From the NCBI RefSeq assembly GCF_034424215.1, contig NZ_CP139960.1:5146001-5210000 (forward strand): a stretch of DNA of 64,000 bases, given 5' to 3'. The notes beneath the pieces were generated by a model. The model was not told where the DNA came from. It made no database searches and worked only from the letters and a program-made list of their open reading frames with translations. This DNA comes from Niabella yanshanensis (GTDB lineage: Bacteria > Bacteroidota > Bacteroidia > Chitinophagales > Chitinophagaceae). The position numbers and the translations under genes are program-made. Positions 1 through 64,000 of this stretch are shown here, piece by piece (the stretch's first letter is position 1; every line of letters begins with the position of its first letter).

Positions 1-1458
1 ACGGGCCGGGAGCCCAACAGCCGGTATCATGAAACGGTAAACGGCGTCCAGTTAAAAGATAAGCACCAGTTTCCGGATGGGGTAGATCCTTATATTATCC
101 CCGGCAAACCCGAAAGCGGCCTGCTTTGGGGTATCAGCAAAGGGATTTTACAGGAAACCGGTTCAGGTGATGATAAAATACAGGCTTATAATTTCCGTAT
201 ATGTTTAACCAATATACCGCCGAACAGGTTAGCTATCGAACGTCCGGCTAACTATGACTCCACCCGCTATGAATTGCTATTGCGCTATTTGTCTGTAAAG
301 CCCACCGGAGACCTGGGACAGATCCTGAAAATGGATCGCATGCCCAACGGTAAAACAGATATCAATAACCAGGGACCTTTTTCTACGGATATGATCGGGA
401 TGAATTACGATTATCCCAATGGGGATTATACTACCCGGCAACGCATATTTAATAGCCACGTGGATTATACAAAGGGACTGCTTTATTTTATAGGACATGA
501 TGCCCGTATGCCCCGAGCTATACAACAACAGATGTTGCAATGGGGCTACCCTAAAGATGAGTATACCACTACGGGGCATTGGACACCGCAGCTGTATGTG
601 CGTGAAGCCCGCCGCATGAAGGGCGCTTACACCATGACCCAGGCCAACTGCCAGCGTAAAGAGGTTGTAGCAGATGGAGTAGGTATGGCCGCTTATACCA
701 TGGATTCTCATAATGCACAACGCATCGTTGTAAACGGCATGGTAAAAAATGAAGGCGATGTGCAGCTGAAAGGCGTACAACCTTACCCGGTGGCTTATCG
801 TTCTATTACGCCCGACAGTAAAGAGTGTACCAACCTGCTCGTACCCGTATGCCTGTCTGCCAGCCATATTGCTTACGGATCTATCCGTATGGAACCTGTG
901 TTTATGGTATTGGCACAATCGGCTGCTACGGCGGCTTCGATGGCTATTGATCATCAAACAGGCGTTCAGGCTGTTGACGTGCGCCTGTTGCAGCAGCGGT
1001 TAAAAAACAATCCGCTGGCAGATGGAAGCACTGCCGAAATACTGGTAGATGATGCCGATGCTACAATTATTGGAGGACAGTGGGGTAAAGAGACAGCTGG
1101 CGGTTATGGGCCCACCCTTTTGGTGAATAAAGATGCTGCTAAAGCAGCCGTACAGTTTAAGCCTGTGGTTACAAAAGCCGGTAGTTATACTGTTTATTTT
1201 TACTACCCCCGGTTGTCGAAAGCATCTGACCAAATAGCGCTTCAGATTTTTGATGGCGCTAATAAAATAACCAAACAGCTATGGAGTAAAGATATACAGG
1301 TTACCGGGCAAACTTCGGGAGAATGGGTGAGCCTGGGTCAATACCAATTGCCGGCAGGGGATAAAGCATACATAGAGGTAACCAATGAAGGAGCTAATGG
1401 CGCTGTTGCTGCCGACGCTGTTTTATTGGTTCCGGCAACACCTGTTAATAAAAAGTAA
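1..1458 (+). CDS. FAD-dependent oxidoreductase with C-terminal xanthan-lyase-like domain (5' partial)
   Basis: The frame is open from the first base, so the start codon and the N-terminal Rossmann FAD-binding motif lie outside the window; 485 codons are visible. The segment around residues 275-320 (SHIAYGSIRMEP followed by an Ala-rich helix) matches the conserved C-terminal part of FAD_oxidored family proteins found in Bacteroidota polysaccharide clusters. The last 120 or so residues (GPTLLVNKDAAKAAVQFKP onwards) look like the beta-rich golvesin/xanthan-lyase-type domain that follows it. The stop codon overlaps the start of the SGNH gene by one base (TAATG), so the two are translationally coupled. 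The likely role is oxidation or processing of a sugar released by the cluster; the substrate is not readable from sequence. Confidence 0.8.
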   Translation, partial: TGREPNSRYHETVNGVQLKDKHQFPDGVDPYIIPGKPESGLLWGISKGILQETGSGDDKIQAYNFRICLTNIPPNRLAIERPANYDSTRYELLLRYLSVKPTGDLGQILKMDRMPNGKTDINNQGPFSTDMIGMNYDYPNGDYTTRQRIFNSHVDYTKGLLYFIGHDARMPRAIQQQMLQWGYPKDEYTTTGHWTPQLYVREARRMKGAYTMTQANCQRKEVVADGVGMAAYTMDSHNAQRIVVNGMVKNEGDVQLKGVQPYPVAYRSITPDSKECTNLLVPVCLSASHIAYGSIRMEPVFMVLAQSAATAASMAIDHQTGVQAVDVRLLQQRLKNNPLADGSTAEILVDDADATIIGGQWGKETAGGYGPTLLVNKDAAKAAVQFKPVVTKAGSYTVYFYYPRLSKASDQIALQIFDGANKITKQLWSKDIQVTGQTSGEWVSLGQYQLPAGDKAYIEVTNEGANGAVAADAVLLVPATPVNKK

Positions 1459-2219
1459 TGAAATCATCAAGACGACAATTTTTAGAAAAAGGTATGGGGT
1501 GCGTAGGGGGACTGGTATTAGGCGCTGCCCTGCCTGGGCATGCGACAGGGTCTTTAGTAGTAAGGCGGGAAGCGGCCGGGAACCCGTTGAGGGTGATCAA
1601 TGCAGGCGTAGGTGGTAATAATACCATTGATTTGCTAAACCGTATAGACAAGGATTGCCTGGCTCACCGGCCCGCACTCACGATATTAATGGCTGGCACT
1701 AATGATATGAACAGCGTGAAGCATGTACCGTTAGCTGCCTATGAAAAGAATTTATCGGAGATCGCAGATCGCATTGCTGCAGCGGGTAGCCATTTATTGA
1801 TGATGACCATTTTGCCGGCTTATGAGCCATATTTGCTCACCCGGCATCCTGCTTCTTTTTACGAGCCGGAAGGTGTAACCGGTCGCCGCAGGCAGGTCAA
1901 TACGGTTATCAGGAAGGTCGCTGGTCAGCATAAAGCGGTGTTGCTGGACATGGAACAACGGTTTATGGCCATCGGTAAGATAGGCACAGGTAGGGACTCA
2001 CTGATCCGCAATGAGCAGAACGGAAACGTAACGGATGGTATTCATCCCACCGCTAACGGGTACCGGTTTATTGCATTGGCCGTATACGATTGTATTTTAT
2101 ATAACCAGCTTCCCACCTCGTCCATCGTTTGTTTCGGCGATAGTATTACCAGGGGAGATGGTTCCAATCATAAGGATAGCTATCCGGGCTATCTGAACCA
2201 ATTACTAACCACGGCCTGA
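1458..2219 (+). CDS. SGNH/GDSL-type hydrolase with permuted block order
   Basis: A 253-residue secreted hydrolase, probably a carbohydrate esterase. It begins with a twin-arginine-like leader (SSRRQFLEKG, then a Gly/Ala-rich hydrophobic stretch). The mature part starts directly with SGNH block II (INAGVGGNN), then block III (AGTNDMN) and block V (DGIHPTANGY, the Asp-His pair). Block I, which carries the nucleophilic Ser and normally opens the fold, is missing at the front and appears at the extreme C terminus (CFGDSITRGDG, residues about 227-237), just before the stop. All four catalytic blocks are therefore present in circularly permuted order. The next gene starts 25 bases later, so this is not the front of a second SGNH domain. 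It overlaps the upstream oxidoreductase and sits in one operon with the GH2 and GH130 genes. Confidence 0.8.
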   Translation: MKSSRRQFLEKGMGCVGGLVLGAALPGHATGSLVVRREAAGNPLRVINAGVGGNNTIDLLNRIDKDCLAHRPALTILMAGTNDMNSVKHVPLAAYEKNLSEIADRIAAAGSHLLMMTILPAYEPYLLTRHPASFYEPEGVTGRRRQVNTVIRKVAGQHKAVLLDMEQRFMAIGKIGTGRDSLIRNEQNGNVTDGIHPTANGYRFIALAVYDCILYNQLPTSSIVCFGDSITRGDGSNHKDSYPGYLNQLLTTA

Positions 2220-2244
2220 GCCGTAAAAATGGATAATGGATCAA

Positions 2245-4950
2245 ATGAAAAAAATTTGTAGTGCAGTGCTGATCTGTATGATGGTATCACAGGTGGGTGC
2301 ACAGCAGGATGTTTATGAGATGGACCGCTCGGCGCGGCAATCGGTTTCTTTAAATTCATCGGCCGATACCGGCAAAAACGAATCCTGGGCGATGAAGCAA
2401 TACAGCGAAGCCGGTGCGGGTGAGCAGGTATCATCTCCCGGTTACCGGGCGAATGGCTGGTTACCAGCCGTTGTACCGGGAACCGTTTTGAATAGCCTGG
2501 TATATAATAAAATATATCCTGAGCCCTATTATGGAGATAATAATCGCCGTTCACGCGGGTTGATACCTGACCTGCATGAGACGGGTGCCGGCTTCTATCA
2601 TTATTGGTTCCGCAAGACTTTTCAAGTGCCTTCAACATTAACCGGCAAGAAAATGTGGTTAAAGTTCCATGGCATCAATTACAGAGCCACTGTTTGGCTG
2701 AATGGCAAGAAACTAGGTGACATGGCGGGCATGTTTCAACCCGCCAGCTTCGATGTAACCAACATTGTTAACCGGAAAGGAGATAACGTAGTGGCAGTGG
2801 AAGTGAGACCGGTAGATACACCTGGCGATGTTTTTCGAAACAATAAAAAACGTACCGGTGCTGTAGGTGAAAACAACAATGGAGGCGATGGTGAAATGGG
2901 CAAAAATGTAAGTATGCTGATGTCGGTAGGTTGGGACTTTTCGGTGCCCGACGGTACCCGCGATCGTAATACCGGTATCTGGCGAGATGTGGAATTGTAT
3001 AGCACCGGGGAAGTAGTATTAGCGCATCCTTTTGTACAAACCTATTTGCCCTTACCTGATACCAGTGTGGCTATGGAAACCGTATCGGTAGAGGTTAGTA
3101 ATACTACACAACAAAAACAGTTAGGAAGACTTACCGGTGTAATAGCCGGTACTAATATCCGGTTTCAAACCAACCTGGTGCTACAGCCGGGTGAAAGCCG
3201 CCAGGTTATATTTCGTCCGGCTGATTACCCCCAGTTGAAAATAAAAAATCCAAAGCTGTGGTGGCCTGTTAATAAAGGTGGCCAGCACCTATATGAGTTG
3301 ACCCTTCGGTTTGAAAAAAATAATACAATCAGTCACCAGCTAACCACCCGTTTTGGTGTCCGGCAGGTGCAAACCGACCGGTCAACACCCGATCAATCGC
3401 GGCGCTTTATTGTAAACGGGCATCCCGTTTTCATAAGGGGCACTAATTGGGTTCCCGAGGCAATGCTGCGTGGTTCGGCAGAAAGAACCCGTACCGAACT
3501 CCGTTATACCCGTCAGGGCGGTTTTAACCTTATTCGCCTCTGGGCCGGTGGTATTGCAGAATCAGACGAGTTTTACAGGGCATGCGATGAGCTGGGTTTG
3601 CTGGTATGGAACGAATTCTGGATTACGGGAGATACCCGTTTCCCGGCCGATACGGCTCTGTATTTTCAAAACCTGGAAGCTACGGTAAAAAGGATCCGTT
3701 CTCATCCATCGGTAGCCTATTATGTAGCGGCAAATGAATCGAAAGAGATACCGGGTACTCAAGCAAGAATCTTTGCCCTGGATTCCACCATCGGTTACCA
3801 GGAGCAATCAGAATGTTGCGGGGTGCACGATGGTAGTCCGTACAAATATGAAAATCCCATGCAGTATTTCGAAAATACGGCATCGCCCCGTGGCAGCCGG
3901 GTAGATGGCTTCAACCCCGAGTACGGAACGCCTTGCTTGCCTTTGTTGGAGTCGTTGAAAGAGATGATGCCGGGCAAAGATCTCTGGCCCATTAACGATT
4001 CGGTTTGGAATTACCTGGATGGTAATGGCTTTCATAATATCAATACCAAGTACCGCCAGGCGGTTAATGAGTTTGGACCCTCCAATTCTATTGAAGAATA
4101 CGCTAAAAAAGCACAACTGGTGGGCGCTTTAAATTACCGTGCTATTGGTGAAGTGTGGAACTATAATAAATTTGGCTGGGGCGACCGTTTCGCCTCCGGT
4201 TTCCTGTTCTGGTACAATAACAGTCCGCTGCCGCAAACAGCGAGCCGCATGTACGACTGGTACTTACGGCCTACTGCAGCCCTGTACTACTCCCAAAATG
4301 GTTTGGCACCCTTACATCCGCAATTTGATTACCTGAAAAATACGGTGTCGGTATATAACGATTACCGCAAAGCTTTTCCCGATCATACTGTTGAAGCAAG
4401 GATATATGATATGAACTCCAGGCTGGTGCACACCAGCTCCCAAAAGATATCCATACCGGCCGATGGAACCGTAAAGGATGCCCTGCAATTATCATTCAGC
4501 GATAGTTTAACGCAGGTGCATTTTATTAAATTATCTTTGAAATCACCCGCCGGTAAAGAAGTGGCGGAAGCTTTTTACTGGAGGTCGACGGATGCTTATA
4601 AAGGTGCCTGGACGATGACAGGCCCTGCTGTTTCGGGCTTTGCCGATATTAATCGGTTGCCGCAGGCCAAACTAAACGGCACTGTTAAAAAACGGATACT
4701 GAACGGTAAAATATTTTTGGATATGCAGGTAAAGAATGTGTCGGACAAAATAGCTTTCTTTACACAGGTACGTTTAACCGATCGGGTGAATGCAGTAGTG
4801 CCGGCTGTTTTTTATTCGGATAATTTCTTTTCGTTATTACCGGGTGAAATGCGTATGATTACAATGGAAGTAAGCAAAAATGCCTGGAATAGGGTAAATG
4901 GCTTATCGGCGGCTGCATTTAATACCAGCGAACTGAAATTGAAATGGTAG
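2245..4950 (+). CDS. GH2 family glycosidase, beta-mannosidase / exo-glucosaminidase-like
   Basis: A 901-residue exported glycosidase. I prefer the ATG at 2245 (MKKICSAVLICMMVSQVGAQ, a clean signal peptide) over an in-frame ATG nine bases upstream. An N-terminal jelly-roll sugar-binding domain (WLKFHGINYRATVWLNGKKL) is followed by immunoglobulin-like and TIM-barrel domains. The barrel carries RGTNWVPEAML, GFNLIRLWAGG and ANES, whose Glu at about residue 498 fits the GH2 acid/base. VNEFGP has a Glu at about 609 that fits the nucleophile. The architecture is that of the beta-mannosidase, mannosylglycoprotein endo-beta-mannosidase and exo-beta-glucosaminidase branch of GH2. A GH130 gene next door favours a mannose-containing substrate, but exact specificity is inference. 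Confidence 0.85.
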   Translation: MKKICSAVLICMMVSQVGAQQDVYEMDRSARQSVSLNSSADTGKNESWAMKQYSEAGAGEQVSSPGYRANGWLPAVVPGTVLNSLVYNKIYPEPYYGDNNRRSRGLIPDLHETGAGFYHYWFRKTFQVPSTLTGKKMWLKFHGINYRATVWLNGKKLGDMAGMFQPASFDVTNIVNRKGDNVVAVEVRPVDTPGDVFRNNKKRTGAVGENNNGGDGEMGKNVSMLMSVGWDFSVPDGTRDRNTGIWRDVELYSTGEVVLAHPFVQTYLPLPDTSVAMETVSVEVSNTTQQKQLGRLTGVIAGTNIRFQTNLVLQPGESRQVIFRPADYPQLKIKNPKLWWPVNKGGQHLYELTLRFEKNNTISHQLTTRFGVRQVQTDRSTPDQSRRFIVNGHPVFIRGTNWVPEAMLRGSAERTRTELRYTRQGGFNLIRLWAGGIAESDEFYRACDELGLLVWNEFWITGDTRFPADTALYFQNLEATVKRIRSHPSVAYYVAANESKEIPGTQARIFALDSTIGYQEQSECCGVHDGSPYKYENPMQYFENTASPRGSRVDGFNPEYGTPCLPLLESLKEMMPGKDLWPINDSVWNYLDGNGFHNINTKYRQAVNEFGPSNSIEEYAKKAQLVGALNYRAIGEVWNYNKFGWGDRFASGFLFWYNNSPLPQTASRMYDWYLRPTAALYYSQNGLAPLHPQFDYLKNTVSVYNDYRKAFPDHTVEARIYDMNSRLVHTSSQKISIPADGTVKDALQLSFSDSLTQVHFIKLSLKSPAGKEVAEAFYWRSTDAYKGAWTMTGPAVSGFADINRLPQAKLNGTVKKRILNGKIFLDMQVKNVSDKIAFFTQVRLTDRVNAVVPAVFYSDNFFSLLPGEMRMITMEVSKNAWNRVNGLSAAAFNTSELKLKW

Positions 4951-5007
4951 CCATATTGCTCACGAAGCCGGGGCTGACCAGGTAAAAAAAGATCTTAAAA
5001 AATTTGT

Positions 5008-6132
5008 ATGGATAGTTTCTTTAAAAGAACATTAGGATTGTTGGGTCTTATTGCGATGGCATTTTCAACAATGGCACAACAGCCATTGCCCCATTGGACT
5101 TTAGGTCCTTTTATAAGGCCCGCCGGGGCCAATCCCATTATTGTTCCGGATACGCAAACGCTTTTTTTCGATCCCATGAGCAGGAAAAAACTGGCCTGGG
5201 AGGCCGGTGATGTTTTTAATCCCGCAGCCGTGGTTAGGAACAATAAGATCTATGTGCTCTACCGTGCAGAAGACCTGTCGGGAATGGGTATTGGTAAACG
5301 CACGTCCCGCCTGGGGTTGGCTGAAAGTCATAATGGTATTGCGATGAAGAAAAGTCCTGAGCCGGTTTTCTATCCTGCTGAAGATAGCCAAAAGGATAAT
5401 GAATGGCCAGGAGGCTGTGAAGACCCGCGCGTAGCGGTTACTGCTGAAGGTTTATATGTAATGCTCTATACCCAATGGAACCGGAAAGTAGCGCGGCTGG
5501 CTGTGGCTACCTCGAAAGACCTGGTCAACTGGACCAAGCATGGGCCTGCATTTGCCAAAGCTTATGACGGTAAATTCAAAGATATGTTCTGTAAGTCGGG
5601 CTCAGTGGTAACCCAACTTAAAAAAGGAAAGCAGGTGATCACCCGTGTCAACGGAAAGTATATGATGTATTGGGGAGAACGTTTTATGAATATTGCTACT
5701 TCCGACGACCTGGTTAACTGGACACCCACCCTGGATAAAGAGGGCAAACTGGATATGATCGTAAAGCCCAGGAACGGCCATTTTGATAGCGACCTTACCG
5801 AGTGTGGTCCGCCGGCTTTGATAACCGATAACGGCATCCTGGTATTATACAACGGTAAAAATAAAGGGAACAAAGACCGCGATACTAATTACACGGCCAA
5901 TACCTACGCGGCAGGCCAGGTCTTATTCGACCTGAAAGATCCTTCCAAAGTCATCAGCCGGCTCGATCAGCCCTTTTTTGTACCTACAGAGCCTTTTGAA
6001 AAAAGCGGGCAATACCCGGCAGGTACGGTCTTTATCGAAGGCCTGGTATACTTTAAAAGCAGATGGTTTTTATATTACGGCTGTGCTGATAGCAGGGTAG
6101 GGGTGGCTGTTTTTGATCCCCGTACCCGTTAA
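5008..6132 (+). CDS. GH130-like beta-mannoside phosphorylase/hydrolase, exported
   Basis: A 374-residue five-bladed beta-propeller-type enzyme with an N-terminal signal peptide ending at about MAQQ. Recognisable GH130 features are FNPAAVV, VLYRAED followed by TSRLGLAES, the GGCEDPRV motif carrying the conserved Asp, and a C-terminal YYGCADSRVGVA. GH130 enzymes act on beta-mannosides by phosphorolysis or hydrolysis. A periplasmic location makes hydrolysis more plausible, because free phosphate chemistry is usually cytoplasmic; that is inference. It lies 57 bases after the GH2 gene and closes this operon. No clear terminator follows. Confidence 0.8.
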   Translation: MDSFFKRTLGLLGLIAMAFSTMAQQPLPHWTLGPFIRPAGANPIIVPDTQTLFFDPMSRKKLAWEAGDVFNPAAVVRNNKIYVLYRAEDLSGMGIGKRTSRLGLAESHNGIAMKKSPEPVFYPAEDSQKDNEWPGGCEDPRVAVTAEGLYVMLYTQWNRKVARLAVATSKDLVNWTKHGPAFAKAYDGKFKDMFCKSGSVVTQLKKGKQVITRVNGKYMMYWGERFMNIATSDDLVNWTPTLDKEGKLDMIVKPRNGHFDSDLTECGPPALITDNGILVLYNGKNKGNKDRDTNYTANTYAAGQVLFDLKDPSKVISRLDQPFFVPTEPFEKSGQYPAGTVFIEGLVYFKSRWFLYYGCADSRVGVAVFDPRTR

Positions 6133-6284
6133 TGTTAGGAGAAGGACTAATTTTTTACGGCGAATAATTTATTCTGAAGTGTAACAGATCTGTATAAGCA
6201 GGTTTTACGAAAACTTTTACGCCGTTTTCATAGGAAGTTTACCTCCATAATATTCTAAATTATTTGCCGGCATCGGTTGCCATT

Positions 6285-6690
6285 ATTTGCGCATTTATCC
6301 CTACCCGCATGCCTTCAATATGAGCAGCGTGTGTCTGCTTTGAAATAAGTAGTATTACGGGAATATGGCAATATTCCGCATTTGATTTTAATGAGGTGGC
6401 ATAGCTCCTAACCCTCCATCTCAGGCATTATATCTCAGAAATGATTAAATGGATCATTTTTGTTTCTAAAAGTTTTGTGTCAATATTGCATCGGAAGCCT
6501 GATGGAAACCATATGAATATCCCAGCGCCATGGATAGAAAAATCCAAACATCAGGTTCATCATCAATAATCAGAATGTTCTCTTTCATGCCATTTAGCTT
6601 TTTCAGGTATTTACTTGAAATCAGGGTTTCATGTATAGGTTTTAAAAAGTCAAACACGCTGCCAGTTGCTTAATTGGCGACATGCATAAT
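6285..6690 (-). pseudogene. Remnant of an HTCS-type kinase/response regulator (kinase tail plus receiver)
   Basis: On the minus strand, pieces in different frames reproduce the intact pair found at 17306-21260. The kinase C-terminal tail survives as VFDFLKPIHE (intact: VSFALRLPIHQE). It runs without a stop into a receiver start, MKENILIIDDEPDVW (intact MTETILIIDDEQDVL), whose ATG would be at 6588. After a stop and frameshift come MIHLIIS, a broken MPxMxG segment, then SNAEYCHIPVILLISKQTHA and HIEGMRVG. These match the receiver phosphorylation loop and the following helices. The AraC-type domain is gone, and stops and frame changes rule out function. It lies between the two carbohydrate clusters and probably once regulated one of them. 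Confidence 0.85.
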
Positions 6691-7353
6691 GGGATGGTTC
6701 AAATATATACAATGGTCCTAATAAAATGTTTAATACAGATGCCGCGTGTTGACTTTAGCCGTTTGCTGCGTACTTAATTACGATGGGAATAGCCAGGGGC
6801 CTAAATAGTTAAAAGTCTTTTAAGCCTGATATAATACTTTGGCCTTTTGCAGGGAAGGTTGAAAATGTAATCCGACTTTAAAAGATACAATCATTTAAAG
6901 TGTTCTGCTTGCAGTGTTGAATATCTTAAGTTATCAAGTCTTTTATACCAATGCGTTATTCGAAAATGACACGAATGTGCAATAGTTTGAATAAAACTGC
7001 GCATACATGTTTCTTTACTTTGTCTTGTCAAGGATTTGACTAACGATTTGAATTTTTTAACGATCATGTTTGCCGGTGAATTGTATGAAGATTTGAAATA
7101 CTTTAATTGCTTGTGTGATTTACTGCAGTGAGATTATTGGAATGACCTGAGCTTTGATTTGACTATTCAAAGCCGCAATAATCATAATAAATTCCGTTGA
7201 GTTGAGGATAGCAATGAAGATGCCAGGTGATGCCCTGCAGATATATGCTGTGATGCGGTTAGAAGCCGGGTTGGAGAGGCCGCAAGGCTGTATCGTCCAT
7301 ACATGAATTAGGTTTTCCAGATAAACAAAGTGATAGCAAATAAAAATAAACAT
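6691..7353. other. Gene-free region upstream of the second polysaccharide cluster
   Basis: About 660 bases without a credible gene on either strand. It precedes the GH105 and SusC/SusD operon, so it should contain that operon's promoter and the site for its AraC-type regulator. A direct repeat TAACGAT at 7041-7047 and 7058-7064, spaced 17 bases start to start, is the only pattern I would flag as a possible regulator site. That assignment is weak. Confidence 0.4.
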
Positions 7354-8562
7354 ATGAGGGTCATGCAGTGGCTGGCCGGTTGTTTTGTGGCGGGTATATT
7401 TTTACTGGGATGTAGTAAGAGTAATATTAAACCGGCAGAAAAGCCGGAAGTCAAAAAAGATTCAACAACTTATGATTTAGAAAATTTTCCCGAGGGGGCT
7501 CGTCCGCGTGAGGTAGGTCTTAAATTGACTGAACGGTTATTACAAACAAAATATTCTTACTGGGGTAATATTTATTCGCAGTATACGGCAGACCATATCA
7601 CTTATCCTGATGTTTGTGCATGGCTGGGGGCGTTATGGTTTTCTAAGAGTGTGGGCAACGATGCATTGTACAATCAACTGGTAGCCAGATTTGAGCCACT
7701 ATTTACAACTCAAAAGCATCTGCAACCTAATGTCAATACAACCGCCGACAATAAGGTGGATTATTATGTTTTTGGTGCTCTGCCACTGGAAATTTATACT
7801 CAGAAAAATGAAAGCAGGTATAAAGAACTGGGACTAAAATATGCGGATGGCCAGTGGGCATTGCCATCTAAACCGACCGCATCTCAAAAAGACTGGCACG
7901 ACGATGGGTATTCCTGGCAAACGCGCCTGTGGATTGATGATATGTTCATGATTACAGCGTTACAGGCACAGGCATATCTGGCAACCGGGGATGAAAAATA
8001 TATTGAGCGTACTGCCCGGGAGGTTGTATTGTATCTGGATCGGCTACAACGTGATAATGGTTTGTTCTATCATGCGCCTAATGCACCTTTTTTTTGGGCA
8101 AGAGGAGATGGATGGATGGCTGTTGGCATGACCGAAATATTACGTATTCTGCCTAAAACTGCCAAATATGATCTATACCGTACCAGAATAATGAAGGGAT
8201 ATAAAAACATGATGGCAACCTTATTGCAATACCAAGCTCCCGGTGGCATGTGGGGGCAACTCATCGATAATATGTCGTCGTGGAAGGAGACCTCAGGATC
8301 TGCCATGTTCACTTATGCATTGATCAGTGGCGTAAGAAATGGCTGGCTGGATGTAGAGAAATACGGTGCTGCTGCCCGTAAAGCCTGGCTTTCCCTTTTG
8401 ACTTTCCTGGAACCTAATTATGATATACGCGAGGTATGTGAAGGTACGGGCGCCAGGAACGACTATCAATACTACCTGGATAGAAGACGTTGGGTAGGGG
8501 ACCTTCATGGCCAGGCAGCGATGTTATGGTGTGCTTATGCTTTGTCTGGTCCACCCAAATAA
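7354..8562 (+). CDS. GH105 unsaturated glycuronyl hydrolase, lipoprotein
   Basis: A 402-residue (alpha/alpha)6-barrel enzyme. The ATG at 7354 gives a lipoprotein signal with lipobox FLLGCSKS; an upstream GTG at 7330 adds eight residues with no signal character. Family hallmarks are EVGLKLTERLL, YSWQTRLWIDDMFM with the catalytic-type Asp at about residue 195, RDNGLFYHA, and FWARGDGWMAVGM. GH105 enzymes hydrate the unsaturated uronic acid left on oligosaccharides by polysaccharide lyases, releasing 4-deoxy-uronate. A lipid anchor would hold it on the membrane facing the periplasm. It is the first gene of the operon that continues into susC/susD, 36 bases away. A second GH105 sits at 23368. Confidence 0.88.
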   Translation: MRVMQWLAGCFVAGIFLLGCSKSNIKPAEKPEVKKDSTTYDLENFPEGARPREVGLKLTERLLQTKYSYWGNIYSQYTADHITYPDVCAWLGALWFSKSVGNDALYNQLVARFEPLFTTQKHLQPNVNTTADNKVDYYVFGALPLEIYTQKNESRYKELGLKYADGQWALPSKPTASQKDWHDDGYSWQTRLWIDDMFMITALQAQAYLATGDEKYIERTAREVVLYLDRLQRDNGLFYHAPNAPFFWARGDGWMAVGMTEILRILPKTAKYDLYRTRIMKGYKNMMATLLQYQAPGGMWGQLIDNMSSWKETSGSAMFTYALISGVRNGWLDVEKYGAAARKAWLSLLTFLEPNYDIREVCEGTGARNDYQYYLDRRRWVGDLHGQAAMLWCAYALSGPPK

Positions 8563-8598
8563 GTAGCAAAAACTAACGAGAATATCAAATCAACAATT

Positions 8599-11500
8599 AT
8601 GCATGAAGGTTTAACAAAAAGTAGGAGTTATACCAGAGTCTGTAGGAAGACCGGTATATGGTACATGGGGATCCTGGCTACGCTGCTCCAGCTGGTCATC
8701 CCGGGAATTTCTTTTTCTCAGAGTACGGCTTCAGTGACCGTTACACAACAAAACAAAAGCCGCATTACAGGAAAGGTCACTAATCCGGCCGGCGAGCCCC
8801 TCGTTGGCGCATCAGTAAGTATTCAAAACACTTCAATTGGAACAACTACCAATAATGATGGGCTTTACATTATCGAAGCATCACTTACCGATGTGCTTTC
8901 GTTCAGTTATATGGGTTTTATGTCCCGGGATATAGCTTTGAAAGGTGTTGATACATTAAATGTAGTGCTGCAGCCTGATCCGCAATTAAGCGAGCAGGTA
9001 GTGGTGGTCGGTTATGGTAAGCAGAAAAAAGCTGCCGTTGTAAGCTCTGTAAGCACTGTAACAGCAAAGGAGCTGATGGCGCCTACCGGTAATATTACCG
9101 GCAACCTGGCCGGGCAGCTTTCGGGGCTTATTGCTATTCAGCGAAACGCAGAACCGGGTAGGGATAATGCGGAGTTCTGGATACGTGGTATCAGCACTTT
9201 TGCAGGAGGATCCTCTCCATTGGTACTGGTGGATGGTATTCCCCGAAAAATTAGTGAGCTGGAGGCCGATGAAATTGAGACCTTCTCACTGCTTAAAGAT
9301 GCGGCCGCAACAGCTGTATATGGTGCGGAGGGCGCAAACGGAGTTATTTTGGTAACCACCAAGCGGGGTACTGTATCCAAACCCCGCATATCTTTTCGCG
9401 CTGAATTATCTACTGCACAGCCGCAACGCTTACCTGAATTTGTAGATTCATGGGATTACCTGGAGCTGGCTAATGAAGCACGCTTTAATGACGGTCTCGA
9501 TCCCTACATGACGCAGGAGCAGATTGAAAAGTATCGCAGCGGAGCGGATAAGGATTTATATCCTAATACTAACTGGATGAAAGAATTGCTGGCCAAGAAC
9601 GTTAAAAATCAACGTTACACGGTAAATTTTAGAGGAGGTGCCGAAAACGCCAAATATTTCGTTTCTATGGCCTACTTCAATCAGGAAGGTGTATTCAAAA
9701 AAAATGAGCTGGGTAAATACAACAGTGATTTTGACTATCAGCGCTACAATCTGCGAAGTAATATCGATTTAAAGGTAAGCAATACTACCCAGTTGAATAT
9801 AGATCTTGCGGGTCAATATGTTTCCCGCCTTACTGCCAACCGCTCACCAGATGATATTTTTAAATTTATGCTCTTTACGCCTCCACACCTGTTCCCTGCT
9901 ATCTATAGTGATGGCACTTTAGCCACTTATAAGGTGCCGGGCGATGCCAATAACCGCAACCCTTTTAATATGCTGTATAATCAGGGCTATCGTAAAGAAT
10001 TTAGTACACGCGTACAGTCAAATGTGGGCATTAACCAGGATTTAAAAGTAGTAACCCGTGGCCTGAGCGCAAGGGCAAATTTGAGCCTTGATTATGAGGG
10101 TAACAATGCCACGCTGCGCAATTACTGGCCTACCTTGTACAACGCTTCAGGACGGGACGCTGACGGCAAACTTCTTTTCAATGAAGTGGTGTCGGGAAAC
10201 GCCCAGTTAGAAGATCCTGTATACACCGATAATGGCAGAGATACTTACCGCAATATATATATTGAAGGAGCGATCAACTATGCACGTACTTTCCAACGCC
10301 ATAATGTTGGGGGTATGGTACTTTATATGCAGAAAGAAAATCAACGTGGAGATAATGTGCTGCCTTTCCGCAAGCAGGGTTTGGTAGGCCGGGCCACTTA
10401 CTCCTTCGCCAACCGTTACTTTATTGAGGGTAACTTCGGTTATACGGGTAGTGAAACCTTTGCTAAGGGTAATCGTTTTGGATTCTTCCCCGCAGTAGGT
10501 GTCAGCTATTTTGTATCTAACGAGCCATTTTATCCCGAAGGATTGAAAGAAATACTGAACAGTGCAAAAATCAGGTTGTCCATGGGCCGCACGGGTAATG
10601 ACAATACCGGTGGTGCACGTTTCCTGTATCGTCCGACTTTCAATACAGGAGGATTTAATTTCCTGCAAGGTATCAGCACTAATGGTGGCACCAACGGCTT
10701 GGGTGCGGGTATATTCGACGAACGTTTTATTAACAACTTTATAGGATGGGAAATAGAGAACAAGCGCAACGTGGGGCTTGATTTGGGATTTTTTAGAAAT
10801 AAAGTTGAGCTAACTGTTGATTATTTTAATAATGAACGTAGTGGTATTTTGATTCAACGCCGAACGGTTCCGGGATCTGCAGGTTTCCATGCTGCCCCCT
10901 GGGAGAACTATGGTATTGTGCATAATCATGGAGTAGACGCCAGCTTGAAAAGCAATCATAAAATTGGCGCGTTTGGGCTAAGTACCAGGGGTACATTCAC
11001 CTTTGCCCGGAATAAAGTGCTTGAGTACGATGAATTGCCTCAGAACTATCCATGGATGCAGGTTACAGGTACAAGAGTTGGGGAGCATACCCTGTATATT
11101 GCCGAAAGGCTTTACACCGAGGATGATTTTATAAGAACGCAAAATCCAAATGGCACGTATCGTTACCAATTAAAGCCGGGACTGCCCCTGCCTACCATGA
11201 CCGGTAATGCAACGATGGGGCCTGGCGATATTAAGTATGCCGATTTGAACAATGATGGCATCATTGATAATAATGATCGGAAAAGAGGGATAGGTCACCC
11301 CGAGAACCCGGAAATTAACTATGGTTTTGGCATTAACTTAGAATACAAAGGTTTTTACATAAGTATGTTCTTCCAGGGTACAGCTAACACGTCCTTTGTA
11401 ATGGGTACTGAAGGATCGGGTACTGAAGCATATACTTTCTGGCCCTTCAGTTGGGGAATTGAGAAAGGTGGATATCGTACTGCTTTATTAGACCGGTGGA

Positions 11501-11820
11501 CTGCAAGCGATCCCCGTCAGGATGTGTTGATGACAAGATTGCACGACGGCTACGGAAATAATATCAGTAAAGAAGCCAGCACCTGGTGGATGCGCGATGC
11601 CAGCTTTCTGCGCTTTAAAAACCTGGAGCTGGGTTATACTATCCCCAAAAATACTATTCAAAAACTGGGAATTAGCGGTGCCAGGGCATACATTATGGGA
11701 TATAACCTCCATGTATGGGATAATATAAAGATCTGGGATCCGGAAATGGGGGATCGTAACAAAGGGATCAGCTACCCCATGTCCCGCACATTTACATTAG
11801 GTCTTGAAGTAAACTTATAA
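8599..11820 (+). CDS. SusC/RagA-family TonB-linked outer-membrane receptor
   Basis: A 1073-residue TonB-dependent transporter. After an extended N-terminal signal comes a carboxypeptidase-regulatory-like domain (RITGKVTNPAGEPLVGASV). A plug domain follows (VVVVGYGKQKKAAVVSSVS; VDGIPRKISELEADEIETF; AAATAVYGAEGANGVILVTT), then a long beta-barrel ending RTFTLGLEVNL with the usual hydrophobic C terminus. The protein imports oligosaccharides across the outer membrane, with the SusD partner encoded 17 bases downstream acting as lid. The first 40 residues are longer and more basic than usual. An internal start is possible, but none gives a clearly better signal. Confidence 0.95.
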   Translation: MHEGLTKSRSYTRVCRKTGIWYMGILATLLQLVIPGISFSQSTASVTVTQQNKSRITGKVTNPAGEPLVGASVSIQNTSIGTTTNNDGLYIIEASLTDVLSFSYMGFMSRDIALKGVDTLNVVLQPDPQLSEQVVVVGYGKQKKAAVVSSVSTVTAKELMAPTGNITGNLAGQLSGLIAIQRNAEPGRDNAEFWIRGISTFAGGSSPLVLVDGIPRKISELEADEIETFSLLKDAAATAVYGAEGANGVILVTTKRGTVSKPRISFRAELSTAQPQRLPEFVDSWDYLELANEARFNDGLDPYMTQEQIEKYRSGADKDLYPNTNWMKELLAKNVKNQRYTVNFRGGAENAKYFVSMAYFNQEGVFKKNELGKYNSDFDYQRYNLRSNIDLKVSNTTQLNIDLAGQYVSRLTANRSPDDIFKFMLFTPPHLFPAIYSDGTLATYKVPGDANNRNPFNMLYNQGYRKEFSTRVQSNVGINQDLKVVTRGLSARANLSLDYEGNNATLRNYWPTLYNASGRDADGKLLFNEVVSGNAQLEDPVYTDNGRDTYRNIYIEGAINYARTFQRHNVGGMVLYMQKENQRGDNVLPFRKQGLVGRATYSFANRYFIEGNFGYTGSETFAKGNRFGFFPAVGVSYFVSNEPFYPEGLKEILNSAKIRLSMGRTGNDNTGGARFLYRPTFNTGGFNFLQGISTNGGTNGLGAGIFDERFINNFIGWEIENKRNVGLDLGFFRNKVELTVDYFNNERSGILIQRRTVPGSAGFHAAPWENYGIVHNHGVDASLKSNHKIGAFGLSTRGTFTFARNKVLEYDELPQNYPWMQVTGTRVGEHTLYIAERLYTEDDFIRTQNPNGTYRYQLKPGLPLPTMTGNATMGPGDIKYADLNNDGIIDNNDRKRGIGHPENPEINYGFGINLEYKGFYISMFFQGTANTSFVMGTEGSGTEAYTFWPFSWGIEKGGYRTALLDRWTASDPRQDVLMTRLHDGYGNNISKEASTWWMRDASFLRFKNLELGYTIPKNTIQKLGISGARAYIMGYNLHVWDNIKIWDPEMGDRNKGISYPMSRTFTLGLEVNL

Positions 11821-11837
11821 AAATTAAAGAGGAATAT

Positions 11838-13682
11838 ATGAAGACTAACATCATAAAAGTATTATTAATAAGTCTTTCTTTCGGATTGATGACATCATGC
11901 AGCAAGTTCCTGGATGTTTCCGATGAACTGGCAGGTGGTATTACTGATATCTCCCAGGTGTTTGATAACGTAGATCGCACGAGAAAATGGTATGGCCAGA
12001 TATATAATAATGTTCCTGATTATTCAGCAATATGGGTAGAAACTGCAGCCATGGGTAATGCATGGGCCGGATACGCAGATGAGCTATACCACAGGTTAGC
12101 AAGAAACTCGGGAAAATATGATAACTGGAATTCTTCCAATACCCGTAACCATCGTTGGGGCACGCTCTACGAAAGCATAAGGCAGGCCAATATTTTTCTT
12201 GAAAGGGTAAAACCTATTGCTGCTACGGGTATCAATGCCAATGTGCTTACTGAAACAGAAGTAGAACGTTATAAGGCCAATATACGTTTTATGCGGGCGC
12301 TGTATTATTACTATTTGATGGAGCAGTATGGACCCGTTCCCATTATAACGGTGTCAAAAACACTACAGGATGAAATTGATATACCCCGAAACTCGTTGGA
12401 TGAAGTGATCAGTTTTATTGATACAGAGCTCCAGGAAGCGATGCAGGGTATGGAACAGGAGCCTTATCATACCCAGTTGGACTATGCGGCTGTGCCTACC
12501 AAGGGTGCCGCACTGGCTGTACGGGCCAAGCTTTGGGTATATGCTGCGAGCCCATTGTTCAACGGGGGATTCGCAGAGGCTTTGTCGATTGCCAATAGCG
12601 ACGGCAAACGCCTATTTCCGGAACGTGATAACGGCAAACTGCAGAAAGCGGTAACGGCATTAAGAGAATTTTTAGACTATGCTGAGCAAGGACGTTATGA
12701 GCTTTTTAGAAATGCAGGTACTTTCAACCCGGGGTTGTCTGTATATGGTATGTTCCAGGACTATAACAGAGAGATCATTTGGGCAACATCAAAGGATGCA
12801 TGGGGAACTGCGACTAACGGCGCTTTTGATCAATTTGTAACGCCCCGTAATGAGCCATCGGGTCTGGGAGGTATACATGTAGTACAGGAATTGGTGGATG
12901 ATTTTTATATGGCGGATGGTCTGCCTATAAAAAATACCAGTTTTCTTTCGGCTTCGCCTGCTTACAGCGAGACTGGTTTTGGCACTTTGGACGGCGTGGA
13001 AGTCTCCAGGATGTATATCGGTCGTGAACCGCGTTTTTATAATACCATTACTTTCTCAGGAAAAAAATGGCATATCAGTAACGCCGAAACACAGTTTTAC
13101 CTCGGTGGTAACGCTGATAAGAATGTAGTGGACGGGGCACCTGTAACGGGCTATCTTTTATACAAAAGAATGAACCGCACTGTGTATGGACGTACCGCCG
13201 CAGGAGCCGTAAGCAGGAGATACAGACCTTCGATTGTCTTCCGGCTGGCTGAGTTTCATTTGCTATATGCGGAAATGCTTAATGAAGTGCAACCTGGTAA
13301 TAGCGAGATATTACGCTACACTAACATGGTGCGCGAGCGTGCAGGGCTGCCCAGGCTGGAAGATCTAAACCCTGCAATAGCGGGCAACCAGGATTTACAG
13401 CGTGAAGCTATACGCCGCGAAAGCCGGATAGAGCTGGCAACAGAAGGGCAGCGCTACTTTGATGTACGCAGGTGGATGATAGCGGAAAAGCCGGTAGGTG
13501 AAGGTGGCCAGGGCGGTGAGTTCACGGGAATGAATCCTGATGGAAATAAAGCTGCATTTCATGAACGAAGAAGGTTCCAGACCCGCTATTTCGGACGCAA
13601 AAACTATCTGTATCCAATACCACTTACAGAAATGCAGCGTACCAAAGGAATGCTGGTGCAGAACCCCGGTTGGGATAGCTAA
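11838..13682 (+). CDS. SusD/RagB-family nutrient-binding lipoprotein
   Basis: A 614-residue surface glycan-binding lipoprotein. The signal ends in the lipobox GLMTSCSKFLDV, where SKFLDV is typical of the family. SusD hallmarks are the helical TPR-like N-terminal part (RFMRALYYYYLMEQYGPVP), RPSIVFRLAEFHLLYAEMLN, and the C-terminal EGQRYFDVRRW and YLYPIPLTEMQR segments. It sits directly behind susC and forms the lid of the transporter. The length is at the upper end of the family range, which suggests loop insertions in the middle of the protein for a specific glycan. Confidence 0.95.
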   Translation: MKTNIIKVLLISLSFGLMTSCSKFLDVSDELAGGITDISQVFDNVDRTRKWYGQIYNNVPDYSAIWVETAAMGNAWAGYADELYHRLARNSGKYDNWNSSNTRNHRWGTLYESIRQANIFLERVKPIAATGINANVLTETEVERYKANIRFMRALYYYYLMEQYGPVPIITVSKTLQDEIDIPRNSLDEVISFIDTELQEAMQGMEQEPYHTQLDYAAVPTKGAALAVRAKLWVYAASPLFNGGFAEALSIANSDGKRLFPERDNGKLQKAVTALREFLDYAEQGRYELFRNAGTFNPGLSVYGMFQDYNREIIWATSKDAWGTATNGAFDQFVTPRNEPSGLGGIHVVQELVDDFYMADGLPIKNTSFLSASPAYSETGFGTLDGVEVSRMYIGREPRFYNTITFSGKKWHISNAETQFYLGGNADKNVVDGAPVTGYLLYKRMNRTVYGRTAAGAVSRRYRPSIVFRLAEFHLLYAEMLNEVQPGNSEILRYTNMVRERAGLPRLEDLNPAIAGNQDLQREAIRRESRIELATEGQRYFDVRRWMIAEKPVGEGGQGGEFTGMNPDGNKAAFHERRRFQTRYFGRKNYLYPIPLTEMQRTKGMLVQNPGWDS

Positions 13683-13907
13683 GCAGATGAGAAGGCTTTT
13701 AATGAAAGTACTACCTGTAAGCAGGTACTCTGCCAGGAACTAAAAGCTGTTAAGTCTGCGCACAATAAAACTATTGGATGTATTGAAGTTTTTAAAGTTA
13801 TAACACATCCAAGGCAACTGTAAGATAAGGGGCAAAATGTTTTTTCTGCGTCCCTGATTAATAGGTGATTGGTATTTCTACAACTCTGGTTACAAAAAAT
13901 AAGACAA

Positions 13908-15065
13908 ATGGGAAAAAATAAAATATTGAAATTCATTGCTGTGTTTTCACTCTTTAGCTTGCTGTTTGCAGGTTGTGATAAAAACTTGGAAAAGGTGCAG
14001 GAAGTTAATGTGTCAGCCATTACTTTAAACGAGGCGCTAAAAAACGATAACACTATTTTAATTGGTGCTACATTGGATGTAAGCAGGCAGATATCTGTTT
14101 CTCCTGAAAACGCCACAGATAGGGCTGAAAATTATACTTCATCCAATCCGGCAGTTGCTACAGTAAGTGGATTGGGTATTGTGAGAGGAGTTACTGAGGG
14201 CTCCGCTACTATTACGATAGCTGTAGGTAAAGGAGGACATAGCGTTGATGTCCCCGTAACAGTGGTAAGTAAAATTCTAAAACCGGCTACTGAGATCAGG
14301 CTTCTTAAGACTGAGTTGGATTTGGGATTAGGAGGAACTTACAATTTGGCTGACGATCTGCAGCTTATTCCCTTCGATGCAAATGATGACCTGGTTTATA
14401 CATCCTCGGAGCCGGCAGTGGTAGCCGTAAATACGGTCGGCCGACTCGAAGGTTTAGCCCGGGGAACCGCTACAGTTTCCGTGGCTTCAAAGCAAAATCC
14501 CTCTGTTAAGGCTACAGTTACTGTTCATGTAGTGGCATTTAGCGGTGACTATCCAAGAACCGGCTGGACAATGACTGCCTCTCATGCATTGATGATAGCA
14601 ACCGGTAATCCTGAAGGAAACTCGCTGGCAGCAGCGGTGGATGGCGATTTTGCGACGAACTTCTGTCTGGTAAGACCTGGCAAATCTTCAGGAAGTGGCG
14701 CCGGCCTGGTATCGGTTCCTTCAGGAGAAGCCATTCATTTTACGGTTGATATGAAAGCAGCTCAGGATGTGGATTATTTCAGGATATTACACAGAAATAC
14801 TACCCAGGTATTTATAAGATGGTATGCTTTCGATCAGATATTGGGCAGCAATGACGGTGTTAATTTTGAGGTGATAGCCTCAAACGTGGTGGTACCTGAT
14901 GCCGCAACAGGCTCGCCTCAGGAGTCTGTTGATATTACGATCCCCAAATCAAAGTATCGCTATATCCGGTTTTATGCACAAAAGGCCCAATGCTTTTACC
15001 AGTCGTCTTATACTTCTCAGGGCAATACCGTGCAGATTCAGGAATTATATCTGGGTGTTAAATAA
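13908..15065 (+). CDS. Surface lipoprotein with two bacterial Ig-like (BIG2) domains and an F5/8C-type domain
   Basis: A 385-residue lipoprotein. The ATG at 13908 gives a clean signal with lipobox LLFAGCDKN; an in-frame ATG at 13869 would add 13 residues. Two tandem BIG2-like repeats follow: TSSNPAVATVSGLGIVRGVT with its GSATITIAV partner, and TSSEPAVVAVNTVGRLEGLA with GTATVSVAS. The C-terminal 150 residues look like a discoidin (F5/8 type C) carbohydrate-binding module (VDYFRILHR, RWYAFDQI, YRYIRFYAQKAQ). It occupies the position of a SusE/SusF-type surface glycan-binding protein, about 225 bases after susD. Glycan binding is inferred from domain type and context. Confidence 0.8.
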   Translation: MGKNKILKFIAVFSLFSLLFAGCDKNLEKVQEVNVSAITLNEALKNDNTILIGATLDVSRQISVSPENATDRAENYTSSNPAVATVSGLGIVRGVTEGSATITIAVGKGGHSVDVPVTVVSKILKPATEIRLLKTELDLGLGGTYNLADDLQLIPFDANDDLVYTSSEPAVVAVNTVGRLEGLARGTATVSVASKQNPSVKATVTVHVVAFSGDYPRTGWTMTASHALMIATGNPEGNSLAAAVDGDFATNFCLVRPGKSSGSGAGLVSVPSGEAIHFTVDMKAAQDVDYFRILHRNTTQVFIRWYAFDQILGSNDGVNFEVIASNVVVPDAATGSPQESVDITIPKSKYRYIRFYAQKAQCFYQSSYTSQGNTVQIQELYLGVK

Positions 15066-15120
15066 TAAGACCATTTAAATTATTATTACTAAAATCAATC
15101 AGTTATTAAAATCAGGTAGT

Positions 15121-15149
15121 AAGCCTGCCCGGATAGGTTGGGCAGGCTT
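15121..15149 (+). terminator. Rho-independent terminator after the SusCD operon
   Basis: A perfect 10-bp stem, AAGCCTGCCC paired with GGGCAGGCTT, around a 9-base loop, followed by a short T-rich tail. It lies 55 bases after the Ig-like lipoprotein gene. The GH43 gene at 15371 probably has its own promoter in the 220 bases that follow. Confidence 0.85.
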
Positions 15150-15370
15150 TTATGCTAAACTATAAAAATAGCGACCCACCTGAACCGGTATTGTTTACCT
15201 CATGTATTGAAATTAATAAGAGTTTTTGTGAAATATTCTGAGGATAAAACCTGATGAAATATTTTACTAACTGATATTTCCTGACGAGATCTTCGTCACA
15301 GATACCCCGATAAATAATGTTGCAGGTATCTCAACGGAAGACTATTTATTGAAAAACGAAAAATATACGG

Positions 15371-16897
15371 ATGAAACGATTAATATTCATTTTATGTATT
15401 CTGACTAATGTTTTGGTGTTCACTTCCTGCGGGAAATCAAATCCGGAAGTGAAGAAACCAGACGTTGTTAAGCCAGACCCAACGGGGGTAGATGATGATT
15501 TAACCAGGTTGACTAAAGATGAAAAATTCACTAATCCCATTATGCCTGGAGGCCCCGATCCCTGGGTGGTACAAAAAAATGGATTCTTCTATTATACATT
15601 TACGCAAGGTAGTAAGCTGGTGATCATCCAAACTAAAAACTTATCAGAACTTGCTTCGGGCGTTCGTAAAGATGTATGGACCCCGCCGGCTAATCAGGCT
15701 TATTCAAAAAATATTTGGGCACCGGAGCTTCACGAGATTAACGGAAAATGGTACTTTTATTTTGCCGCAGATGATGGTGCAAATGCAAATCATCGCATGT
15801 ATGTGCTGGAAAATTCGTCACCTGACCCGATGCAGGGCAGTTGGGTATTAAAGGGTAAGGTTTCAGACCCCACCAACTTATGGGCCATAGACGGTACGGT
15901 GCTGAATTATAAAGGACAGTTGTATATGATGTGGTCTGGGGGAAATGCCGGCGCGCCGCCACAGAATATTTATATTGCAAGAATGAGCAATCCGTGGACG
16001 ATTACAGGCGATAAGGTAATGATTGCTACCCCTAACTATGATTGGGAGAAAAAAGGTAATCCGATTAACGAAGGACCTCAGGTTCTTTTCAATCCTGATG
16101 GACGTGTCTTCGTCATATACTCCGGTAGTGGCTACTGGTCAGATGGATATTGTTTGGGTCAGCTCGCTTTGAGAGACAACGGCGACCCTATGAACCCGGG
16201 AGACTGGACAAAAAATCCCCAGCCGGTTTTTTCCATGCTGGCTTCCAGTAAGGCCTATGGCCCCGGGCACAATGGTTTCTTTAAATCACCTGATGGCAAA
16301 GAAGATTGGATTATTTATCATGCGCGTAATGTAGCCAATGATGGTAATGCAGGACGTAATCCCCGCATGCAGCGCTTTACATGGAACACGGATGGTACCC
16401 CCAATTTCGGAACACCGTCAAACATAGACATACCCCAAACCCGGCCTTCGGGTGAAACGATCCGCTACATCTATCCAAAGACTAGCTGGTCGGTTGCAGA
16501 CTTTAGTTCCGAAGAATCTGCTAACAGCAGCAAATTGCTTATAGATGGTAATGCTGTTACTTTTTGGGTGGCACGCTATACCTCTAACTCAACGAACTAT
16601 CCTGACCACTGGATAACCATTGATATGGGAGTGGTTTGCAAGGTCAATGGATTTATTTTAAATCAGAAAGAAGGCGATCGCAAAATAAAAGAACTTCAGG
16701 TACTGATTAGTAATGATAATAAAACATGGGAAAACCTTGGTGTGTTCCCACTCAATAATATTGATTTAATGAAGCTCTATATTGATTTACCACAACAAAA
16801 GCAATGTCGGTATTTCCGGCTTGTTCCTAAATCAGGACATGACAGTCAACGGCAGCCGGCGCTGGCAGAAGTTGCCGCTTTTAGACTTAAGGATTAA
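15371..16897 (+). CDS. GH43-family glycosidase lipoprotein with C-terminal F5/8C module
   Basis: A 508-residue lipoprotein (lipobox VLVFTSCGKS, then a Pro/Asp-rich linker). The five-bladed propeller begins FTNPIMPGGPDPWVV, with the GH43 catalytic base Asp in PDPW. It continues with NIWAPELHEINGKWYFYF, the pKa-modulating Asp region DPTNLWAIDGTVL, and the general acid Glu in NEGPQVL. The last 140 residues (from about YIYPKTSWSVADFSSEESA) form a discoidin-like carbohydrate-binding domain with DHWITIDMG and CRYFRLVP. GH43 enzymes are mostly alpha-L-arabinofuranosidases, beta-xylosidases or arabinanases; the arrangement fits an exo-arabinofuranosidase, but this is inference. It lies 220 bases behind a strong terminator, so it is probably separately transcribed. 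Confidence 0.88.
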   Translation: MKRLIFILCILTNVLVFTSCGKSNPEVKKPDVVKPDPTGVDDDLTRLTKDEKFTNPIMPGGPDPWVVQKNGFFYYTFTQGSKLVIIQTKNLSELASGVRKDVWTPPANQAYSKNIWAPELHEINGKWYFYFAADDGANANHRMYVLENSSPDPMQGSWVLKGKVSDPTNLWAIDGTVLNYKGQLYMMWSGGNAGAPPQNIYIARMSNPWTITGDKVMIATPNYDWEKKGNPINEGPQVLFNPDGRVFVIYSGSGYWSDGYCLGQLALRDNGDPMNPGDWTKNPQPVFSMLASSKAYGPGHNGFFKSPDGKEDWIIYHARNVANDGNAGRNPRMQRFTWNTDGTPNFGTPSNIDIPQTRPSGETIRYIYPKTSWSVADFSSEESANSSKLLIDGNAVTFWVARYTSNSTNYPDHWITIDMGVVCKVNGFILNQKEGDRKIKELQVLISNDNKTWENLGVFPLNNIDLMKLYIDLPQQKQCRYFRLVPKSGHDSQRQPALAEVAAFRLKD

Positions 16898-17305
16898 TAA
16901 AGGTAGTTCGGTTCGGTATATATATACACAGTTAAGTAAACTACATGCCGGCGATGAGGCCTGGTTCGGGTCTTGAATCTTAACCTCATTAAATATCGTT
17001 TGACATCTTTGCGACTATGCAGATTTTCTTGCCGTTTTAAATCTTCATAATCTTTTCTCTGCCTATCAGTTTGTCTATAAGAGCAGCAGATTTACATTGT
17101 AGCCGGTATAGTTGAATCATAATACTTAAGTGTTTAGGTGTTAGGTGAGGTATAGCGATAACCTGACTCGGCTACCCGGGACATTAATGACGTCATACAA
17201 AGACGCATACTGTTAAAAGGACCGGGTGATGACAAAATTACCAGCTATTTACTGGCTGATTTTTAGATTTAGTTTGGAGGTTGACTACATGACTATTAAT
17301 CATCT
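16898..17305. other. Convergent intergenic region, nothing recognised
   Basis: About 400 bases between the GH43 gene and the convergent response regulator. I see no gene, no strong terminator hairpin and no repeat beyond an isolated palindrome TGACGTCA near 17187. Confidence 0.4.
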
Positions 17306-18073
17306 TTACTCTCCTTCCTGCAGCGATGCATAATAAGCTTCGGGTGACATTTTATACTGTGCTTCGAAACTGCGGCTAAAGCCGGCTTCTGAGCTAAAGC
17401 CGGTGAGTTTTATGATCTCAGGTAATGTCAGGCGGTTTTCTGACATCAACGCTGCTGCTTTTTTTAGTTTTGTCATATCCACAAACTCTTTGGGCGATAA
17501 AGACATTAAAGCAGTGATCTTGCGGTAAAAAGTAGCCCTGCTCATAAACAAGTGTTCTGCCAGTGCATCAAAATCTATATTCGGCTCTTTCATATGAGCG
17601 TTAATATATTCGTCTAGTTGTTGTAGGAATAATTCATCTTTTTTAGAGCGCACGGGCACCTGTATATGTGCAAAAGGATCACTGGCAAAATGATCCTTTA
17701 TTTTGATCCGGTTCTTCAGCAGGTTTTGAATCTGCGATAGCAATAAGTCAACCGAAAAGGGCTTTTGAATATACGCATCAGCGCCTACCTGCAGACCTTC
17801 AATATGGGCCTGGTGGGTGTTTTTAGAAGTGAGCAGTATGATGGGTATATGACTGTAGGCTATATTGGATTTAATCAGCTGGCAAAGCTCAAAGCCATTC
17901 ATGCCCGGCATCATTACATCTGAGATAATCAGGTGAATGATTTCTTCATCCAAAAGCTGTTGTGCTTTCCCGGCCTCCGGTGCCGTAAATATCTTGTAGG
18001 TATAGCCCAATATATGCGATAAAAAATCCAGCACATCCTGTTCGTCATCAATAATCAAAATGGTTTCGGTCAT
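17306..18073 (-). CDS. Response regulator: receiver plus AraC-type DNA-binding domain
   Basis: A 255-residue transcription factor. The receiver domain (residues 1-120) starts ILIIDDEQDV with the acidic pocket, has the phospho-acceptor Asp in LIISDVMMPGMNG and the conserved Lys in YIQKPF. The C-terminal 100 residues are an AraC/XylS double helix-turn-helix (FDALAEHLFMSRATFYRKIT; LPEIIKLTGFSSEAGFSRSF). In classical Bacteroidota HTCS regulators this module is fused to the kinase. Here it is a separate protein whose ATG lies one base after the kinase stop. It should control the surrounding GH105/SusCD/GH43 genes. Confidence 0.93.
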   Translation of the reverse strand: MTETILIIDDEQDVLDFLSHILGYTYKIFTAPEAGKAQQLLDEEIIHLIISDVMMPGMNGFELCQLIKSNIAYSHIPIILLTSKNTHQAHIEGLQVGADAYIQKPFSVDLLLSQIQNLLKNRIKIKDHFASDPFAHIQVPVRSKKDELFLQQLDEYINAHMKEPNIDFDALAEHLFMSRATFYRKITALMSLSPKEFVDMTKLKKAAALMSENRLTLPEIIKLTGFSSEAGFSRSFEAQYKMSPEAYYASLQEGE

Positions 18074-18074
18074 A

Positions 18075-21000
18075 TTATCTGATTTTTTTCCAGCTACTTA
18101 ATTGAAATTCTATTTCCTGGTGTATAGGCAATCGAAGCGCAAAACTCACATGATCGGGTTCACCCGATACCAATAAAAGCGTACCGTTATGCAGCTCGGT
18201 AAGCGAGCGGGCCAGTGATAAACCAATGCCGGTACCCGGTTTGTTATTTCCACCCACGCGTACAAAGGGTTCAAATATCTGTTGCCGGTACTCCTGCGGA
18301 ATACCTTTACCATCGTTGTTAAAATAAATCGTAAAATAAGCATCGCTTTCTTTAACTGCTTCCATAATAACGGAAGCGCTTGCGGCAGCATATTTCATCG
18401 CGTTCGATACCAGGTTAGTGCATATTTTAATAAAAGCTTCCCGGTCTACAAAAGCCATAAAGTTTTCAGTCGGGGTCCGCAGTTCCAGCTGAACGGCGTT
18501 GGTCGATGCCTGCTCTTTAAAACCTTCTGCCACATCAGCAACCAACGCCGCAATATCGGTCTTCACAAAATTCAGGCTAAACTGGTTGGCCTCGGTTTTC
18601 CTGAAGTCAAGCAGCTGGCTCGTCAGTGATACCAGGCGTCGCGTATTTTTTTCAGCAATCGTAAGGCTCTTGTTAATTTCAGGGTTTTTGCCAAACTGTC
18701 GCATTAGCCATTCAATGGGTCCTGATATCAGGGCCAAAGGTGTTTGTATCTCATGGGTTATATGGGTAAAGAACTCTATCTTGGCCTGGTAGACCTCCTT
18801 CTCTTTTTCGTGCTCAAATAATTGCAGCTTACGCAGGTTTTTCCGTTCCAGGTTCTTACGGTACAAACGGGTAAGCACAAATATTGCAGCAGCTAATAAT
18901 AAAATGTAAAACAGGTAAGCGATATTACTTTGCCAAAAGGGGGGACGGATCCTGATAAAGAGCCGGCGTTCTTTTCCCAGCCAGCTGCCGGTATTGCTTT
19001 CGGCCTGCACAATAAATTCATAATCGCCATGCGATAAATCCGTGAAAAAAGCTTTCCGGTTGGTGTTCAGGTAGGTCCAGCTATCATCCATGCCTTTCAT
19101 CCGGTACTTATAGCGGGTTACCTGCGGCGAGGAGTAGTTCAGCGCTGCAAATTCAATACTGAAATTGTTTTGGTCATGGTCCAGCACCAACGTATCTGTA
19201 TAGAATATGGATCGGGCTAAAGGGCTTCCGGGCTCGCCCGGTTCAACGTCTTTATTATTGATCTGGAAACCTGTGATATAAGTGGGCGGACTGGGTTCGG
19301 GGTGATTAAAGTCGGTGGGGTTAAAAGCGATCATGCCTTTTACAGATCCAAAGTACATGCTGCCATCAGTATGTTTATAGGCCGAGTTATAATTAAACTG
19401 GTCGGTGAGTAAGCCATTGGCCTTTGTATATACTTTTACTTTTTCTGTAAGGGTGTTAAAACAAATCAGGCCTTTTAAGGAAGTGATCCATAGGTTTCCT
19501 GAGTTATCTTCCAGTATGCTGTAGAGCACATTGCTGGGCAAACCGGTTTGGGTATTAAACTTTTTAATGATCTTTTTATCGGGTCCTACTTTGATAAGGC
19601 CGCCACCTGTAGTAGCAAACCATAAGAAACGATTGCGGTCTTCCCAGATGCTGTATACTGCAAATTCGTTCACTACTGCGTTATTTACCGTATCACCAAA
19701 ACGGATATTCCCGGTCTCCCCGGTTTTGGGATGGTAGTAAAATGCGCCTCTTGATACGCTGCCGGTCCATATATTTCCCTTGCTATCTTCCCTGATATCC
19801 CAGGTATAGCTATTATAGGGTATCTGCGGTACTCTTTTAAAAGTTTTGTTGATAGGGTTATAGGTAAGCAGGCTGGCGCCGTGGTAAGCCGACCCCACCA
19901 ATATGGTACTGTCTTTTGTAAGATAGATGCAGGATACAAAATCGATGACCTGCTCTGCACTGTCTTTGATTACTTTAAAGTGATCGGTAACCCTGCCGGT
20001 ACGGGTATCCATAATATCCATACCGTTATAGAACATGCCTACAAATAACTGGTTGCCCAGAGCCAGCAAACCATGTACATTATAGTAAGCAATATCATCC
20101 TTCTTGCCGGTTGCGGTATAATGCGTAAACCGTCCGGTGCCCAGGTTTAAACGGTTTACCCCTGCGTCTTCGGTACCAATCCACAGCTGGCCCTGGGCAT
20201 CCGCAACAATTTTTCTTACGGCATTACCCGAAATAGAATTGGTTTCTGGTTGCGGATAGTATTTTTTAAACCGGGCATTTTCTTTGGAGTAATAATTAAT
20301 GCCACCAAAATAAGAGCCTACCCACATGCCGCCCTGCCGGTCTTTACAAAACGTATACACCGGGTTGTCATTTAACGCGTACGGATCGTTCAGTCTTTTT
20401 CGCAGGTGTTGGGCCGTTTGGCTGGCGCGGTCGTAAATATAAATGCCCGACTCGGTTGCGATCCAGTACTGCTGCTTCTCGCCGCGAATAATATCGCGTA
20501 CATAAATGGAAGCCTTTGTATTTTTCACCAGTGGCAGGGAGCTGCAAACGCCCGTTTTATGATTATATAGTTTCAGTCCCTGGGTAAAGCAACCGATCAG
20601 TACTTCACTGTCGTTGACAGGATATATTTTGCTGATCGATCTTAAATGTGGGGGTGTGCGCGCATCAATAATAGTGGTGTTCACTAAAGCGCCGGTTTCA
20701 AAATTGTACCGGCCAATGGTGCCATCCTCACGCCCTATCCAAAGGCCTGCAGCTCCATCGGCTGCAATACAGGCACTTTGCAGTTCCAGGTTGTCCAGTT
20801 TATTCCTATTGATTTGGTACCTGTACAAGCTGCCATTGGTAATAAACCATAATTGTTCCCGGTTGTCTTTTACCAGGTGGTGAATATAGCCGGCAGGTAC
20901 CGCCTGTACCCGCTGCGATATTTCCTGGTAGGAATTGTAGCTAAACAAACCCTTGGCTGTAGCCACCCATAGTATACCGTTTCGACCTTCGGTAACTACG

Positions 21001-21260
21001 TTTACGATATTGTTGCCGATATTGTCGTTCGTTGATTTGCGGTTATCACAGGGTTTAAAGCTGTAACCATCAAAACGGTTCAGGCCCGCACGCGTGCCTA
21101 CCCATATCATACCGTTTTGATCCTGGATTACCGAGGTTACCGCATTATGCAACAACCCGTCATCTACCTGGTAATGTTTAAAATAATACTGACCGTGGGC
21201 AATAAACGGGGCAAGCTGTGCCAGCAGGCTTAAAGCAATAACGTAAAAAAATAAGCGCAT
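18075..21260 (-). CDS. HTCS-type periplasmic-sensor histidine kinase (Reg_prop / Y_Y_Y / HisKA / HATPase)
   Basis: A 1061-residue inner-membrane kinase. The ATG at 21260 gives a proper signal peptide (MRLFFYVIALSLLAQLAPFI); an in-frame ATG at 21317 would bury it. The periplasmic part contains two-component regulator propeller repeats, each marked by W-V/I-G or similar (GMIWVGTRAGLNRFDG; QLWIGTEDAGVNRLN; GNLWITSLKGLICFN). A Y_Y_Y domain (RYKYRMKGMDDSWTYLN), one membrane segment (IAYLFYILLLAAAIFVLTRL), a HisKA domain with the phospho-His in FTHITHEIQTPLALI, and a HATPase follow (NLVSNAMKYA, DGKGIPQEY, GTGIGLSLAR). It detects a glycan breakdown product and phosphorylates the AraC-type regulator encoded one base downstream. 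Confidence 0.93.
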   Translation of the reverse strand: MRLFFYVIALSLLAQLAPFIAHGQYYFKHYQVDDGLLHNAVTSVIQDQNGMIWVGTRAGLNRFDGYSFKPCDNRKSTNDNIGNNIVNVVTEGRNGILWVATAKGLFSYNSYQEISQRVQAVPAGYIHHLVKDNREQLWFITNGSLYRYQINRNKLDNLELQSACIAADGAAGLWIGREDGTIGRYNFETGALVNTTIIDARTPPHLRSISKIYPVNDSEVLIGCFTQGLKLYNHKTGVCSSLPLVKNTKASIYVRDIIRGEKQQYWIATESGIYIYDRASQTAQHLRKRLNDPYALNDNPVYTFCKDRQGGMWVGSYFGGINYYSKENARFKKYYPQPETNSISGNAVRKIVADAQGQLWIGTEDAGVNRLNLGTGRFTHYTATGKKDDIAYYNVHGLLALGNQLFVGMFYNGMDIMDTRTGRVTDHFKVIKDSAEQVIDFVSCIYLTKDSTILVGSAYHGASLLTYNPINKTFKRVPQIPYNSYTWDIREDSKGNIWTGSVSRGAFYYHPKTGETGNIRFGDTVNNAVVNEFAVYSIWEDRNRFLWFATTGGGLIKVGPDKKIIKKFNTQTGLPSNVLYSILEDNSGNLWITSLKGLICFNTLTEKVKVYTKANGLLTDQFNYNSAYKHTDGSMYFGSVKGMIAFNPTDFNHPEPSPPTYITGFQINNKDVEPGEPGSPLARSIFYTDTLVLDHDQNNFSIEFAALNYSSPQVTRYKYRMKGMDDSWTYLNTNRKAFFTDLSHGDYEFIVQAESNTGSWLGKERRLFIRIRPPFWQSNIAYLFYILLLAAAIFVLTRLYRKNLERKNLRKLQLFEHEKEKEVYQAKIEFFTHITHEIQTPLALISGPIEWLMRQFGKNPEINKSLTIAEKNTRRLVSLTSQLLDFRKTEANQFSLNFVKTDIAALVADVAEGFKEQASTNAVQLELRTPTENFMAFVDREAFIKICTNLVSNAMKYAAASASVIMEAVKESDAYFTIYFNNDGKGIPQEYRQQIFEPFVRVGGNNKPGTGIGLSLARSLTELHNGTLLLVSGEPDHVSFALRLPIHQEIEFQLSSWKKIR

Positions 21261-21631
21261 AATAACTACAATCAAATATAGAACATGGTGATTAAACTTG
21301 CCTGTTGTACCGGCCAAATTATAATGCCTGGGCCACCATTGGCCTCATTTGAAACGATTGCACAAAATGTTGAACAGGCAATCTGCGGCTTGTGTATTTA
21401 TTTTGACCCCGTTATATTTATTAGCTCATAGGCCGTGTTTATAACGCCGTCCACAGGTTGCTGAAAATGTGTATGCCTTGTGCCGTAGCGCATGCTATCC
21501 TGTTCAGTAAACCTGTTGTAATGGCGGCTACCGGTACTATCAAAGCGATCTTCGTGTATTGCCGGCTGCCATATGATTTTATTGAAACAGATAGCGCTTA
21601 CATGCAGAAAGAATTTTACAATTGAATAATT
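21261..21631. other. Divergent intergenic region between the sensor kinase and GH43 genes
   Basis: About 370 bases that must hold the promoters of the kinase/regulator operon and the rightward GH43 gene. A minus-strand open frame through 21398-21676 reads like peptide (AIHEDRFDSTGSRHYNRF). It overlaps the GH43 signal peptide, and I could not assign it to any family. It may be the end of a decayed gene. Confidence 0.35.
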
Positions 21632-23164
21632 ATGCGCTTGCTTTTGTCCTTGTTCCTGTTGTTGCCGGTATTTCATTTACGCGCTCAGCAACTGGTATTG
21701 CCGGCCGATCATCCTGATCCTTCGGTGGTTAAAATTGGTAACGAATATTGGGCCGCCGGTACCACCTCTAACTGGTTCCCGGCTTTTACCCTTTATCGTT
21801 CCAAAGACCTGGTGAACTGGAAAGCCTCGGGGCATGTATTTAATCAAATGCCGGCCTGGGCCGACTATTATATGTGGGCACCTGAAATAACTTACGAGAA
21901 CGGGAAGGTATACCTGTATTATACGGGGCATAAAAAAGGGGGCAGTCTTTGTATTGCTGCAGCAGTGGCCGACAAACCCGAAGGACCCTACCGCGACCTG
22001 GGTCCGCTGATGTGCGAAGCTGATGGTTCTATTGATGCTTTCCCCATGCGCGATGAAGAAGGCAAGCTCTATATGATCTGGAAGGAAGATGGTAACAGCA
22101 AGGGCAAACCTACACCTATATGGGCGCAGGAGATGAAGGAAGACCGTACCGGCTTGCTGGGTACTAAAAAAGAACTGTTTCGTGCTGATGCACCCTGGGA
22201 AAAGGGATTGGTAGAAGGGGTTTCTATTATAAAGCGCCAGGGCTATTTTTATGCGTTGTATGCCGCTGCGGGTTGTTGCGGGAAAACTTGCACCTATGGT
22301 ACCGGTGTGGCCAGGGCTAAAAGCCTGCTGGGACCCTGGGAAAAGTTTCCGGGTAACCCAGTACTGGCCGATAATGCAGATTGGAAATGTCCCGGTCATG
22401 GAACACCCGTCGAGAAAGACGGTCGCTTTTATTATTTATACCATGGCTACAGTACGGCCAGCGGCGCTTATGGCGGGCGCCAGGGTTTGCTGAGCGAATT
22501 TGAATTTACGGCTGATGGCTGGCTGAAATTTATGGATCAGCCGGCACCCAACGGACCTGTAGCCCCGGGCATTATCACCGATCTTTTTGCGGGCAACCGG
22601 CTGGATGACGCCTGGCATTGGAGCGTGTTTCAGCCGGTACGGGCCAAAGTAAAGCAAAACAGCCTGCAGCTGCAGGCGCTGCCGGGTAATAGCGGCGCCT
22701 ATGTGGGCCGCTCAGTAATGGCCCGCCACTATGATGCGCAGGTAAACCTGCAGCAGAACAGCACGGCCGAGGGCGGCCTGGCCCTGGTAGGAGACGATAA
22801 AAATATGGTGTATGCCAGTGTGTTTAACAACAGGGTCCGGCTGGTGCAATTGAAGAAAGACCAGCAAACAGTGTTGATGGAAACTACTATACCAGGCGCA
22901 GCATCACTGGTATTAAAGGTAGCCGTAACCGACAATACCACTGCCCGCTTTATGTATAGCGCCGGTGGAGGCGTTTTTAAAACCCTGAACCGAGAACCGG
23001 TGGACATAGCCTTCCTGCCGCCCTGGGACCGGGCCGTGCGTATTGCCCTGCTGGCTAAAGGTGCTGCCACCCAAAAGGCTTTCTTTAAAAAATTTATAGT
23101 GAATAATCGGTTTGAAAACGGAGCTGGTCCAACAGTGCGGAAGCGGGGTGTGCCGAGCCCCTAA
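21632..23164 (+). CDS. GH43-family glycosidase with C-terminal beta-sandwich domain
   Basis: A 510-residue secreted glycosidase with a signal peptide ending at LRAQ. The GH43 propeller shows the catalytic base Asp in DHPDPSVVK, AGTTSNWFPAFTLYRSKDL, MWAPEITYENGKVYLYYTG, the pKa-modulating Asp in DGSIDAFPM and the acid Glu in LVEGVSII. A CCGKTC cluster at about residue 215 could form a disulphide. From about residue 320 a concanavalin-like sandwich domain follows (LDDAWHWSVFQPVRAKVKQN; YVGRSVMARHYDAQVNLQ), as in beta-xylosidase-type GH43 enzymes. It is transcribed away from the kinase. Beta-xylosidase or arabinofuranosidase activity is likely; the choice is not decidable by eye. Confidence 0.9.
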   Translation: MRLLLSLFLLLPVFHLRAQQLVLPADHPDPSVVKIGNEYWAAGTTSNWFPAFTLYRSKDLVNWKASGHVFNQMPAWADYYMWAPEITYENGKVYLYYTGHKKGGSLCIAAAVADKPEGPYRDLGPLMCEADGSIDAFPMRDEEGKLYMIWKEDGNSKGKPTPIWAQEMKEDRTGLLGTKKELFRADAPWEKGLVEGVSIIKRQGYFYALYAAAGCCGKTCTYGTGVARAKSLLGPWEKFPGNPVLADNADWKCPGHGTPVEKDGRFYYLYHGYSTASGAYGGRQGLLSEFEFTADGWLKFMDQPAPNGPVAPGIITDLFAGNRLDDAWHWSVFQPVRAKVKQNSLQLQALPGNSGAYVGRSVMARHYDAQVNLQQNSTAEGGLALVGDDKNMVYASVFNNRVRLVQLKKDQQTVLMETTIPGAASLVLKVAVTDNTTARFMYSAGGGVFKTLNREPVDIAFLPPWDRAVRIALLAKGAATQKAFFKKFIVNNRFENGAGPTVRKRGVPSP

Positions 23165-23246
23165 GGTGGTTCGCTGCTACAGTAGCCCTATCAACTCAAT
23201 AGTACGCTTATAGCAAAACCTTACATGGAGGATGGGTCGTACACTT

Positions 23247-23340
23247 GATGCTAGATATTAGATGCTGGATGCCAGATGCCAGATAGTTAATGGCAGATCA
23301 TAGACAATAGGCCATTAACTATGAACTATTCACTATGATC
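23247..23340. repeat. Intergenic palindromic GATGCTGGAT / AGTTAATGGC repeat
   Basis: Short tandem variants of GATGCTGGAT and GATGCCAGAT are followed by a perfect 10-bp stem, AGTTAATGGC (23285-23294) with GCCATTAACT (23311-23320). A CTATGAACTATTCACTATGATC tail closes the element. The same vocabulary occurs again at 61233-61345, so this looks like a dispersed intergenic element. It lies between the GH43 and GH105 genes and could act as an RNA hairpin in their shared transcript. Confidence 0.65.
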
Positions 23341-23367
23341 TAAAAACCATGAACAAAAAAATATAGC

Positions 23368-24474
23368 ATGTATAAACGTAGTATTATCTTTTTAATGATG
23401 TGGCTGCCGGCTTTATTTGCCGGGGCACAAAAGAATTTTTTAACCGGGTTCCCCAAAGGATATACGCCCGAAGAAGTGGGGCGACTGATTGCCTACCGCA
23501 TGGTATATTCCAAGCATGCCTTGCATGCCGGTAAATGGATCGGCTATCCCGAAACCTTTTTCTGGACAGGCGCCCTGCATTATGCGCAGCTTACCAACGA
23601 TAAAATGTTACAGGGCTTTTTAGAAAAAAGATTTGAACCCTTGTTTACTACCGAAAAGGAACTGCTGCCCATCAAAAACCATGTGGACCTCAATATGTTT
23701 GGCAGCCTGCCCTTGACGCTTTGGCAGCTCACCAAAGACCAGCGGTATTTGAACCTGGGCCTGCCTTACGCACAAACCCAATGGCAGGTGCCGGCTGATG
23801 CCAAGCCAGAGGAGAAGGCCTGGGCCGATCAGGGGTATAGCTGGCAAACCCGGCTTTGGATCGATGATATGTACATGATCACCATTGTGCAAACCCAGGC
23901 CTATAAGGCTACTGGCAATGCGATATATATTAACCGGGCGGCTAAAGAAATGGCCCTTTACCTTGATGAGCTGCAGCGCCCCAACGGCTTGTTTTACCAC
24001 GCCCCGGATGTGCCTTTTTACTGGGGGCGTGGCAATGGCTGGATGGCAGCCGGTGTAACCGAGCTATTGCGGTATCTGCCAGCAACCAACCCGCATTATG
24101 CCCGTATTATGAAAGGCTACAGGGCCATGATGGCCAGTTTAAAAAACTACCAGCAACCAGGCGGTATGTGGAACCAGCTGATTGATGAGCCCGACTGCTG
24201 GGCCGAAACCTCGGGCTCAGCCATGTTTGCCTATGCTTTTATTACCGGGGTAAAAAAGGGATGGCTGGATGCGGCCACCTATGGTCCTGCCGCCCGCAAA
24301 GCCTGGATGGCCCTGGTGGGCTATGTCAATGCCCAGGGTGCGGTATCAGAAGTATGCGTGGGCACCAATAAAAAGAACGATAAGCAATACTACTACGATC
24401 GTCCCCGCGCCACCGGCGACTACCATGGCCAGGCGCCTTATTTATGGTGTGTAAGGGCGTTGCTGGAGCAATAG
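23368..24474 (+). CDS. GH105 unsaturated glycuronyl hydrolase (second copy)
   Basis: A 368-residue exported enzyme (signal peptide ending LPALFAGAQ, no lipobox) that is clearly paralogous to the GH105 lipoprotein at 7354. Shared landmarks are the EEVGRLIAYRMVYSK opening, the YSWQTRLWIDDMYM motif with Asp at about residue 166, RPNGLFYHAPDVPFYWGRGN, and WAETSGSAMFAYA. The expected role is removal of terminal unsaturated uronic acids from lyase products in the periplasm. Differences between the copies, a lipid anchor against a free periplasmic form and an insertion near residue 110 in the first copy, suggest they act at different places or on different oligosaccharides. Confidence 0.88.
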   Translation: MYKRSIIFLMMWLPALFAGAQKNFLTGFPKGYTPEEVGRLIAYRMVYSKHALHAGKWIGYPETFFWTGALHYAQLTNDKMLQGFLEKRFEPLFTTEKELLPIKNHVDLNMFGSLPLTLWQLTKDQRYLNLGLPYAQTQWQVPADAKPEEKAWADQGYSWQTRLWIDDMYMITIVQTQAYKATGNAIYINRAAKEMALYLDELQRPNGLFYHAPDVPFYWGRGNGWMAAGVTELLRYLPATNPHYARIMKGYRAMMASLKNYQQPGGMWNQLIDEPDCWAETSGSAMFAYAFITGVKKGWLDAATYGPAARKAWMALVGYVNAQGAVSEVCVGTNKKNDKQYYYDRPRATGDYHGQAPYLWCVRALLEQ

Positions 24475-24538
24475 GGAGATGCGTTGAACAGATTTAAGGA
24501 GTTCTAAGTAATGCATCTGTTTAAAAACTCCTAGTTGA

Positions 24539-24745
24539 TTAGCGCTCCCATTTGCAGAGGGTCTTATGCTGTTGTATAGCACTGTCTAATGTAATCGGAA
24601 TGATATGGTAATTGCAGTTGCTTAATCCCCGGCATTGATCGGTAAGATGATACCGCTTGCCCAACTGGCTGCCACATACAAATACCGTATTGGTTTCGCA
24701 ACCTTTAATACTAATGACTAATAATACAAAAAACACTGTTTTCAC
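24539..24745 (-). CDS. Small Cys-rich exported protein of the CGS-KYH-CRGL type
   Basis: A 68-residue protein with a hydrophobic leader and a possible lipobox (ISIKGCET). The mature part has the pattern VFVCGSQLGKRYHLTDQCRG then SNC, a Thr-Leu-Ala helix, and a closing LCKWE. This C-x-x-x-x-YH-x-x-x-x-C-R-G-L-x-x-C arrangement occurs in small Bacteroidota proteins, in some cases close to secreted nucleases; that association is from memory. The five Cys and two His could bind metal or form disulphides. Function unknown. It is a stand-alone minus-strand gene facing the GH105 gene. Confidence 0.7.
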   Translation of the reverse strand: MKTVFFVLLVISIKGCETNTVFVCGSQLGKRYHLTDQCRGLSNCNYHIIPITLDSAIQQHKTLCKWER

Positions 24746-24837
24746 GTGCTTAAGTTAAAGCGAAAAAGAATAGTTGAAGGAGGTGTTTTTCGATATACAA
24801 CGGCTAGGCTGCTAATTGGTTTATTGTAGTTTGATCT

Positions 24838-25047
24838 TTATTGCGAATGACAGGGTTTGCTGCAATGTTTACAGCCATTTACACGAGTGTAGTAACGTTT
24901 TGCTTCTGAAACAGCGGCAAAGCAGGATGGATATTCACCCAAATATAATCTGTTTGCTGCCGAAGGAAGCCAACTGCATGTTTGTTCATGTACTTCATGA
25001 TCTCCGTTGGGTTGCGCTTGTTTGTTAACATAGTAATTTTTATTCAT
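24838..25047 (-). CDS. Small conserved Cys-rich protein (YYVNKQAQPNGDHEVH type)
   Basis: A 69-residue cytoplasmic protein with no signal peptide, starting at the ATG at 25047; a TTG two codons upstream is less likely. The sequence opens YYVNKQAQPNGDHEVHEQTC and continues with LYLGEYPSC, a helix AAVSEAKRYYT, and CKHCSKPCHSQ. Four or more Cys and conserved His suggest a small zinc-binding module. I recognise it as a recurrent unannotated Bacteroidota small protein but know no function. It is about 90 bases upstream of, and codirectional with, the other Cys-rich gene at 24539. Confidence 0.72.
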   Translation of the reverse strand: MNKNYYVNKQAQPNGDHEVHEQTCSWLPSAANRLYLGEYPSCFAAVSEAKRYYTRVNGCKHCSKPCHSQ

Positions 25048-25204
25048 AATCAAAATGTTTTAATGATGAATCGAAAATAGCATACGTTAAAAGCTGTTTT
25101 TTACGGAAATCCGTCGCGAAGTATAATTTAAAAAAAAAATAAATGCAGTTATACAACGAAAGATACTAAAATATTGGGTGTTGACGATATACTGAGATTT
25201 AGTA

Positions 25205-25870
25205 TTAAATAATACCCATTTTAATACAGTGCGCTATTAGCTGCTCGTTGGTGGAAAAGTCGAATGCCTCTTTCATCAATTTTAGTCGTTTTTCAATACT
25301 GCTTTTGCCAGCTGGCTGCATATTATTTTCACTTAAATAATCCGAAATCTCTTGCTGTCGTTTACCTTCGGTCATCTGGGTTATTATAGCAATATCAGTT
25401 TCGGTAAATTCATAAGCATTTTTTTGTTTTGCCTGCCGTATCAACTCTACCGGGAAATGTCGTTGGTTATTAATAATCTTTTCTATGGCCTTCTTAAGTT
25501 CTTCAATGTCACTTCGTCCCTTTGATACATACCCATCAATATCCTGTTTTTTAAACAATATTTCTATAACTGAAGGCTTACCTGTAGCTGAAAATACCAG
25601 TATTTTCAGATCAGGTTGCGCTTTTCTTACAGCGGCAATAAGCGCTTCGCCGGTAGAAATTTTTTGTTGTCGGTGATCCTGGTCAAAAGACAGATCAGTG
25701 ATCAGCAGGTCATAAGACGTTCCGGCCTTTAGGGCCATTTGTATTTTTTGCAGCGCATCATCACAATGGTAAACATAATCCGGGTCAAGAACTCCGAACG
25801 CTTCAAGTGTTTTCTGTACGGAGATGTTGGCGCTTTGATAATCTTCTGCTATCAGTACTTTCTTTATCAT
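25205..25870 (-). CDS. Response regulator with helix-turn-helix output (LuxR-like)
   Basis: A 221-residue regulator. Receiver features are VLIAEDYQSAN at the start, the acceptor Asp in YDLLITDLSFDQD, ILVFSATGKPS and the conserved Lys in DGYVSKG. The C-terminal segment (FTETDIAIITQMTEGKRQQEISDYL, with the helix-turn-helix ending IEKRLKLM) resembles a LuxR/NarL output domain with an unusual insertion before the recognition helix. The start lies two bases after the stop of the upstream TPR kinase, so the two form one operon. Confidence 0.88.
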   Translation of the reverse strand: MIKKVLIAEDYQSANISVQKTLEAFGVLDPDYVYHCDDALQKIQMALKAGTSYDLLITDLSFDQDHRQQKISTGEALIAAVRKAQPDLKILVFSATGKPSVIEILFKKQDIDGYVSKGRSDIEELKKAIEKIINNQRHFPVELIRQAKQKNAYEFTETDIAIITQMTEGKRQQEISDYLSENNMQPAGKSSIEKRLKLMKEAFDFSTNEQLIAHCIKMGII

Positions 25871-25872
25871 AT

Positions 25873-27534
25873 TTATTTAGCAATTGGAATAAAAATACGG
25901 ACTTTCAATCCCGGTATTGTTTTATCAAAAATAATGCGGCCCCCAATATCTTTGATACGGGTTTCCGTATTTCTTAATCCATTGCCATAAAGCGTTCTAG
26001 GAGGAAGCCCGATGCCATCATCGGTGTATAGTACTTCTACTATATTTTCCTTTTGCATAAATTTCAGCACAACATTGCTGGCCGAGCTATGCTTTTTCAT
26101 ATTGGTCATTAACTCCTCTATGGTAATACTCAGCTCTTCTCTAGCTACCGGTGTCATTTTTTCCCATATCTGCTGAGAGTTGCCGACACTTGCCACTTTT
26201 ACAGTATTGCTGGCAAATGATTCCAACAGTTCCGAAACAGATTGTTGAAAATCCTGGTTATTTTTTCCTGGCTCGTTATAAGATATATCACGTGATTGTT
26301 TATATACTGTATTTAATTTATAGAGCAGTACATTTTTTTCCGGAAGCCCCTTGTGTTCAACTTCCGACATAATACGATAAACCTTGTTGGCAACCTTATC
26401 ATGTACTTTCTTGGACATTTGTAATTGTTGTTCCCGTATGGCTTGCTGTTTGCGCTTCCGGTACCAAATAAATCCAATAACGGCTCCAATTCCTAAAACA
26501 ATAGAAATTACCCGCTGCCATACCACGCGAAGCTTGGTTTCCGCATTTTCCTTTTGGAGCTTCAGCTTATCTGTTTTATGTTTTTCTGTTTCATACCGGA
26601 TCGTGGCAAATTGATTCTTTGCTTTATTCCGAGCAGTTTCTATGCTGTCGCTTAAAGACCGATATTTTGTGAAATATTCTTTTACTTCGCCTAAAGTGCT
26701 CACAGGTATAAGCATGGCAAGCGCGTTTTTTATTTCATCCGGACTATTAAGGTTTTTAGTTATCTTATAGAGTTTCTTTGCATAGAATAAAGCAGAGTCT
26801 GGTCGGGTAGGTCTGTAGTAGTGAGTTAAATGTATATAGCTTGCACTTAGCCCCCAGTCATCTTTTTCATTTTTCCAAATACGTATAGCATTCCAGATTT
26901 CTGGTGCTGCGTTGTAACTGGAATCTTTCAGCCATTTTGCATAAGCAAAGTTGGATAGGATCCTGGCATATTCTTGAGGTATATTTTTATCACTATTTAA
27001 GATTGAGTTATAAACTTTAATTGCTAAATCATACTGCTCTTCGTCTTTATAAGTTGCCCCTTTATTATTAAGGCGTACTAATTTGAAAGAAGTATCTGTT
27101 GAAAAATCTATTGCTAAATCATAATAATGAATAGCTTCTTGATAGTTTTTTAAGTTTCGACTATTTTTACCCAATTCGTTATAAGCAGACGCAATACGTT
27201 CGTGATGCTGCTCATTTTGCTCATCTAAAATTTTCAATGCCTTGAACAATAATTCCTGGCTGCCAAAATAGTCTCCTACATCGTGTAAAATAATGCCCAT
27301 GCAAGTATATGCTCCACTAACTAAAAGACTGTCTTTGGAGTTGGTGACTATTTTGTTGAAGTAATAAAACGCTGAATCGTCGTTCTTTTTACGAAGTGAA
27401 TCAGCATAGAGATAGATGTAGTAGTTTTCCGTATAATTGGAGATTTCATCTGTTTTAATATTTCTTTTCCGGTTGCAAGCCAGAAGACAACAAGCTATAA
27501 AAAGCAGGTATATAAAAAAGGGCAATTTCGTCAC
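25873..27534 (-). CDS. TPR-containing sensor histidine kinase, lipoprotein-like N terminus
   Basis: A 553-residue kinase. The N terminus (IYLLFIACCLLACNRKRN) reads as a lipobox signal. A periplasmic array of tetratricopeptide repeats follows (ASAYNELGKNSRNLKNYQEA; YDLAIKVYNSILN) to about residue 300, then a coiled coil and one membrane segment (VISIVLGIGAVIGFIWYRKR). The DHp region (QMSKKVHDKVANKVYRIMSE) carries the candidate phospho-His in KVHDKV. The HATPase has ELSITIEELMTNMKKHSSA, DDGIGL and GNGLRNTE. This is the family of Bacteroidota kinases that pairs with LuxR-type regulators, encoded here directly downstream. The signal sensed is unknown; the small peptide gene upstream is a candidate partner. 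Confidence 0.9.
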   Translation of the reverse strand: MTKLPFFIYLLFIACCLLACNRKRNIKTDEISNYTENYYIYLYADSLRKKNDDSAFYYFNKIVTNSKDSLLVSGAYTCMGIILHDVGDYFGSQELLFKALKILDEQNEQHHERIASAYNELGKNSRNLKNYQEAIHYYDLAIDFSTDTSFKLVRLNNKGATYKDEEQYDLAIKVYNSILNSDKNIPQEYARILSNFAYAKWLKDSSYNAAPEIWNAIRIWKNEKDDWGLSASYIHLTHYYRPTRPDSALFYAKKLYKITKNLNSPDEIKNALAMLIPVSTLGEVKEYFTKYRSLSDSIETARNKAKNQFATIRYETEKHKTDKLKLQKENAETKLRVVWQRVISIVLGIGAVIGFIWYRKRKQQAIREQQLQMSKKVHDKVANKVYRIMSEVEHKGLPEKNVLLYKLNTVYKQSRDISYNEPGKNNQDFQQSVSELLESFASNTVKVASVGNSQQIWEKMTPVAREELSITIEELMTNMKKHSSASNVVLKFMQKENIVEVLYTDDGIGLPPRTLYGNGLRNTETRIKDIGGRIIFDKTIPGLKVRIFIPIAK

Positions 27535-27592
27535 ATCAGTTATTTGTTCCCTAAAAATAAGTAAATCCCACTTTTAAAACTGTCGCATAAAG

Positions 27593-27621
27593 AAAAAGGT
27601 AAGACTAGCTCTTACCTTTTT
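27593..27621. terminator. Bidirectional terminator hairpin
   Basis: An 11-bp perfect stem, AAAAAGGTAAG with CTTACCTTTTT, around the loop ACTAGCT. It sits 13 bases after the stop of the minus-strand small peptide gene and upstream of the kinase gene, so it should separate these two transcripts. The A- and T-rich flanks make it usable in both directions. Confidence 0.85.
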
Positions 27622-27633
27622 GTGAGTGACACA

Positions 27634-27834
27634 TTATGAACCGGGTGGCGGTGGTGGGGGCGGTGGGGGTGGTGTGTGTCCTGATTCTCCGCCTCCTCCT
27701 TCACCTCCATCATCTTCTGTTTCATCGCCCATGGTAGTGACCTGTCCATTATTGGGGATGTGATTGTGAATATGTCCGTTATGGTTACATGCTGGACATG
27801 TCGCCAGCAGTAACGCCAGAATGAATTCTAACAT
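27634..27834 (-). CDS. Small exported peptide: hydrophobic leader, Cys/His cluster, acidic Gly stretch, poly-proline tail
   Basis: A 66-residue protein. A short hydrophobic leader (MLEFILALLLATC) is followed by CPACNHNGHIHNH, which packs two Cys and four His into 13 residues. Then come an Asp/Glu and Gly-rich segment and ten consecutive prolines before a final Gly-Ser. The gene has its own hairpin terminator 13 bases after the stop, which argues that it is real despite its low complexity. It lies about 100 bases upstream of the TPR kinase on the same strand. A metal-binding or signalling peptide is possible; function is unknown. Confidence 0.6.
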   Translation of the reverse strand: MLEFILALLLATCPACNHNGHIHNHIPNNGQVTTMGDETEDDGGEGGGGESGHTPPPPPPPPPPGS

Positions 27835-28098
27835 TTGTTGTTGTTTTAAAAATTTGAAAAATGTTCCGACCCCGCAGGGGCACGGTTTTTTGAAATGGCG
27901 TAAGAAGCGCTTCCTACTGCCGAAGGGAAGGGAGTGGAGAATAGATTGCGGAAGCTTTTAAACGCTTCCCAAACCGCTTATGGGCAACCACTTTCTATTG
28001 TTCCGGGAAAAGAGATACTGTACAGTTGGCTTTTAGCTAAGAAGCCCGATCGCTTTCGAAAACAAAGATAGATCGACGTAATGGGTTGGTTAGTAAAT
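27835..28098. other. Intergenic region with a CCCC-GCA-GGGG mini-hairpin
   Basis: About 260 bases between the divergent small peptide gene and the membrane protein gene at 28201. The only structure seen is the tight hairpin CCCCGCAGGGG at about 27871-27881. No open frame here looks like protein. Confidence 0.4.
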
Positions 28099-28175
28099 GA
28101 TTCCGGTGATTCCGGCAATTCCGCTCATTCCGTTTTAAATTCCGAATGGGCATACGGAATTCCGTAAATTCCGTT
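28099..28175. repeat. Degenerate 9-bp ATTCCG tandem repeat
   Basis: Seven ATTCCG units lie in about 77 bases, the first four at an exact 9-base period (GATTCCGGT, GATTCCGGC, AATTCCGCT, CATTCCGTT). They are followed by more widely spaced AATTCCG copies and one inverted CGGAATTCCG palindrome. The array ends about 25 bases before the ATG at 28201, inside the expected promoter or 5' leader of that gene. It is too short and uniform for CRISPR and has no spacers. Confidence 0.75.
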
Positions 28176-28200
28176 AGCTTTATTGTATAACCTTCGTAAA

Positions 28201-29373
28201 ATGTATTATGCTGATTACAAAAAGCAGGTACTGCAGGAATACAAGAACAAACTGGCTGCAGACCCAAGTCTACTAAACCTGAGCCAGCCCTCGCCGGCAA
28301 AGCTTAGAAAGGAATGTGCAATTGTATATGATGAACGATACCACCGGAAAGATGAGGGAACCTTGAGAACGTTTTTCGAAGCTGCAGTAGAACCGTCGAA
28401 GTTTTTAAAGGTGATTGAGAATTTTTCGATCGACAAATTCAGGCCACTGGTTAAGTATATTAAAGAACCCGATATTGAAACCGCGTTTAAAAATGTTGAG
28501 CTGTTGGCCTGGCTGATCAATTTTGAACCTCGTCCCCTGGAACATTGGAGGAAAACATCGGGCTCAACAAAAGAAGCCCTGGCTGAAAAAGAGCTGGATG
28601 GCGATAATGATGCTGGCGTTATACTGCCAGCAGAAGAGGCCCAGGCAGCTGTAGCTGCTCAACCTTTTGTTGAAGGAGCTCTGGTTGAAAAAGAGCAGGA
28701 GGTAAAAAATGTTGATGATGGGACAGAACAAAAAGTGAACAATCAACCGACTGTAGCAGCTCAGCCAACTGCAGAAGGGCTGGTTGAAAAGCAGGAACAA
28801 ATCAAGAAAGATAACGGCGATCCTGTACGAATAACGGAAACTAAACCCCTTATTGAGACAAGCCCTGGTGTGAAAGAAGCTCGACCTACCACTGTTGAAG
28901 CCTTCGACACTTCATTCGTACCATTGGTATCCTCCTCGCCTAAAAAAAGTGGCATTCATAAAAAAACATGGAATGGTGTAATGCTGGCGCTATTGCTCTC
29001 CGCTACGGGGATAATTATTTATCAGGCAAAAAACAACGATGTCATTGATATGCCTATGAGCAGTAGTGCTGCTGGTAAACAGTGCATGTATTGGACAGGC
29101 GATCATTACGAAGCAGTACCCTGCAGCCGTAAAATAGATGATGTAAGTGTCATTGCACTAGATACCGTTAAGCTGAGAAGGTTTAAAAAAATCACCCGTC
29201 CTGATACTATTACAGAAAATGATATCGGCCGGGTTTGGTACACCAGGATAAATAAACAGCTGGAGTTTTATACTGCTTACGACAATCATCCCACCCAGCC
29301 ACAGTTCCGCTTAAAGCCAATAACCGGGTATATTATAGATAAGTATATTCAGCATCCGAAGCTGTCCGAATAA
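28201..29373 (+). CDS. Uncharacterised membrane protein with N-terminal helical domain and C-terminal extracytoplasmic domain
   Basis: A 390-residue protein starting at the ATG at 28201. The first 125 residues form a charged helical domain (YADYKKQVLQEYKNKL; PAKLRKECAIVYDERYHRKD; NVELLAWLINFEPRP). A low-complexity Glu/Ala/Val linker with near-repeats (EKEQEVKNVDDG, EKQEQIKKDNGD) follows. One membrane helix lies at about 259-276 (GVMLALLLSATGIIIYQA). The last 100 residues form a compact domain (CMYWTGDHYEAVPC, DTVKLRRFKKITRPDTIT, RLKPITGYIIDKYI). The two ends look like separate conserved modules, but I recognise neither. It lies 283 bases upstream of the GTPase operon, same strand, and may be a membrane partner of it. 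Confidence 0.75.
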   Translation: MYYADYKKQVLQEYKNKLAADPSLLNLSQPSPAKLRKECAIVYDERYHRKDEGTLRTFFEAAVEPSKFLKVIENFSIDKFRPLVKYIKEPDIETAFKNVELLAWLINFEPRPLEHWRKTSGSTKEALAEKELDGDNDAGVILPAEEAQAAVAAQPFVEGALVEKEQEVKNVDDGTEQKVNNQPTVAAQPTAEGLVEKQEQIKKDNGDPVRITETKPLIETSPGVKEARPTTVEAFDTSFVPLVSSSPKKSGIHKKTWNGVMLALLLSATGIIIYQAKNNDVIDMPMSSSAAGKQCMYWTGDHYEAVPCSRKIDDVSVIALDTVKLRRFKKITRPDTITENDIGRVWYTRINKQLEFYTAYDNHPTQPQFRLKPITGYIIDKYIQHPKLSE

Positions 29374-29656
29374 AGCTGCCGGTAATGAAGTGATAAGAAA
29401 ACTATTGCTCTCGGTTCATACCTTCTCCAAATATTTTTATTAGGTTTTTATGTTTACGGTTTTCCGTAAAACCGTCTTCACGGGCTGCTATAGATTTGTG
29501 CTTACAACGCAATTGGTACAAACAAGCAGTGAAATGCTCTTATGATAAAAGATTCATTACTTATTACCCCCAAAGAACTGTTTACATAATTGATTAAACA
29601 ATGTCATGGTTTGAAATACCGGCAGCCCCTATTATCTCTTACCAATAATTAACAAC

Positions 29657-30685
29657 ATGAACCGTAAAATTACCGCCACCGATTTTTTTCTCGCTGTACT
29701 CGCGCTCTTACTCATCAGCGTAAGCTTTTACCAAACCTGGTTGGGCCTACAACAGATATTTGGCGCGGCGTCTTTCGTTATTGCACTAGTGCTTTCCTTA
29801 CTGCTGCTTTTTCTCTGCTGGATGATCAGGGCGGCGAAGATGGAACGCCGTTCCTCATCCAGCCTGGTATGGATCTATATTTTTATAGCATCCTTCTGCT
29901 TTATAGCCAATTTTAATGCACTGTATACCCGGTTTATGCGAACCGATATTTATACTACCGAGCTGCGTGATATCAACGAGCGGTTTAATGGCCTTGAAAC
30001 AGATGTGCAGTCGAAACTGAGCTATAAGTATAATAAAGAAACCACGCAGAACATCGAGATAAAAAAGAAACAATTGATAGAGCAGATCAAAGACCCCGGT
30101 AATAAGGGGATCGGAGAAAGAGCACAGGCCTTAATAAGGGATATAGAAAAACTGACGGGGCAAAAAATTGACCTGCTTACACCTATCCGTAATGATTACG
30201 AAGACCTGGCGCAGAGAATGGGTAACCAGATAGACAATATGATCTCCGACCTTTCCCCTGAAGAACAGGCTCTTAAAAATGATATTAATAATGCCGTATT
30301 AAAATGGAACAGGCGGATACAAGACCTGCTTTTATTGCCCAAGAAAGAGAAAGATGACCTTTCTCAAGGATTAATTGACGAGTCTTTAGCCGAATTTAAT
30401 AAGTTGGGTGTAAGAGCGCATACCGTACTAGGGGAAAACAAATTTAAATTCGAACCGGTTTTTTCTAAAACCCAGAACGTAGGGAAAATAGGTTATGCCT
30501 TTGACCATGCTGTTAAGAATTTTGGGATGTACCAGTTTGTGGTGCTGGCGGGCTGTATTCTTTTAGATTTTGTGATTGTGATCATCATCTTACTGGTTAC
30601 CAATCCTGATCATAAAAAAAGCGACAGTAATGGCTCTGTGTTTAATAATAAGCGCAGCGGTAAAACTCTTATCCCTAACAACTAA
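29657..30685 (+). CDS. Four-helix membrane protein with long helical central domain (GTPase operon, first gene)
   Basis: A 342-residue protein. Three membrane segments lie at about residues 6-28, 38-57 and 69-89. A charged helical stretch of about 190 residues follows (FNGLETDVQSKLSYKYNKET; IERAQ-like helices; DLSPEEQALKNDINNAVLKW). A fourth membrane segment lies at 292-315 (GMYQFVVLAGCILLDFVIVI) with a short basic tail. No catalytic motif is visible. The start of the GTPase gene is eight bases after its stop, so they are co-transcribed. The layout suggests a membrane scaffold or channel-like subunit with a coiled domain on one side of the membrane. Confidence 0.82.
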   Translation: MNRKITATDFFLAVLALLLISVSFYQTWLGLQQIFGAASFVIALVLSLLLLFLCWMIRAAKMERRSSSSLVWIYIFIASFCFIANFNALYTRFMRTDIYTTELRDINERFNGLETDVQSKLSYKYNKETTQNIEIKKKQLIEQIKDPGNKGIGERAQALIRDIEKLTGQKIDLLTPIRNDYEDLAQRMGNQIDNMISDLSPEEQALKNDINNAVLKWNRRIQDLLLLPKKEKDDLSQGLIDESLAEFNKLGVRAHTVLGENKFKFEPVFSKTQNVGKIGYAFDHAVKNFGMYQFVVLAGCILLDFVIVIIILLVTNPDHKKSDSNGSVFNNKRSGKTLIPNN

Positions 30686-30693
30686 TTGAAACA

Positions 30694-31620
30694 ATGAACA
30701 ACGAAAATTTAGAACCCCTGGCTTTTGATAACGAAGAGCGGTTACAACCCCTGTCGTTTGAACCGCAAAAGCCTGTAACAGAGGATGACTTTGTGCCTCT
30801 TACCAAAACCAATACAACAGAAATAAAAAGTAAGGATAGCAATTTTGTATTCTTCTTTGGTACTTCAAAGTCGGGCAAATCGGTTATACTCTCATCCATG
30901 TTGTACTATCTGAGCTCACAGGCCGGTGTTTTGCGGCCTAAGATTGGTACGCCCAATACCAGAGAAGCACAGGTGTTACTATCCAATTTTTTTGAAAATA
31001 TCAGGCAGGGGATTTTGCCTGGTCGTACCACGCGGGACCAGGTAACACGCCTGGACCTGGTTTTTGAGCCGAATAACCGTTCCAAAAAAGTAGTGCCGAT
31101 CAACCTTACTTTCCTGGAAACATCGGGGGAGAATCACAATGAAATAAAAAGGGGCGGGTCTTATCACAGCAGTATAGATTCGTATATAAGCGCTAATATA
31201 CCGCTTACTTTTATTATTGTAACGGGCTATGAGTCGGCTCATAAAGAAGATACCGTTATTAACGAGTTTTTAGATGAGCTGGAACGGAAGGGTAAAAATT
31301 TGAAGGCGATCAACGTGATCCTGGTGGTTTCCAAGTGGGACAAATCGGGTAAGATGAACGTGGTTAACGCTGATGAACTGGATCAGTTCATTAATGAACG
31401 TCTAAGCAGAACCAGCCAGCGTATTGATACCTATGGTTTAAGTAAAACCTATTATACTATTGGCGATATTCAAAGCGGCGGGGGCGAAGAGAGGATCGGC
31501 CTGCTAAGCCTGGCAACCGCCGAAATTTTGTCAAAATGGCTATACCATAGTATAGTTGGATATGACCTGGACTATGAAGGTACTTTTTGGGAACGCATTA
31601 AATTTAGCCTGGTAAAATAA
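30694..31620 (+). CDS. P-loop GTPase of the operon (TRAFAC-like)
   Basis: A 308-residue soluble nucleotide-binding protein. The Walker A/G1 motif is GTSKSGKS at residues 56-63 after a hydrophobic strand (NFVFFFG). A G3-like motif ETSG at 142-145 follows strand INLTFL, with Glu in place of the usual Asp. The G4-like motif SKWD at 213-216 follows strand AINVILVV and fits guanine recognition. The first 45 residues are acidic and contain a repeated PLAFDNEE/PLSFEPQK phrase. It sits between two membrane-protein genes and overlaps the next gene by one base. GTP as substrate is inferred from the SKWD motif; ATP is not excluded. Confidence 0.82.
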   Translation: MNNENLEPLAFDNEERLQPLSFEPQKPVTEDDFVPLTKTNTTEIKSKDSNFVFFFGTSKSGKSVILSSMLYYLSSQAGVLRPKIGTPNTREAQVLLSNFFENIRQGILPGRTTRDQVTRLDLVFEPNNRSKKVVPINLTFLETSGENHNEIKRGGSYHSSIDSYISANIPLTFIIVTGYESAHKEDTVINEFLDELERKGKNLKAINVILVVSKWDKSGKMNVVNADELDQFINERLSRTSQRIDTYGLSKTYYTIGDIQSGGGEERIGLLSLATAEILSKWLYHSIVGYDLDYEGTFWERIKFSLVK

Positions 31621-32843
31621 TGAACCGTCATGTTAATATTATAGCCTTCGGCACTTTTGGAAACCCGAATGGTTTTAAGCAAAGTTTCTTTAATGCCGGG
31701 ACCGACAGCGTACTGGTAAAAAATATTAAAACCTTTGATTTAAAAACAGACGCGATCCGGCTCTTCCCCAACAGCAGGCTTTATGCTATCCGTAAACAAT
31801 CAGTAAATGGCAGCAACCTGGTTGCCTATACGGTGTATAGTTTTGCCAAAGAACAGGGTTCCGAAAGGGGAGGTACTTTTATCGGCTCCAGCCTTCTTTT
31901 TTCTGATAAGGTTGCCGTGGAAGCTATAACGGTGAACTGCCTGAATGAATTTCATGATTATCTCGAAAAAAAGAATGTACAGCAGGGTGTTATCCAGGTA
32001 ACTCATTCTGACCAGTTTAAAGTTAGAACCCCCAAAGACTTGGCAAAGATCGATTTTAACTTAAAAGAAACCGGAGACCTGAATATGATGCCGGTAAGTG
32101 ACCGGAACTTGGTGGTTTTTTGCGAGATCAATCCTAATAAACTGAAAGAGTACTTTAGAAAAACACTTGAATTACTAAATCTTTATGATACCATTTATTT
32201 TACCAGCAGCCCCGAAGTAGCCAGATTTGTCAATGACCGCGGGCTTTTTACGTTGGTGCAGGATGTAGCGGGCAAGCGTGACCTGGATTATGAACTTGAA
32301 AAGCTAAAAGAAGAAAAGACGCGTCGGATGCAGGCTTTTGTTGCTGAGTTGGAAGAGGAAAAGCAAAAAATAGAAAAAGAGCAAATAGCGCTGGCGGAGC
32401 AGTACCAAAGCTGGCTGGCCGAAAATGAAAGACAGCACGAGGAAAACGCGAAGCGAATTGAAGCGGCTAAAATACAGTCGACACATACCGGAACCGTTTA
32501 TAGTCATTACCTGGAAAAAATAATTGAATCTGTCAACCGTTTAAACGCCCTACAACAGCCATATCAGGTAAGACGTTGGTTAAATGAACATAAGCGGCAT
32601 TTTATTGAACAGGTTCAACAACAACAGCTGCCGCAGGCATTAAGATCGGTTTCCACACCTGCCCATGCTACTGTCAAAACCAGTGCAACCGTTATGCGAG
32701 TGCCAAATTATAGTGAGTATGGAATGAAAAGCAAACACGCAGAGGAGGGATTTAATATATACAAAGTACTGACGTTCGTACTTATTGTTCTATTGTTAGC
32801 TGGTGCGGCTTTTGCTTGTTTTTTTATGGAATTCAATTTTTAA
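31620..32843 (+). CDS. GTPase-associated coiled-coil protein with C-terminal membrane anchor
   Basis: A 407-residue protein whose ATG overlaps the GTPase stop (TAATG). The N-terminal 200 residues form a globular alpha/beta domain (IIAFGTFGNPNGFKQSFF; SRLYAIRKQSVNGSNLVAYT; ERGGTFIGSSLLF). It is reminiscent of the N-terminal domain of GTPase-associated proteins in conflict systems, though I cannot prove that. A Glu/Lys-rich coiled coil covers about 222-290, and a single membrane helix at 381-402 (VLTFVLIVLLLAGAAFACFF) ends the protein. Tail anchoring places the globular part in the cytoplasm next to the GTPase. No catalytic motif is seen. Confidence 0.8.
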   Translation: MNRHVNIIAFGTFGNPNGFKQSFFNAGTDSVLVKNIKTFDLKTDAIRLFPNSRLYAIRKQSVNGSNLVAYTVYSFAKEQGSERGGTFIGSSLLFSDKVAVEAITVNCLNEFHDYLEKKNVQQGVIQVTHSDQFKVRTPKDLAKIDFNLKETGDLNMMPVSDRNLVVFCEINPNKLKEYFRKTLELLNLYDTIYFTSSPEVARFVNDRGLFTLVQDVAGKRDLDYELEKLKEEKTRRMQAFVAELEEEKQKIEKEQIALAEQYQSWLAENERQHEENAKRIEAAKIQSTHTGTVYSHYLEKIIESVNRLNALQQPYQVRRWLNEHKRHFIEQVQQQQLPQALRSVSTPAHATVKTSATVMRVPNYSEYGMKSKHAEEGFNIYKVLTFVLIVLLLAGAAFACFFMEFNF

Positions 32844-32911
32844 CGCAGGCTACGTTTGCACTCCTCACCGGTGTTATACGGTAAATCGGTTGGCTACAAC
32901 TAACTTATTAT

Positions 32912-33484
32912 ATGAAGGGAAGCTGGTATATAAGCTGTTTGCAAATTGCTTCTTTTTTTACGAGCCTTTTGTTAGATTGTGCACATTCGGAAGAAAAGTT
33001 GTATGAAAATATTTATACGGATACCGCTGCTCCCTTTATCCATAGTTCCGTTGCTTCCTCACCGCACAAAGTAATCGGCATAAAAGATGGCGATACTTTC
33101 GTCGTGCTGATTAACGGAAAAGAGCAGGTGGTAAGGCTGGCGCATATCGACTGCCCTGAGAAAAAGCAACCTTTTGGCGCAAAGGCAAAGGAATTTGTTT
33201 CGCAACAGTCTTTTGGAATGCAGGTGTCGCTGGTGCACGGTTATAAATATGATCGTAACCGGAGACTGATTGCGGAAGTTATTTTAGCCGATGGCCGGAA
33301 CTTAAATAAGGAGCTGGTGAAAAACGGGCTGGCCTGGCATTTTAAAAAATACTCTGATGATACTACCTATGCTGTGCTGGAAAATAAAGCCCGTAAGGCG
33401 AGGGTAGGTGTTTGGGGTGACCACAATCCCATAGCACCCTGGGAATGGCGACGATCAAAGCACACAGCTAATACTGCCCGTTAA
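32912..33484 (+). CDS. Secreted SNase-like (thermonuclease) nuclease
   Basis: A 190-residue protein with an N-terminal hydrophobic leader, then a staphylococcal-nuclease OB-fold domain from about residue 50. Conserved positions are KDGDTFVV (calcium-binding Asp), VRLAHIDCPE with the catalytic-type Arg, KEFVSQQSFG, YDRNRRLIAEV with the second Arg, and NGLAWHF. The enzyme would cut single-stranded nucleic acid or RNA outside the cytoplasmic membrane. It starts 68 bases after the membrane-anchored GTPase partner and is codirectional, so it may share the transcript, although SNase genes are also common on their own. Confidence 0.88.
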   Translation: MKGSWYISCLQIASFFTSLLLDCAHSEEKLYENIYTDTAAPFIHSSVASSPHKVIGIKDGDTFVVLINGKEQVVRLAHIDCPEKKQPFGAKAKEFVSQQSFGMQVSLVHGYKYDRNRRLIAEVILADGRNLNKELVKNGLAWHFKKYSDDTTYAVLENKARKARVGVWGDHNPIAPWEWRRSKHTANTAR

Positions 33485-33619
33485 CATATCTGAGGAGGCG
33501 ATAAAAATGCGCTCAATACGGTTTCCCGTAAATAACAGAATGAAGGATGTATTATTTTAGCTCTAACAGGGAGAAGCCTTTTTACTGGTAGCTCTTTGCT
33601 CTCAATAAAAACTACGCAA

Positions 33620-34735
33620 ATGGAAAATGATCTAAAGCTTAAACTGGAACAACTGCATCAGCGAGTAGATGCACTCAAAGACCAGATCAATACCGAGGAA
33701 GCTACCAAGAACGCTTTTGTGATGCCCTTTATACAAATTATAGGGTACGATATCTTTAATCCTACCGAAGTAATCCCGGAATTTATCTCCGATATTGGCA
33801 CCAAAAAAGGGGAGAAGATCGACTATGTCATCAAAAAAGATGGTGAGCCCATATTGATAATTGAATGTAAACATTGGAAAGAGAAGGCCGATGCGCACAA
33901 CTCTCAGCTGCACCGGTACTTTCATGTTTCGAAATCCCGTTTCGGTGTTTTAACCAACGGACATGTCTATAATTTTTATGCCGACCTGGAGCGTCCCAAT
34001 ATTATGGACGATAAACCATTTTTTACACTGGATATTGCCAATCTGAAAGAATCTAACCTGAAGATCCTGGAGAATTTTACAAAACAGGGCTATAATCTGG
34101 ATAGTATCCTCGATTCTGCCGAGGCCTTAAAGTATATTAAAGCTATTCGTAGTGAATTTGAAAAAGAATTACAGGAGCCCTCTGATGAGCTGGTAAAACT
34201 TCTGGTTAATCGCTTTTTTGAAAAGCCATTAACAGCGTCGCGGCTGAGCACTTTTAGAGAATATGCGCGGAGGGCCATATCCAATTCCATTAATGAATCC
34301 ATCAGCTACCGGCTAAAAAATGCCCTCAGTATGAATGATAAGATTCCCTCCCAGCAGCAAGAAGAGACTATATTACCAATTGATGAAAATATTGAAACTG
34401 TAAAGGCGATTACCACGGAAGAAGAGGTAGAAGGCTCGCAGATTGTAAAAGCTATTTTAAGAGAGGTAGTGCCTTCAGCCCGTATTGCGTTCAGAGATAC
34501 CCAATCTTATTTCGGAGTATTGCTGGATGATAATAACCGTAAGCCCCTGGCACGGCTACATTTTAATTTTTCTAAAAAATACCTGGAACTGTTTCATAAT
34601 GGTAAAGACAATGGTGAGAAAAAACTACTGGAATCATTGGATGATATCTATAAATACAGGAAGGAACTTTTAGCTACTGTTGAAAAGTATCAACAAAATT
34701 ACCTTGTAACAGAATCCTCTAATACTGTATCATGA
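33620..34735 (+). CDS. PD-(D/E)xK protein of the type I R-subunit N-terminal / type IV restriction-like family
   Basis: A 371-residue protein with no signal peptide; the ATG at 33620 is preferred over one eight codons upstream. A helical start (LEQLHQRVDALKDQI) leads into NAFVMPFIQIIGYDIFNPTE. The nuclease core has the Asp of KIDYVI and the Glu-x-Lys of LIIECKHW, i.e. a PD-(D/E)xK active site as in HSDR_N-type domains. FGVLTNGHVYNFYADLE follows. The C-terminal half is helical with a small beta domain (VLLDDNNRKPLARLHF). Such stand-alone proteins are annotated as predicted restriction-like endonucleases; a methylase or helicase partner is absent here. It overlaps the next gene by four bases (ATGA). 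Confidence 0.85.
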   Translation: MENDLKLKLEQLHQRVDALKDQINTEEATKNAFVMPFIQIIGYDIFNPTEVIPEFISDIGTKKGEKIDYVIKKDGEPILIIECKHWKEKADAHNSQLHRYFHVSKSRFGVLTNGHVYNFYADLERPNIMDDKPFFTLDIANLKESNLKILENFTKQGYNLDSILDSAEALKYIKAIRSEFEKELQEPSDELVKLLVNRFFEKPLTASRLSTFREYARRAISNSINESISYRLKNALSMNDKIPSQQQEETILPIDENIETVKAITTEEEVEGSQIVKAILREVVPSARIAFRDTQSYFGVLLDDNNRKPLARLHFNFSKKYLELFHNGKDNGEKKLLESLDDIYKYRKELLATVEKYQQNYLVTESSNTVS

Positions 34736-35094
34736 ATCAATTTATTACGATCCTCATTTTTAGCCTGATAAGCCAGGTCTCCTGCGCGCAAAAAACTTTA
34801 TTGCATGTAGTGAAAACAAAGAATGGTACTGCTGTCAATTTGTATAGCGATAATACCTGGGACTATGCTAATGCTACACCGTCTCAGGGAAAGATGAGCG
34901 CGATCTCTTATAAATATGGAACGGCAACTGAAGGTAAGGGTAGCGCTGGTAATAAAACCGGTAGCACAAAAAAAGCCAACGGCAGCCGCAAACCTTCCTC
35001 TGGCAGAGTTTACCATACCGGTCCCAGGGGCGGCTGTTATTATTATACTGCTGGCGGTAGCAAAGTATATGTAGATCGCAGTTATTGTAATTAG
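34732..35094 (+). CDS. Small exported protein with PBCV-type basic adaptor motif
   Basis: A 120-residue protein with a signal peptide (LIFSLISQVSCAQ), a short beta segment (LLHVVKTKNGTAVNLYSDNT) and a Ser/Gly/Lys-rich linker. The C-terminal motif YHTGPRGGCYYYTAGGSKVY ends in DRSYC. The GPRGG-x-YY-x-x-x-G-x-K-x-Y pattern is the PBCV-specific basic adaptor-like motif seen at the end of many secreted Bacteroidota small proteins. Its basic, aromatic surface may bind nucleic acid or cell-wall polymer; this is inference. Translationally coupled to the restriction-like gene. Confidence 0.78.
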   Translation: MNQFITILIFSLISQVSCAQKTLLHVVKTKNGTAVNLYSDNTWDYANATPSQGKMSAISYKYGTATEGKGSAGNKTGSTKKANGSRKPSSGRVYHTGPRGGCYYYTAGGSKVYVDRSYCN

Positions 35095-35287
35095 GTTGGC
35101 TTGACTTATTGGGGATAGAAAGATGGTAAAACACAATGACGGAATTTAGTTCCAGCTGGTTGAGGAGTATTACTACTTGTGGCAGGTTCGTCAAGCTGTG
35201 GTATTTATTCCGACTAGCTGTTTTTTCAGCAGCCTGTTTGAACGGGATCTTCAGGTTTCTTTTCATGAACAACATAAAGCCTGCTTT

Positions 35288-35614
35288 TTAGGGGCTATTG
35301 TCTAAATCTGCTGCAATTTGCGCCCATTCTCCAGCATTGGGCATCGGCACACCAGTCTCGTAGGATGAAATTAACTCAAATTTTTTGTAGTTAAGCCGAT
35401 ACCAGGCGCTTCGCTGCAGATGCTGATATTCCTGCTCAAAAGCCGGCATGGAAATAAAGCGCCTGGCCAGGGTTTGGGGATCTTCTATCTTCATTAAAAC
35501 CCATTCGGTTTCATCGTTGGTAACCCGGTAGGCAATAATACCCAGGTGCTGAAAATAGTAAACCTGGGTCATGCGGGGTTTATTCGAGGGGCGGGGTGTT
35601 AAGGTACTGTTCAT
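35288..35614 (-). CDS. Hypothetical protein, about 108 residues
   Basis: No family recognised. The ATG at 35614 is chosen because the frame becomes protein-like from there (VYYFQHLGIIAYRVTNDETE; LARRFISMPAFEQEYQHL), although an upstream start would add 26 residues. Soluble, no signal peptide, mixed alpha/beta, acidic end. It is convergent with the adaptor gene at 34732. Confidence 0.5.
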   Translation of the reverse strand: MNSTLTPRPSNKPRMTQVYYFQHLGIIAYRVTNDETEWVLMKIEDPQTLARRFISMPAFEQEYQHLQRSAWYRLNYKKFELISSYETGVPMPNAGEWAQIAADLDNSP

Positions 35615-35951
35615 TGGTATCGATAGTATTTCAGCATTAAAATAGAGGACGGTACCGGGGCTGTCATATTGGTACTGCCTTTGAAAATGCACTGGTTAAG
35701 GGTGTAATCCGGAGAAAGAGATTGAAGGGCGATGCCGGTTTTTTTTAAAAAGGCAAAGGGGTATTGGCAGTTGGGCATAGTAGTGGGTTCTGAAAATAAG
35801 GTCTCCTTGGTAACGGGCCTAAAGGTAAGGGCCGCCTATGGACAGGAAACCGGGTATTTTCCCCGTACAGCGGATAGTGCGGTTGAAGGCTGGGTCCGGA
35901 GGCAGGCTTTTTAATCGAAACGGAAGTGAAAGAAGCTTGGATAGATCCGGC

Positions 35952-36545
35952 TTACCAGTGAACAGACATATTAGAAGCGGTCATTCTCAGCAGTTCCAGG
36001 TTTTCAAAGAACTCCTTTTGGGAGGAGCTTTCTTTCTGGCTTTGTACTGTAAAACTCAGCAGTATGATACCCTCTTTTGAATAAATATAATAATATAGTT
36101 TGTAGCTGTAAATGGTAGTGCCTTTCACTTCGTTCTGAGCTTTTAAAGTTACTTCTCCCGCTTTGCAGCCGTCTATAACCAGGCGCTTAAAACCCAGGTG
36201 GGTACCGGTATGGCGTGTGGCGGAGCGCAATTCTTCATCACTTAAAAGGAAGTCAATTGCCTCGACGTTAAGAACATTCTGAGCAGGTGTAAAACTTACC
36301 GTACCAACCAGGACAGTAGCTTTTTTTAAGACGCCGGTAATGACCGAGAAGTGACCGGCGCTGTAGCCGGTATCGACCACCCAATTGCAGGGCAGTTTTA
36401 TGCCAACAGACAGCCCGGGCCATTTTTGCGTTTTGGCAAATTGTTAACTACATTGCAGTGTATCAGCCAGGTTGCCCGCAACTGCGTTCCGGGCGAGTAT
36501 TAGAAGAAAGGGCAGCACTGCAAACTGCAGGATCTGGGGAAACAT
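35952..36545 (-). pseudogene. Secreted hypothetical protein interrupted by one in-frame TAA
   Basis: From the ATG at 36545 the minus strand encodes a signal peptide (MFPQILQFAVLPFLLILARN) and the first mature residues ADTLQCS, then TAA at 36444-36446. The same frame continues at once with QFAKTQKWPGLSVGIKLPCN and 160 further protein-like residues to the stop at 35952. No frameshift is needed: a single nonsense codon separates the signal peptide from an otherwise intact protein. It may be a recent pseudogene or a sequencing error. The mature part has a central beta-rich region (TIYSYKLYYYIYSKEGIILL). Family not recognised. Confidence 0.7.
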
Positions 36546-36727
36546 AAGCTGAAGCAGGCTGGTTCTCGTAAAATAGCGCACCTTTATTATGATGATAATG
36601 GTATTTAATGATGTGGCAATTTACTAATAGTTGTGGTTTTAGCAATAATTGCCATCCATCCATTTAAATAATCGTAGTTGTACTTTTATCAAGAATCACC
36701 CATTGATATATCGAGGTGTTACGCTCT

Positions 36728-37498
36728 TTAATCTAAAACTTCAATCCAGGCTGGGGCATGATCGCTCGCCTTTTCCCAACCCCTTACTTTCTTGTCCACA
36801 CCGCCTGACTGGAGGTTGGCCGCTACTATAGGGCTCAATAAAAAATGATCCAAACGCAGGCCGGCATTGCGCTCCCAGGCATGGCGCAGGTAATCCCAGA
36901 AAGTATAGATCGCTTCATCAGGATACAGGTGGCGCAGCGCATCCGTCCAGCCCTGCTTTAACAGGGTTTGATAAGCCGCACGGATCTCTTTCCTGAAAAG
37001 GGCATTCTCCAGGTACTTCTCCGGCTTATATACATCCAGTTCGGTGGGCATTACATTATAGTCGCCGGCAAGTATAACAGGTAGTTCCATGGCATGCAAC
37101 TTTTTAGCATGGCGGATCAGCCTTTTAAACCAGGCCAGCTTGTAATCGAATTTTGGGCCGGGATAAGGGTTGCCATTGGGCAGGTAGATGCAGGCAATTA
37201 CTTTTTCATAAGTAATCACTTCCAGGTAGCGACTATGCGTATCCGTACGGTCCCCCGGAAGTCCCTGACGCAGCTCCTGCATGGGTTGTTTAGACATGAT
37301 GGCTACCCCATTCCACGATTTTTGTCCCAGCCACAGGGCATGGTAGCCTGCTTTTTGGAGGGCTGCCTCGGGGAACTTCTCCTGCGGCGCTTTCAGCTCC
37401 TGCAGGCATACCACATCCGGCGAAGCCAGTTTAAGCCATTTCAATAATACCGGCAGCCGGCCGTTAATACCATTGATATTAAAGGTTGCGATCTTCAT
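36728..37498 (-). CDS. xth: Exodeoxyribonuclease III
   Basis: A 256-residue endonuclease/exonuclease/phosphatase-fold enzyme of base-excision repair that cuts at abasic sites and degrades 3' ends. Active-site landmarks are FNINGINGRLP, the metal-binding Glu in VVCLQELKAP, the GDYNVMPTELDV Asp/Asn, LRLDHFLLS, and the terminal SDHAPAWIEV His. It has the normal length for the family and starts with KIATFNINGI, so the start is secure. Stand-alone gene. Confidence 0.93.
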   Translation of the reverse strand: MKIATFNINGINGRLPVLLKWLKLASPDVVCLQELKAPQEKFPEAALQKAGYHALWLGQKSWNGVAIMSKQPMQELRQGLPGDRTDTHSRYLEVITYEKVIACIYLPNGNPYPGPKFDYKLAWFKRLIRHAKKLHAMELPVILAGDYNVMPTELDVYKPEKYLENALFRKEIRAAYQTLLKQGWTDALRHLYPDEAIYTFWDYLRHAWERNAGLRLDHFLLSPIVAANLQSGGVDKKVRGWEKASDHAPAWIEVLD

Positions 37499-37543
37499 GG
37501 GGGATTCTTTGTTTTAAAAACAGGTGCTGTTGCGGGGAACCGG

Positions 37544-37765
37544 TTGCAAAAGCAATGCCGCTTTGCAGATCGTTGGTGTGGAAGTTTTGTAATAGTGCTT
37601 CTTATGGATGATGGAACGGTTACCCGGCAGGCCAATTTGGAACGCCCTTTCTTATTGTTTGAAAACGGGAAACCTACGCACCTGTTTGCTGCTAAGGGGT
37701 CGGGTGACAAGCCCTACCAGGTAGATAAAACCTGGAATATGGTAATGCCTTTAAAACAGGATTAA
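37544..37765 (+). pseudogene. C-terminal fragment of a glycosidase-like gene
   Basis: The stretch RQANLERPFLLFENGKPTHL, followed by a Gly-rich loop and TWNMVMPL before the stop, resembles the last strands of beta-propeller glycosidases from Bacteroidota (LERPxxLFENGKPTHLFxA). Nothing upstream in this or the other frames continues the domain, since exonuclease III begins 45 bases to the left. This is a remnant rather than a gene. Confidence 0.5.
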
Positions 37766-37822
37766 GAAGGGTAATGGCTTTACCGGTAGCTTACCGGTGA
37801 GAACAACGGCAAGGGCAGAAAA

Positions 37823-37855
37823 AAGGCTGCTCTTGCAGAAAGAGCAGCCTTTTCG
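37823..37855. terminator. Bidirectional terminator
   Basis: A perfect 14-bp stem, AAAAGGCTGCTCTT with AAGAGCAGCCTTTT, around the loop GCAGA. It lies 25 bases beyond the stop of the minus-strand lipoprotein gene, whose transcript it should end. Its A/T-rich arms also suit the opposite direction. Confidence 0.92.
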
Positions 37856-37879
37856 AATATTATCAAAATATACAACAAA

Positions 37880-38470
37880 TTAGTCGATAGGGACGATGGG
37901 TGGTGTACCGGTAGAATTGTAGGTCTTTAACATTCCGGTAGGAACCAGGGCAAGTGCGGTATTATCCGGATTACCGTGAATCCTTACTAAATAGCCACTA
38001 AGTGTTCTGTATGCCCATGAGTTACAAAGTGAACCAGACGAACCATTATAATAAGAAGTGCAATAGTTCTGCTCAATGGTAAGTAAACTTCCACTGCCGC
38101 TGGTTAAACTTCCCCAGGCTGTATAAGAAGAGCCACAGGATGCAAGTCCTACAAGTGTTGTGTCACTACCCACTGCGTAATAGTGCGTAGGGCTTCCGTT
38201 CGGCAATGAAACTGAGTATAACTGGACTGTGGAATTACCCCATCCGAAAGTATAATCAGGCCCGGTTCCGTAAATCTGAATGGGACTGCTGAAAGAATAG
38301 TTGTCTCCACCGCCACCACCGGTTCCGGTACCAGGACCCGGGGTAGTGTTGCCCATAACTGCATCAACCTTTTTAATCTCATTTTCGTCAGCAACGATTT
38401 CATTTTTTTCTTTAGCGCATCCCCCAAGCAGTGTTGCTAACGCAATTGTTAAGATGGTGTTTCTTTTCAT
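37880..38470 (-). CDS. Hypothetical lipoprotein with Gly-rich linker
   Basis: A 196-residue protein with a clear lipobox (LATLLGGCAKEK). A charged segment and a Gly/Thr/Pro linker (GPGTGTGGGGGD) precede a Ser/Gly/Tyr-rich beta domain with four Cys that could pair as disulphides (LASCGSS, QNYCTSYY, GSLCNSW). No family recognised. Exported and anchored to a membrane. It has its own terminator and a long AT-rich upstream region, and so appears to be monocistronic. Confidence 0.75.
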   Translation of the reverse strand: MKRNTILTIALATLLGGCAKEKNEIVADENEIKKVDAVMGNTTPGPGTGTGGGGGDNYSFSSPIQIYGTGPDYTFGWGNSTVQLYSVSLPNGSPTHYYAVGSDTTLVGLASCGSSYTAWGSLTSGSGSLLTIEQNYCTSYYNGSSGSLCNSWAYRTLSGYLVRIHGNPDNTALALVPTGMLKTYNSTGTPPIVPID

Positions 38471-38766
38471 TGTTAATTGATTTTTTTTGTTTTAAGTTAT
38501 TGTTGGTCAGTATTTAATTAATTATTCTTCAAACTGGCAGGAGTTGAAAAAATACTTTTCTTTTATCGGTCATCTTATATAATAGGATAGAATATTCAGG
38601 ATATCCTAACGTACCCTTATGTACAGTTATTTGAGTTAGCTGCAACTATTAATAAAGAACGAAGAATATCGTTAGCGTTAATTTGTTGGATCATAAGTAT
38701 AGCTAAAATTATATTTCTAAAGTAGGCAAAATAACTCAATAATCCAATTTTTATTTTATTGCCGTG
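38471..38766. other. AT-rich upstream region of the lipoprotein gene
   Basis: About 300 AT-rich bases upstream of the minus-strand lipoprotein gene. A weak palindrome, TAGGATA with TATCCTA, lies at about 38584-38609. No gene is visible. Confidence 0.4.
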
Positions 38767-38900
38767 TTTGGTGTCTTCACCAACGATCCTGTTGGGCTTG
38801 TAATGCGTCTCGCCGCCGTTGGCGTCTTCACCAGCGACCAGGTATGCGGGGTAGCGATGCGTTCCCGCTGTTGGTGGGTGTTTTTATCAACGGTTCTGTA
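38767..38900. repeat. Three degenerate 51-52-bp hairpin repeats (TTGGTG-TCTT-CACCAA)
   Basis: Units start at 38768, 38819 and 38871. Unit one opens with the perfect hairpin TTGGTG-TCTT-CACCAA. Unit two reads TTGGCGTCTTCACCAGCG, where changes in one arm are partly matched in the other. Unit three is decayed (TTGGTGGGTGTTTTTATCAA). The second halves (AATGCGTCTC, GATGCGTTCCC) are also related. Placement between two minus-strand genes and the hairpin design resemble an extragenic palindromic repeat family. Confidence 0.75.
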
Positions 38901-38914
38901 ATGAGATAACCCGT

Positions 38915-39970
38915 TTATTTGCTCCGAATGCCTGCCTGGTAAAACCGGTTAAACGCTGCTATGCCCTCCTCCAGCTTTTTCGGGGGAACTGCTTTGGTTT
39001 CATCCAGTAACTGCACTTCGGCCAGCCCTGTTTTCCGGTTCTTTTGCCAGGTACCCACTATTTCATTGCCATATAAAACGACGGGTTTAAAAATACCGTT
39101 CCCGATAATGGCGCTATCCAAACCCGGGGGTAAAGCAATAGCCCTTCCTTCAGCGTACCCCACGGTATATTCATCATAGCAGGGCAGTAATGTAACAGCT
39201 TTCGTGGAGGGAGTTTTACCTTCAACACCCAGGTAGTAATACTTCAGATCATTAAATATAAATTGCTCCAGCTGGGGTCCCAGTTCTGCTATTCCTGTTT
39301 TGGCTTCATGGATGCCCAGTCCGCTCCACCAGGCAAAATCTTTTACCGTTGCAGGCCCGCGGGACTGAAAGTAGCGCTGCGCCAGTTGAACGATAGATTC
39401 CGTTTTAGAGAGGGCTGCAGCCGGCGGTATTCGCTGGTCAAAAAGGACATAAGTGTTTTTAGCGGCTCCATTGCATAACACCATTTCCAGCTCTGCCCGG
39501 ATAATAATTTGTGTGGTCAATAAAGAACTAATAGTTATACGCTGCTTTGATAAAGCCAACAGGATATCCTCCTTCGTAATTTGATCTGCCTGGTTGAGCA
39601 GGCGCTCTATGATTTTCCGGCACTTTTTAAATAGCTCATCGTTCAGGCCTTCTTTTTTATCAACAAACTGTGTTGCTTTTTTTACATAGGGTGCAGAAAG
39701 CTGCATCATCCACCGTATATCTTTGGAGTGCACCAGGTGCCAGGTGGGGCGCAAAATATGGGTTCTGATCAGTTGCCCCGAATGGATGGCGCTTTCAACA
39801 GCAGCCCGGCCGGGGTTTTTGAGCCGAAGGCCTGCTGCCCAGGTGGCCATATTAAAGTCCTGCGCCTGCATGGCTCCCAAATGAGCTACGGCATCCTGTG
39901 GTTTTTCGAAACGGGGGGATAATAAACCCTGGTTCTGCAAACGTAATTGTAAAAGGTCTCCTTTTTTCAT
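38915..39970 (-). CDS. AlkZ/YcaQ-like winged-helix DNA glycosylase (HTH_42 family)
   Basis: A 351-residue protein with the three-winged-helix fold of the HTH_42 family. The region GAMQAQDFNMATWAAGLR contains the catalytic-type Q-x-Q pair at residues 35 and 37, which in AlkZ-type enzymes unhooks DNA cross-links; the YcaQ branch has Q-x-D. Other landmarks are RTHILRPTWHLV, the SRGPATVKDFAWWSGLG wing and LLPCYDEYTVGYAEGRA. The complete length and motif suggest a functional repair enzyme, but the damage recognised is not predictable. Stand-alone gene. Confidence 0.82.
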   Translation of the reverse strand: MKKGDLLQLRLQNQGLLSPRFEKPQDAVAHLGAMQAQDFNMATWAAGLRLKNPGRAAVESAIHSGQLIRTHILRPTWHLVHSKDIRWMMQLSAPYVKKATQFVDKKEGLNDELFKKCRKIIERLLNQADQITKEDILLALSKQRITISSLLTTQIIIRAELEMVLCNGAAKNTYVLFDQRIPPAAALSKTESIVQLAQRYFQSRGPATVKDFAWWSGLGIHEAKTGIAELGPQLEQFIFNDLKYYYLGVEGKTPSTKAVTLLPCYDEYTVGYAEGRAIALPPGLDSAIIGNGIFKPVVLYGNEIVGTWQKNRKTGLAEVQLLDETKAVPPKKLEEGIAAFNRFYQAGIRSK

Positions 39971-40178
39971 TGGATTGAATACTGTAGAGATAAAACCGGT
40001 TTTTTATGAAATTGAATGCGCTTTAAATGTACATCAGAAAAACAGCACTACCATTTTTTCGCAACCTTTAATGCAGTAACAGTTTCTACTCACCGGCTAT
40101 GGACAACGGAAATAGTATCAACGCCGCATTTTTGTTATTTTTATTGGGATTTTAAAACATTCAAAACTTATTACGCTT

Positions 40179-40612
40179 ATGAAAAAAATAATGGCAGTGG
40201 TTATACTATGCCTGGCAGGCCTGGCCGTTTACCAGCCTGTGCATGCAGGCAACAGGTATGCAAAGGACACCATGCCTCTAAACAAACCGCCGCAACTGGA
40301 GAAAGATGCCGTGTTTGCAGGAGGAAAAGCTGCATGGAATAGCTTTGTGGCCCGGCATTTAAACGGCAATGTGCCAGAAATAAAGGAGCCCCTCCCGGCA
40401 GCTATATGGTGGCCGCCCGTTTTATTATAGATACCCTGGGCAACATCGATAAAGTGATGATCTTAAAAGACCCCGGCTATGGTATGGCCGATGAAATAAC
40501 CCGGGTCATTCAGCTGTCATCCGGGTAAATGGCATCCCGCAGTTGTTAAAGGAGGGGCAAAATAAAAGCCAAGAGAGCCCAGACCTTTACGTTTAACGTG
40601 GCGCAACAATAG
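40179..40612 (+). pseudogene. TonB C-terminal-domain (energy transducer-like) protein, frameshifted
   Basis: An intact signal peptide (MKKIMAVVILCLAGLAVYQP) and the start of a TonB_C-like domain (FAGGKAAWNSFVARHLNGNV) run to about 40390. The domain then continues in a second frame (VAARFIIDTLGNIDKVMILK; YGMADEITRVIQLS), a third (PGKWHPAVV) and a further one (KAKRAQTFTFNVAQQ, stop at 40612). Together these give every element of the periplasmic TonB C-terminal fold in order, with at least three frame changes. The gene is dead. Confidence 0.82.
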
Positions 40613-40901
40613 ATCCTGAGGCTGTTAGTGTAAGCGCCCGTCATTATATAAAAGCTGATTCCTTGTGTTCATCATTTTGGTGTTGCTGCAAAAAGGGTAT
40701 AATACCAGCCAGGCTATGCACCTATAATAATGCATACAGCTCATGTATTATTGCTACAGCGGGAGGGTTCGCACCCGGACCTCCTGCCTGTATTGGGAAT
40801 CATCATACGCCGTAGTGTTTTGGTGTTTTAACGGGTTGATGGGTCAGGAATAGTTTTATATTCAGTTACGGGAGGCTGCAAGGAGTATAAAGAAGATTGA
40901 T

Positions 40902-42080
40902 TTACCCTTCCCGGATTTGTCGATGCAACAGGGGATGATAAAAGAATCTCCTGGAAACCGATATCCATAAAGTAGAAACCAGCAGGGATAAGGCGGTAAT
41001 AGCAATACCTGATTTAAAAAAGCGATAGTCGATTACTCCTGCTTTATAAGCAAGCGACAGTACCAGGATGCCGAACTCACCTGTTTGTGAAAGAAGAGCT
41101 CCGCCATAAAAGCTTTCTTTCCATTGATACTTGAGCGCCCTGAAAGTCAAAGCCGATAAAATGCTGTTACTAACCAGCAGTAGCAGGGTGGCAAAAAGTA
41201 CAGTTGCATAGTTCGAAGCTATATACTCAACATCGAGGCGCAACCCTATGGAAAGAAAAAACAAAGCAGTAAAAAACACCTTAAAAGGAAGCAGCGATTT
41301 TTCGAGCCATCTAAAGGCTTTCATTTTACCGATAATAATACCGGCAATAAAGCTGCCCAGGGCACTGCTCATGCCTGCGAGCTCGGCGGCTACGCCAAAG
41401 CCGGTGCAGATGAATAGTCCTGCGAACACCTGCAGGTCGTGATCGCGTTGTAGTTCCGAAACAGGCAGGGGAAGCTGAACGTTGTGCCGGTTACGCATAG
41501 AACGGAATAGCAGGAACACCAACAGCGATATCGTAACAGGCAGTACCAGGTTGCTCCACGTAACCCTGCTATTGCCCAAAAATTGAAGCAGGATGATGGC
41601 CGGCGCCAGCAGTACATCCTGGAACACCAGCATATTCAGGATCGTTTTTCCTAAAGGGGCGGACAGTTCCCCGTTTTTACGCAGGTACTCCGCAACCACT
41701 GCCGTACTATTAAAAATAAACAACAGGGCAATAAGGAGAGTATGCACTATCGACCAGTGAGCCAGCCTGCCGGCCAAAACAGCAAAAAGAACGGAAAGTA
41801 TGATTTTGATCAACTGCATTGTGACGGGCCTGGCCAGCTGGCTACGTCTGTCGGGCACTTCTACCTCCATGCCCAGGAAAAACATAAGCAACAAAATGCC
41901 AATTTCGCCAATGGCTTCAATTTCTCTGGTGTTAACAATAGTACCTGACAGCTGTGGGCCCAGCAGTACACCGGCCAGCATATAGGCTACTATATAAGGC
42001 TGTTTAACCTTTCGCAATAAAAATATTAAAGCCAGTATAACCAGGCATACCTGGCATAAGGAAATCAAAAAGGCATTCAT
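40902..42080 (-). CDS. Cation/proton antiporter, CPA2 (Kef-type) membrane domain
   Basis: A 392-residue integral membrane protein with about 11-12 segments. CPA2 signatures include KQPYIVAYMLAGVLLGPQLS, IGEIGILLLMFFLGME, NSTAVVAEYLRKNGEL, MLVFQDVLLAPAIILL (Q-D motif in the exchange centre), and ALGSFIAGIIIG. The protein stops after the membrane domain and has no cytoplasmic RCK/TrkA-N nucleotide-binding domain. Its ATG overlaps the stop of a small upstream gene (ATGA), so the two are translated together. The exchanged ion, potassium or sodium, is not readable. Confidence 0.88.
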   Translation of the reverse strand: MNAFLISLCQVCLVILALIFLLRKVKQPYIVAYMLAGVLLGPQLSGTIVNTREIEAIGEIGILLLMFFLGMEVEVPDRRSQLARPVTMQLIKIILSVLFAVLAGRLAHWSIVHTLLIALLFIFNSTAVVAEYLRKNGELSAPLGKTILNMLVFQDVLLAPAIILLQFLGNSRVTWSNLVLPVTISLLVFLLFRSMRNRHNVQLPLPVSELQRDHDLQVFAGLFICTGFGVAAELAGMSSALGSFIAGIIIGKMKAFRWLEKSLLPFKVFFTALFFLSIGLRLDVEYIASNYATVLFATLLLLVSNSILSALTFRALKYQWKESFYGGALLSQTGEFGILVLSLAYKAGVIDYRFFKSGIAITALSLLVSTLWISVSRRFFYHPLLHRQIREG

Positions 42081-42385
42081 AACGCATCACCGGGTATGTA
42101 TTGGTCGAGATTGTAGTATTTAAAGAGCTCCAGTGTAATAAGGCGGCAGTTGCGGCCCAGTTCATCGAGTGTGCAGTATTTGGTGGCCAGTACCTCATCA
42201 GGTAAGCTGCCGGATCGTACAAAGCTCAGGCGAAGGAGCAGGTTGTTGTTCGTATACGGAAGGCCGGACAACTGATCAAAAGTATCCTGCGCGGCCTTTA
42301 GGTTGGTGTTGATAAAAAAACGGCAATACTCGACATAGCCTTCAGCCACTTTCATGTCTACAGTAATGTTAAACACTTCGTTCAT
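42077..42385 (-). CDS. Small protein coupled to the antiporter
   Basis: A 102-residue soluble protein. I choose the ATG at 42385 because an ATG seven codons upstream lies inside the terminator arm at 42406-42418. The sequence has a periodic alpha/beta pattern (VEYCRFFINTNLKAAQDTF; LLRLSFVRSGSLPDEVLATK; ITLELFKYYNLDQYIP). No signal, no membrane segment, family not recognised. The four-base ATGA overlap with the antiporter gene suggests a regulatory subunit, possibly replacing the missing RCK domain; this is inference. Confidence 0.65.
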   Translation of the reverse strand: MNEVFNITVDMKVAEGYVEYCRFFINTNLKAAQDTFDQLSGLPYTNNNLLLRLSFVRSGSLPDEVLATKYCTLDELGRNCRLITLELFKYYNLDQYIPGDAL

Positions 42386-42403
42386 AGTATATGCTTTAAA
42401 CGA

Positions 42404-42437
42404 CAAACTACAGGCCCGTTTTGCGGGCCTGTAGTTG
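42404..42437 (-). terminator. Terminator after the Hsp20 gene
   Basis: A perfect 13-bp stem, AACTACAGGCCCG with CGGGCCTGTAGTT, around a five-base loop, three bases beyond the Hsp20 stop on the minus strand. The T-rich tail is short. It separates Hsp20 from the antiporter pair. Confidence 0.85.
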
Positions 42438-42439
42438 TT

Positions 42440-42886
42440 TTAACCAATTTCAATAAGCCGTGGCGCTTTCTTTTTGGCGGCTTCTTTTTTAGGTATGGTT
42501 AAATGAAGCAGGCCATTCTCGTAGCGGGCCGAAATTTTCTCCTCATCTACCACATCTTTTGGTAACTCAAAGCTTCTTTGAAAAGACTGATAGCTGAACT
42601 CTTTTCGGCTATAACCTTCTTCGTCCTTCTCCTGTTTGCTTTGTTTCTGAGAGGCAATGGTAAGGGTATTGCCTTCAAGCGAAATATGAAAATCTTTTTT
42701 CTCCATACCAGGAGCTGCCATTTCCACTTCGAAACTGTTATCAGTTTCCCTGATGTTTACCGAAGGCACCGTAGTGCTGGTAGATGAAAAATTACTGTTG
42801 TTCCAGTTAAAAAGTTCGCGGCTAAATAAGTCGTCGAACAACGTGGGGAATGAGGGGAAATTTCCATTCCTTTTGATGAGTGACAT
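42440..42886 (-). CDS. Small heat-shock protein, Hsp20 family
   Basis: A 148-residue alpha-crystallin-domain chaperone. The N-terminal arm contains FPSFPTLFDDLFSRELFNW. The crystallin domain runs from VNIRETDNSFEVEMAAPGME to the conserved ARYENGLLHLTIPKKE beta strand. The C-terminal tail PRLIEI carries an I-x-I-type oligomerisation motif. The ATG at 42886 is fixed by a strong Shine-Dalgarno site six bases upstream. It holds unfolded proteins under heat or other stress. Monocistronic with its own terminator. Confidence 0.94.
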   Translation of the reverse strand: MSLIKRNGNFPSFPTLFDDLFSRELFNWNNSNFSSTSTTVPSVNIRETDNSFEVEMAAPGMEKKDFHISLEGNTLTIASQKQSKQEKDEEGYSRKEFSYQSFQRSFELPKDVVDEEKISARYENGLLHLTIPKKEAAKKKAPRLIEIG

Positions 42887-42892
42887 AATCAA

Positions 42893-42897
42893 CCTCC
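42893..42897 (-). promoter_or_regulatory. Strong Shine-Dalgarno site of the Hsp20 gene
   Basis: The minus strand reads AAGGAGGTTGATTATG, with GGAGG six bases before the ATG. Such a consensus site is uncommon in this phylum and decides the start in favour of 42886 over the TTG two codons upstream. Confidence 0.75.
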
Positions 42898-43393
42898 TTT
42901 TAATTTAGTTAAACAATAATGAAAGATCTTACAGCATGCTGTTCTGTACAAGCCTGAACAAAGCCTGTGCCACCGGATGCGCACCGCATTTTTTTCAGTT
43001 TTGCTGACATTTTTTTCTGCCAAAATTTCTCTTACCAACCAGTAGCTATACGATTGATCTTTTAAAAAACTGAAATTCAAAAGTATAATGAAACCGATAG
43101 CTTTTTTAGGCCATTAAGATGAAATAAGCCGGGCAGAGCCGCCAGTGCAGAAAGCTATTGATCTACGCCTGAGGTGTTGTTGCGGGCATTGAAGGGGTTG
43201 GTATTACGCTTAATACTGTTTCCAAAGTTTATTGATAATGGCGTGCTGCGGCGATGTAAAAAAAAATTAGAAAATACTTTTGAAATTAATTTTCAATTTT
43301 TAAATTAGCACGCCATTTTATAAAAAAATACCGGTAACAATTATTCAAAAGACATTTTTTACAAACTACAATTATAAATTTAGTTATTAGATC
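42898..43393. other. AT-rich divergent intergenic region
   Basis: About 500 bases between the Hsp20 gene and the rightward NEW3-domain gene, very AT-rich from 43255 on. It must contain both promoters. I could not fix a confident -33/-7 pair and see no repeat or gene. Confidence 0.45.
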
Positions 43394-44245
43394 ATGTTAA
43401 CAGAATCTTTATTTACTCGTACCAGCGCATTGCGGCTGTCTCTTGTTGTTGTTATTTATTTTTTATGTTATTCATTGTGGGCCCAGCAGGCCTCACCGGG
43501 AGCCGATGGTAAGAATAGTTTTACTGCCCGGTTAATGAATATTGAAGCGCCTACCAACGAAACCTTCCGTTATACGGCTACCCTGCACAACGGATCCCCG
43601 GTTTCCCGGGTTTATGAATTAAAAACAGATCTGCCGGCCGGATGGCAGATTGCTTACCGGGTAGAGGGTAGCCTGGTTCGGTCCCTAAACCTGGACAGCG
43701 GAAAGTCTCAGGACATTTCAATAGAGGTAAATGCTGCGACCGCTGCAAAACCTGATAAATACCGGCTGCCTGTAAAAGCGGTTTCGGAAGCGGATACCCT
43801 GCTCCTGAACCTGGAGGCGGTGGTAAAGGGCTCCTATGCGCTTGAACTCACCACACCTACAGGGCGTTTAAGTGAAGAGATCACTTCCGGCAGTAGCGGG
43901 GACCTTCAGCTCGTCGTAAAAAATTCAGGCAGTTTGCCGCTCAATGAATTGGAGCTCTCGGGGCAGCTACCTCCGCAATGGGAGTCAACTTTTGAACCGG
44001 CCAAAATACAGCAACTCGAGCCCGGCAAAACTGCTACCATAACCGTTAGGATTAAAGTACCTGATAAAACGATAGCCGGAGATTATGCCGGCACCCTCAG
44101 CGTTAAGAACACGAACAGCACTGCCCAGGCAAACTTCCGGCTGGTGGTAACCACCTCCCTTCTTTCGGGCTGGATAGGCGTATTAGTTATCCTGGCGGCT
44201 ATAGCCCTCGTTTATTACCTGGTACGTAAATACGGGAGAAGGTAG
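43394..44245 (+). CDS. NEW3-domain membrane-anchored exported protein of an ABC export operon
   Basis: A 283-residue protein with signal peptide (RLSLVVVIYFLCYSLWAQQ). Two tandem beta-sandwich units follow: ETFRYTATLHNGSPVSRVYE to about 140, and GDLQLVVKNSGSLPLNELEL to about 250. A C-terminal membrane helix (GWIGVLVILAAIALVYYLVR) ends in a basic tail. NEW3-like (NPCBM-associated) domains occur in exported proteins next to ABC-2 transporters. The ABC ATPase starts 95 bases downstream and the permease follows, so this is probably the periplasmic accessory of that transporter. The substrate is unknown. Confidence 0.8.
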   Translation: MLTESLFTRTSALRLSLVVVIYFLCYSLWAQQASPGADGKNSFTARLMNIEAPTNETFRYTATLHNGSPVSRVYELKTDLPAGWQIAYRVEGSLVRSLNLDSGKSQDISIEVNAATAAKPDKYRLPVKAVSEADTLLLNLEAVVKGSYALELTTPTGRLSEEITSGSSGDLQLVVKNSGSLPLNELELSGQLPPQWESTFEPAKIQQLEPGKTATITVRIKVPDKTIAGDYAGTLSVKNTNSTAQANFRLVVTTSLLSGWIGVLVILAAIALVYYLVRKYGRR

Positions 44246-44340
44246 CAGGGCGACAGGGATAAAAGCGGCTGCGCTGCCACTGCGTGCCCGCGGAAAGTTT
44301 GTTACCGCTGCCGGCGGTATTAATCACCTAACAATTACAG

Positions 44341-45357
44341 ATGGATCCTATTATACAGCTAAAGGGATTAACCAAGTGCTATGGTACCCTTAAGGCAGTT
44401 GATGAACTAAACCTCGATATTCAAAAAGGGGAGGTATTTGGCCTCCTGGGCCCCAATGGAGCCGGTAAAACAACAACGATACTGATGATGCTGGGCCTTA
44501 GCGAACCTACGGCAGGCAGTGCCTGGGTATCCGGGATCAATGCTACGTCGCGCCCTATTGAAGTAAAAAGAAAACTGGGCTATATGCCGGATAGTGTAGG
44601 GTTTTACGATAATATGACAGCCCTTGAAAACCTGGTGTACCTGGGACGCTTAAACGGCTTACCGGAACAGGAGGTAAAAAGCCATGCAGAAGAGATGATG
44701 CAGGTAGTGGGCCTCTCCGCTCACCTGCATCAAAAAACATCAACCTACTCGCGGGGGATGAAGCAACGCCTGGGCCTGGCTGATGTGCTTATAAAAAAAC
44801 CGGAAGTAATTATACTGGATGAGCCTACACTGGGCATTGACCCTGCCGGTGTTAAAGATTTCTTGAATTTGATCAAAGAACTGAGTGTTCGGCACGGACT
44901 TACGGTCTTGCTTTCTTCTCATCACTTGCACCAGGTACAGCAGGTATGCGACCGGGTGGGCATTTTTGTAAAAGGGAAGCTTCTTGCTGAAGGAAGTATT
45001 CACGCATTGTCGGGCAACCTGTTTAACCGGGACGGTTATACTACGGCTATTACATTAGGGACAGCGCCCCTGGAACCGCTGCCATTGGATAATGAGCCCG
45101 GGCCCTGGGAGGCGATCAAAAAAACGGAACTGGTTGGAGATACTATTTATTTTTCATGCAGCAATGATATCACCGCCCGCCTTGTAAAACTGTATGTTGA
45201 AAAAGGTTTTGACGTTACAGGGGTACAGCGTAAGGAATATGGCCTGGAAGACATCTACCAGAAATATTTTGAAAATAATTCAATAGAAGAAACAGCAAAT
45301 GAAAAGTCAGAGCATGTTATCAAAAAGTCTTTCTTTAGAAAGCGTAAAGCCTGGTAA
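44341..45357 (+). CDS. ABC transporter ATP-binding protein
   Basis: A 338-residue ATPase with Walker A GPNGAGKTT, Q-loop region VSGINATSRPIEVKRKLGYM, ABC signature SRGMKQRLGL, Walker B VIILDEPTLGID and the switch His in LLSSHHLHQVQQV. The C-terminal 110 residues are a small extra domain with a mixed alpha/beta pattern and end in a Lys/Arg-rich tail. It drives the ABC-2 permease encoded next, whose start lies inside this gene (59-base overlap). The set resembles NosD/F/Y or gliding-type ABC exporters; the cargo is not known. Confidence 0.92.
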   Translation: MDPIIQLKGLTKCYGTLKAVDELNLDIQKGEVFGLLGPNGAGKTTTILMMLGLSEPTAGSAWVSGINATSRPIEVKRKLGYMPDSVGFYDNMTALENLVYLGRLNGLPEQEVKSHAEEMMQVVGLSAHLHQKTSTYSRGMKQRLGLADVLIKKPEVIILDEPTLGIDPAGVKDFLNLIKELSVRHGLTVLLSSHHLHQVQQVCDRVGIFVKGKLLAEGSIHALSGNLFNRDGYTTAITLGTAPLEPLPLDNEPGPWEAIKKTELVGDTIYFSCSNDITARLVKLYVEKGFDVTGVQRKEYGLEDIYQKYFENNSIEETANEKSEHVIKKSFFRKRKAW

Positions 45358-46324
45358 TACTGCCGGGCACAAAGCTCATAGTCCCTTTTGGGTAATCGTA
45401 AGCAAGGAAATGGCTGATCACATACGCAGCTGGCGTTTTATAGTATTGTTCCTGCTTATTGTGCTCACCTTCCTGGCATCGATGTATGTATCGCTGGGCA
45501 ATCTGAAACAGGCGGTGGGTAATACTACTGATCCGGATCATATTTTTTTATATCTTAAGCTATTGACGGCAACCCAAAACTCCATGCCGCCCTTTCATGT
45601 TTTTCTCAGCTTTCTCGGACCCCTCCTGGGGATCAGCCTGGGTTTTGATGCTGTCAACGCTGAAAAAAACAACGGAACATTGATCAGGCTGATGGCGCAG
45701 CCGGTTTACAGGGACAACCTTTTGCTGGCCAAATTTGTAAGCACGCTCATTATTGTAAGTACTCTTTTTATTGCGTTGGTATTGCTGATGATAGGGGGAG
45801 GGCTTTTGATAACAGGTGTAAGGATGGAGCCGCAGGAATTGCTGAGAATACTGGTATTCGTTGCGATCAGTATTTTATATGTTGGTTTCTGGTTAAGCCT
45901 TTCTATACTATTGTCTATCGGCCTGAAGCAGGCGGCTACCTCAGCCCTGACGGCTATTGGTATCTGGCTTTTTTTTACAGTGTTTTACCAGGTCCTGGTT
46001 AACCTGGTAGTGCGCACCGTGTTACCGGACCCTGATTTTCTGTCATCCCAACAAATTGCCCGTTACAACGAGCTTATTTTAACGCTGCTGCGTGTATCGC
46101 CCAGCCAGCTTTATACCGATGCTACCACCACTTTATTAATGCCCTCTGTACGTAGCCTCGGGCCGGTAACCATGGAGCAAATGGCTGGTGCCATTCCTGC
46201 GCCCTTACCGTTCAGGGAAAGCCTGATGATTGTATGGCCGCAGGTAAGTGGTTTGGTGGCATCAACAGTGGTTTGCTTTGCAATAGGCTATTATATTTTT
46301 ATGCGCCGTGAAATAAGAAGTTAG
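45299..46324 (+). CDS. ABC-2-type permease
   Basis: A 341-residue membrane protein with about six segments (RFIVLFLLIVLTFLASMYVS; LLAKFVSTLIIVSTLFIALV; AISILYVGFWLSLSILLSIG; SGLVASTVVCFAIGYYIFM). The motif FWVIVSKEMADHIRSWRF before the first helix is typical of the NosY-like ABC-2 group. The ATG at 45299 lies within the ATPase gene; a later in-frame ATG at 45314 is possible, but both overlap. It forms the transmembrane channel of the NEW3/ABC operon. Confidence 0.88.
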   Translation: MKSQSMLSKSLSLESVKPGNTAGHKAHSPFWVIVSKEMADHIRSWRFIVLFLLIVLTFLASMYVSLGNLKQAVGNTTDPDHIFLYLKLLTATQNSMPPFHVFLSFLGPLLGISLGFDAVNAEKNNGTLIRLMAQPVYRDNLLLAKFVSTLIIVSTLFIALVLLMIGGGLLITGVRMEPQELLRILVFVAISILYVGFWLSLSILLSIGLKQAATSALTAIGIWLFFTVFYQVLVNLVVRTVLPDPDFLSSQQIARYNELILTLLRVSPSQLYTDATTTLLMPSVRSLGPVTMEQMAGAIPAPLPFRESLMIVWPQVSGLVASTVVCFAIGYYIFMRREIRS

Positions 46325-46647
46325 GAAAATTATAGCTGCCAGGATAGCGGCATATGGGCAAATGACACCAACTACCTTATATGTGTGATAGGTCAGGGAA
46401 TTGCATGCCTCTGCCTTACAGACAATGGATACTCGATAACAGCCGCGCGGCTTGTAAAATGGTTTTCGCAACCATTCGTGCAGGAGCCCTCGTTACTGAT
46501 CCGGCATCCTTTTTGTCTGCAACATTATACCATGGTAGGCGCACCAACTTGAGAGGCACCCTTAATAAGTGTTGTTAGCAAGTGCGCCTTTTTTAATGGA
46601 GCGATTAAAGGGGTATCGCCAGCATCTACCGGTACCACCGGATGAAG
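46325..46647. other. Intergenic region with a weak terminator-like hairpin
   Basis: About 320 bases between the convergent permease and reductase genes. GGCGCAC (46538-46544) pairs with GTGCGCC (46582-46588), followed by TTTTTT. This is a possible terminator with a long loop. No gene is visible. Confidence 0.45.
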
Positions 46648-47388
46648 TTAGTTTTTTGCCCAAGCATCAAACTTAACCAGCCCTGCAATAAAATGGCCCT
46701 CAGGCACCAGTGCAGTTTTAGGGAAAATAAAAGACATATACCGGTTGTCATCATTGGGTATCACCCGCTCAGCGCGGTTTTTGAGGGTAAGATACCGGCT
46801 CACAAATTCGTTCATGGGACCTTTTTCGGGGCCTGCAATTTCAACGGTGCCATTTTGAGGAGGCGCCAGGGCTACACGGGTGATATAGTTAACTACATCT
46901 TCCACTGCGATGGGTTGATAATCCATCGTGGATACGTGGATGTCATTGCCTGCTCCCTGCATGGCCATAATGGTGGTAATATGCTCGTGAAACTGTGTAG
47001 ACCGGATAATGGTGTAGGGCAGGCCTGATGACTTGATGAGGTCCTCCTGTGCTTTTTTGGCCCGTAGATACCCAATATGAAGAACCCGGTCGATGCCTAC
47101 AATGGATAGTACGATATGATGTTTAATGCCTGTCATCTTTTCCGCTGCAACGAGGTTTTCCCCGGCCGTATGAAAAAAACGAATGGCTGTTTCTTCTTCC
47201 GGCGAAACCGAGTTAGAAAGATCGATCACCACATCGGTGCCGGTCATAGCTGTTGCAAGCCCTTCGCCGGTTATAATGTCAATGCCTGCCGAGCGTGCGC
47301 CAACAATAACCTCATGTCCCAGTTTTTTTAATTGACTGGTTACCTGGCTCCCGATCAATCCCGTTCCTCCGATTACTAAAATTTTCAT
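46648..47388 (-). CDS. NmrA/SDR-like NAD(P)-binding protein
   Basis: A 246-residue atypical short-chain dehydrogenase with the glycine motif ILVIGGTGLIGSQV, a strand pattern to IVLSIVGIDRV, and SGLPYTIIRSTQFHEH, a signature of the NmrA/YbjT branch. IEAGPEK-like IAGPEKGPMNEFVSRYL follows. The classical Tyr-x-x-x-Lys catalytic pair is not evident, as in NmrA-like redox sensors. It probably binds NAD(P)H as a quinone-reductase-like enzyme or sensor. It is divergent from the MocR-type regulator 245 bases away, which may control it. Confidence 0.85.
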   Translation of the reverse strand: MKILVIGGTGLIGSQVTSQLKKLGHEVIVGARSAGIDIITGEGLATAMTGTDVVIDLSNSVSPEEETAIRFFHTAGENLVAAEKMTGIKHHIVLSIVGIDRVLHIGYLRAKKAQEDLIKSSGLPYTIIRSTQFHEHITTIMAMQGAGNDIHVSTMDYQPIAVEDVVNYITRVALAPPQNGTVEIAGPEKGPMNEFVSRYLTLKNRAERVIPNDDNRYMSFIFPKTALVPEGHFIAGLVKFDAWAKN

Positions 47389-47632
47389 GTTGTTTATTTA
47401 AATTTGAAATGAATGTTATGCTTCGATACAGATTCAGATAAGGTTGCCAAACTGGTTGCTTTACCGGTAATGACGCAGCATACTGAAACCTTTGATCAGC
47501 AATAGCTGCTTTTATTGGTATCTATTTGCGTATTTTGTAAGGGAACGCGGTTTGATCAGCGCCTTTCCAGATCTTTACTTTTGCAAAAATAAAACAGCAT
47601 TACAGGCCGCAGACCATCCAGATATCAGATTC

Positions 47633-49120
47633 ATGACAGTCCAGACTTTACCATTTTATACCATCATTAAAATCAATAAGAGCTCATCTGTTCCCGTATT
47701 TCAGCAATTAGCTAACGGAGTGGAGCAGCTCATTATAACTGGCACAATTAAACCAGGCTACAGGCTACCATCGGGTAGAGAGATGGCCCGTATCATGAAG
47801 CTGAATCGCAGTACTGTTGTTGCGGCCTACGGGGAGCTGAATGCCCGTGGATGGATTGATATTGCGTTGCGAAAAGGAGTAAGGGTGGTTGAGCAGTTGC
47901 CGGCTTTGCAGGCCCGGCAATTGAACCGGCAGGCGGCCGGTATAGAGAAGAAAAGAATACAGACCGGTTTTTACCAAAAGCTGGCTGCTGCGTTGCCTGG
48001 AGAGCCCCAGGCAAAGCCCTTTTTTAAGCTGCTGGTTGATGACGGCTACCCGGATGCCCGTATAGCGCCCTTAAATACATTAATAAGCAGGTATAAGTTT
48101 TTATTGAATAAACCATCAAAACTCACCTCTATTATCAACGAGCGGCCGGCAGGCGCTGCAGCCTTGCGGCAGGAGCTGTCATCGTTTTTGTCAAAAACAC
48201 GGGGCATGCAGGTGACTCCCGACCATATACTGACCACAAGAGGTGCACAGGGTGCTATATATATGGCCGCGCAAATGATTGTAAAACCCGGAAGTAAAGT
48301 GATCGTTGGCTCCTTAAGCTATGCAATGGCCAACAAAGTGTTTGAGCACCTGGGAGCCAAATTGATCAAAGTGGGTGTTGATGAGCAGGGTATAGATGTA
48401 GACGCTATTGAATCGATATGTAAGATATCCCCGCCGGATTTACTTTATATTATTCCACATCATCATCATCCTACTACTGTTACTTTAAGTGCGGAGCGAA
48501 GAGTACGTTTACTGAACATTATTGAAACCTACCAGCTACCACTTATTGAGGATGACTATGACTACGATTTTCATTATGAAAACAACCCGGTACTACCCTT
48601 AGCCAGTACCAATCCCCAGGGTTTGATTCTTTATATCGGGTCGGTCAGCAAAACACTGGCCCTGACAGTTCGGTCGGGTTATTTGGTAGCAGATCCCGGG
48701 TTTGTAATGCAGGCTGGTAAATTGAAAGCGTTGATGGAGATCAGGGGAGACCTGTTGATGGAAGAAGCCATTGCTTATCTTTTTCAAACCGGGGACATGC
48801 AGCGTCATATTGCCCGGTCAGTAAAGCTATACAAGGAGCGGAGGGATATTTTTTGCGAATTATTGACGCATGACCTGCCACATATGCTTCATTTCAGGAA
48901 ACCAGCGGGAGGCATGGCGGTATGGTCCGAGTTTCTGGCCGGCTTTCCACTTCCCCGCATAGCTGCCCAACTGGCCAAAGATCATATCTACATGAGTGAT
49001 GGGAGCAACTATAACCAGGGCGATCCTTCGGTAAACGGGGTTCGGTTGGGTTTTGCTTCGATGAATGAATCAGAAATGAAAAGCCTGGTGCACGCATTGC
49101 GCAAAGCTGGCGGTTTATAG
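47633..49120 (+). CDS. MocR/PdxR-family regulator (GntR helix-turn-helix fused to aminotransferase fold)
   Basis: A 495-residue regulator. The ATG at 47633 starts just before the winged helix (VFQQLANGVEQLIITGTIKP; LPSGREMARIMKLNRSTVVA), so the longer frame upstream is rejected. After a linker the fold-type I aminotransferase domain has GAQGAIYMAAQMIVKPGSKV and LIEDDYDYDFHYE. The PLP-binding Lys lies in YIGSVSKTLALTVRSGY. MocR proteins use PLP to sense amino-acid or vitamin B6 status. It is divergent from the NmrA-like gene, a plausible target. Confidence 0.92.
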   Translation: MTVQTLPFYTIIKINKSSSVPVFQQLANGVEQLIITGTIKPGYRLPSGREMARIMKLNRSTVVAAYGELNARGWIDIALRKGVRVVEQLPALQARQLNRQAAGIEKKRIQTGFYQKLAAALPGEPQAKPFFKLLVDDGYPDARIAPLNTLISRYKFLLNKPSKLTSIINERPAGAAALRQELSSFLSKTRGMQVTPDHILTTRGAQGAIYMAAQMIVKPGSKVIVGSLSYAMANKVFEHLGAKLIKVGVDEQGIDVDAIESICKISPPDLLYIIPHHHHPTTVTLSAERRVRLLNIIETYQLPLIEDDYDYDFHYENNPVLPLASTNPQGLILYIGSVSKTLALTVRSGYLVADPGFVMQAGKLKALMEIRGDLLMEEAIAYLFQTGDMQRHIARSVKLYKERRDIFCELLTHDLPHMLHFRKPAGGMAVWSEFLAGFPLPRIAAQLAKDHIYMSDGSNYNQGDPSVNGVRLGFASMNESEMKSLVHALRKAGGL

Positions 49121-49172
49121 GGGCCGGCGGCACCGGGACAACTGCGATATGATATATGCCGGACTACCGCCG

Positions 49173-49763
49173 CTACCAGCAATTCCTCTTACGGATGCGG
49201 CTTAAAGTTTCTGGTGTAACGCCCAGGTAGCTGGCTATATGATATTGCGGCAAGCGGTTGATCCAGTGAGGGCTTTCTTTTAAAATGCGCCTGTATTTTT
49301 CATCAGGTGTTTCGGTGTGGAGCGAACCTAATTTATTTTTAAACCATGCCACTGTACGGCCACGGTTTTTGATCTGGTACAGGGCGTAATCAGGGATGGT
49401 TCGCGTAGCCTGTTCCCAGGCTTCCCGTCCCACACTAAGGATGATGCAGTCTTCTACAGCCTGCATGCCGGCCACCGAAGGGCTGCGGTTAATAAAACTA
49501 TCCATCTCACCACACCACCAGCCCTCTTCGGCAAAGAACAGATTGCGCTCGGATCCCCCAGACCCTTCCTGGTATTGCCGCATACATCCCTTTAATATAA
49601 AGCCAAGGCTTTTTACGATCGTTCCCTGTTTAAAAAGCATTTCATTTTTAGCAATTGTTCGTTCCTCGAAAACGGCCACCAATTGCTGGTAGGCTTCATC
49701 GGTAAAATGATGTACTTTTTCCAGGGTTTCGCGCAGGATGTCTGTTGTCAGGGGCTTTTGCAT
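49173..49763 (-). CDS. Crp/Fnr-family regulator
   Basis: A 196-residue regulator. The ATG at 49763 begins a normal family N terminus (QKPLTTDILRETLEKVHHF); the open frame continues 36 codons upstream with no family character. A cyclic-nucleotide-binding-like barrel runs through FKQGTIVKSLGFILKGCMRQ and WWCGEMDSFI. The C-terminal helix-turn-helix is LPQYHIASYLGVTPETLSRI. Conserved cAMP-contact residues are not obvious, so the ligand is uncertain. It is divergent from the cupin gene 157 bases away, the most likely target. Confidence 0.88.
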   Translation of the reverse strand: MQKPLTTDILRETLEKVHHFTDEAYQQLVAVFEERTIAKNEMLFKQGTIVKSLGFILKGCMRQYQEGSGGSERNLFFAEEGWWCGEMDSFINRSPSVAGMQAVEDCIILSVGREAWEQATRTIPDYALYQIKNRGRTVAWFKNKLGSLHTETPDEKYRRILKESPHWINRLPQYHIASYLGVTPETLSRIRKRNCW

Positions 49764-49920
49764 GGGTAACAAAATAACAAAAAATACAGACAGATCGGTA
49801 ATAAATACTCCGTTTAGGGAACTTTCAAAGTATATAGACCAGTGAAGCATAATTTTCTTGTCGCGCGTCAACTAATTTATCGGTTAAGAGCCGTTGTTTT
49901 GCTGATCTAAACAGAACAAT

Positions 49921-50355
49921 ATGAAAGCCTCTGAATTAATAGATTTAGGAAACGGCCTGGAAATACATTTTTGCCTGGATGCCGGTGATACCAATGCACA
50001 GTTTACTTTGTTTAAAGTAGTAATACATCCTAATGCCAAAGTGCCTGCTGCTCATTTTCATGAAAATTTTGACGAAACGCTGTATGGTCTGAAAGGCAGC
50101 CTTACCCTGCGGGTAGATGACCAGCTGCTACAGCTTAATCCTGGAGATCATTTCTTTATTAAAAGAGGACGCATACATAGTTTCATTAATGAAACAACCG
50201 AAACCGTAGAGATACTGGCCTTTGCTAACCCGGGAGTATTTACAGCAGACTATTTCAAAGATATACTTGAGCTGATGAAGGCAGGCGCACCACCGGATAG
50301 AGAACGCCTTAAAAATGTGATGCTGCAATATGGGTTGGTACCTGTAGCTTCTTAA
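49921..50355 (+). CDS. Cupin-domain protein
   Basis: A 144-residue single-domain cupin. Motif 1 is AAHFHENFDETLYGLKG, which keeps the two metal-binding His and a Glu, and motif 2 is RIHSFINET with the third His. LNPGDHFFI forms the strand between them. It should bind one divalent metal, but the ligand or substrate is not readable. It is divergently paired with the Crp-like regulator and followed 40 bases later by the methyltransferase gene. Confidence 0.85.
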   Translation: MKASELIDLGNGLEIHFCLDAGDTNAQFTLFKVVIHPNAKVPAAHFHENFDETLYGLKGSLTLRVDDQLLQLNPGDHFFIKRGRIHSFINETTETVEILAFANPGVFTADYFKDILELMKAGAPPDRERLKNVMLQYGLVPVAS

Positions 50356-50394
50356 TACTATTCTCTTTATGCCTGCAACAGGTCGTTGTAACTC

Positions 50395-51228
50395 ATGAAA
50401 GGGTATCTGTTGCTTAAAAATTTAAAGATGGACAAAATACCCGATGCTATTTATAACCGCATCAATAATAAAGTATATGAAACCCCGGGCGACATCTGGT
50501 GGGATACCAACAGTGTACTGCATATTTTAAAAACCTCGGTGAATCCCTGGAGGGTGGGGTATGCTGCTAGGGTCTTAAAACAGCTGAGCTTTAATACTAC
50601 CGGCAAAACAGCATTGGAAGTAGGCTGCGGAGGCGGTATTCTTACGGAGGAGATTCATCAGCTGGGCTTCAATACAACGGGCATCGATCCGGCGGAAGCC
50701 TCGGTTCTGGCTGCAGCTAATCATGCCAAATCCAGGGGATGGCCCATCCGGTATGCGGCCGGCAGTGGAGAGCATATCCCATTTGCTGATGCCTCTTTTG
50801 ATGCGGTGTTTTGTTGTGATGTATTGGAGCATGTTAAAGATTTACCCCGGGTAATAGCCGAAATATCAAGGGTGCTGAAACCGGGCGGTGTATTCATTTA
50901 CGATACGATTAACCGCACATTCGTAAGTAAACTTGTTGCTATTAAAATATGGCAGGAGTGGAAGCGATGGGCCTTTATGCCACCGCATTTGCATGTATGG
51001 GATATGTTTATAAAACCATCCGAGATCAGGCAACTATTGCGGGCGAGCGGTTTGGAGTGGCAGGAACATATCGGCTCTAAACCGAATATCTCCCTCCCCA
51101 AAATGTTGGGTTACCTGCGCAACAGGGCGAAAGGGAAATGGGGCTTCGTAGAGCTGGGCCAACATTTTCAGCTGGTGGAAGATAAAGACATGAATATGCT
51201 ATATGCAGGATATGCCATAAAGCCGTGA
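50395..51228 (+). CDS. SAM-dependent methyltransferase, UbiG-like
   Basis: A 277-residue class I methyltransferase. SAM-binding motif I is ALEVGCGGGILTEE, the acidic residue is in TTGIDPAEAS, motif II region is GEHIPFADASFDAVFCCDVL, and motif III is LKPGGVFIYDTINR. The overall length and the EVGCGGG and DTINRT features resemble UbiG-type O-methyltransferases of quinone synthesis. There is no quinone gene nearby, so substrate is open. An alternative start at the ATG at 50428 gives a more usual N terminus; both are possible. Confidence 0.85.
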   Translation: MKGYLLLKNLKMDKIPDAIYNRINNKVYETPGDIWWDTNSVLHILKTSVNPWRVGYAARVLKQLSFNTTGKTALEVGCGGGILTEEIHQLGFNTTGIDPAEASVLAAANHAKSRGWPIRYAAGSGEHIPFADASFDAVFCCDVLEHVKDLPRVIAEISRVLKPGGVFIYDTINRTFVSKLVAIKIWQEWKRWAFMPPHLHVWDMFIKPSEIRQLLRASGLEWQEHIGSKPNISLPKMLGYLRNRAKGKWGFVELGQHFQLVEDKDMNMLYAGYAIKP

Positions 51229-51296
51229 ATGGAGTAGCTGCTACAGGTTTTTAATAAGGCTGTCCAACAACAACATTACTACTAACTAAAACGTTT

Positions 51297-52280
51297 ATGA
51301 AAAGAACAACCAAAGTACTGCTGGCAATCGCCGTTTTTATTGTGGCCGGGGTGTTCAGTACCTGGATCTACCTGGCTTTTTACCTGCCGCGGGCAAACCC
51401 TGCTCCCGATATCGTAATTGAAGCCACACCGGCGCGTATTACCAGGGGGCAGTATATAGCCCACCACGTGGCGGTATGTATGGATTGCCACAGCACCAAG
51501 GACTGGTCGAAATTTGCAGGGCCTTTGAGCGGCGGGCTGGGCGCCGGGGGCGAGCGGTTTGGAAAAGAAATGGGCTTTCCGGGTACACTGTATGCGCCCA
51601 ATATAACGCCCTTTAAGCTGGCAGGTTGGACAGATGGCGAGATATTAAGGGCTATTACCACGGGTGTAAATAAAGACGGTAAAGCCCTGTTTCCCTTAAT
51701 GCCCTATCATCATTACGGGCAAATGGATCAGGAAGATATTTACAGTATTATTGCTTATATCAGAACCCTTCGCCCCATCAATAATGAAGTGCCCGAAAGA
51801 GTGTTAGATTTCCCTGTCAGCCTGCTGGTAAATACCATGACTGCAGAAGCTGCCTTTGCTCCCCAACCTGATACTGCTAACAGGATATTATATGGGAAAT
51901 ACCTGGTGAATATGTCCGGCTGCGTAGACTGTCATAGCCAGGTGGAAAAGGGCGCTTTGATAGCCGGAACCGAATACGGGGGCGGCCGGGATTTTCAGCA
52001 GCCGGCGGGCATCGTTCGCTCGCCCAATATTACACCGGATCATAAGACAGGTATTGGCGGCTGGTCGGAACAGGGTTTTATACAACGGTTTAAACAATAT
52101 GCCGACAGCAGTTATAAAAGTCCTGTGATGACAGAACAAATGATCAATACGCCCATGCCCTGGCAAATGTATGCCGGCATGAGTGAAGCCGACCTGCAGG
52201 CTATTTATCAATACCTGCGAACGGTGGAGCCTATTCAAAATGCCGTACAACGATATCAACTTACGGGTGACCAAAAATAA
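51297..52280 (+). CDS. Diheme cytochrome c, membrane-anchored
   Basis: A 327-residue protein with one N-terminal membrane helix (VLLAIAVFIVAGVFSTWIYL) and two cytochrome c domains. Heme sites are CMDCH at residues 61-65 and CVDCH at 209-213. Candidate distal Met ligands lie in PLMPYHHYG and INTPMPWQMY. The paired layout resembles the electron-accepting diheme subunits that work with membrane dehydrogenases, but no dehydrogenase is adjacent. Function is periplasmic electron transfer; the partner is unknown. Confidence 0.92.
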   Translation: MKRTTKVLLAIAVFIVAGVFSTWIYLAFYLPRANPAPDIVIEATPARITRGQYIAHHVAVCMDCHSTKDWSKFAGPLSGGLGAGGERFGKEMGFPGTLYAPNITPFKLAGWTDGEILRAITTGVNKDGKALFPLMPYHHYGQMDQEDIYSIIAYIRTLRPINNEVPERVLDFPVSLLVNTMTAEAAFAPQPDTANRILYGKYLVNMSGCVDCHSQVEKGALIAGTEYGGGRDFQQPAGIVRSPNITPDHKTGIGGWSEQGFIQRFKQYADSSYKSPVMTEQMINTPMPWQMYAGMSEADLQAIYQYLRTVEPIQNAVQRYQLTGDQK

Positions 52281-53060
52281 AACACGCTGTCCCGGTGATA
52301 TATCCCCACCAATGGATAGAATATAAAATAGAGACATTGATTACAACTATACCTGTCTTTAGAGAGGCCCGGGAAGAAGTCCGGGACTGTACATTCCGAA
52401 AGTATCAGCCACCGCCGGATATCGTTTAGAACAGAAGTTTGGTGTGTAAGGTGTTTTTGGCGACCTGGCCATCTAAACGATAGTCAGAAAGACTTGTTTA
52501 TAATGAAGAATCCTGTTTTAGATAGAACCAGATGCAATAGCCCTGTCTTTTTTTTCGACAGCGGGGAGGATGTATGTTATGTTGGAAAAACATAATTTGT
52601 CCCCCAATAGTGTCTTTTTATTGCGGGGTGCTATTGTATTATAATTAAGTAATTTATTCTTTCCATTTTCATCCTCACAATAGCTACATTTGCGGCGCTG
52701 TAAGTTCTTTGTAAAAGATGTTGCTACCATTAATAATGGTAGCCAGCTGAGTGTCGGAAGTAGAAGTAGTTCAGCTAAAGCCAGCTCATAAATGAATGGC
52801 ATTTGATATCTGTTAATTATAACGCACCCGGATTCCGGGTGTCGCAGGATATAAAGAGGATTACCTCTTATTTTTTTTCTCATGTAAAACAACGGAGGGG
52901 GTATTCTTATCTTCTCCCTTTTTTTGTTTTGTGGAATGGCTATTGGGCAAAACGATCCGTTGAAACATATGACGATATAGAGGATTTAAACCTCAATGAG
53001 CAGCAGTGCCTTGTCGGGTGGGAAGTTTAACAATAATTCCCGGCAGGAAGCGTTATCTTT
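52281..53060. other. Gene-poor stretch at the start of the small-ORF islet
   Basis: About 780 bases after the cytochrome gene with no protein-like frame on either strand. No strong repeats or hairpins were seen. Several short open frames here are overlapping and lack any family pattern. Confidence 0.4.
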
Positions 53061-53065
53061 ATGAC

Positions 53066-53230
53066 ATGTGTAGTATCATTGTTGGCGACCTGGTAAAGTT
53101 ATTACCCCCTTTTTCTTCGAAGCATGTATATGAAGTGAAAGCTGTTAGCGGCGCCTACCTCACACTTTACCGGGAAAAGGAACATAAAGACCTGGTGATT
53201 TATATCAAATGCCTTCAAAAGATCAACTAA
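53066..53230 (+). CDS. Possible small protein, 54 residues
   Basis: From the ATG at 53066 the frame reads CSIIVGDLVKLLPPFSSKHV, YEVKAVSGAYLTLYREKE and ends KCLQKIN. The strand-rich, KOW-like rhythm (GDLVKLLPPFS...YEVKAVSGAYLTL) is typical of small Bacteroidota proteins, but no family is certain. Confidence 0.4.
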   Translation: MCSIIVGDLVKLLPPFSSKHVYEVKAVSGAYLTLYREKEHKDLVIYIKCLQKIN

Positions 53231-53609
53231 AGGGGAATAAAAGCGGGTTAAGCTTATCGTATAGTTTGGAAACGGTACACGGCAGCATTGATATTCATAC
53301 CCGCGCCTACGGATGCGAAAACATAACTGGTCCCAATAGTATGACCGGGCTTTTCCCTTTACAGATCAGGTCCGGTAAAGTAAGAACCGTGGCTACTCGT
53401 CCATTTGTTCGTTAGCCTGGTTAATCGGTATTTTTATGAATATCGCTGATATGCAGGTCGGCTTTGTCGACTGATGGTGCAGGAAGTAGCTGTTGGAAAT
53501 TACCGTTTGGGGTATATAGCTGCTTGTAGCAGTTATTTCTGAACGGGTTTTGAATCTGGTTGCGTTTTTTATCACAGGTAGATAAGACGGTTGCTACGGG
53601 CAGTGGGCT

Positions 53610-53867
53610 CTAGGGGTCTTCGCTATTCAGTCCTCCGGTTACTGCATCTTGTAAAATACCATACGGCGTAAGGTGAACCGTTATTATTTTTGTGTGGTTG
53701 ATTTTTATTAAACCCCTGTTTTCGAGCTCAACCAGCAGCACCAGCAACTTGTCTTTAGATACGGAGCATGTTTCAGTGAGGTCATTGATGTTAAGCCGGC
53801 GACAAGGATTAAACGTTTGCCTGCTTAAATGCTTTATACTTTGAAAGATTTCTATACTGGTGGTCAT
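53610..53867 (-). CDS. Small winged-helix-like protein
   Basis: An 85-residue protein. The order helix (SIEIFQSIKHLSR), helix-turn-helix (LNINDLTETCSVSKDKLLVL, then LVELENRGLIKI) and wing strands (HTKIITVHLTPYGI) matches a winged-helix DNA-binding domain with little else. It could be a regulator of the neighbouring small genes. No signal peptide. Family not recognised. Confidence 0.55.
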   Translation of the reverse strand: MTTSIEIFQSIKHLSRQTFNPCRRLNINDLTETCSVSKDKLLVLLVELENRGLIKINHTKIITVHLTPYGILQDAVTGGLNSEDP

Positions 53868-53929
53868 ATTAACTGGAATAAACTCAAAGGTTCAGATGCT
53901 TGCTTACTTGTTATGCAACTGACAGCCGT

Positions 53930-54142
53930 TTATTTTTTCATGTCTGTAACGATATACAGTAGTATTCCGCTGGATATGTCTTCATGCCAGGTGCAGTTAT
54001 TTAATTCGGTGGCTACTCCCTCCACGCGATTGCTCCAGGAAGAAATGGCATTGCCTGTAAAATATACCAGTCCTGTTGGAATGTCCTTATTGTTGAGTTG
54101 GATACGGAGTGCCTGGGGGCGCGATGTGTTATACTTCTTCAT
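53930..54142 (-). CDS. Hypothetical small protein, 70 residues
   Basis: Reads KKYNTSRPQALRIQLNNKDI, PTGLVYFTGNAISSW, and a C terminus HEDISSGILLYIVTDMKK. It looks like a compact beta-rich domain and is more protein-like than the overlapping frame on the other strand. No known family. It is codirectional with the winged-helix gene. Confidence 0.45.
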   Translation of the reverse strand: MKKYNTSRPQALRIQLNNKDIPTGLVYFTGNAISSWSNRVEGVATELNNCTWHEDISSGILLYIVTDMKK

Positions 54143-54261
54143 AAAAAAAGAATTTGTTTTAGAAAGTTGAAGGGCAATAAAACCAGCATTGTCTTGTTAT
54201 AAAATGGAACCGTAAGTAAAGCCACTGTAAAAGATCCGGACGATGTGTACTACCGGAATGA

Positions 54262-54573
54262 CTACTCCGGAGCTGTTTTATCGGAATACAGCAGCTGCTC
54301 CGTCATCCATTTAAATACAGATATCTCGCTCCGGGCCTCCAAAGGCAATTTGCAGCGTAATAATTGCTCCAGCAGGTGTAACTTCTGCTGGTTCAGCCGC
54401 TCATCAAAGGAAGCATAGTGGTTGATTAAAAACAGCACCTGTGCTCCATTGCTTTTGTCGAAGCTTCTGCGACTGGGAGGGCCTTCATATATCCGGGCCG
54501 CCACGCTCCAGTTATAGTGCACCATATCGAGATCATGTTTTTCAAAATGCATAAGAATGTTTTTAAAAGACAC
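54262..54573 (-). CDS. Hypothetical small protein, 103 residues
   Basis: A soluble helical protein (FKNILMHFEKHDLDMVHYNW; GAQVLFLINHYASFDERLNQ; HLLEQLLRCKLPLEARSEIS; VFKWMTEQLL). The C-terminal half is amphipathic. Nothing recognised. It is the most protein-like frame in the islet and is codirectional with the two genes to its left. Confidence 0.5.
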   Translation of the reverse strand: MSFKNILMHFEKHDLDMVHYNWSVAARIYEGPPSRRSFDKSNGAQVLFLINHYASFDERLNQQKLHLLEQLLRCKLPLEARSEISVFKWMTEQLLYSDKTAPE

Positions 54574-55094
54574 AATAGTGGTAGCTTTTGTATCTGTTTG
54601 CAGAAAATAATTGCCGGCTATTACCGGAAAAAAATCAAACGATCGAAGTTACCCGGATTCAAAAAAGAATGGAATGGGGGAGTATCTGAATAGAGAAGAA
54701 TCCGACACGGGCTATATTGAGCCTGTTTTATTGTATAGGATGCTTATGCGCTTCTTGTGAAGGTAAGCTTTTTATTACGAATAAAGATTTAATATAAAGG
54801 CCAATCTTAATGCTATGATTATCAAGGTTGCTGTTGAAGACATGGTAACCAATATGCCGACTTTGGGCGATAGGAGTACCCATAAAAGTACCCTGAAAAA
54901 TCTCGGCTTCCTTGCACGGGCCGGTAATAGCATTGATGAAATCCATGCCAACCGGAAGGACAATGGCTGTGAAATGTACCTTGTTTATAAAAAACGATTT
55001 AGTTAAGACCGTTAGATGGTATTTAAGGACCAGAGCTTATAAGATCGAGGCATATAAAAATACGGAGAACCTTCGTTGGTGGGATCATCGGTCG
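54574..55094. other. End of the small-ORF islet, nothing assigned
   Basis: About 520 bases with short overlapping frames on both strands (for example a 63-codon plus-strand frame at 54815-55006) that I cannot support as genes. No repeats, no RNA gene seen. Confidence 0.35.
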
Positions 55095-55823
55095 CTATTG
55101 GATATTCCGCAAATATATATTCCCAAATTTAGAGCTTAATTCGTATGCCGGCCCTTTTCCAGGAACAGCAGTAATGGATGTATAAAAATTTTTATCTTCT
55201 TTTTCAACGGGCTTCAGATCAAAATCGGAATAGATTTTTCCATAATGATTGGTCAGTTTTATTTTGCCCACCCGGGTTTCTTCGAGCCGGGCATCTATCT
55301 TTCCGTATTCTGTTTGTACAATAAGCGGGCCCGGATAGCTTTGTACTTCAACCAGGCCAAACTTCGACCGGACGGTTATATGATCTTTCACAGGCAGCAT
55401 TACTTCTATTTCGATATCGACATCATGGGTGCTGTAGGCTGACATTTTTTCGCCCTTGTGTGCTTCCCTGTATTGTTCAAAATCTGCTTTCGTTTCAAAT
55501 TGTTTTTTTACACCGTTTGATTCCACAAAATATAGCCGGTCGATATTTTTGAGGTCGATGGAATCTGATATCTGTAGCTTGCCGGCAACGGTTTGATCCA
55601 GCAATTCAAAGCGATTGTTCTGTTTATTGTTATTGATATTAACCGTAGCCTTTACATAGATCTCATCCCCGTTCCAGCTGCTTACTTTAACCTTAGGATA
55701 GCTGAACTGTAACAGAACCGGCTGGTCTTTAGAGGTTTTATATCTCTTTTCAATGATGTTTTGTGCTAATAAAAGCTGTAAGCTGCCCGTTAATAACAGG
55801 CAAAGCAATGCCCTTTTCATCAT
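55095..55823 (-). CDS. DUF4097-like exported beta-helix protein (distal)
   Basis: A 242-residue exported protein with signal peptide LLLTGSLQLLLAQ. It has repeated beta-strand periodicity with short conserved turns (VKVSSWNGDEIYVKATV; VRSKFGLVEVQSYPGPLIV; LTNHYGKIYSDF; SSKFGNIYLRN). The repeated KxFGxIxLxN-like turns are characteristic of DUF4097-type putative adhesin proteins, which in this phylum follow sigma-factor/anti-sigma genes. It lies 62 bases after its paralogue at 55886. Function is unknown. Confidence 0.8.
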   Translation of the reverse strand: MMKRALLCLLLTGSLQLLLAQNIIEKRYKTSKDQPVLLQFSYPKVKVSSWNGDEIYVKATVNINNNKQNNRFELLDQTVAGKLQISDSIDLKNIDRLYFVESNGVKKQFETKADFEQYREAHKGEKMSAYSTHDVDIEIEVMLPVKDHITVRSKFGLVEVQSYPGPLIVQTEYGKIDARLEETRVGKIKLTNHYGKIYSDFDLKPVEKEDKNFYTSITAVPGKGPAYELSSKFGNIYLRNIQ

Positions 55824-55885
55824 GGTATGAATTTTTGAATGAACAGGAAAAAATTATAATAAAAGGGAGAGGAGGGAACCTGCGC

Positions 55886-56698
55886 TTAATTTTTACGCAG
55901 GTAGATTTTTCCATAACTGGTTTTCAGGATCAGGTCGATACCGCCGCCATTGAGAGTTCCTTTGATCTCCGATGACCGGCCCCATTCCTTTAAACCTGTA
56001 AGATCTTCTCCGTCGCTATTTTTTTCTTTAAGCGGCTCTTTTTTAATATCCAGCCCATCGGCAGCATATATATTACCGTTTTGAGACGAAATATTGACAT
56101 TGGCCTTTAAGTCAGCGGGTATGCTCACATCAACAAATTTGTGAAGCGCAACCAGCGATACCGGGCTTTTTATGGTAGATGCAAATTTTGCAGTAAGCTC
56201 TCCGTAAATAGTTTTAGCATTTACCGGACCTGTGATATTGTTTAGGGCGATGGCATTATACATGGTGTTTACTTCCAGTTCTCCTTTAAAATTACTGATA
56301 TCCACACGTTTTCCGGCATCCATAACGCTGGTGGTTTTTACCTTTATGGTCATGGTATTGGGAACTTTTATGGTAAGACTGTCCTTGTCTCTTCTACCAA
56401 CATAGTCCACGTCCACTACATTTCCGTTTTCGCGCACACTTAAATTCAGACCTGTATTGTCTGTGAGGCCCGAGCCCGAAACCAGCCTTAGTCCGGCTGC
56501 TCTTTCGTCTTTTTCCTCAGCCTTTAGTGCCGGCGCCCCAAAAACAATTTCACTGCCGTCGTATCCTTCAATGTATACACCAGGGATATTTATGTTAAGC
56601 GTGCCTGTTTTCCGGGACAATTTAAATTGGCGATCCTGCGCACCGGCCATGGACACGAGTACTACCGACAGTATAATGGTTGTTATTATTTTTTTCAT
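55886..56698 (-). CDS. DUF4097-like exported beta-helix protein (proximal)
   Basis: A 270-residue protein with a signal peptide (IITTIILSVVLVSMAGAQ), then beta repeats (LNINIPGVYIEGYDGSEIVF; VDISNFKGELEVNTMYNAIA; GPVNAKTIYGELTAKF; VNISSQNGNIYAADG) ending in LKTSYGKIYLRKN. It shares its C-terminal SYGKIYLRN-type ending with the downstream paralogue. It starts 14 bases after the membrane HEAT protein, so it belongs to the sigma-factor operon. Probably an envelope-stress effector; inference. Confidence 0.8.
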   Translation of the reverse strand: MKKIITTIILSVVLVSMAGAQDRQFKLSRKTGTLNINIPGVYIEGYDGSEIVFGAPALKAEEKDERAAGLRLVSGSGLTDNTGLNLSVRENGNVVDVDYVGRRDKDSLTIKVPNTMTIKVKTTSVMDAGKRVDISNFKGELEVNTMYNAIALNNITGPVNAKTIYGELTAKFASTIKSPVSLVALHKFVDVSIPADLKANVNISSQNGNIYAADGLDIKKEPLKEKNSDGEDLTGLKEWGRSSEIKGTLNGGGIDLILKTSYGKIYLRKN

Positions 56699-56712
56699 TG
56701 TAATTGATGGTT

Positions 56713-57528
56713 TTAAAAATTTGTATTAGATCTCAACAGTACTGCATAAGCCTCATTGCGCACTGCATCAATAGTTAACGGGTTTTGAGTGATTTCCAGT
56801 AATTGTTGTTCTACTTTTGCTGCCTGTGCGGGTGACAGGGAAGCCAATAGTTCCATTTGTACCACCGGGTCGTCCTGTTTGTCAACTGAAGCTAAGATCA
56901 GGTTGCCAGCCTTTTCTCTTTTTTTAAGCACTTCCAGGGCTGCCAGGCGCACATTGCTGTTCTCATCATTGTTCATCGTAAAATAGAGGGATTTCATATC
57001 ATCGTCTGACAACGCCATGCTTTTGCCGGAAGCTAGAACTGCTGCCAGTCGTACAGATGAGCTTTCATCCTTTAGATCTTTTTGCCAGTGATCCGGCGCC
57101 GGTTGGGTTATGGACGCTGCACTGAGGTTGTTGACAGGAGGGGGCATGGTTACCCGGTTAATCTGCGGCACTGCCGCCACTTCCGGCGCTTCTGTTGGTT
57201 CCATCGCTACAACTGCAGAGGATGAACGCTTTATCGAATCTGGGGGGACTTCCGGCGTTGCCGTTTTATTTCCCCCTGTACGGACTATTGGCCGGTTCGC
57301 CCTTTGATCCTGTTGCAAAAGCACACCGATACCGATGACGACTGCAATCACAGCGGCGGCTGCCCACCAATACCGGAACCGGACGAGTTTTGCCGGTTTT
57401 GGCGCCCCAACCGGCGCCTGGATGCCCAGCCTGGCTTGCAGCTTGCCCAATATATCAGCATCAGGCGACTGGTCGTCAAACTGGTCCCGGTTTTCATCAA
57501 CAAATTTCTTTAACAGATCTCCCTTCAT
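56713..57528 (-). CDS. Membrane protein with HEAT-like repeats, probable anti-sigma partner
   Basis: A 271-residue protein: short cytoplasmic part (residues 1-50, LLKKFVDENRDQFDDQSPDA), one membrane helix (YWWAAAAVIAVVIGIGVLLQ), a Pro/Val-rich linker, and a C-terminal HEAT-repeat-like domain (SVRLAAVLASGKSMALSDDD; NVRLAALEVLKKREKAGN; DDPVVQMELLASLSPAQAAK). It starts one base after the ECF sigma-factor stop. Its topology and position match an anti-sigma factor whose periplasmic HEAT domain senses the signal. I cannot identify a recognised zinc-finger anti-sigma domain. Confidence 0.75.
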   Translation of the reverse strand: MKGDLLKKFVDENRDQFDDQSPDADILGKLQARLGIQAPVGAPKPAKLVRFRYWWAAAAVIAVVIGIGVLLQQDQRANRPIVRTGGNKTATPEVPPDSIKRSSSAVVAMEPTEAPEVAAVPQINRVTMPPPVNNLSAASITQPAPDHWQKDLKDESSSVRLAAVLASGKSMALSDDDMKSLYFTMNNDENSNVRLAALEVLKKREKAGNLILASVDKQDDPVVQMELLASLSPAQAAKVEQQLLEITQNPLTIDAVRNEAYAVLLRSNTNF

Positions 57529-57529
57529 A

Positions 57530-58078
57530 TTATACGGTCTCTTTTTGTAAAAGCGTCAGTATTTTCTTCCTGGCCCTATGGTATTGCGTTCGCACGGTGG
57601 CGTGCGAAATGCCTAGCAGTTCGGCGATTTCCTGCTGAGGTACGCCTTCCATTACATATAGGTTGACGATTGTTCTGAATCCTTCGGGCAATGCCTCGAT
57701 CGCTTTTTTTACACCTTCAACCTTCATTTCATACAGGTCTTCATCTTCGGCTTCCTCTTCTGCAACCTGGTCGCGGTAATCCTCAAAAACAAATACCCGT
57801 TTATGAGCCCGTAAAAAACTGATCGCTTTATTGGCTGCCACGCGCCTTGAGAAATTGGCAAAATGCTGGATCTCCCTGCCTTTCATAATTTCCTGGTATA
57901 ACGCCATAAATGCTTCCTGCAACAGGTCCTGGGCCTGGGCAAAGTCGGTAATTAAACGCAGGATCGTATTAAAAACCGCCTTATTGTAACGCAGGTAGAG
58001 TTCGGAGAAACACTCCGTACGGCCCTGCCGGCACAGCTCCATCAGCTCCTGGTCGTCTAAATTTTTAGATAGTTGCAA
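57530..58078 (-). CDS. ECF-type RNA polymerase sigma factor
   Basis: A 182-residue sigma-70 factor. Region 2 has FSELYLRYNKAVFNTILRLI and DFAQAQDLLQEAFMALYQEI. Region 4 has LPEGFRTIVNLYVMEGVPQQ and EIAELLGISHATVRTQYHRA, the -35-binding helix-turn-helix. It lacks regions 1 and 3 as expected. An acidic linker of about 15 residues with Glu/Asp runs (EEEAEDEDLYE) is longer than usual. First gene of the four-gene operon to 55095. No obvious autoregulatory promoter was identified. Confidence 0.92.
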   Translation of the reverse strand: MQLSKNLDDQELMELCRQGRTECFSELYLRYNKAVFNTILRLITDFAQAQDLLQEAFMALYQEIMKGREIQHFANFSRRVAANKAISFLRAHKRVFVFEDYRDQVAEEEAEDEDLYEMKVEGVKKAIEALPEGFRTIVNLYVMEGVPQQEIAELLGISHATVRTQYHRARKKILTLLQKETV

Positions 58079-58752
58079 TACGATCTCTTGTTTGCAGTGT
58101 TTTTAATTACCTTGTTTTTTACATTCTTTTTATTAAGGCGCGAGGTGTTGTAAAATGTTGCATGAATTTAAAAAAAAATAAAAAATTCTTTAAGTTCCTG
58201 AACCCATGGACGATGAAGACGGCGCCGGGTAGCTCAAAAACAACCTACAACCTCAACGCCGGTTGTCGCAGTCATCATTTAAATGCTGGCCTGCCGGCAG
58301 CCCGCGCCAGCAGCAGTTTCCCGGCCATACAGGCAAAAGAGTGGCTTCAATGTATTTAATTATCTGTGCATCTGTGGATATTTTAGTCATTAATCCCCAT
58401 CCACCTCATTGATGCTCCCTGTTCTCAAAATAAGGTATATATATAGAAGGAACAGGTCGGTAATTACTTTAAGTATAGTGACGAATTTGCCGTACCGGGA
58501 GAATCCTGATTTTTGCCGGCAGGCTAATAAGATCATGGCAGGAGCTCCGGCCTCCGGCCTCCATTATACGCATCTTTAGTCTTTTTTGTCCCTTTATTCT
58601 TTTGGTTTTGTGATGGTTAGCGGCTATCTTGCGCCTCTCTAAACACGCAGGCCTTATTAACTGGCGTAGTTACCAAAACTGCCCCCAAGCAACTCTAAAC
58701 TTTTAAAACTTTCAAAATAAGCAACAAACTAAACACTTAAAACAACCCTTAC
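58079..58752. other. Long divergent intergenic region
   Basis: About 670 bases between the sigma-factor operon and the rightward RCC1-like gene; it should contain both promoters. A short purine/pyrimidine palindrome, GGAGCTCC next to GGCCTCCGGCCTCC at about 58541-58562, is seen. No gene is evident. Confidence 0.45.
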
Positions 58753-61227
58753 ATGTTTAAAAAACCTTCTAGGCTACTGGCGGCATTGGCGCTGGGTACA
58801 GCTATGTTATTGGGCAATGCCCCAACCTCGGCCCAATGCGGCTATTTTGTTGGAGATGGATGCCCCGGAACCAACTATGCTAATTATGGAGTAGCATCAA
58901 GTGGTGCCGCTACACTGGAGTACGACAACCAGGTATCTACCTTTCACGCTACGGTAACCAGGGAATATACTGGTGTGTTCAAAATTTGGGGTGAGGGCAC
59001 TGCAGCTGATGGTGTTGCCAATCTGCTTTCACCCACCGAAATTAACGCCATAAATTTTCCGGGGCTCACTGGTCGGGTATTAAAGGCAGCTGTTGGTGGA
59101 AACACTACTCCCGGGCAAACAGTTGTGTTAACAACCGATGGACTTTTTATATGGGGTAATGTAGGTTCAGTGGTAAATGCTGCTATTGCACCTGGTACCG
59201 CTGTTCAAGATATTACCGTTGACGGCAACAGCACGGGCCTGCCTGCCGGTGTTGCACCTACCCAGGTGAAAATGATGTATGTAGGGCCGCAAATGATAGC
59301 CATTACTACTTGTGACGGCAATGCTTATGTATTAAACAATAATGCTACCCCTAATCTTCGCGGCGATGGAGGTACTGGTAATACTACCTGGGCCCATGTG
59401 CAGGAGTCAACTGCCGGAAACCCTTTTTTAACCGGTGTGGTAGCTATGAGGGGATCGCTGGGCCGTTTGATGGCCCTGAAAAGTGATAATACTGTATGGA
59501 CCTGGGGCACTTCCGTTTACCCGGGAGGGGGCGGAGCTGGTGTTCAAGCAACCAGGGCTGTGCAAATGGTTTTGCCGGCCGGCGAAGCAGGTAACCCCAT
59601 AAAAATGATAGGGGCTAATGTAGCCTCTCATTATGTATTGTATGAAAACGGGCATTTATATGCGTTAGGATTTAATAATTTAAGGCAGTTAGGCGACTGG
59701 GGTAACACTACTACGGCCCGTCTTAACTGGGTGCAACCCCGCTATACTTCGGCTGCAGGCCCGGTTATGAACGATATATTATGGATATCGCCTAACGAAC
59801 ACATCGGAAACAACGCGGCTATTAATGTTATTAACAGCGCCTACCAGGTATATAGCTGGGGTAGTAATAGTGGTTTGATGATTGGCCGACCGGTAGATGG
59901 CACCAGTTATGACCCCGGTATCCCGGCAGGTATTAGTCCTACCGTGTTTTCAGTAGAAACAGGGGGGCATACCAGTATGCTTTCAAAAGCCTGTAGCCAA
60001 AATTTTGGTTATGTAGGGCATAGAATTTTTGGTAGTATGGGTAATGGTGAAGGGAGTGACATAAATGAAGCTTCTTATACATTTACTACAGCCGATGTAC
60101 AGATATGTGGTGCAACTACCGTACCTCAAATGTTTACCGGCGGCAGTGGTACTACCGGTGCTTTAGGTCAGTATTGCAATGGAAGTTCGTTAACGCTATC
60201 TGGCCTCCCCACCGGCGGCACCTGGGCGGTGGTATCTGGTGCGGCAACTATCACCGGCAACCGTCTTACTTTTACGGGTGCAGGAGCCGGAGCGGTTACC
60301 ATTTCTTATACAGCCACCACAACTGAGTGTGGATCGTCTGTAGCTACCGAAACCTTCCAGGTAGGCGATTGCAAAATGAATTCCGTATCTGGAACTATTT
60401 GGAACGATGCGAACGGCAATGCCAACCTTGATGGTGCAGAAGCAGGTATCGACAATGGGCTTTGGGTAAACCTGGTAGCGCCCGATCGTACGGTAGCCGG
60501 TTCGGCTAAAATAGCTAACGATGGCACTTATACTATTGCCATTTTGCAGGAAAATACCGTTGCGGGTAACTACTCCATTATTATTACCAATGGCCAAAAG
60601 CCGTTAGGAACAACTTTGGCTAGTGCCGATGCACCTAATGCCGATTATGGCTATACCGGAACCAGCTTAGGCGGTGTGCCTAATACCGGCAACCGTACCG
60701 GTATTATAGTAGTGGGCGATATGACCAGCGGCGGCGTTACTGCAGCAGACTTTGGTATCAGCAACGACCCTGCAGTATTGCCCGTTAAATTCGGCTTTGT
60801 AGCAGCTGAGCTCTTCAATAATCAGCTGCTGGTAAAATGGAATACGACCAGCGAGTTGAACAACAGCCATTTTGAGATAGAAGCATCGGTGGGCGGTACC
60901 AACTTCATCAGCATTGGTAAAGTAGACAGCAAAGCTACTAATGGTAGTTCTGCAGAGGCTATAGAGTACGAGTTTACCAAAGATACAAGCGCTGGCGTAG
61001 TAGCAGCAGGTATTGCCTTGTTAGCTGCAGGCGCTGGTTTGTTTAAAGCACGCCGTGTGCGTTATGCAATGGTGACTATTACTTTAGGCTTAATGGTATT
61101 TGCAGCTGGCTGTAATAAAAACAGGCGCGATGTATTGCCGGAAGGTAAACTGTATGTACGCGTGGCGCAGGTAGATAAAGACGGCACTAAGAGCTACTCT
61201 AAAGTGGTGACGGTAGTGAAAAGATAG
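58753..61227 (+). CDS. Large secreted RCC1-like repeat protein with a membrane-hairpin cassette inserted in its C-terminal domain
   Basis: An 824-residue exported protein (signal to APTSAQ). Residues 60-450 carry degenerate RCC1-type beta-propeller repeats, each with W-G and regular spacing (LTTDGLFIWGNVG; LKSDNTVWTWGTS; LYENGHLYALGFNNLRQLGD; YQVYSWGSNSGLM). A SdrD/B-like domain (SGTIWNDANGNANLDGAEAG) follows. The C-terminal fibronectin-like domain begins VKWNTTSELNNSHFEIEASV and YEFTKDTS. At residue 747 it is interrupted by an Ala/Gly-rich helix (AGVVAAGIALLAAGAGLF), the basic KARRVRYA and a second helix with lipobox-like VFAAGC, to residue 793. The fold then resumes with GKLYVRVAQVDKDGTKSYSK. 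The cassette looks like a sorting or membrane-retention signal. Confidence 0.8.
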   Translation: MFKKPSRLLAALALGTAMLLGNAPTSAQCGYFVGDGCPGTNYANYGVASSGAATLEYDNQVSTFHATVTREYTGVFKIWGEGTAADGVANLLSPTEINAINFPGLTGRVLKAAVGGNTTPGQTVVLTTDGLFIWGNVGSVVNAAIAPGTAVQDITVDGNSTGLPAGVAPTQVKMMYVGPQMIAITTCDGNAYVLNNNATPNLRGDGGTGNTTWAHVQESTAGNPFLTGVVAMRGSLGRLMALKSDNTVWTWGTSVYPGGGGAGVQATRAVQMVLPAGEAGNPIKMIGANVASHYVLYENGHLYALGFNNLRQLGDWGNTTTARLNWVQPRYTSAAGPVMNDILWISPNEHIGNNAAINVINSAYQVYSWGSNSGLMIGRPVDGTSYDPGIPAGISPTVFSVETGGHTSMLSKACSQNFGYVGHRIFGSMGNGEGSDINEASYTFTTADVQICGATTVPQMFTGGSGTTGALGQYCNGSSLTLSGLPTGGTWAVVSGAATITGNRLTFTGAGAGAVTISYTATTTECGSSVATETFQVGDCKMNSVSGTIWNDANGNANLDGAEAGIDNGLWVNLVAPDRTVAGSAKIANDGTYTIAILQENTVAGNYSIIITNGQKPLGTTLASADAPNADYGYTGTSLGGVPNTGNRTGIIVVGDMTSGGVTAADFGISNDPAVLPVKFGFVAAELFNNQLLVKWNTTSELNNSHFEIEASVGGTNFISIGKVDSKATNGSSAEAIEYEFTKDTSAGVVAAGIALLAAGAGLFKARRVRYAMVTITLGLMVFAAGCNKNRRDVLPEGKLYVRVAQVDKDGTKSYSKVVTVVKR

Positions 61228-61232
61228 GATAC

Positions 61233-61345
61233 GTGATGCTGGGTATTGGACACCGGATAAGTGGATACTGGATACGTTGATGCTGGCTCATAGATCATAG
61301 CTCATTGATCTGGCATCTAGTATCCAGCATCCAGCATCATACAAC
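61233..61345. repeat. Intergenic palindromic GATGCTGG / CCAGCATC repeat
   Basis: Begins GTGATGCTGGG six bases after the RCC1-like gene and ends with CCAGCATCCAGCATCAT, forming an imperfect inverted repeat of about 100 bases. Between the arms are GGATACTGGATACG and CATAGATCATAGCTCATTGATC. The same units occur at 23247-23340. The position just after a stop codon suggests a transcript-end hairpin or a dispersed element. Confidence 0.6.
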
Positions 61346-61729
61346 AAGCATCTTGCAAAATAAAATCCCCTGTAGTTACTATTCCGGTGAGGAAGGTGGC
61401 TGCAGGGTTTTTGTGTGCGGGAGGCTTTTGGCGTTTAATGTCCAATATAGAACGTGCATCGTATAACCTATATCGTTCACAGTTGATGGCTGATATATAA
61501 CGCGAAGAAAGAAGTGAATAGTCAATGGTGAATAATGAGTAAGGGGATAGATGACAGACCATGGATAATGACTATTGACCGATGCCAGATAAAACCACTG
61601 GGCTGGAAACCAGGTTACATGATTCCTGCAATTGTATGGCGTTATCCGGGGTAACCGTTGATGCGGCATAGATATTGTCTATATATAAATTGTAGGTAGC
61701 AATATTTTTTTGATTTTAAAGCATGGTAT
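61346..61729. other. Intergenic region with a further weak inverted repeat
   Basis: About 380 bases. GAATAGTCAATGGTGAATAAT near 61516 and ATAATGACTATTGACC near 61564 form an imperfect inverted pair with the same vocabulary as the repeats at 23247 and 61233. No gene is visible. Confidence 0.4.
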
Positions 61730-62182
61730 ATGAACAGCAAAAAAAAGGAAAGCGGCTTTGAGAAGCTGGCTAATAAAATTACCTGCTGGACCGGCTCATC
61801 GCTGGCTTTTGGCCTGGCTGCAGGAGCAGTGGTTGTATGGATCATTACCGGCCCCATCTTTAAATTTTCCGATACCTGGCAACTGGTTATTAATACAGGT
61901 ACCACCATTATTACCTTTCTCATGGTGTTCCTGATACAGAAAACCCAGAATAAAGATAGCAAGGCAATTCAGTTAAAGCTGAACGAGCTGATCGCCGCCA
62001 GCCGGAAGGCCAGTAACCGGATGGTAGACATTGAAGATCTCGATGAGGAAGAATTAGACACGCTGCATAAATTTTATGAGCGCTTGTCTGATAAGGCGGA
62101 AGCGGCCACAGATATACATGAATCACACTCTATTGATGCAGCCGACCAGTTGCAGGATGAAAAAAATAAGCCGGAGAATTAG
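61730..62182 (+). CDS. Low-affinity iron permease family membrane protein
   Basis: A 150-residue protein with two membrane helices (SLAFGLAAGAVVVWIITGPI; WQLVINTGTTIITFLMVFLI) followed by the hallmark IQKTQNKDSKAIQLKLNELI of the iron_permease/DUF family. A long charged tail (DIEDLDEEELDTLHKFYERL) follows. The family name comes from yeast low-affinity iron transport; transport by bacterial members has not been established to my knowledge. Stand-alone gene. Confidence 0.85.
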   Translation: MNSKKKESGFEKLANKITCWTGSSLAFGLAAGAVVVWIITGPIFKFSDTWQLVINTGTTIITFLMVFLIQKTQNKDSKAIQLKLNELIAASRKASNRMVDIEDLDEEELDTLHKFYERLSDKAEAATDIHESHSIDAADQLQDEKNKPEN

Positions 62183-62380
62183 TAATCACCAGCCGGTTAT
62201 CCGCTTTGTGGAACTATGGTGAGTTTTGAACGGGCTTGTGCAGCACCGCTTTGCCTGAGCCCATGACAACGGCGCCTGACCCTGACCCTTACCTGTCATT
62301 CAGGGCCTTTATATAATTACAGTTGGAAATTTGTTATTATATGCTATAAATACGCAAGTTTTATTATTTAAAAAAGCGTT

Positions 62381-62795
62381 ATGAAGCAAACCGATAATTA
62401 CACCGATGATTTTCGGCATTTTATGGAGCAGCGGTTAAAAGCCTCAACTGACTTTGCAGAAGGCCGGTTTGTAGCTTTAAAAAATATATCTGCTGAAAGC
62501 CCCCGGCCACCATTTTTCCGCCTTCGGGTATTTGTATAGAAGGTGCTGAGGAGGTAAATAGTTTTAACGAAAAAGGCGCAGGCGCCTTTTGCCCGCAGCA
62601 AAAAATAGTTTCGAGGTAATGCACCAGGATGCCGATGCGCATTTGGCTTACTGGACAGGTATTCAACGCGCTACTGTGAAAATGAAAGGAAAGGAAGAGG
62701 ACGTTGAATTTAACCTGCGGGTTACAGAAATATTCAGGAAAGTGAACAATGAGTGGACGCTTATCCATCGTCATGCAGATACATTGAAAGAATAA
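62381..62795 (+). pseudogene. SnoaL/DUF4440-like protein, frameshifted
   Basis: Three consecutive frames rebuild one protein. An N-terminal part runs to FVALKNISAESP. It is continued in another frame as TIFPPSGICIEGAEEVNSFN and EKGAGAF. A third frame gives AAKNSFEVM, GIQRATVKMKGKEEDVEFNL and RVTEIFRKVNNEWTLIHRHA. The EIFRKxxxEWxLIHRHAD ending is typical of SnoaL-like ketosteroid-isomerase-fold proteins. Two frame changes, at about 62500 and 62590, break the gene. Confidence 0.8.
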
Positions 62796-63084
62796 AACAC
62801 TCAGGACGTATTGGTGGTGGATAGGGAAGGGATAATCAGGCGTCCCAACTGCCGCCGGGCACTTAAAATGCCGGTTCATTTAACCCGGGCAATATTTCGA
62901 TCAGCTCAAAGAGTTTCATATAGCAAATCAGCCCCGCCGGGCATCACCGGGTTACCTTACCCGATATCGCACTGCTCGTTAATGAAAAAGCCCAAGGTAT
63001 ATATATGGATGGGGGTACAGGTGATTGCGGCGCAGCATAAGTTAGTTGAGATAGCAACGGGATTAATTTTAATATTATAAAAAA
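62796..63084. other. Intergenic region between the decayed SnoaL gene and the fasciclin terminator
   Basis: About 290 bases with short frames only. The stretch near 62990 reads VNEKAQGIYMDGGTG in one frame and may be debris of a gene. I cannot support an assignment. Confidence 0.3.
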
Positions 63085-63115
63085 CAGGTATTCAATCAAT
63101 AAAATTGAATACCTG
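63085..63115 (-). terminator. Terminator of the fasciclin gene
   Basis: A perfect 12-bp stem, CAGGTATTCAAT with ATTGAATACCTG, around the loop CAATAAA. Read on the minus strand it is followed by TTTTTT. It lies 31 bases after the stop of the fasciclin gene. Confidence 0.9.
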
Positions 63116-63146
63116 CATATAACGCTTCTAAGTGTGCTGCCGGAGG

Positions 63147-64000
63147 CTAGGGAAGTAATACCCTGTCTATTACATGCACCACGCCATTGGTGGTGATCAT
63201 ATCGGTTGCGGTAATATTAGATGCGGCTGTGTTACCCGCGCCTTTTACCTTGGCGCCGCCTGCCAGTGTTATAGTCACTTTTCCCCCATTTACCGTTGTT
63301 GGCATTGCGCCTTCTGTAAGGTCGGAAGAAAAGATACGGCCACTGACTACATGATAGGTAAGAATAGAAGCCAGCATATTGGCATTGGCGGCCTGGATAT
63401 CTGCTATGCTGGCGAAGCCCGCGGCCTGGAAAGCGGCATTGGTAGGAGCGAATACCGTAAGCGGACCTGTACCCGATAATGCAGCCGCAACATTAGTGCT
63501 GCCCGTACTGGCTCTTACTACTGCTGCCACCAGGAAGGTAAAATTAGTATTGGATTGCGCCAGCTGCACAATATTAGCCGATGGAGGCATCAGCACTTTA
63601 TTAATAACATGAACCACACCATTCTTCGCGTTCACATCGGCGGTGGTTACTTTGCCGCCGTTTACAAAAACACCCGAGCTGTTTTTCGTAACATAGGTTT
63701 TGATAGTAGCAGCAGTATTCAATTCGGTAGTGCCGGAAGGGATGCCTGCTGAAGTGTATTTTTCTCCTAACACATGGTATAATAATATTTTCTTCAGGTC
63801 ATCTACGGGCACAGCATTAATAGCTGCTTCGGTACCCAGCCCTGCTGCCTGGAAAGCGCCATTGTCCGGCGCAAATACAGTAAGAGTTCCATTGGCCGAC
63901 AAAGTTTCGGTGAGACCAGCTCTTATAACCGCTGTTTTTAAAAGAGACAGGTTGGCATTTTCGCTTACCAATATGGTAATAGATTTAGAGTTGTCGGATG
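63147..64000 (-). CDS. Fasciclin-domain protein with two FAS1 domains (5' partial)
   Basis: The minus-strand frame is open to the end of the window (SDNSKSITILVSENANLSLL at the edge), so the start and any signal peptide lie beyond it. Two FAS1 domains are visible. The first has GTLTVFAPDNGAFQAAGLGT and KKILLYHVLGEKYTSAGIPS, ending VVHVINKVLMPP. The second has GPLTVFAPTNAAFQAAGFAS and MLASILTYHVVSGRIFSSDL, ending NGVVHVIDRVLLP. FAS1 domains mediate adhesion at the cell surface. The protein ends directly after the second domain. Followed by a strong terminator. Confidence 0.92.
   Translation of the reverse strand, partial: SDNSKSITILVSENANLSLLKTAVIRAGLTETLSANGTLTVFAPDNGAFQAAGLGTEAAINAVPVDDLKKILLYHVLGEKYTSAGIPSGTTELNTAATIKTYVTKNSSGVFVNGGKVTTADVNAKNGVVHVINKVLMPPSANIVQLAQSNTNFTFLVAAVVRASTGSTNVAAALSGTGPLTVFAPTNAAFQAAGFASIADIQAANANMLASILTYHVVSGRIFSSDLTEGAMPTTVNGGKVTITLAGGAKVKGAGNTAASNITATDMITTNGVVHVIDRVLLP

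Follow-up and report, generated by a model that had tools for sequence, protein, structure and literature searches.

A three-gene membrane-linked GTPase module of Bacteroidota as a candidate relative of DO-GTPase conflict systems

Predicted NTP-dependent conflict systems that use DO-GTPases are described in the sections of PMC7159879 (Kaur et al. 2020) considered here, in which the GAP1-N1 systems combine two DO-GTPase genes, one with a zinc ribbon, with an all-helical GASH protein and a GAP1 protein. The locus we examined shares with the DO-GTPase and GAP1 systems of those sections a related GTPase, the order helical protein, GTPase, and downstream partner, a tight operon, an accessory distribution, candidate effector enzymes including peptidases at some loci, and a link to the membrane that a subset of them also shows. 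A DO-GTPase family protein is also encoded in some PspFABC envelope-stress operons, according to the portion of PMC11237479 used here, so that our locus and those operons share a GTPase family for which a role in membrane stress has been proposed.

We analyzed 64,000 nucleotides of Niabella yanshanensis (contig NZ_CP139960.1, positions 5,146,001 to 5,210,000; the window). A first-pass annotation had grouped four genes, a to d, into a membrane-linked GTPase system, and much of its description held. The four genes are codirectional at the coordinates it gave, the b–c gap of 8 bases and the c–d overlap of 1 base match exactly, and the GTSKSGKS, ETSG, and SKWD motifs are all found in c. Membrane segments assigned by visual inspection of hydrophobic stretches (a single one in a, four in b, and a terminal one in d) agree with three membrane-bound products, and a model of d returns both the coiled coil and the tail anchor. 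A TTG at 28183 is a possible alternative start for a.

Table 1. Genes of the module and its immediate neighbors, in window positions
Feature	Coordinates	Strand	Description
gene a	28204-29373	+	389 aa from ATG; helical domain at the N terminus, a single TM, and a conserved extracytoplasmic domain; neighbor outside the module
gene b	29657-30685	+	342 aa, all-helical, four-TM (by eye), long helical stretch between TM3 and TM4
gene c	30694-31620	+	308-aa P-loop GTPase; G1 GTSKSGKS, Walker B-like ETSGE, G4 SKWD; DO-GTPase relative
gene d	31620-32843	+	407 aa; globular N-terminal domain (~1-215) followed by a coiled coil (222-309) and a TM helix in the tail (380-404); short form lacking the ectodomain
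staphylococcal-nuclease-like lipoprotein	32912-33484	+	downstream of d; leader CAHSEEKLYEN

Genes c and d co-occur in 43/43 loci, and b is present in 41 of these, the remaining two contigs stopping before b. The arrangement exceeds chance, because an overlap of 1 or 4 bases joins c to d in 33 of the 40 loci measured (window included) and the b-c-d linkage is kept across Bacteroidota and one Chlorobiaceae bin. The identities of b, c, and d also correlate pairwise (Spearman 0.67-0.82, 37 loci). Alignments, distances, and the tree excluded fragments shorter than 300 aa (b), 280 aa (c), or 380 aa (d); this length filter removed L041, L044, and L049 and, in part, L011, L029, and L039. Alignments A2, A3, and A4 hold 23, 22, and 21 rows, respectively, chosen from about 40. 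Some genomes carry two labels (L010 = G157, L049 = G075, L046 = G502, L037 = G205, and L021 = G451).

By these sequence comparisons, the conserved unit consists of b, c, and d alone. Placing a together with these three genes was not borne out: an a cluster occurs in only 3 of the 43 loci, each of them Niabella or the window, and 14 of 15 family carriers of a lack d. A four-gene complex could appeal to the position of a, which in the window is codirectional with b and precedes it by 283 bases, and to the a-like frames that also come before b in the two Niabella records. It is nevertheless very improbable, as a is found in 15 of 147 family genomes, only one of which, the window's own, has d, and in L102 the nuclease directly follows a with no b-c-d. 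We therefore treat a as a separate family and rejected it as a member of the system.

At the sequence level, c is distantly related to the DO-GTPases that belong to the predicted conflict systems (PMC7159879). Pfam DO-GTPase1 was weakly matched by 21 of 23 c members (best E 7.5e-6), and no other family was matched by as many. Window c lies under the curated Pfam DO-GTPase1 cut-off (19.3 bits vs 27 in a PF19975/PF19993 test), while two remote c relatives pass, L058 for DO-GTPase1 (27.1 against 27) and L088 for DO-GTPase2 (33.2). A 41-row c profile, L058 included, aligned by hhalign with the two DO-GTPases of GAP1-N1 operons at E 6.5e-11 and 1.5e-8, DO-GTPases being the sole GTPase family compared. 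The motif set of c is complete, and its SGE and [ST][KA]WD signatures are common to many DO-GTPases: [DE]x[SAG]GE and [ST]AWD each occur in 10/13 members of one DO-GTPase set, and in 5/11 and 0/11, respectively, of another. Together, these matches, passes, profile alignments, and common motifs support the DO-GTPase assignment.

None of the 43 loci has a second full c gene, and the window's genome gave one match. A motif search, the only search made for other GTPase families near c, found 2 frames, neither of which adjoins c. The PADLOC model mad8 of the MADS system weakly resembles c (residues 47-231, E 7.7e-5); no other mad model matched among the six proteins scanned.

The suggestion in the first-pass annotation that the N-terminal domain of d resembles GTPase-associated proteins is unconfirmed, because its hhalign scores equal those of unrelated controls: d scored 12 to 13 against GAP1-N1, or 15.8 with longer pieces, and 32 control families span 7.9-18.2. 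Several hhalign alignments, including those of L058, L008, and L088, were likewise indistinguishable from the 32 control families, and homology of d to GAP1-N is not supported. Window d has no Pfam match to the GAP1 family, which is also missing from the best 25 of 75 families for 22 d proteins. An RxG motif, present in 39/40 d and 12/12 GAP1 proteins, is the sole common feature seen. Fold comparison of d matched nothing in the PDB or among viral structures at E up to 0.001; leads above that value are TagF, at E 0.035, and a pair of Rag-type complexes, both at E 0.13 (probability 0.51 and 0.54). For b, the model is all-helical (mean pLDDT 74, pTM 0.49), and fold comparison returned nothing with E up to 0.001 (best 0.53). 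GASH is absent from the 5 families matched by window b and from the best 25 of 46 families for 21 b proteins. Set against the GAP1-N1 systems as presented in the sections of PMC7159879 used here, b-c-d differs in having a single c-type GTPase, a four-TM b protein without a GASH match in place of GASH, and a d that is not demonstrably GAP1.

Among 38 d proteins, 18 have a conserved extracytoplasmic domain, long and short d being assigned by domain profile. A lipobox-bearing aspartyl protease directly follows d in 6/43 loci and also stands at the end of the variant L086; Rhodonellum is among its carriers. It occurs only where d has the ectodomain (6/18 vs 0/19, Fisher p 0.008, with no correction for kinship). 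Neither the window nor 36 others of the 43 loci yielded the protease, three of these loci ending inside d or within 200 bases of it. The window copy is a reduced form, with a short d lacking the ectodomain and no protease. The same protease subfamily terminates two operons with tubulin-like proteins (L133 and L134), a feature that invites comparison with the tubulin and HSP70 branch outlined in the cited part of PMC7159879, but these operons have another NTPase and no b, c, or d. Their membership of that branch is unproven, since the tubulin matches fall below Pfam cut-offs. Two more strong protease matches, G363 (within a 928-aa protein) and G443, lack both b-c-d and a tubulin-like gene within the stretch listed. 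In the main text of PMC7159879, the terms 'aspartyl', 'retropepsin', and 'aspartic protease' are absent, and the exported aspartyl protease of some relatives is a further difference from the systems described there. New here are the d ectodomain, the lipoprotein aspartyl protease after d, and the occurrence of its subfamily at the end of operons with tubulin-like proteins.

Other partners vary. A nuclease cluster occurs in 4/43 loci. The leader of the window's nuclease is similar to HPESK, the leader of the aspartyl protease that follows d elsewhere; a link of this lipoprotein to b-c-d is possible. We rejected HPESK as a general Bacteroidota motif: its DNA pattern appears in 1 of 296 genomes, in a frame unlike a lipoprotein. 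L088 has a subtilase. In 3/3 loci of genus g139 (L091 being the L046 locus), an RHS-repeat gene precedes b by 71 to 81 bases, and blastp with two of the RHS proteins found no homologue in the other 42 loci. These three genes are closely related and belong to a single genus, so we count the association as one event. Most loci show no protease, nuclease, RHS, or subtilase gene at all.

The accessory status proposed earlier is upheld by a patchy distribution, with d in 4 of 195 genomes of the window's family and d matches in 7 of 296 genomes; the latter count excludes G475 and G362 (coiled-coil-only match) and G285 (coiled coil and tail in a 210-aa frame). The description of a universally conserved core cluster does not apply, because c occurs in just 3 of 17 genomes of the genus. 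Our results also support the claim that this membrane-linked GTPase module has no recognized housekeeping counterpart. The 23 Chryseobacterium rows fall into two clades, and a single clade is rejected (AU p 1.7e-11); the cassette probably entered this genus more than once. Between the L034 Chryseobacterium and the window's genome, identity is 43% for PheT, the single yardstick gene, vs 64% for c and 57% for b. PurL was dropped as a housekeeping yardstick, not being an orthologue. Median identities over 37 loci are 67% (b) and 69% (c), and 20 b homologues are 57-81% identical to window b. Searches of IMG/VR, phage, and plasmid collections found no relatives at the sensitivities used. Recurring chromosomal neighbors often flank the Chryseobacterium cassettes, unlike a defence island.

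We consider it somewhat probable that b-c-d is a self-contained accessory cassette, a membrane-embedded GTPase switch that diverged from the DO-GTPase conflict systems. A conflict function, as predicted for those systems, is likely; hints of it are the protease subfamily that ends tubulin-like operons and the RHS gene upstream of b in g139. In such a switch, c would dock on the cytoplasmic domain of d, which would either regulate c or act as an effector platform. Either d, which evolves fast, or the helical domain of b would sense a signal that alters the nucleotide state of c, and this change would reshape the b-d membrane assembly. The output would then cross the membrane, through a change in b (as pore or clamp) or through activation of an exported enzyme, and may lie in the periplasm. 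Because its d is short and the protease is absent, the window copy would act through b or perhaps the adjoining lipoprotein nuclease.

Several observations stand against the conflict-switch reading. Window c is sub-cut-off, d does no better than controls, no GASH match was obtained, and each locus has a single c-type GTPase; moreover, the protease was found in few loci, its matches in G363 and G443 stand apart from b-c-d and tubulin-like genes, the RHS association is one event, phage and plasmid relatives were not found at the sensitivities used, and the Chryseobacterium chromosomal neighbors recur. The last point, together with the high conservation of b and c, fits the main rival, an envelope-stress or membrane-homeostasis switch in which the GTPase, with its partners in the membrane, would detect membrane damage and adjust exported proteolysis. 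The PspFABC precedent, the two membrane proteins of the module, and the lipoprotein protease of some relatives also suit this rival. The patchy presence and probable repeated acquisition, the protease subfamily common to operons with tubulin-like proteins, and the RHS neighbors in one genus speak against it, and we consider it rather unlikely. We regard as improbable that b-c-d assists an inter-bacterial toxin or surface system by anchoring, exporting, or giving immunity to proteins of the RHS type or to exported lipoprotein enzymes: the g139 RHS genes and the exported nuclease or protease adjoining d elsewhere point that way, but the RHS search recovered a relative in 1/43 loci, L046 itself, and the remaining upstream neighbors, among those listed, look mutually unrelated. 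In a more specific form of the conflict reading, b-c-d would found a separate class of GTPase conflict switches in Bacteroidota, embedded in the membrane, with a cytoplasmic trigger and an extracytoplasmic weapon, where GTP-driven b-d rearrangement would free or activate the HPESK-tagged lipoprotein aspartyl protease, or sometimes a nuclease, an effector type common to tubulin-like operons. We offer it tentatively and think it rather unlikely.

As a divergent DO-GTPase cassette, b-c-d would add to the predicted network of GTPase-based conflict systems a compact form of three genes that is integral to the membrane, carried by 23 Chryseobacterium records and scattered relatives. The DO-GTPase hypothesis is directly testable, since b-c-d is small enough to be cloned whole. 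If the exported protease is the output, the module would constitute an executioner pathway from cytoplasm to periplasm that has no counterpart in the consulted sections of PMC7159879, and its protease-bearing relatives would show such switches acting beyond the inner membrane by a novel route.

We scanned one genome per species (84,980 species) for the GTPase c, using a three-sequence alignment of c as the query, and recovered 42 loci. Because the search depends on two short peptide patterns, it finds close relatives only. When open frames from these loci and the window were clustered (43 loci, flanks of up to 10 kb), c and the coiled-coil protein d were present in 43/43 loci and the four-helix membrane protein b in 41/43, and the two loci without b (L011 and L049) have a contig end directly before c. 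Every other cluster occurs in 10 or fewer of the 43 loci. The spacing between b and c is 3 to 23 bases in 34/39 cases; between c and d there is a 1- or 4-base overlap in 33/40. The genes 5′ of the cassette vary by lineage, and include ordinary neighbors, for instance a probable purL or a probable pair of topoisomerase genes, as judged from their sequences. These data show that the unit is b-c-d, a co-inherited GTPase with two membrane proteins, and that it is a real, accessory GTPase cassette.

In the window genome, a single 5.54-Mb contig, the coordinates bear out the first-pass description of genes a to d, and the cassette has a short d without a protease. On one flank of a to d, two minus-strand genes encode a response-regulator-like protein (29.4 bits against a cut-off of 30.2) and a TPR protein. 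The proposed "accessory block with nucleases" fits loosely: genes for an SNase and an HSDR_N protein do adjoin, but the more distant neighbors, among them glycoside hydrolases and an AlkZ-like protein, are ordinary genes.

Coordinates of the genes at the window locus
Feature	Position	Location
Gene a (helical domain, one TM, ectodomain)	28204-29373	
Gene b (four-TM helical protein)	29657-30685	
Gene c (P-loop GTPase)	30694-31620	
Gene d (globular domain, coiled coil, tail TM helix)	31620-32843	
SNase-domain lipoprotein	32912-33484	other flank of a-d
HSDR_N-domain protein	33596-34735	same flank as SNase lipoprotein

Gene a had also been counted as a member of the system, which was not borne out: relatives of a are present in 15/147 family genomes, all within the 195 searched for d, and only the window's genome among these 15 contains d. 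Across the 43 loci, a clusters with two Niabella records only (L041 and L044). At L102, which lacks b-c-d, an SNase gene lies 35 bases after a; the simplest reading is that b-c-d occupies a site between a and the nuclease. The gene a family together with a divergent gene resembling the window TPR gene forms its own accessory locus (window 25205-29373, L102, L103, L104, L106, L109, and L112), the two genes being adjacent in 6 of the 7 loci inspected by eye, of 14 fetched.

The P-loop and an E at the Walker B position are present in 41/41 c rows examined (SGE in 39, AGG in 2), and SKWD in 39/41. Pfam DO-GTPase1 matches 21/23 c members (best E 7.5e-6), the window c scoring under the curated cut-off. 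Two remote relatives score higher: L058, in which a b-like gene precedes a c-d pair, exceeds that cut-off (27.1 bits vs 27), and L088 exceeds the one for DO-GTPase2 (33.2 bits). L088 represents a further membrane GTPase set from this phylum (4643-11306), consisting of a subtilase, a membrane protein, the DO-GTPase2, and a 600-aa partner that has a TM segment and an RPG motif. For comparison we used two sets built from the pair of DO-GTPases encoded in eleven plasmid operons (10/11 annotated with GASH), one with two Bacteroidota members added. Alignment of c to these sets with hhalign gave E 1.5e-8 and 6.5e-11; hhalign covered the DO-GTPase sets, and the Pfam scan covered competing GTPase families. 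The closer set carries D-x-[SA]-GE in 10/13 and [ST]AWD in 10/13, equivalent to ETSGE and SKWD in c, and the other carries them in 5/11 and 0/11.

The partner d evolves fastest: over 37 loci, its first 215 residues have a median identity of 50%, and b and c have medians of 67% and 69%. In the model of d, an N-terminal domain of mixed alpha/beta fold is followed by a long coiled coil, then a disordered segment, and finally a tail helix. The suggested resemblance of this N-terminal domain to GAP1-N was not confirmed, as unrelated families reach the same profile scores; the single feature common to d and GAP1 is an RxG motif at a similar position. For b, we found no sequence-family match over cut-off and no fold match above noise.

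The cassette is sparsely distributed. We detected d in 4/195 family genomes and in 7/296 across the phylum, the latter count leaving out matches to its coiled coil, and c in 3/17 genus genomes and 10/395 across the phylum, including the remote relatives in G268, G407, and G345. In two of the three genus carriers, c is interrupted by several stops; these records are 72 and 83% complete. One of the four family carriers of d, genome G171, encodes a lone 879-aa homologue (L008:9620-12259); its end is similar to the conserved ectodomain, and the frames listed for the surrounding 10 kb or so include no GTPase. In L049 and L004, c is just 181 aa, its middle part missing; the bin is titled Alphaproteobacteria and placed by the genome set in the window's family. 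The b and c of record L050, named Cellulophaga, are nearly identical to those of Flectobacillus longus (L043), and the record is probably mislabeled.

In a quick tree built from b and c together (37 rows), 23 Chryseobacterium rows split over two clades, one also holding Epilithonimonas, Rhodonellum, and Flavobacteriales bins, and the AU test rejects a single Chryseobacterium clade (p 1.7e-11). This topology supports the view that Chryseobacterium acquired the cassette repeatedly; old paralogues followed by losses could also leave a two-clade pattern. Searches of IMG/VR, PLSDB, and INPHARED, with the settings applied here, gave no cassette relatives.

A conserved domain lies past the membrane helix in 18/38 full-length d proteins (profile made from 8 of the 18). 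In six loci, the next gene after d encodes a lipoprotein in which the aspartyl-protease motif DTGA is intact, and the two scanned match gag-asp_proteas (E 3e-14 and 1.6e-15). All six follow a d with the ectodomain, and none follows the 19 d proteins without it (Fisher p 0.008, kinship ignored; 37 loci with at least 700 bases beyond d). In some relatives the cassette is linked to an exported protease. Variant L086 contains b, c, a 380-aa gene in d's place with no detectable similarity to d, a DUF805 gene, and this protease. All six proteases share the leader C-x-HPESK-x-YER, of which the L038 SNase carries a near copy (CNHPESKDYKR) and the SNases of L044 (CAHPEAKLYEN) and the window (CAHSEEKLYEN) weaker forms; HPESK-type leaders are absent from the SNases of L041 and L102 and from the L086 protease. 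As a DNA pattern, the leader occurs in 1/296 genomes, there outside a lipoprotein. Separately, 3/3 g139 loci (L089:2-5101, L090:5227-10563, and L091:169-3792), one titled Chlorobiaceae, have an RHS-repeat gene upstream of b at a distance of 71 to 81 bases; the three RHS proteins are 81-92% alike, and this evidence comes from one genus.

The protease profile matches in 14/395 genomes. Apart from L086, the strongest matches, G436 and G572, lie last in gene sets with tubulin-like proteins (L133:1489-8472 and L134:5250-8414; tubulin E 0.0022 and 1.9e-4, both under Pfam cut-offs). The G572 set also has an OmpA-like protein (E 0.0047) and a ZorA-like membrane protein (E 1.1e-7); its protease copy is just 113 aa, and its tubulin-like gene is split over two frames. 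Matches in G363 and G443 have different surroundings, and the other nine are weak (E 4e-8 or higher). The tubulin-like sets are possibly an undescribed switch system. Passages of Kaur et al. (PMC7159879) describe a conflict network in which different NTPase switches have effectors in common; similarly, this protease subfamily occurs in both b-c-d and tubulin-like gene sets.

In the proposed mechanism, c would cycle on d, b-d would pass the change across the membrane, and the output would lie either in the periplasm or within b, a prediction that is weakest for the window's copy, with its short d and no protease. The cassette lacks two of the four tested features of GAP1-N1 systems and at best shares the other two, and our literature search found no published name for it. 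We regard it as a new DO-GTPase-type variant, not as one of the GAP1-N1 systems, with a likely, putative role in conflict.
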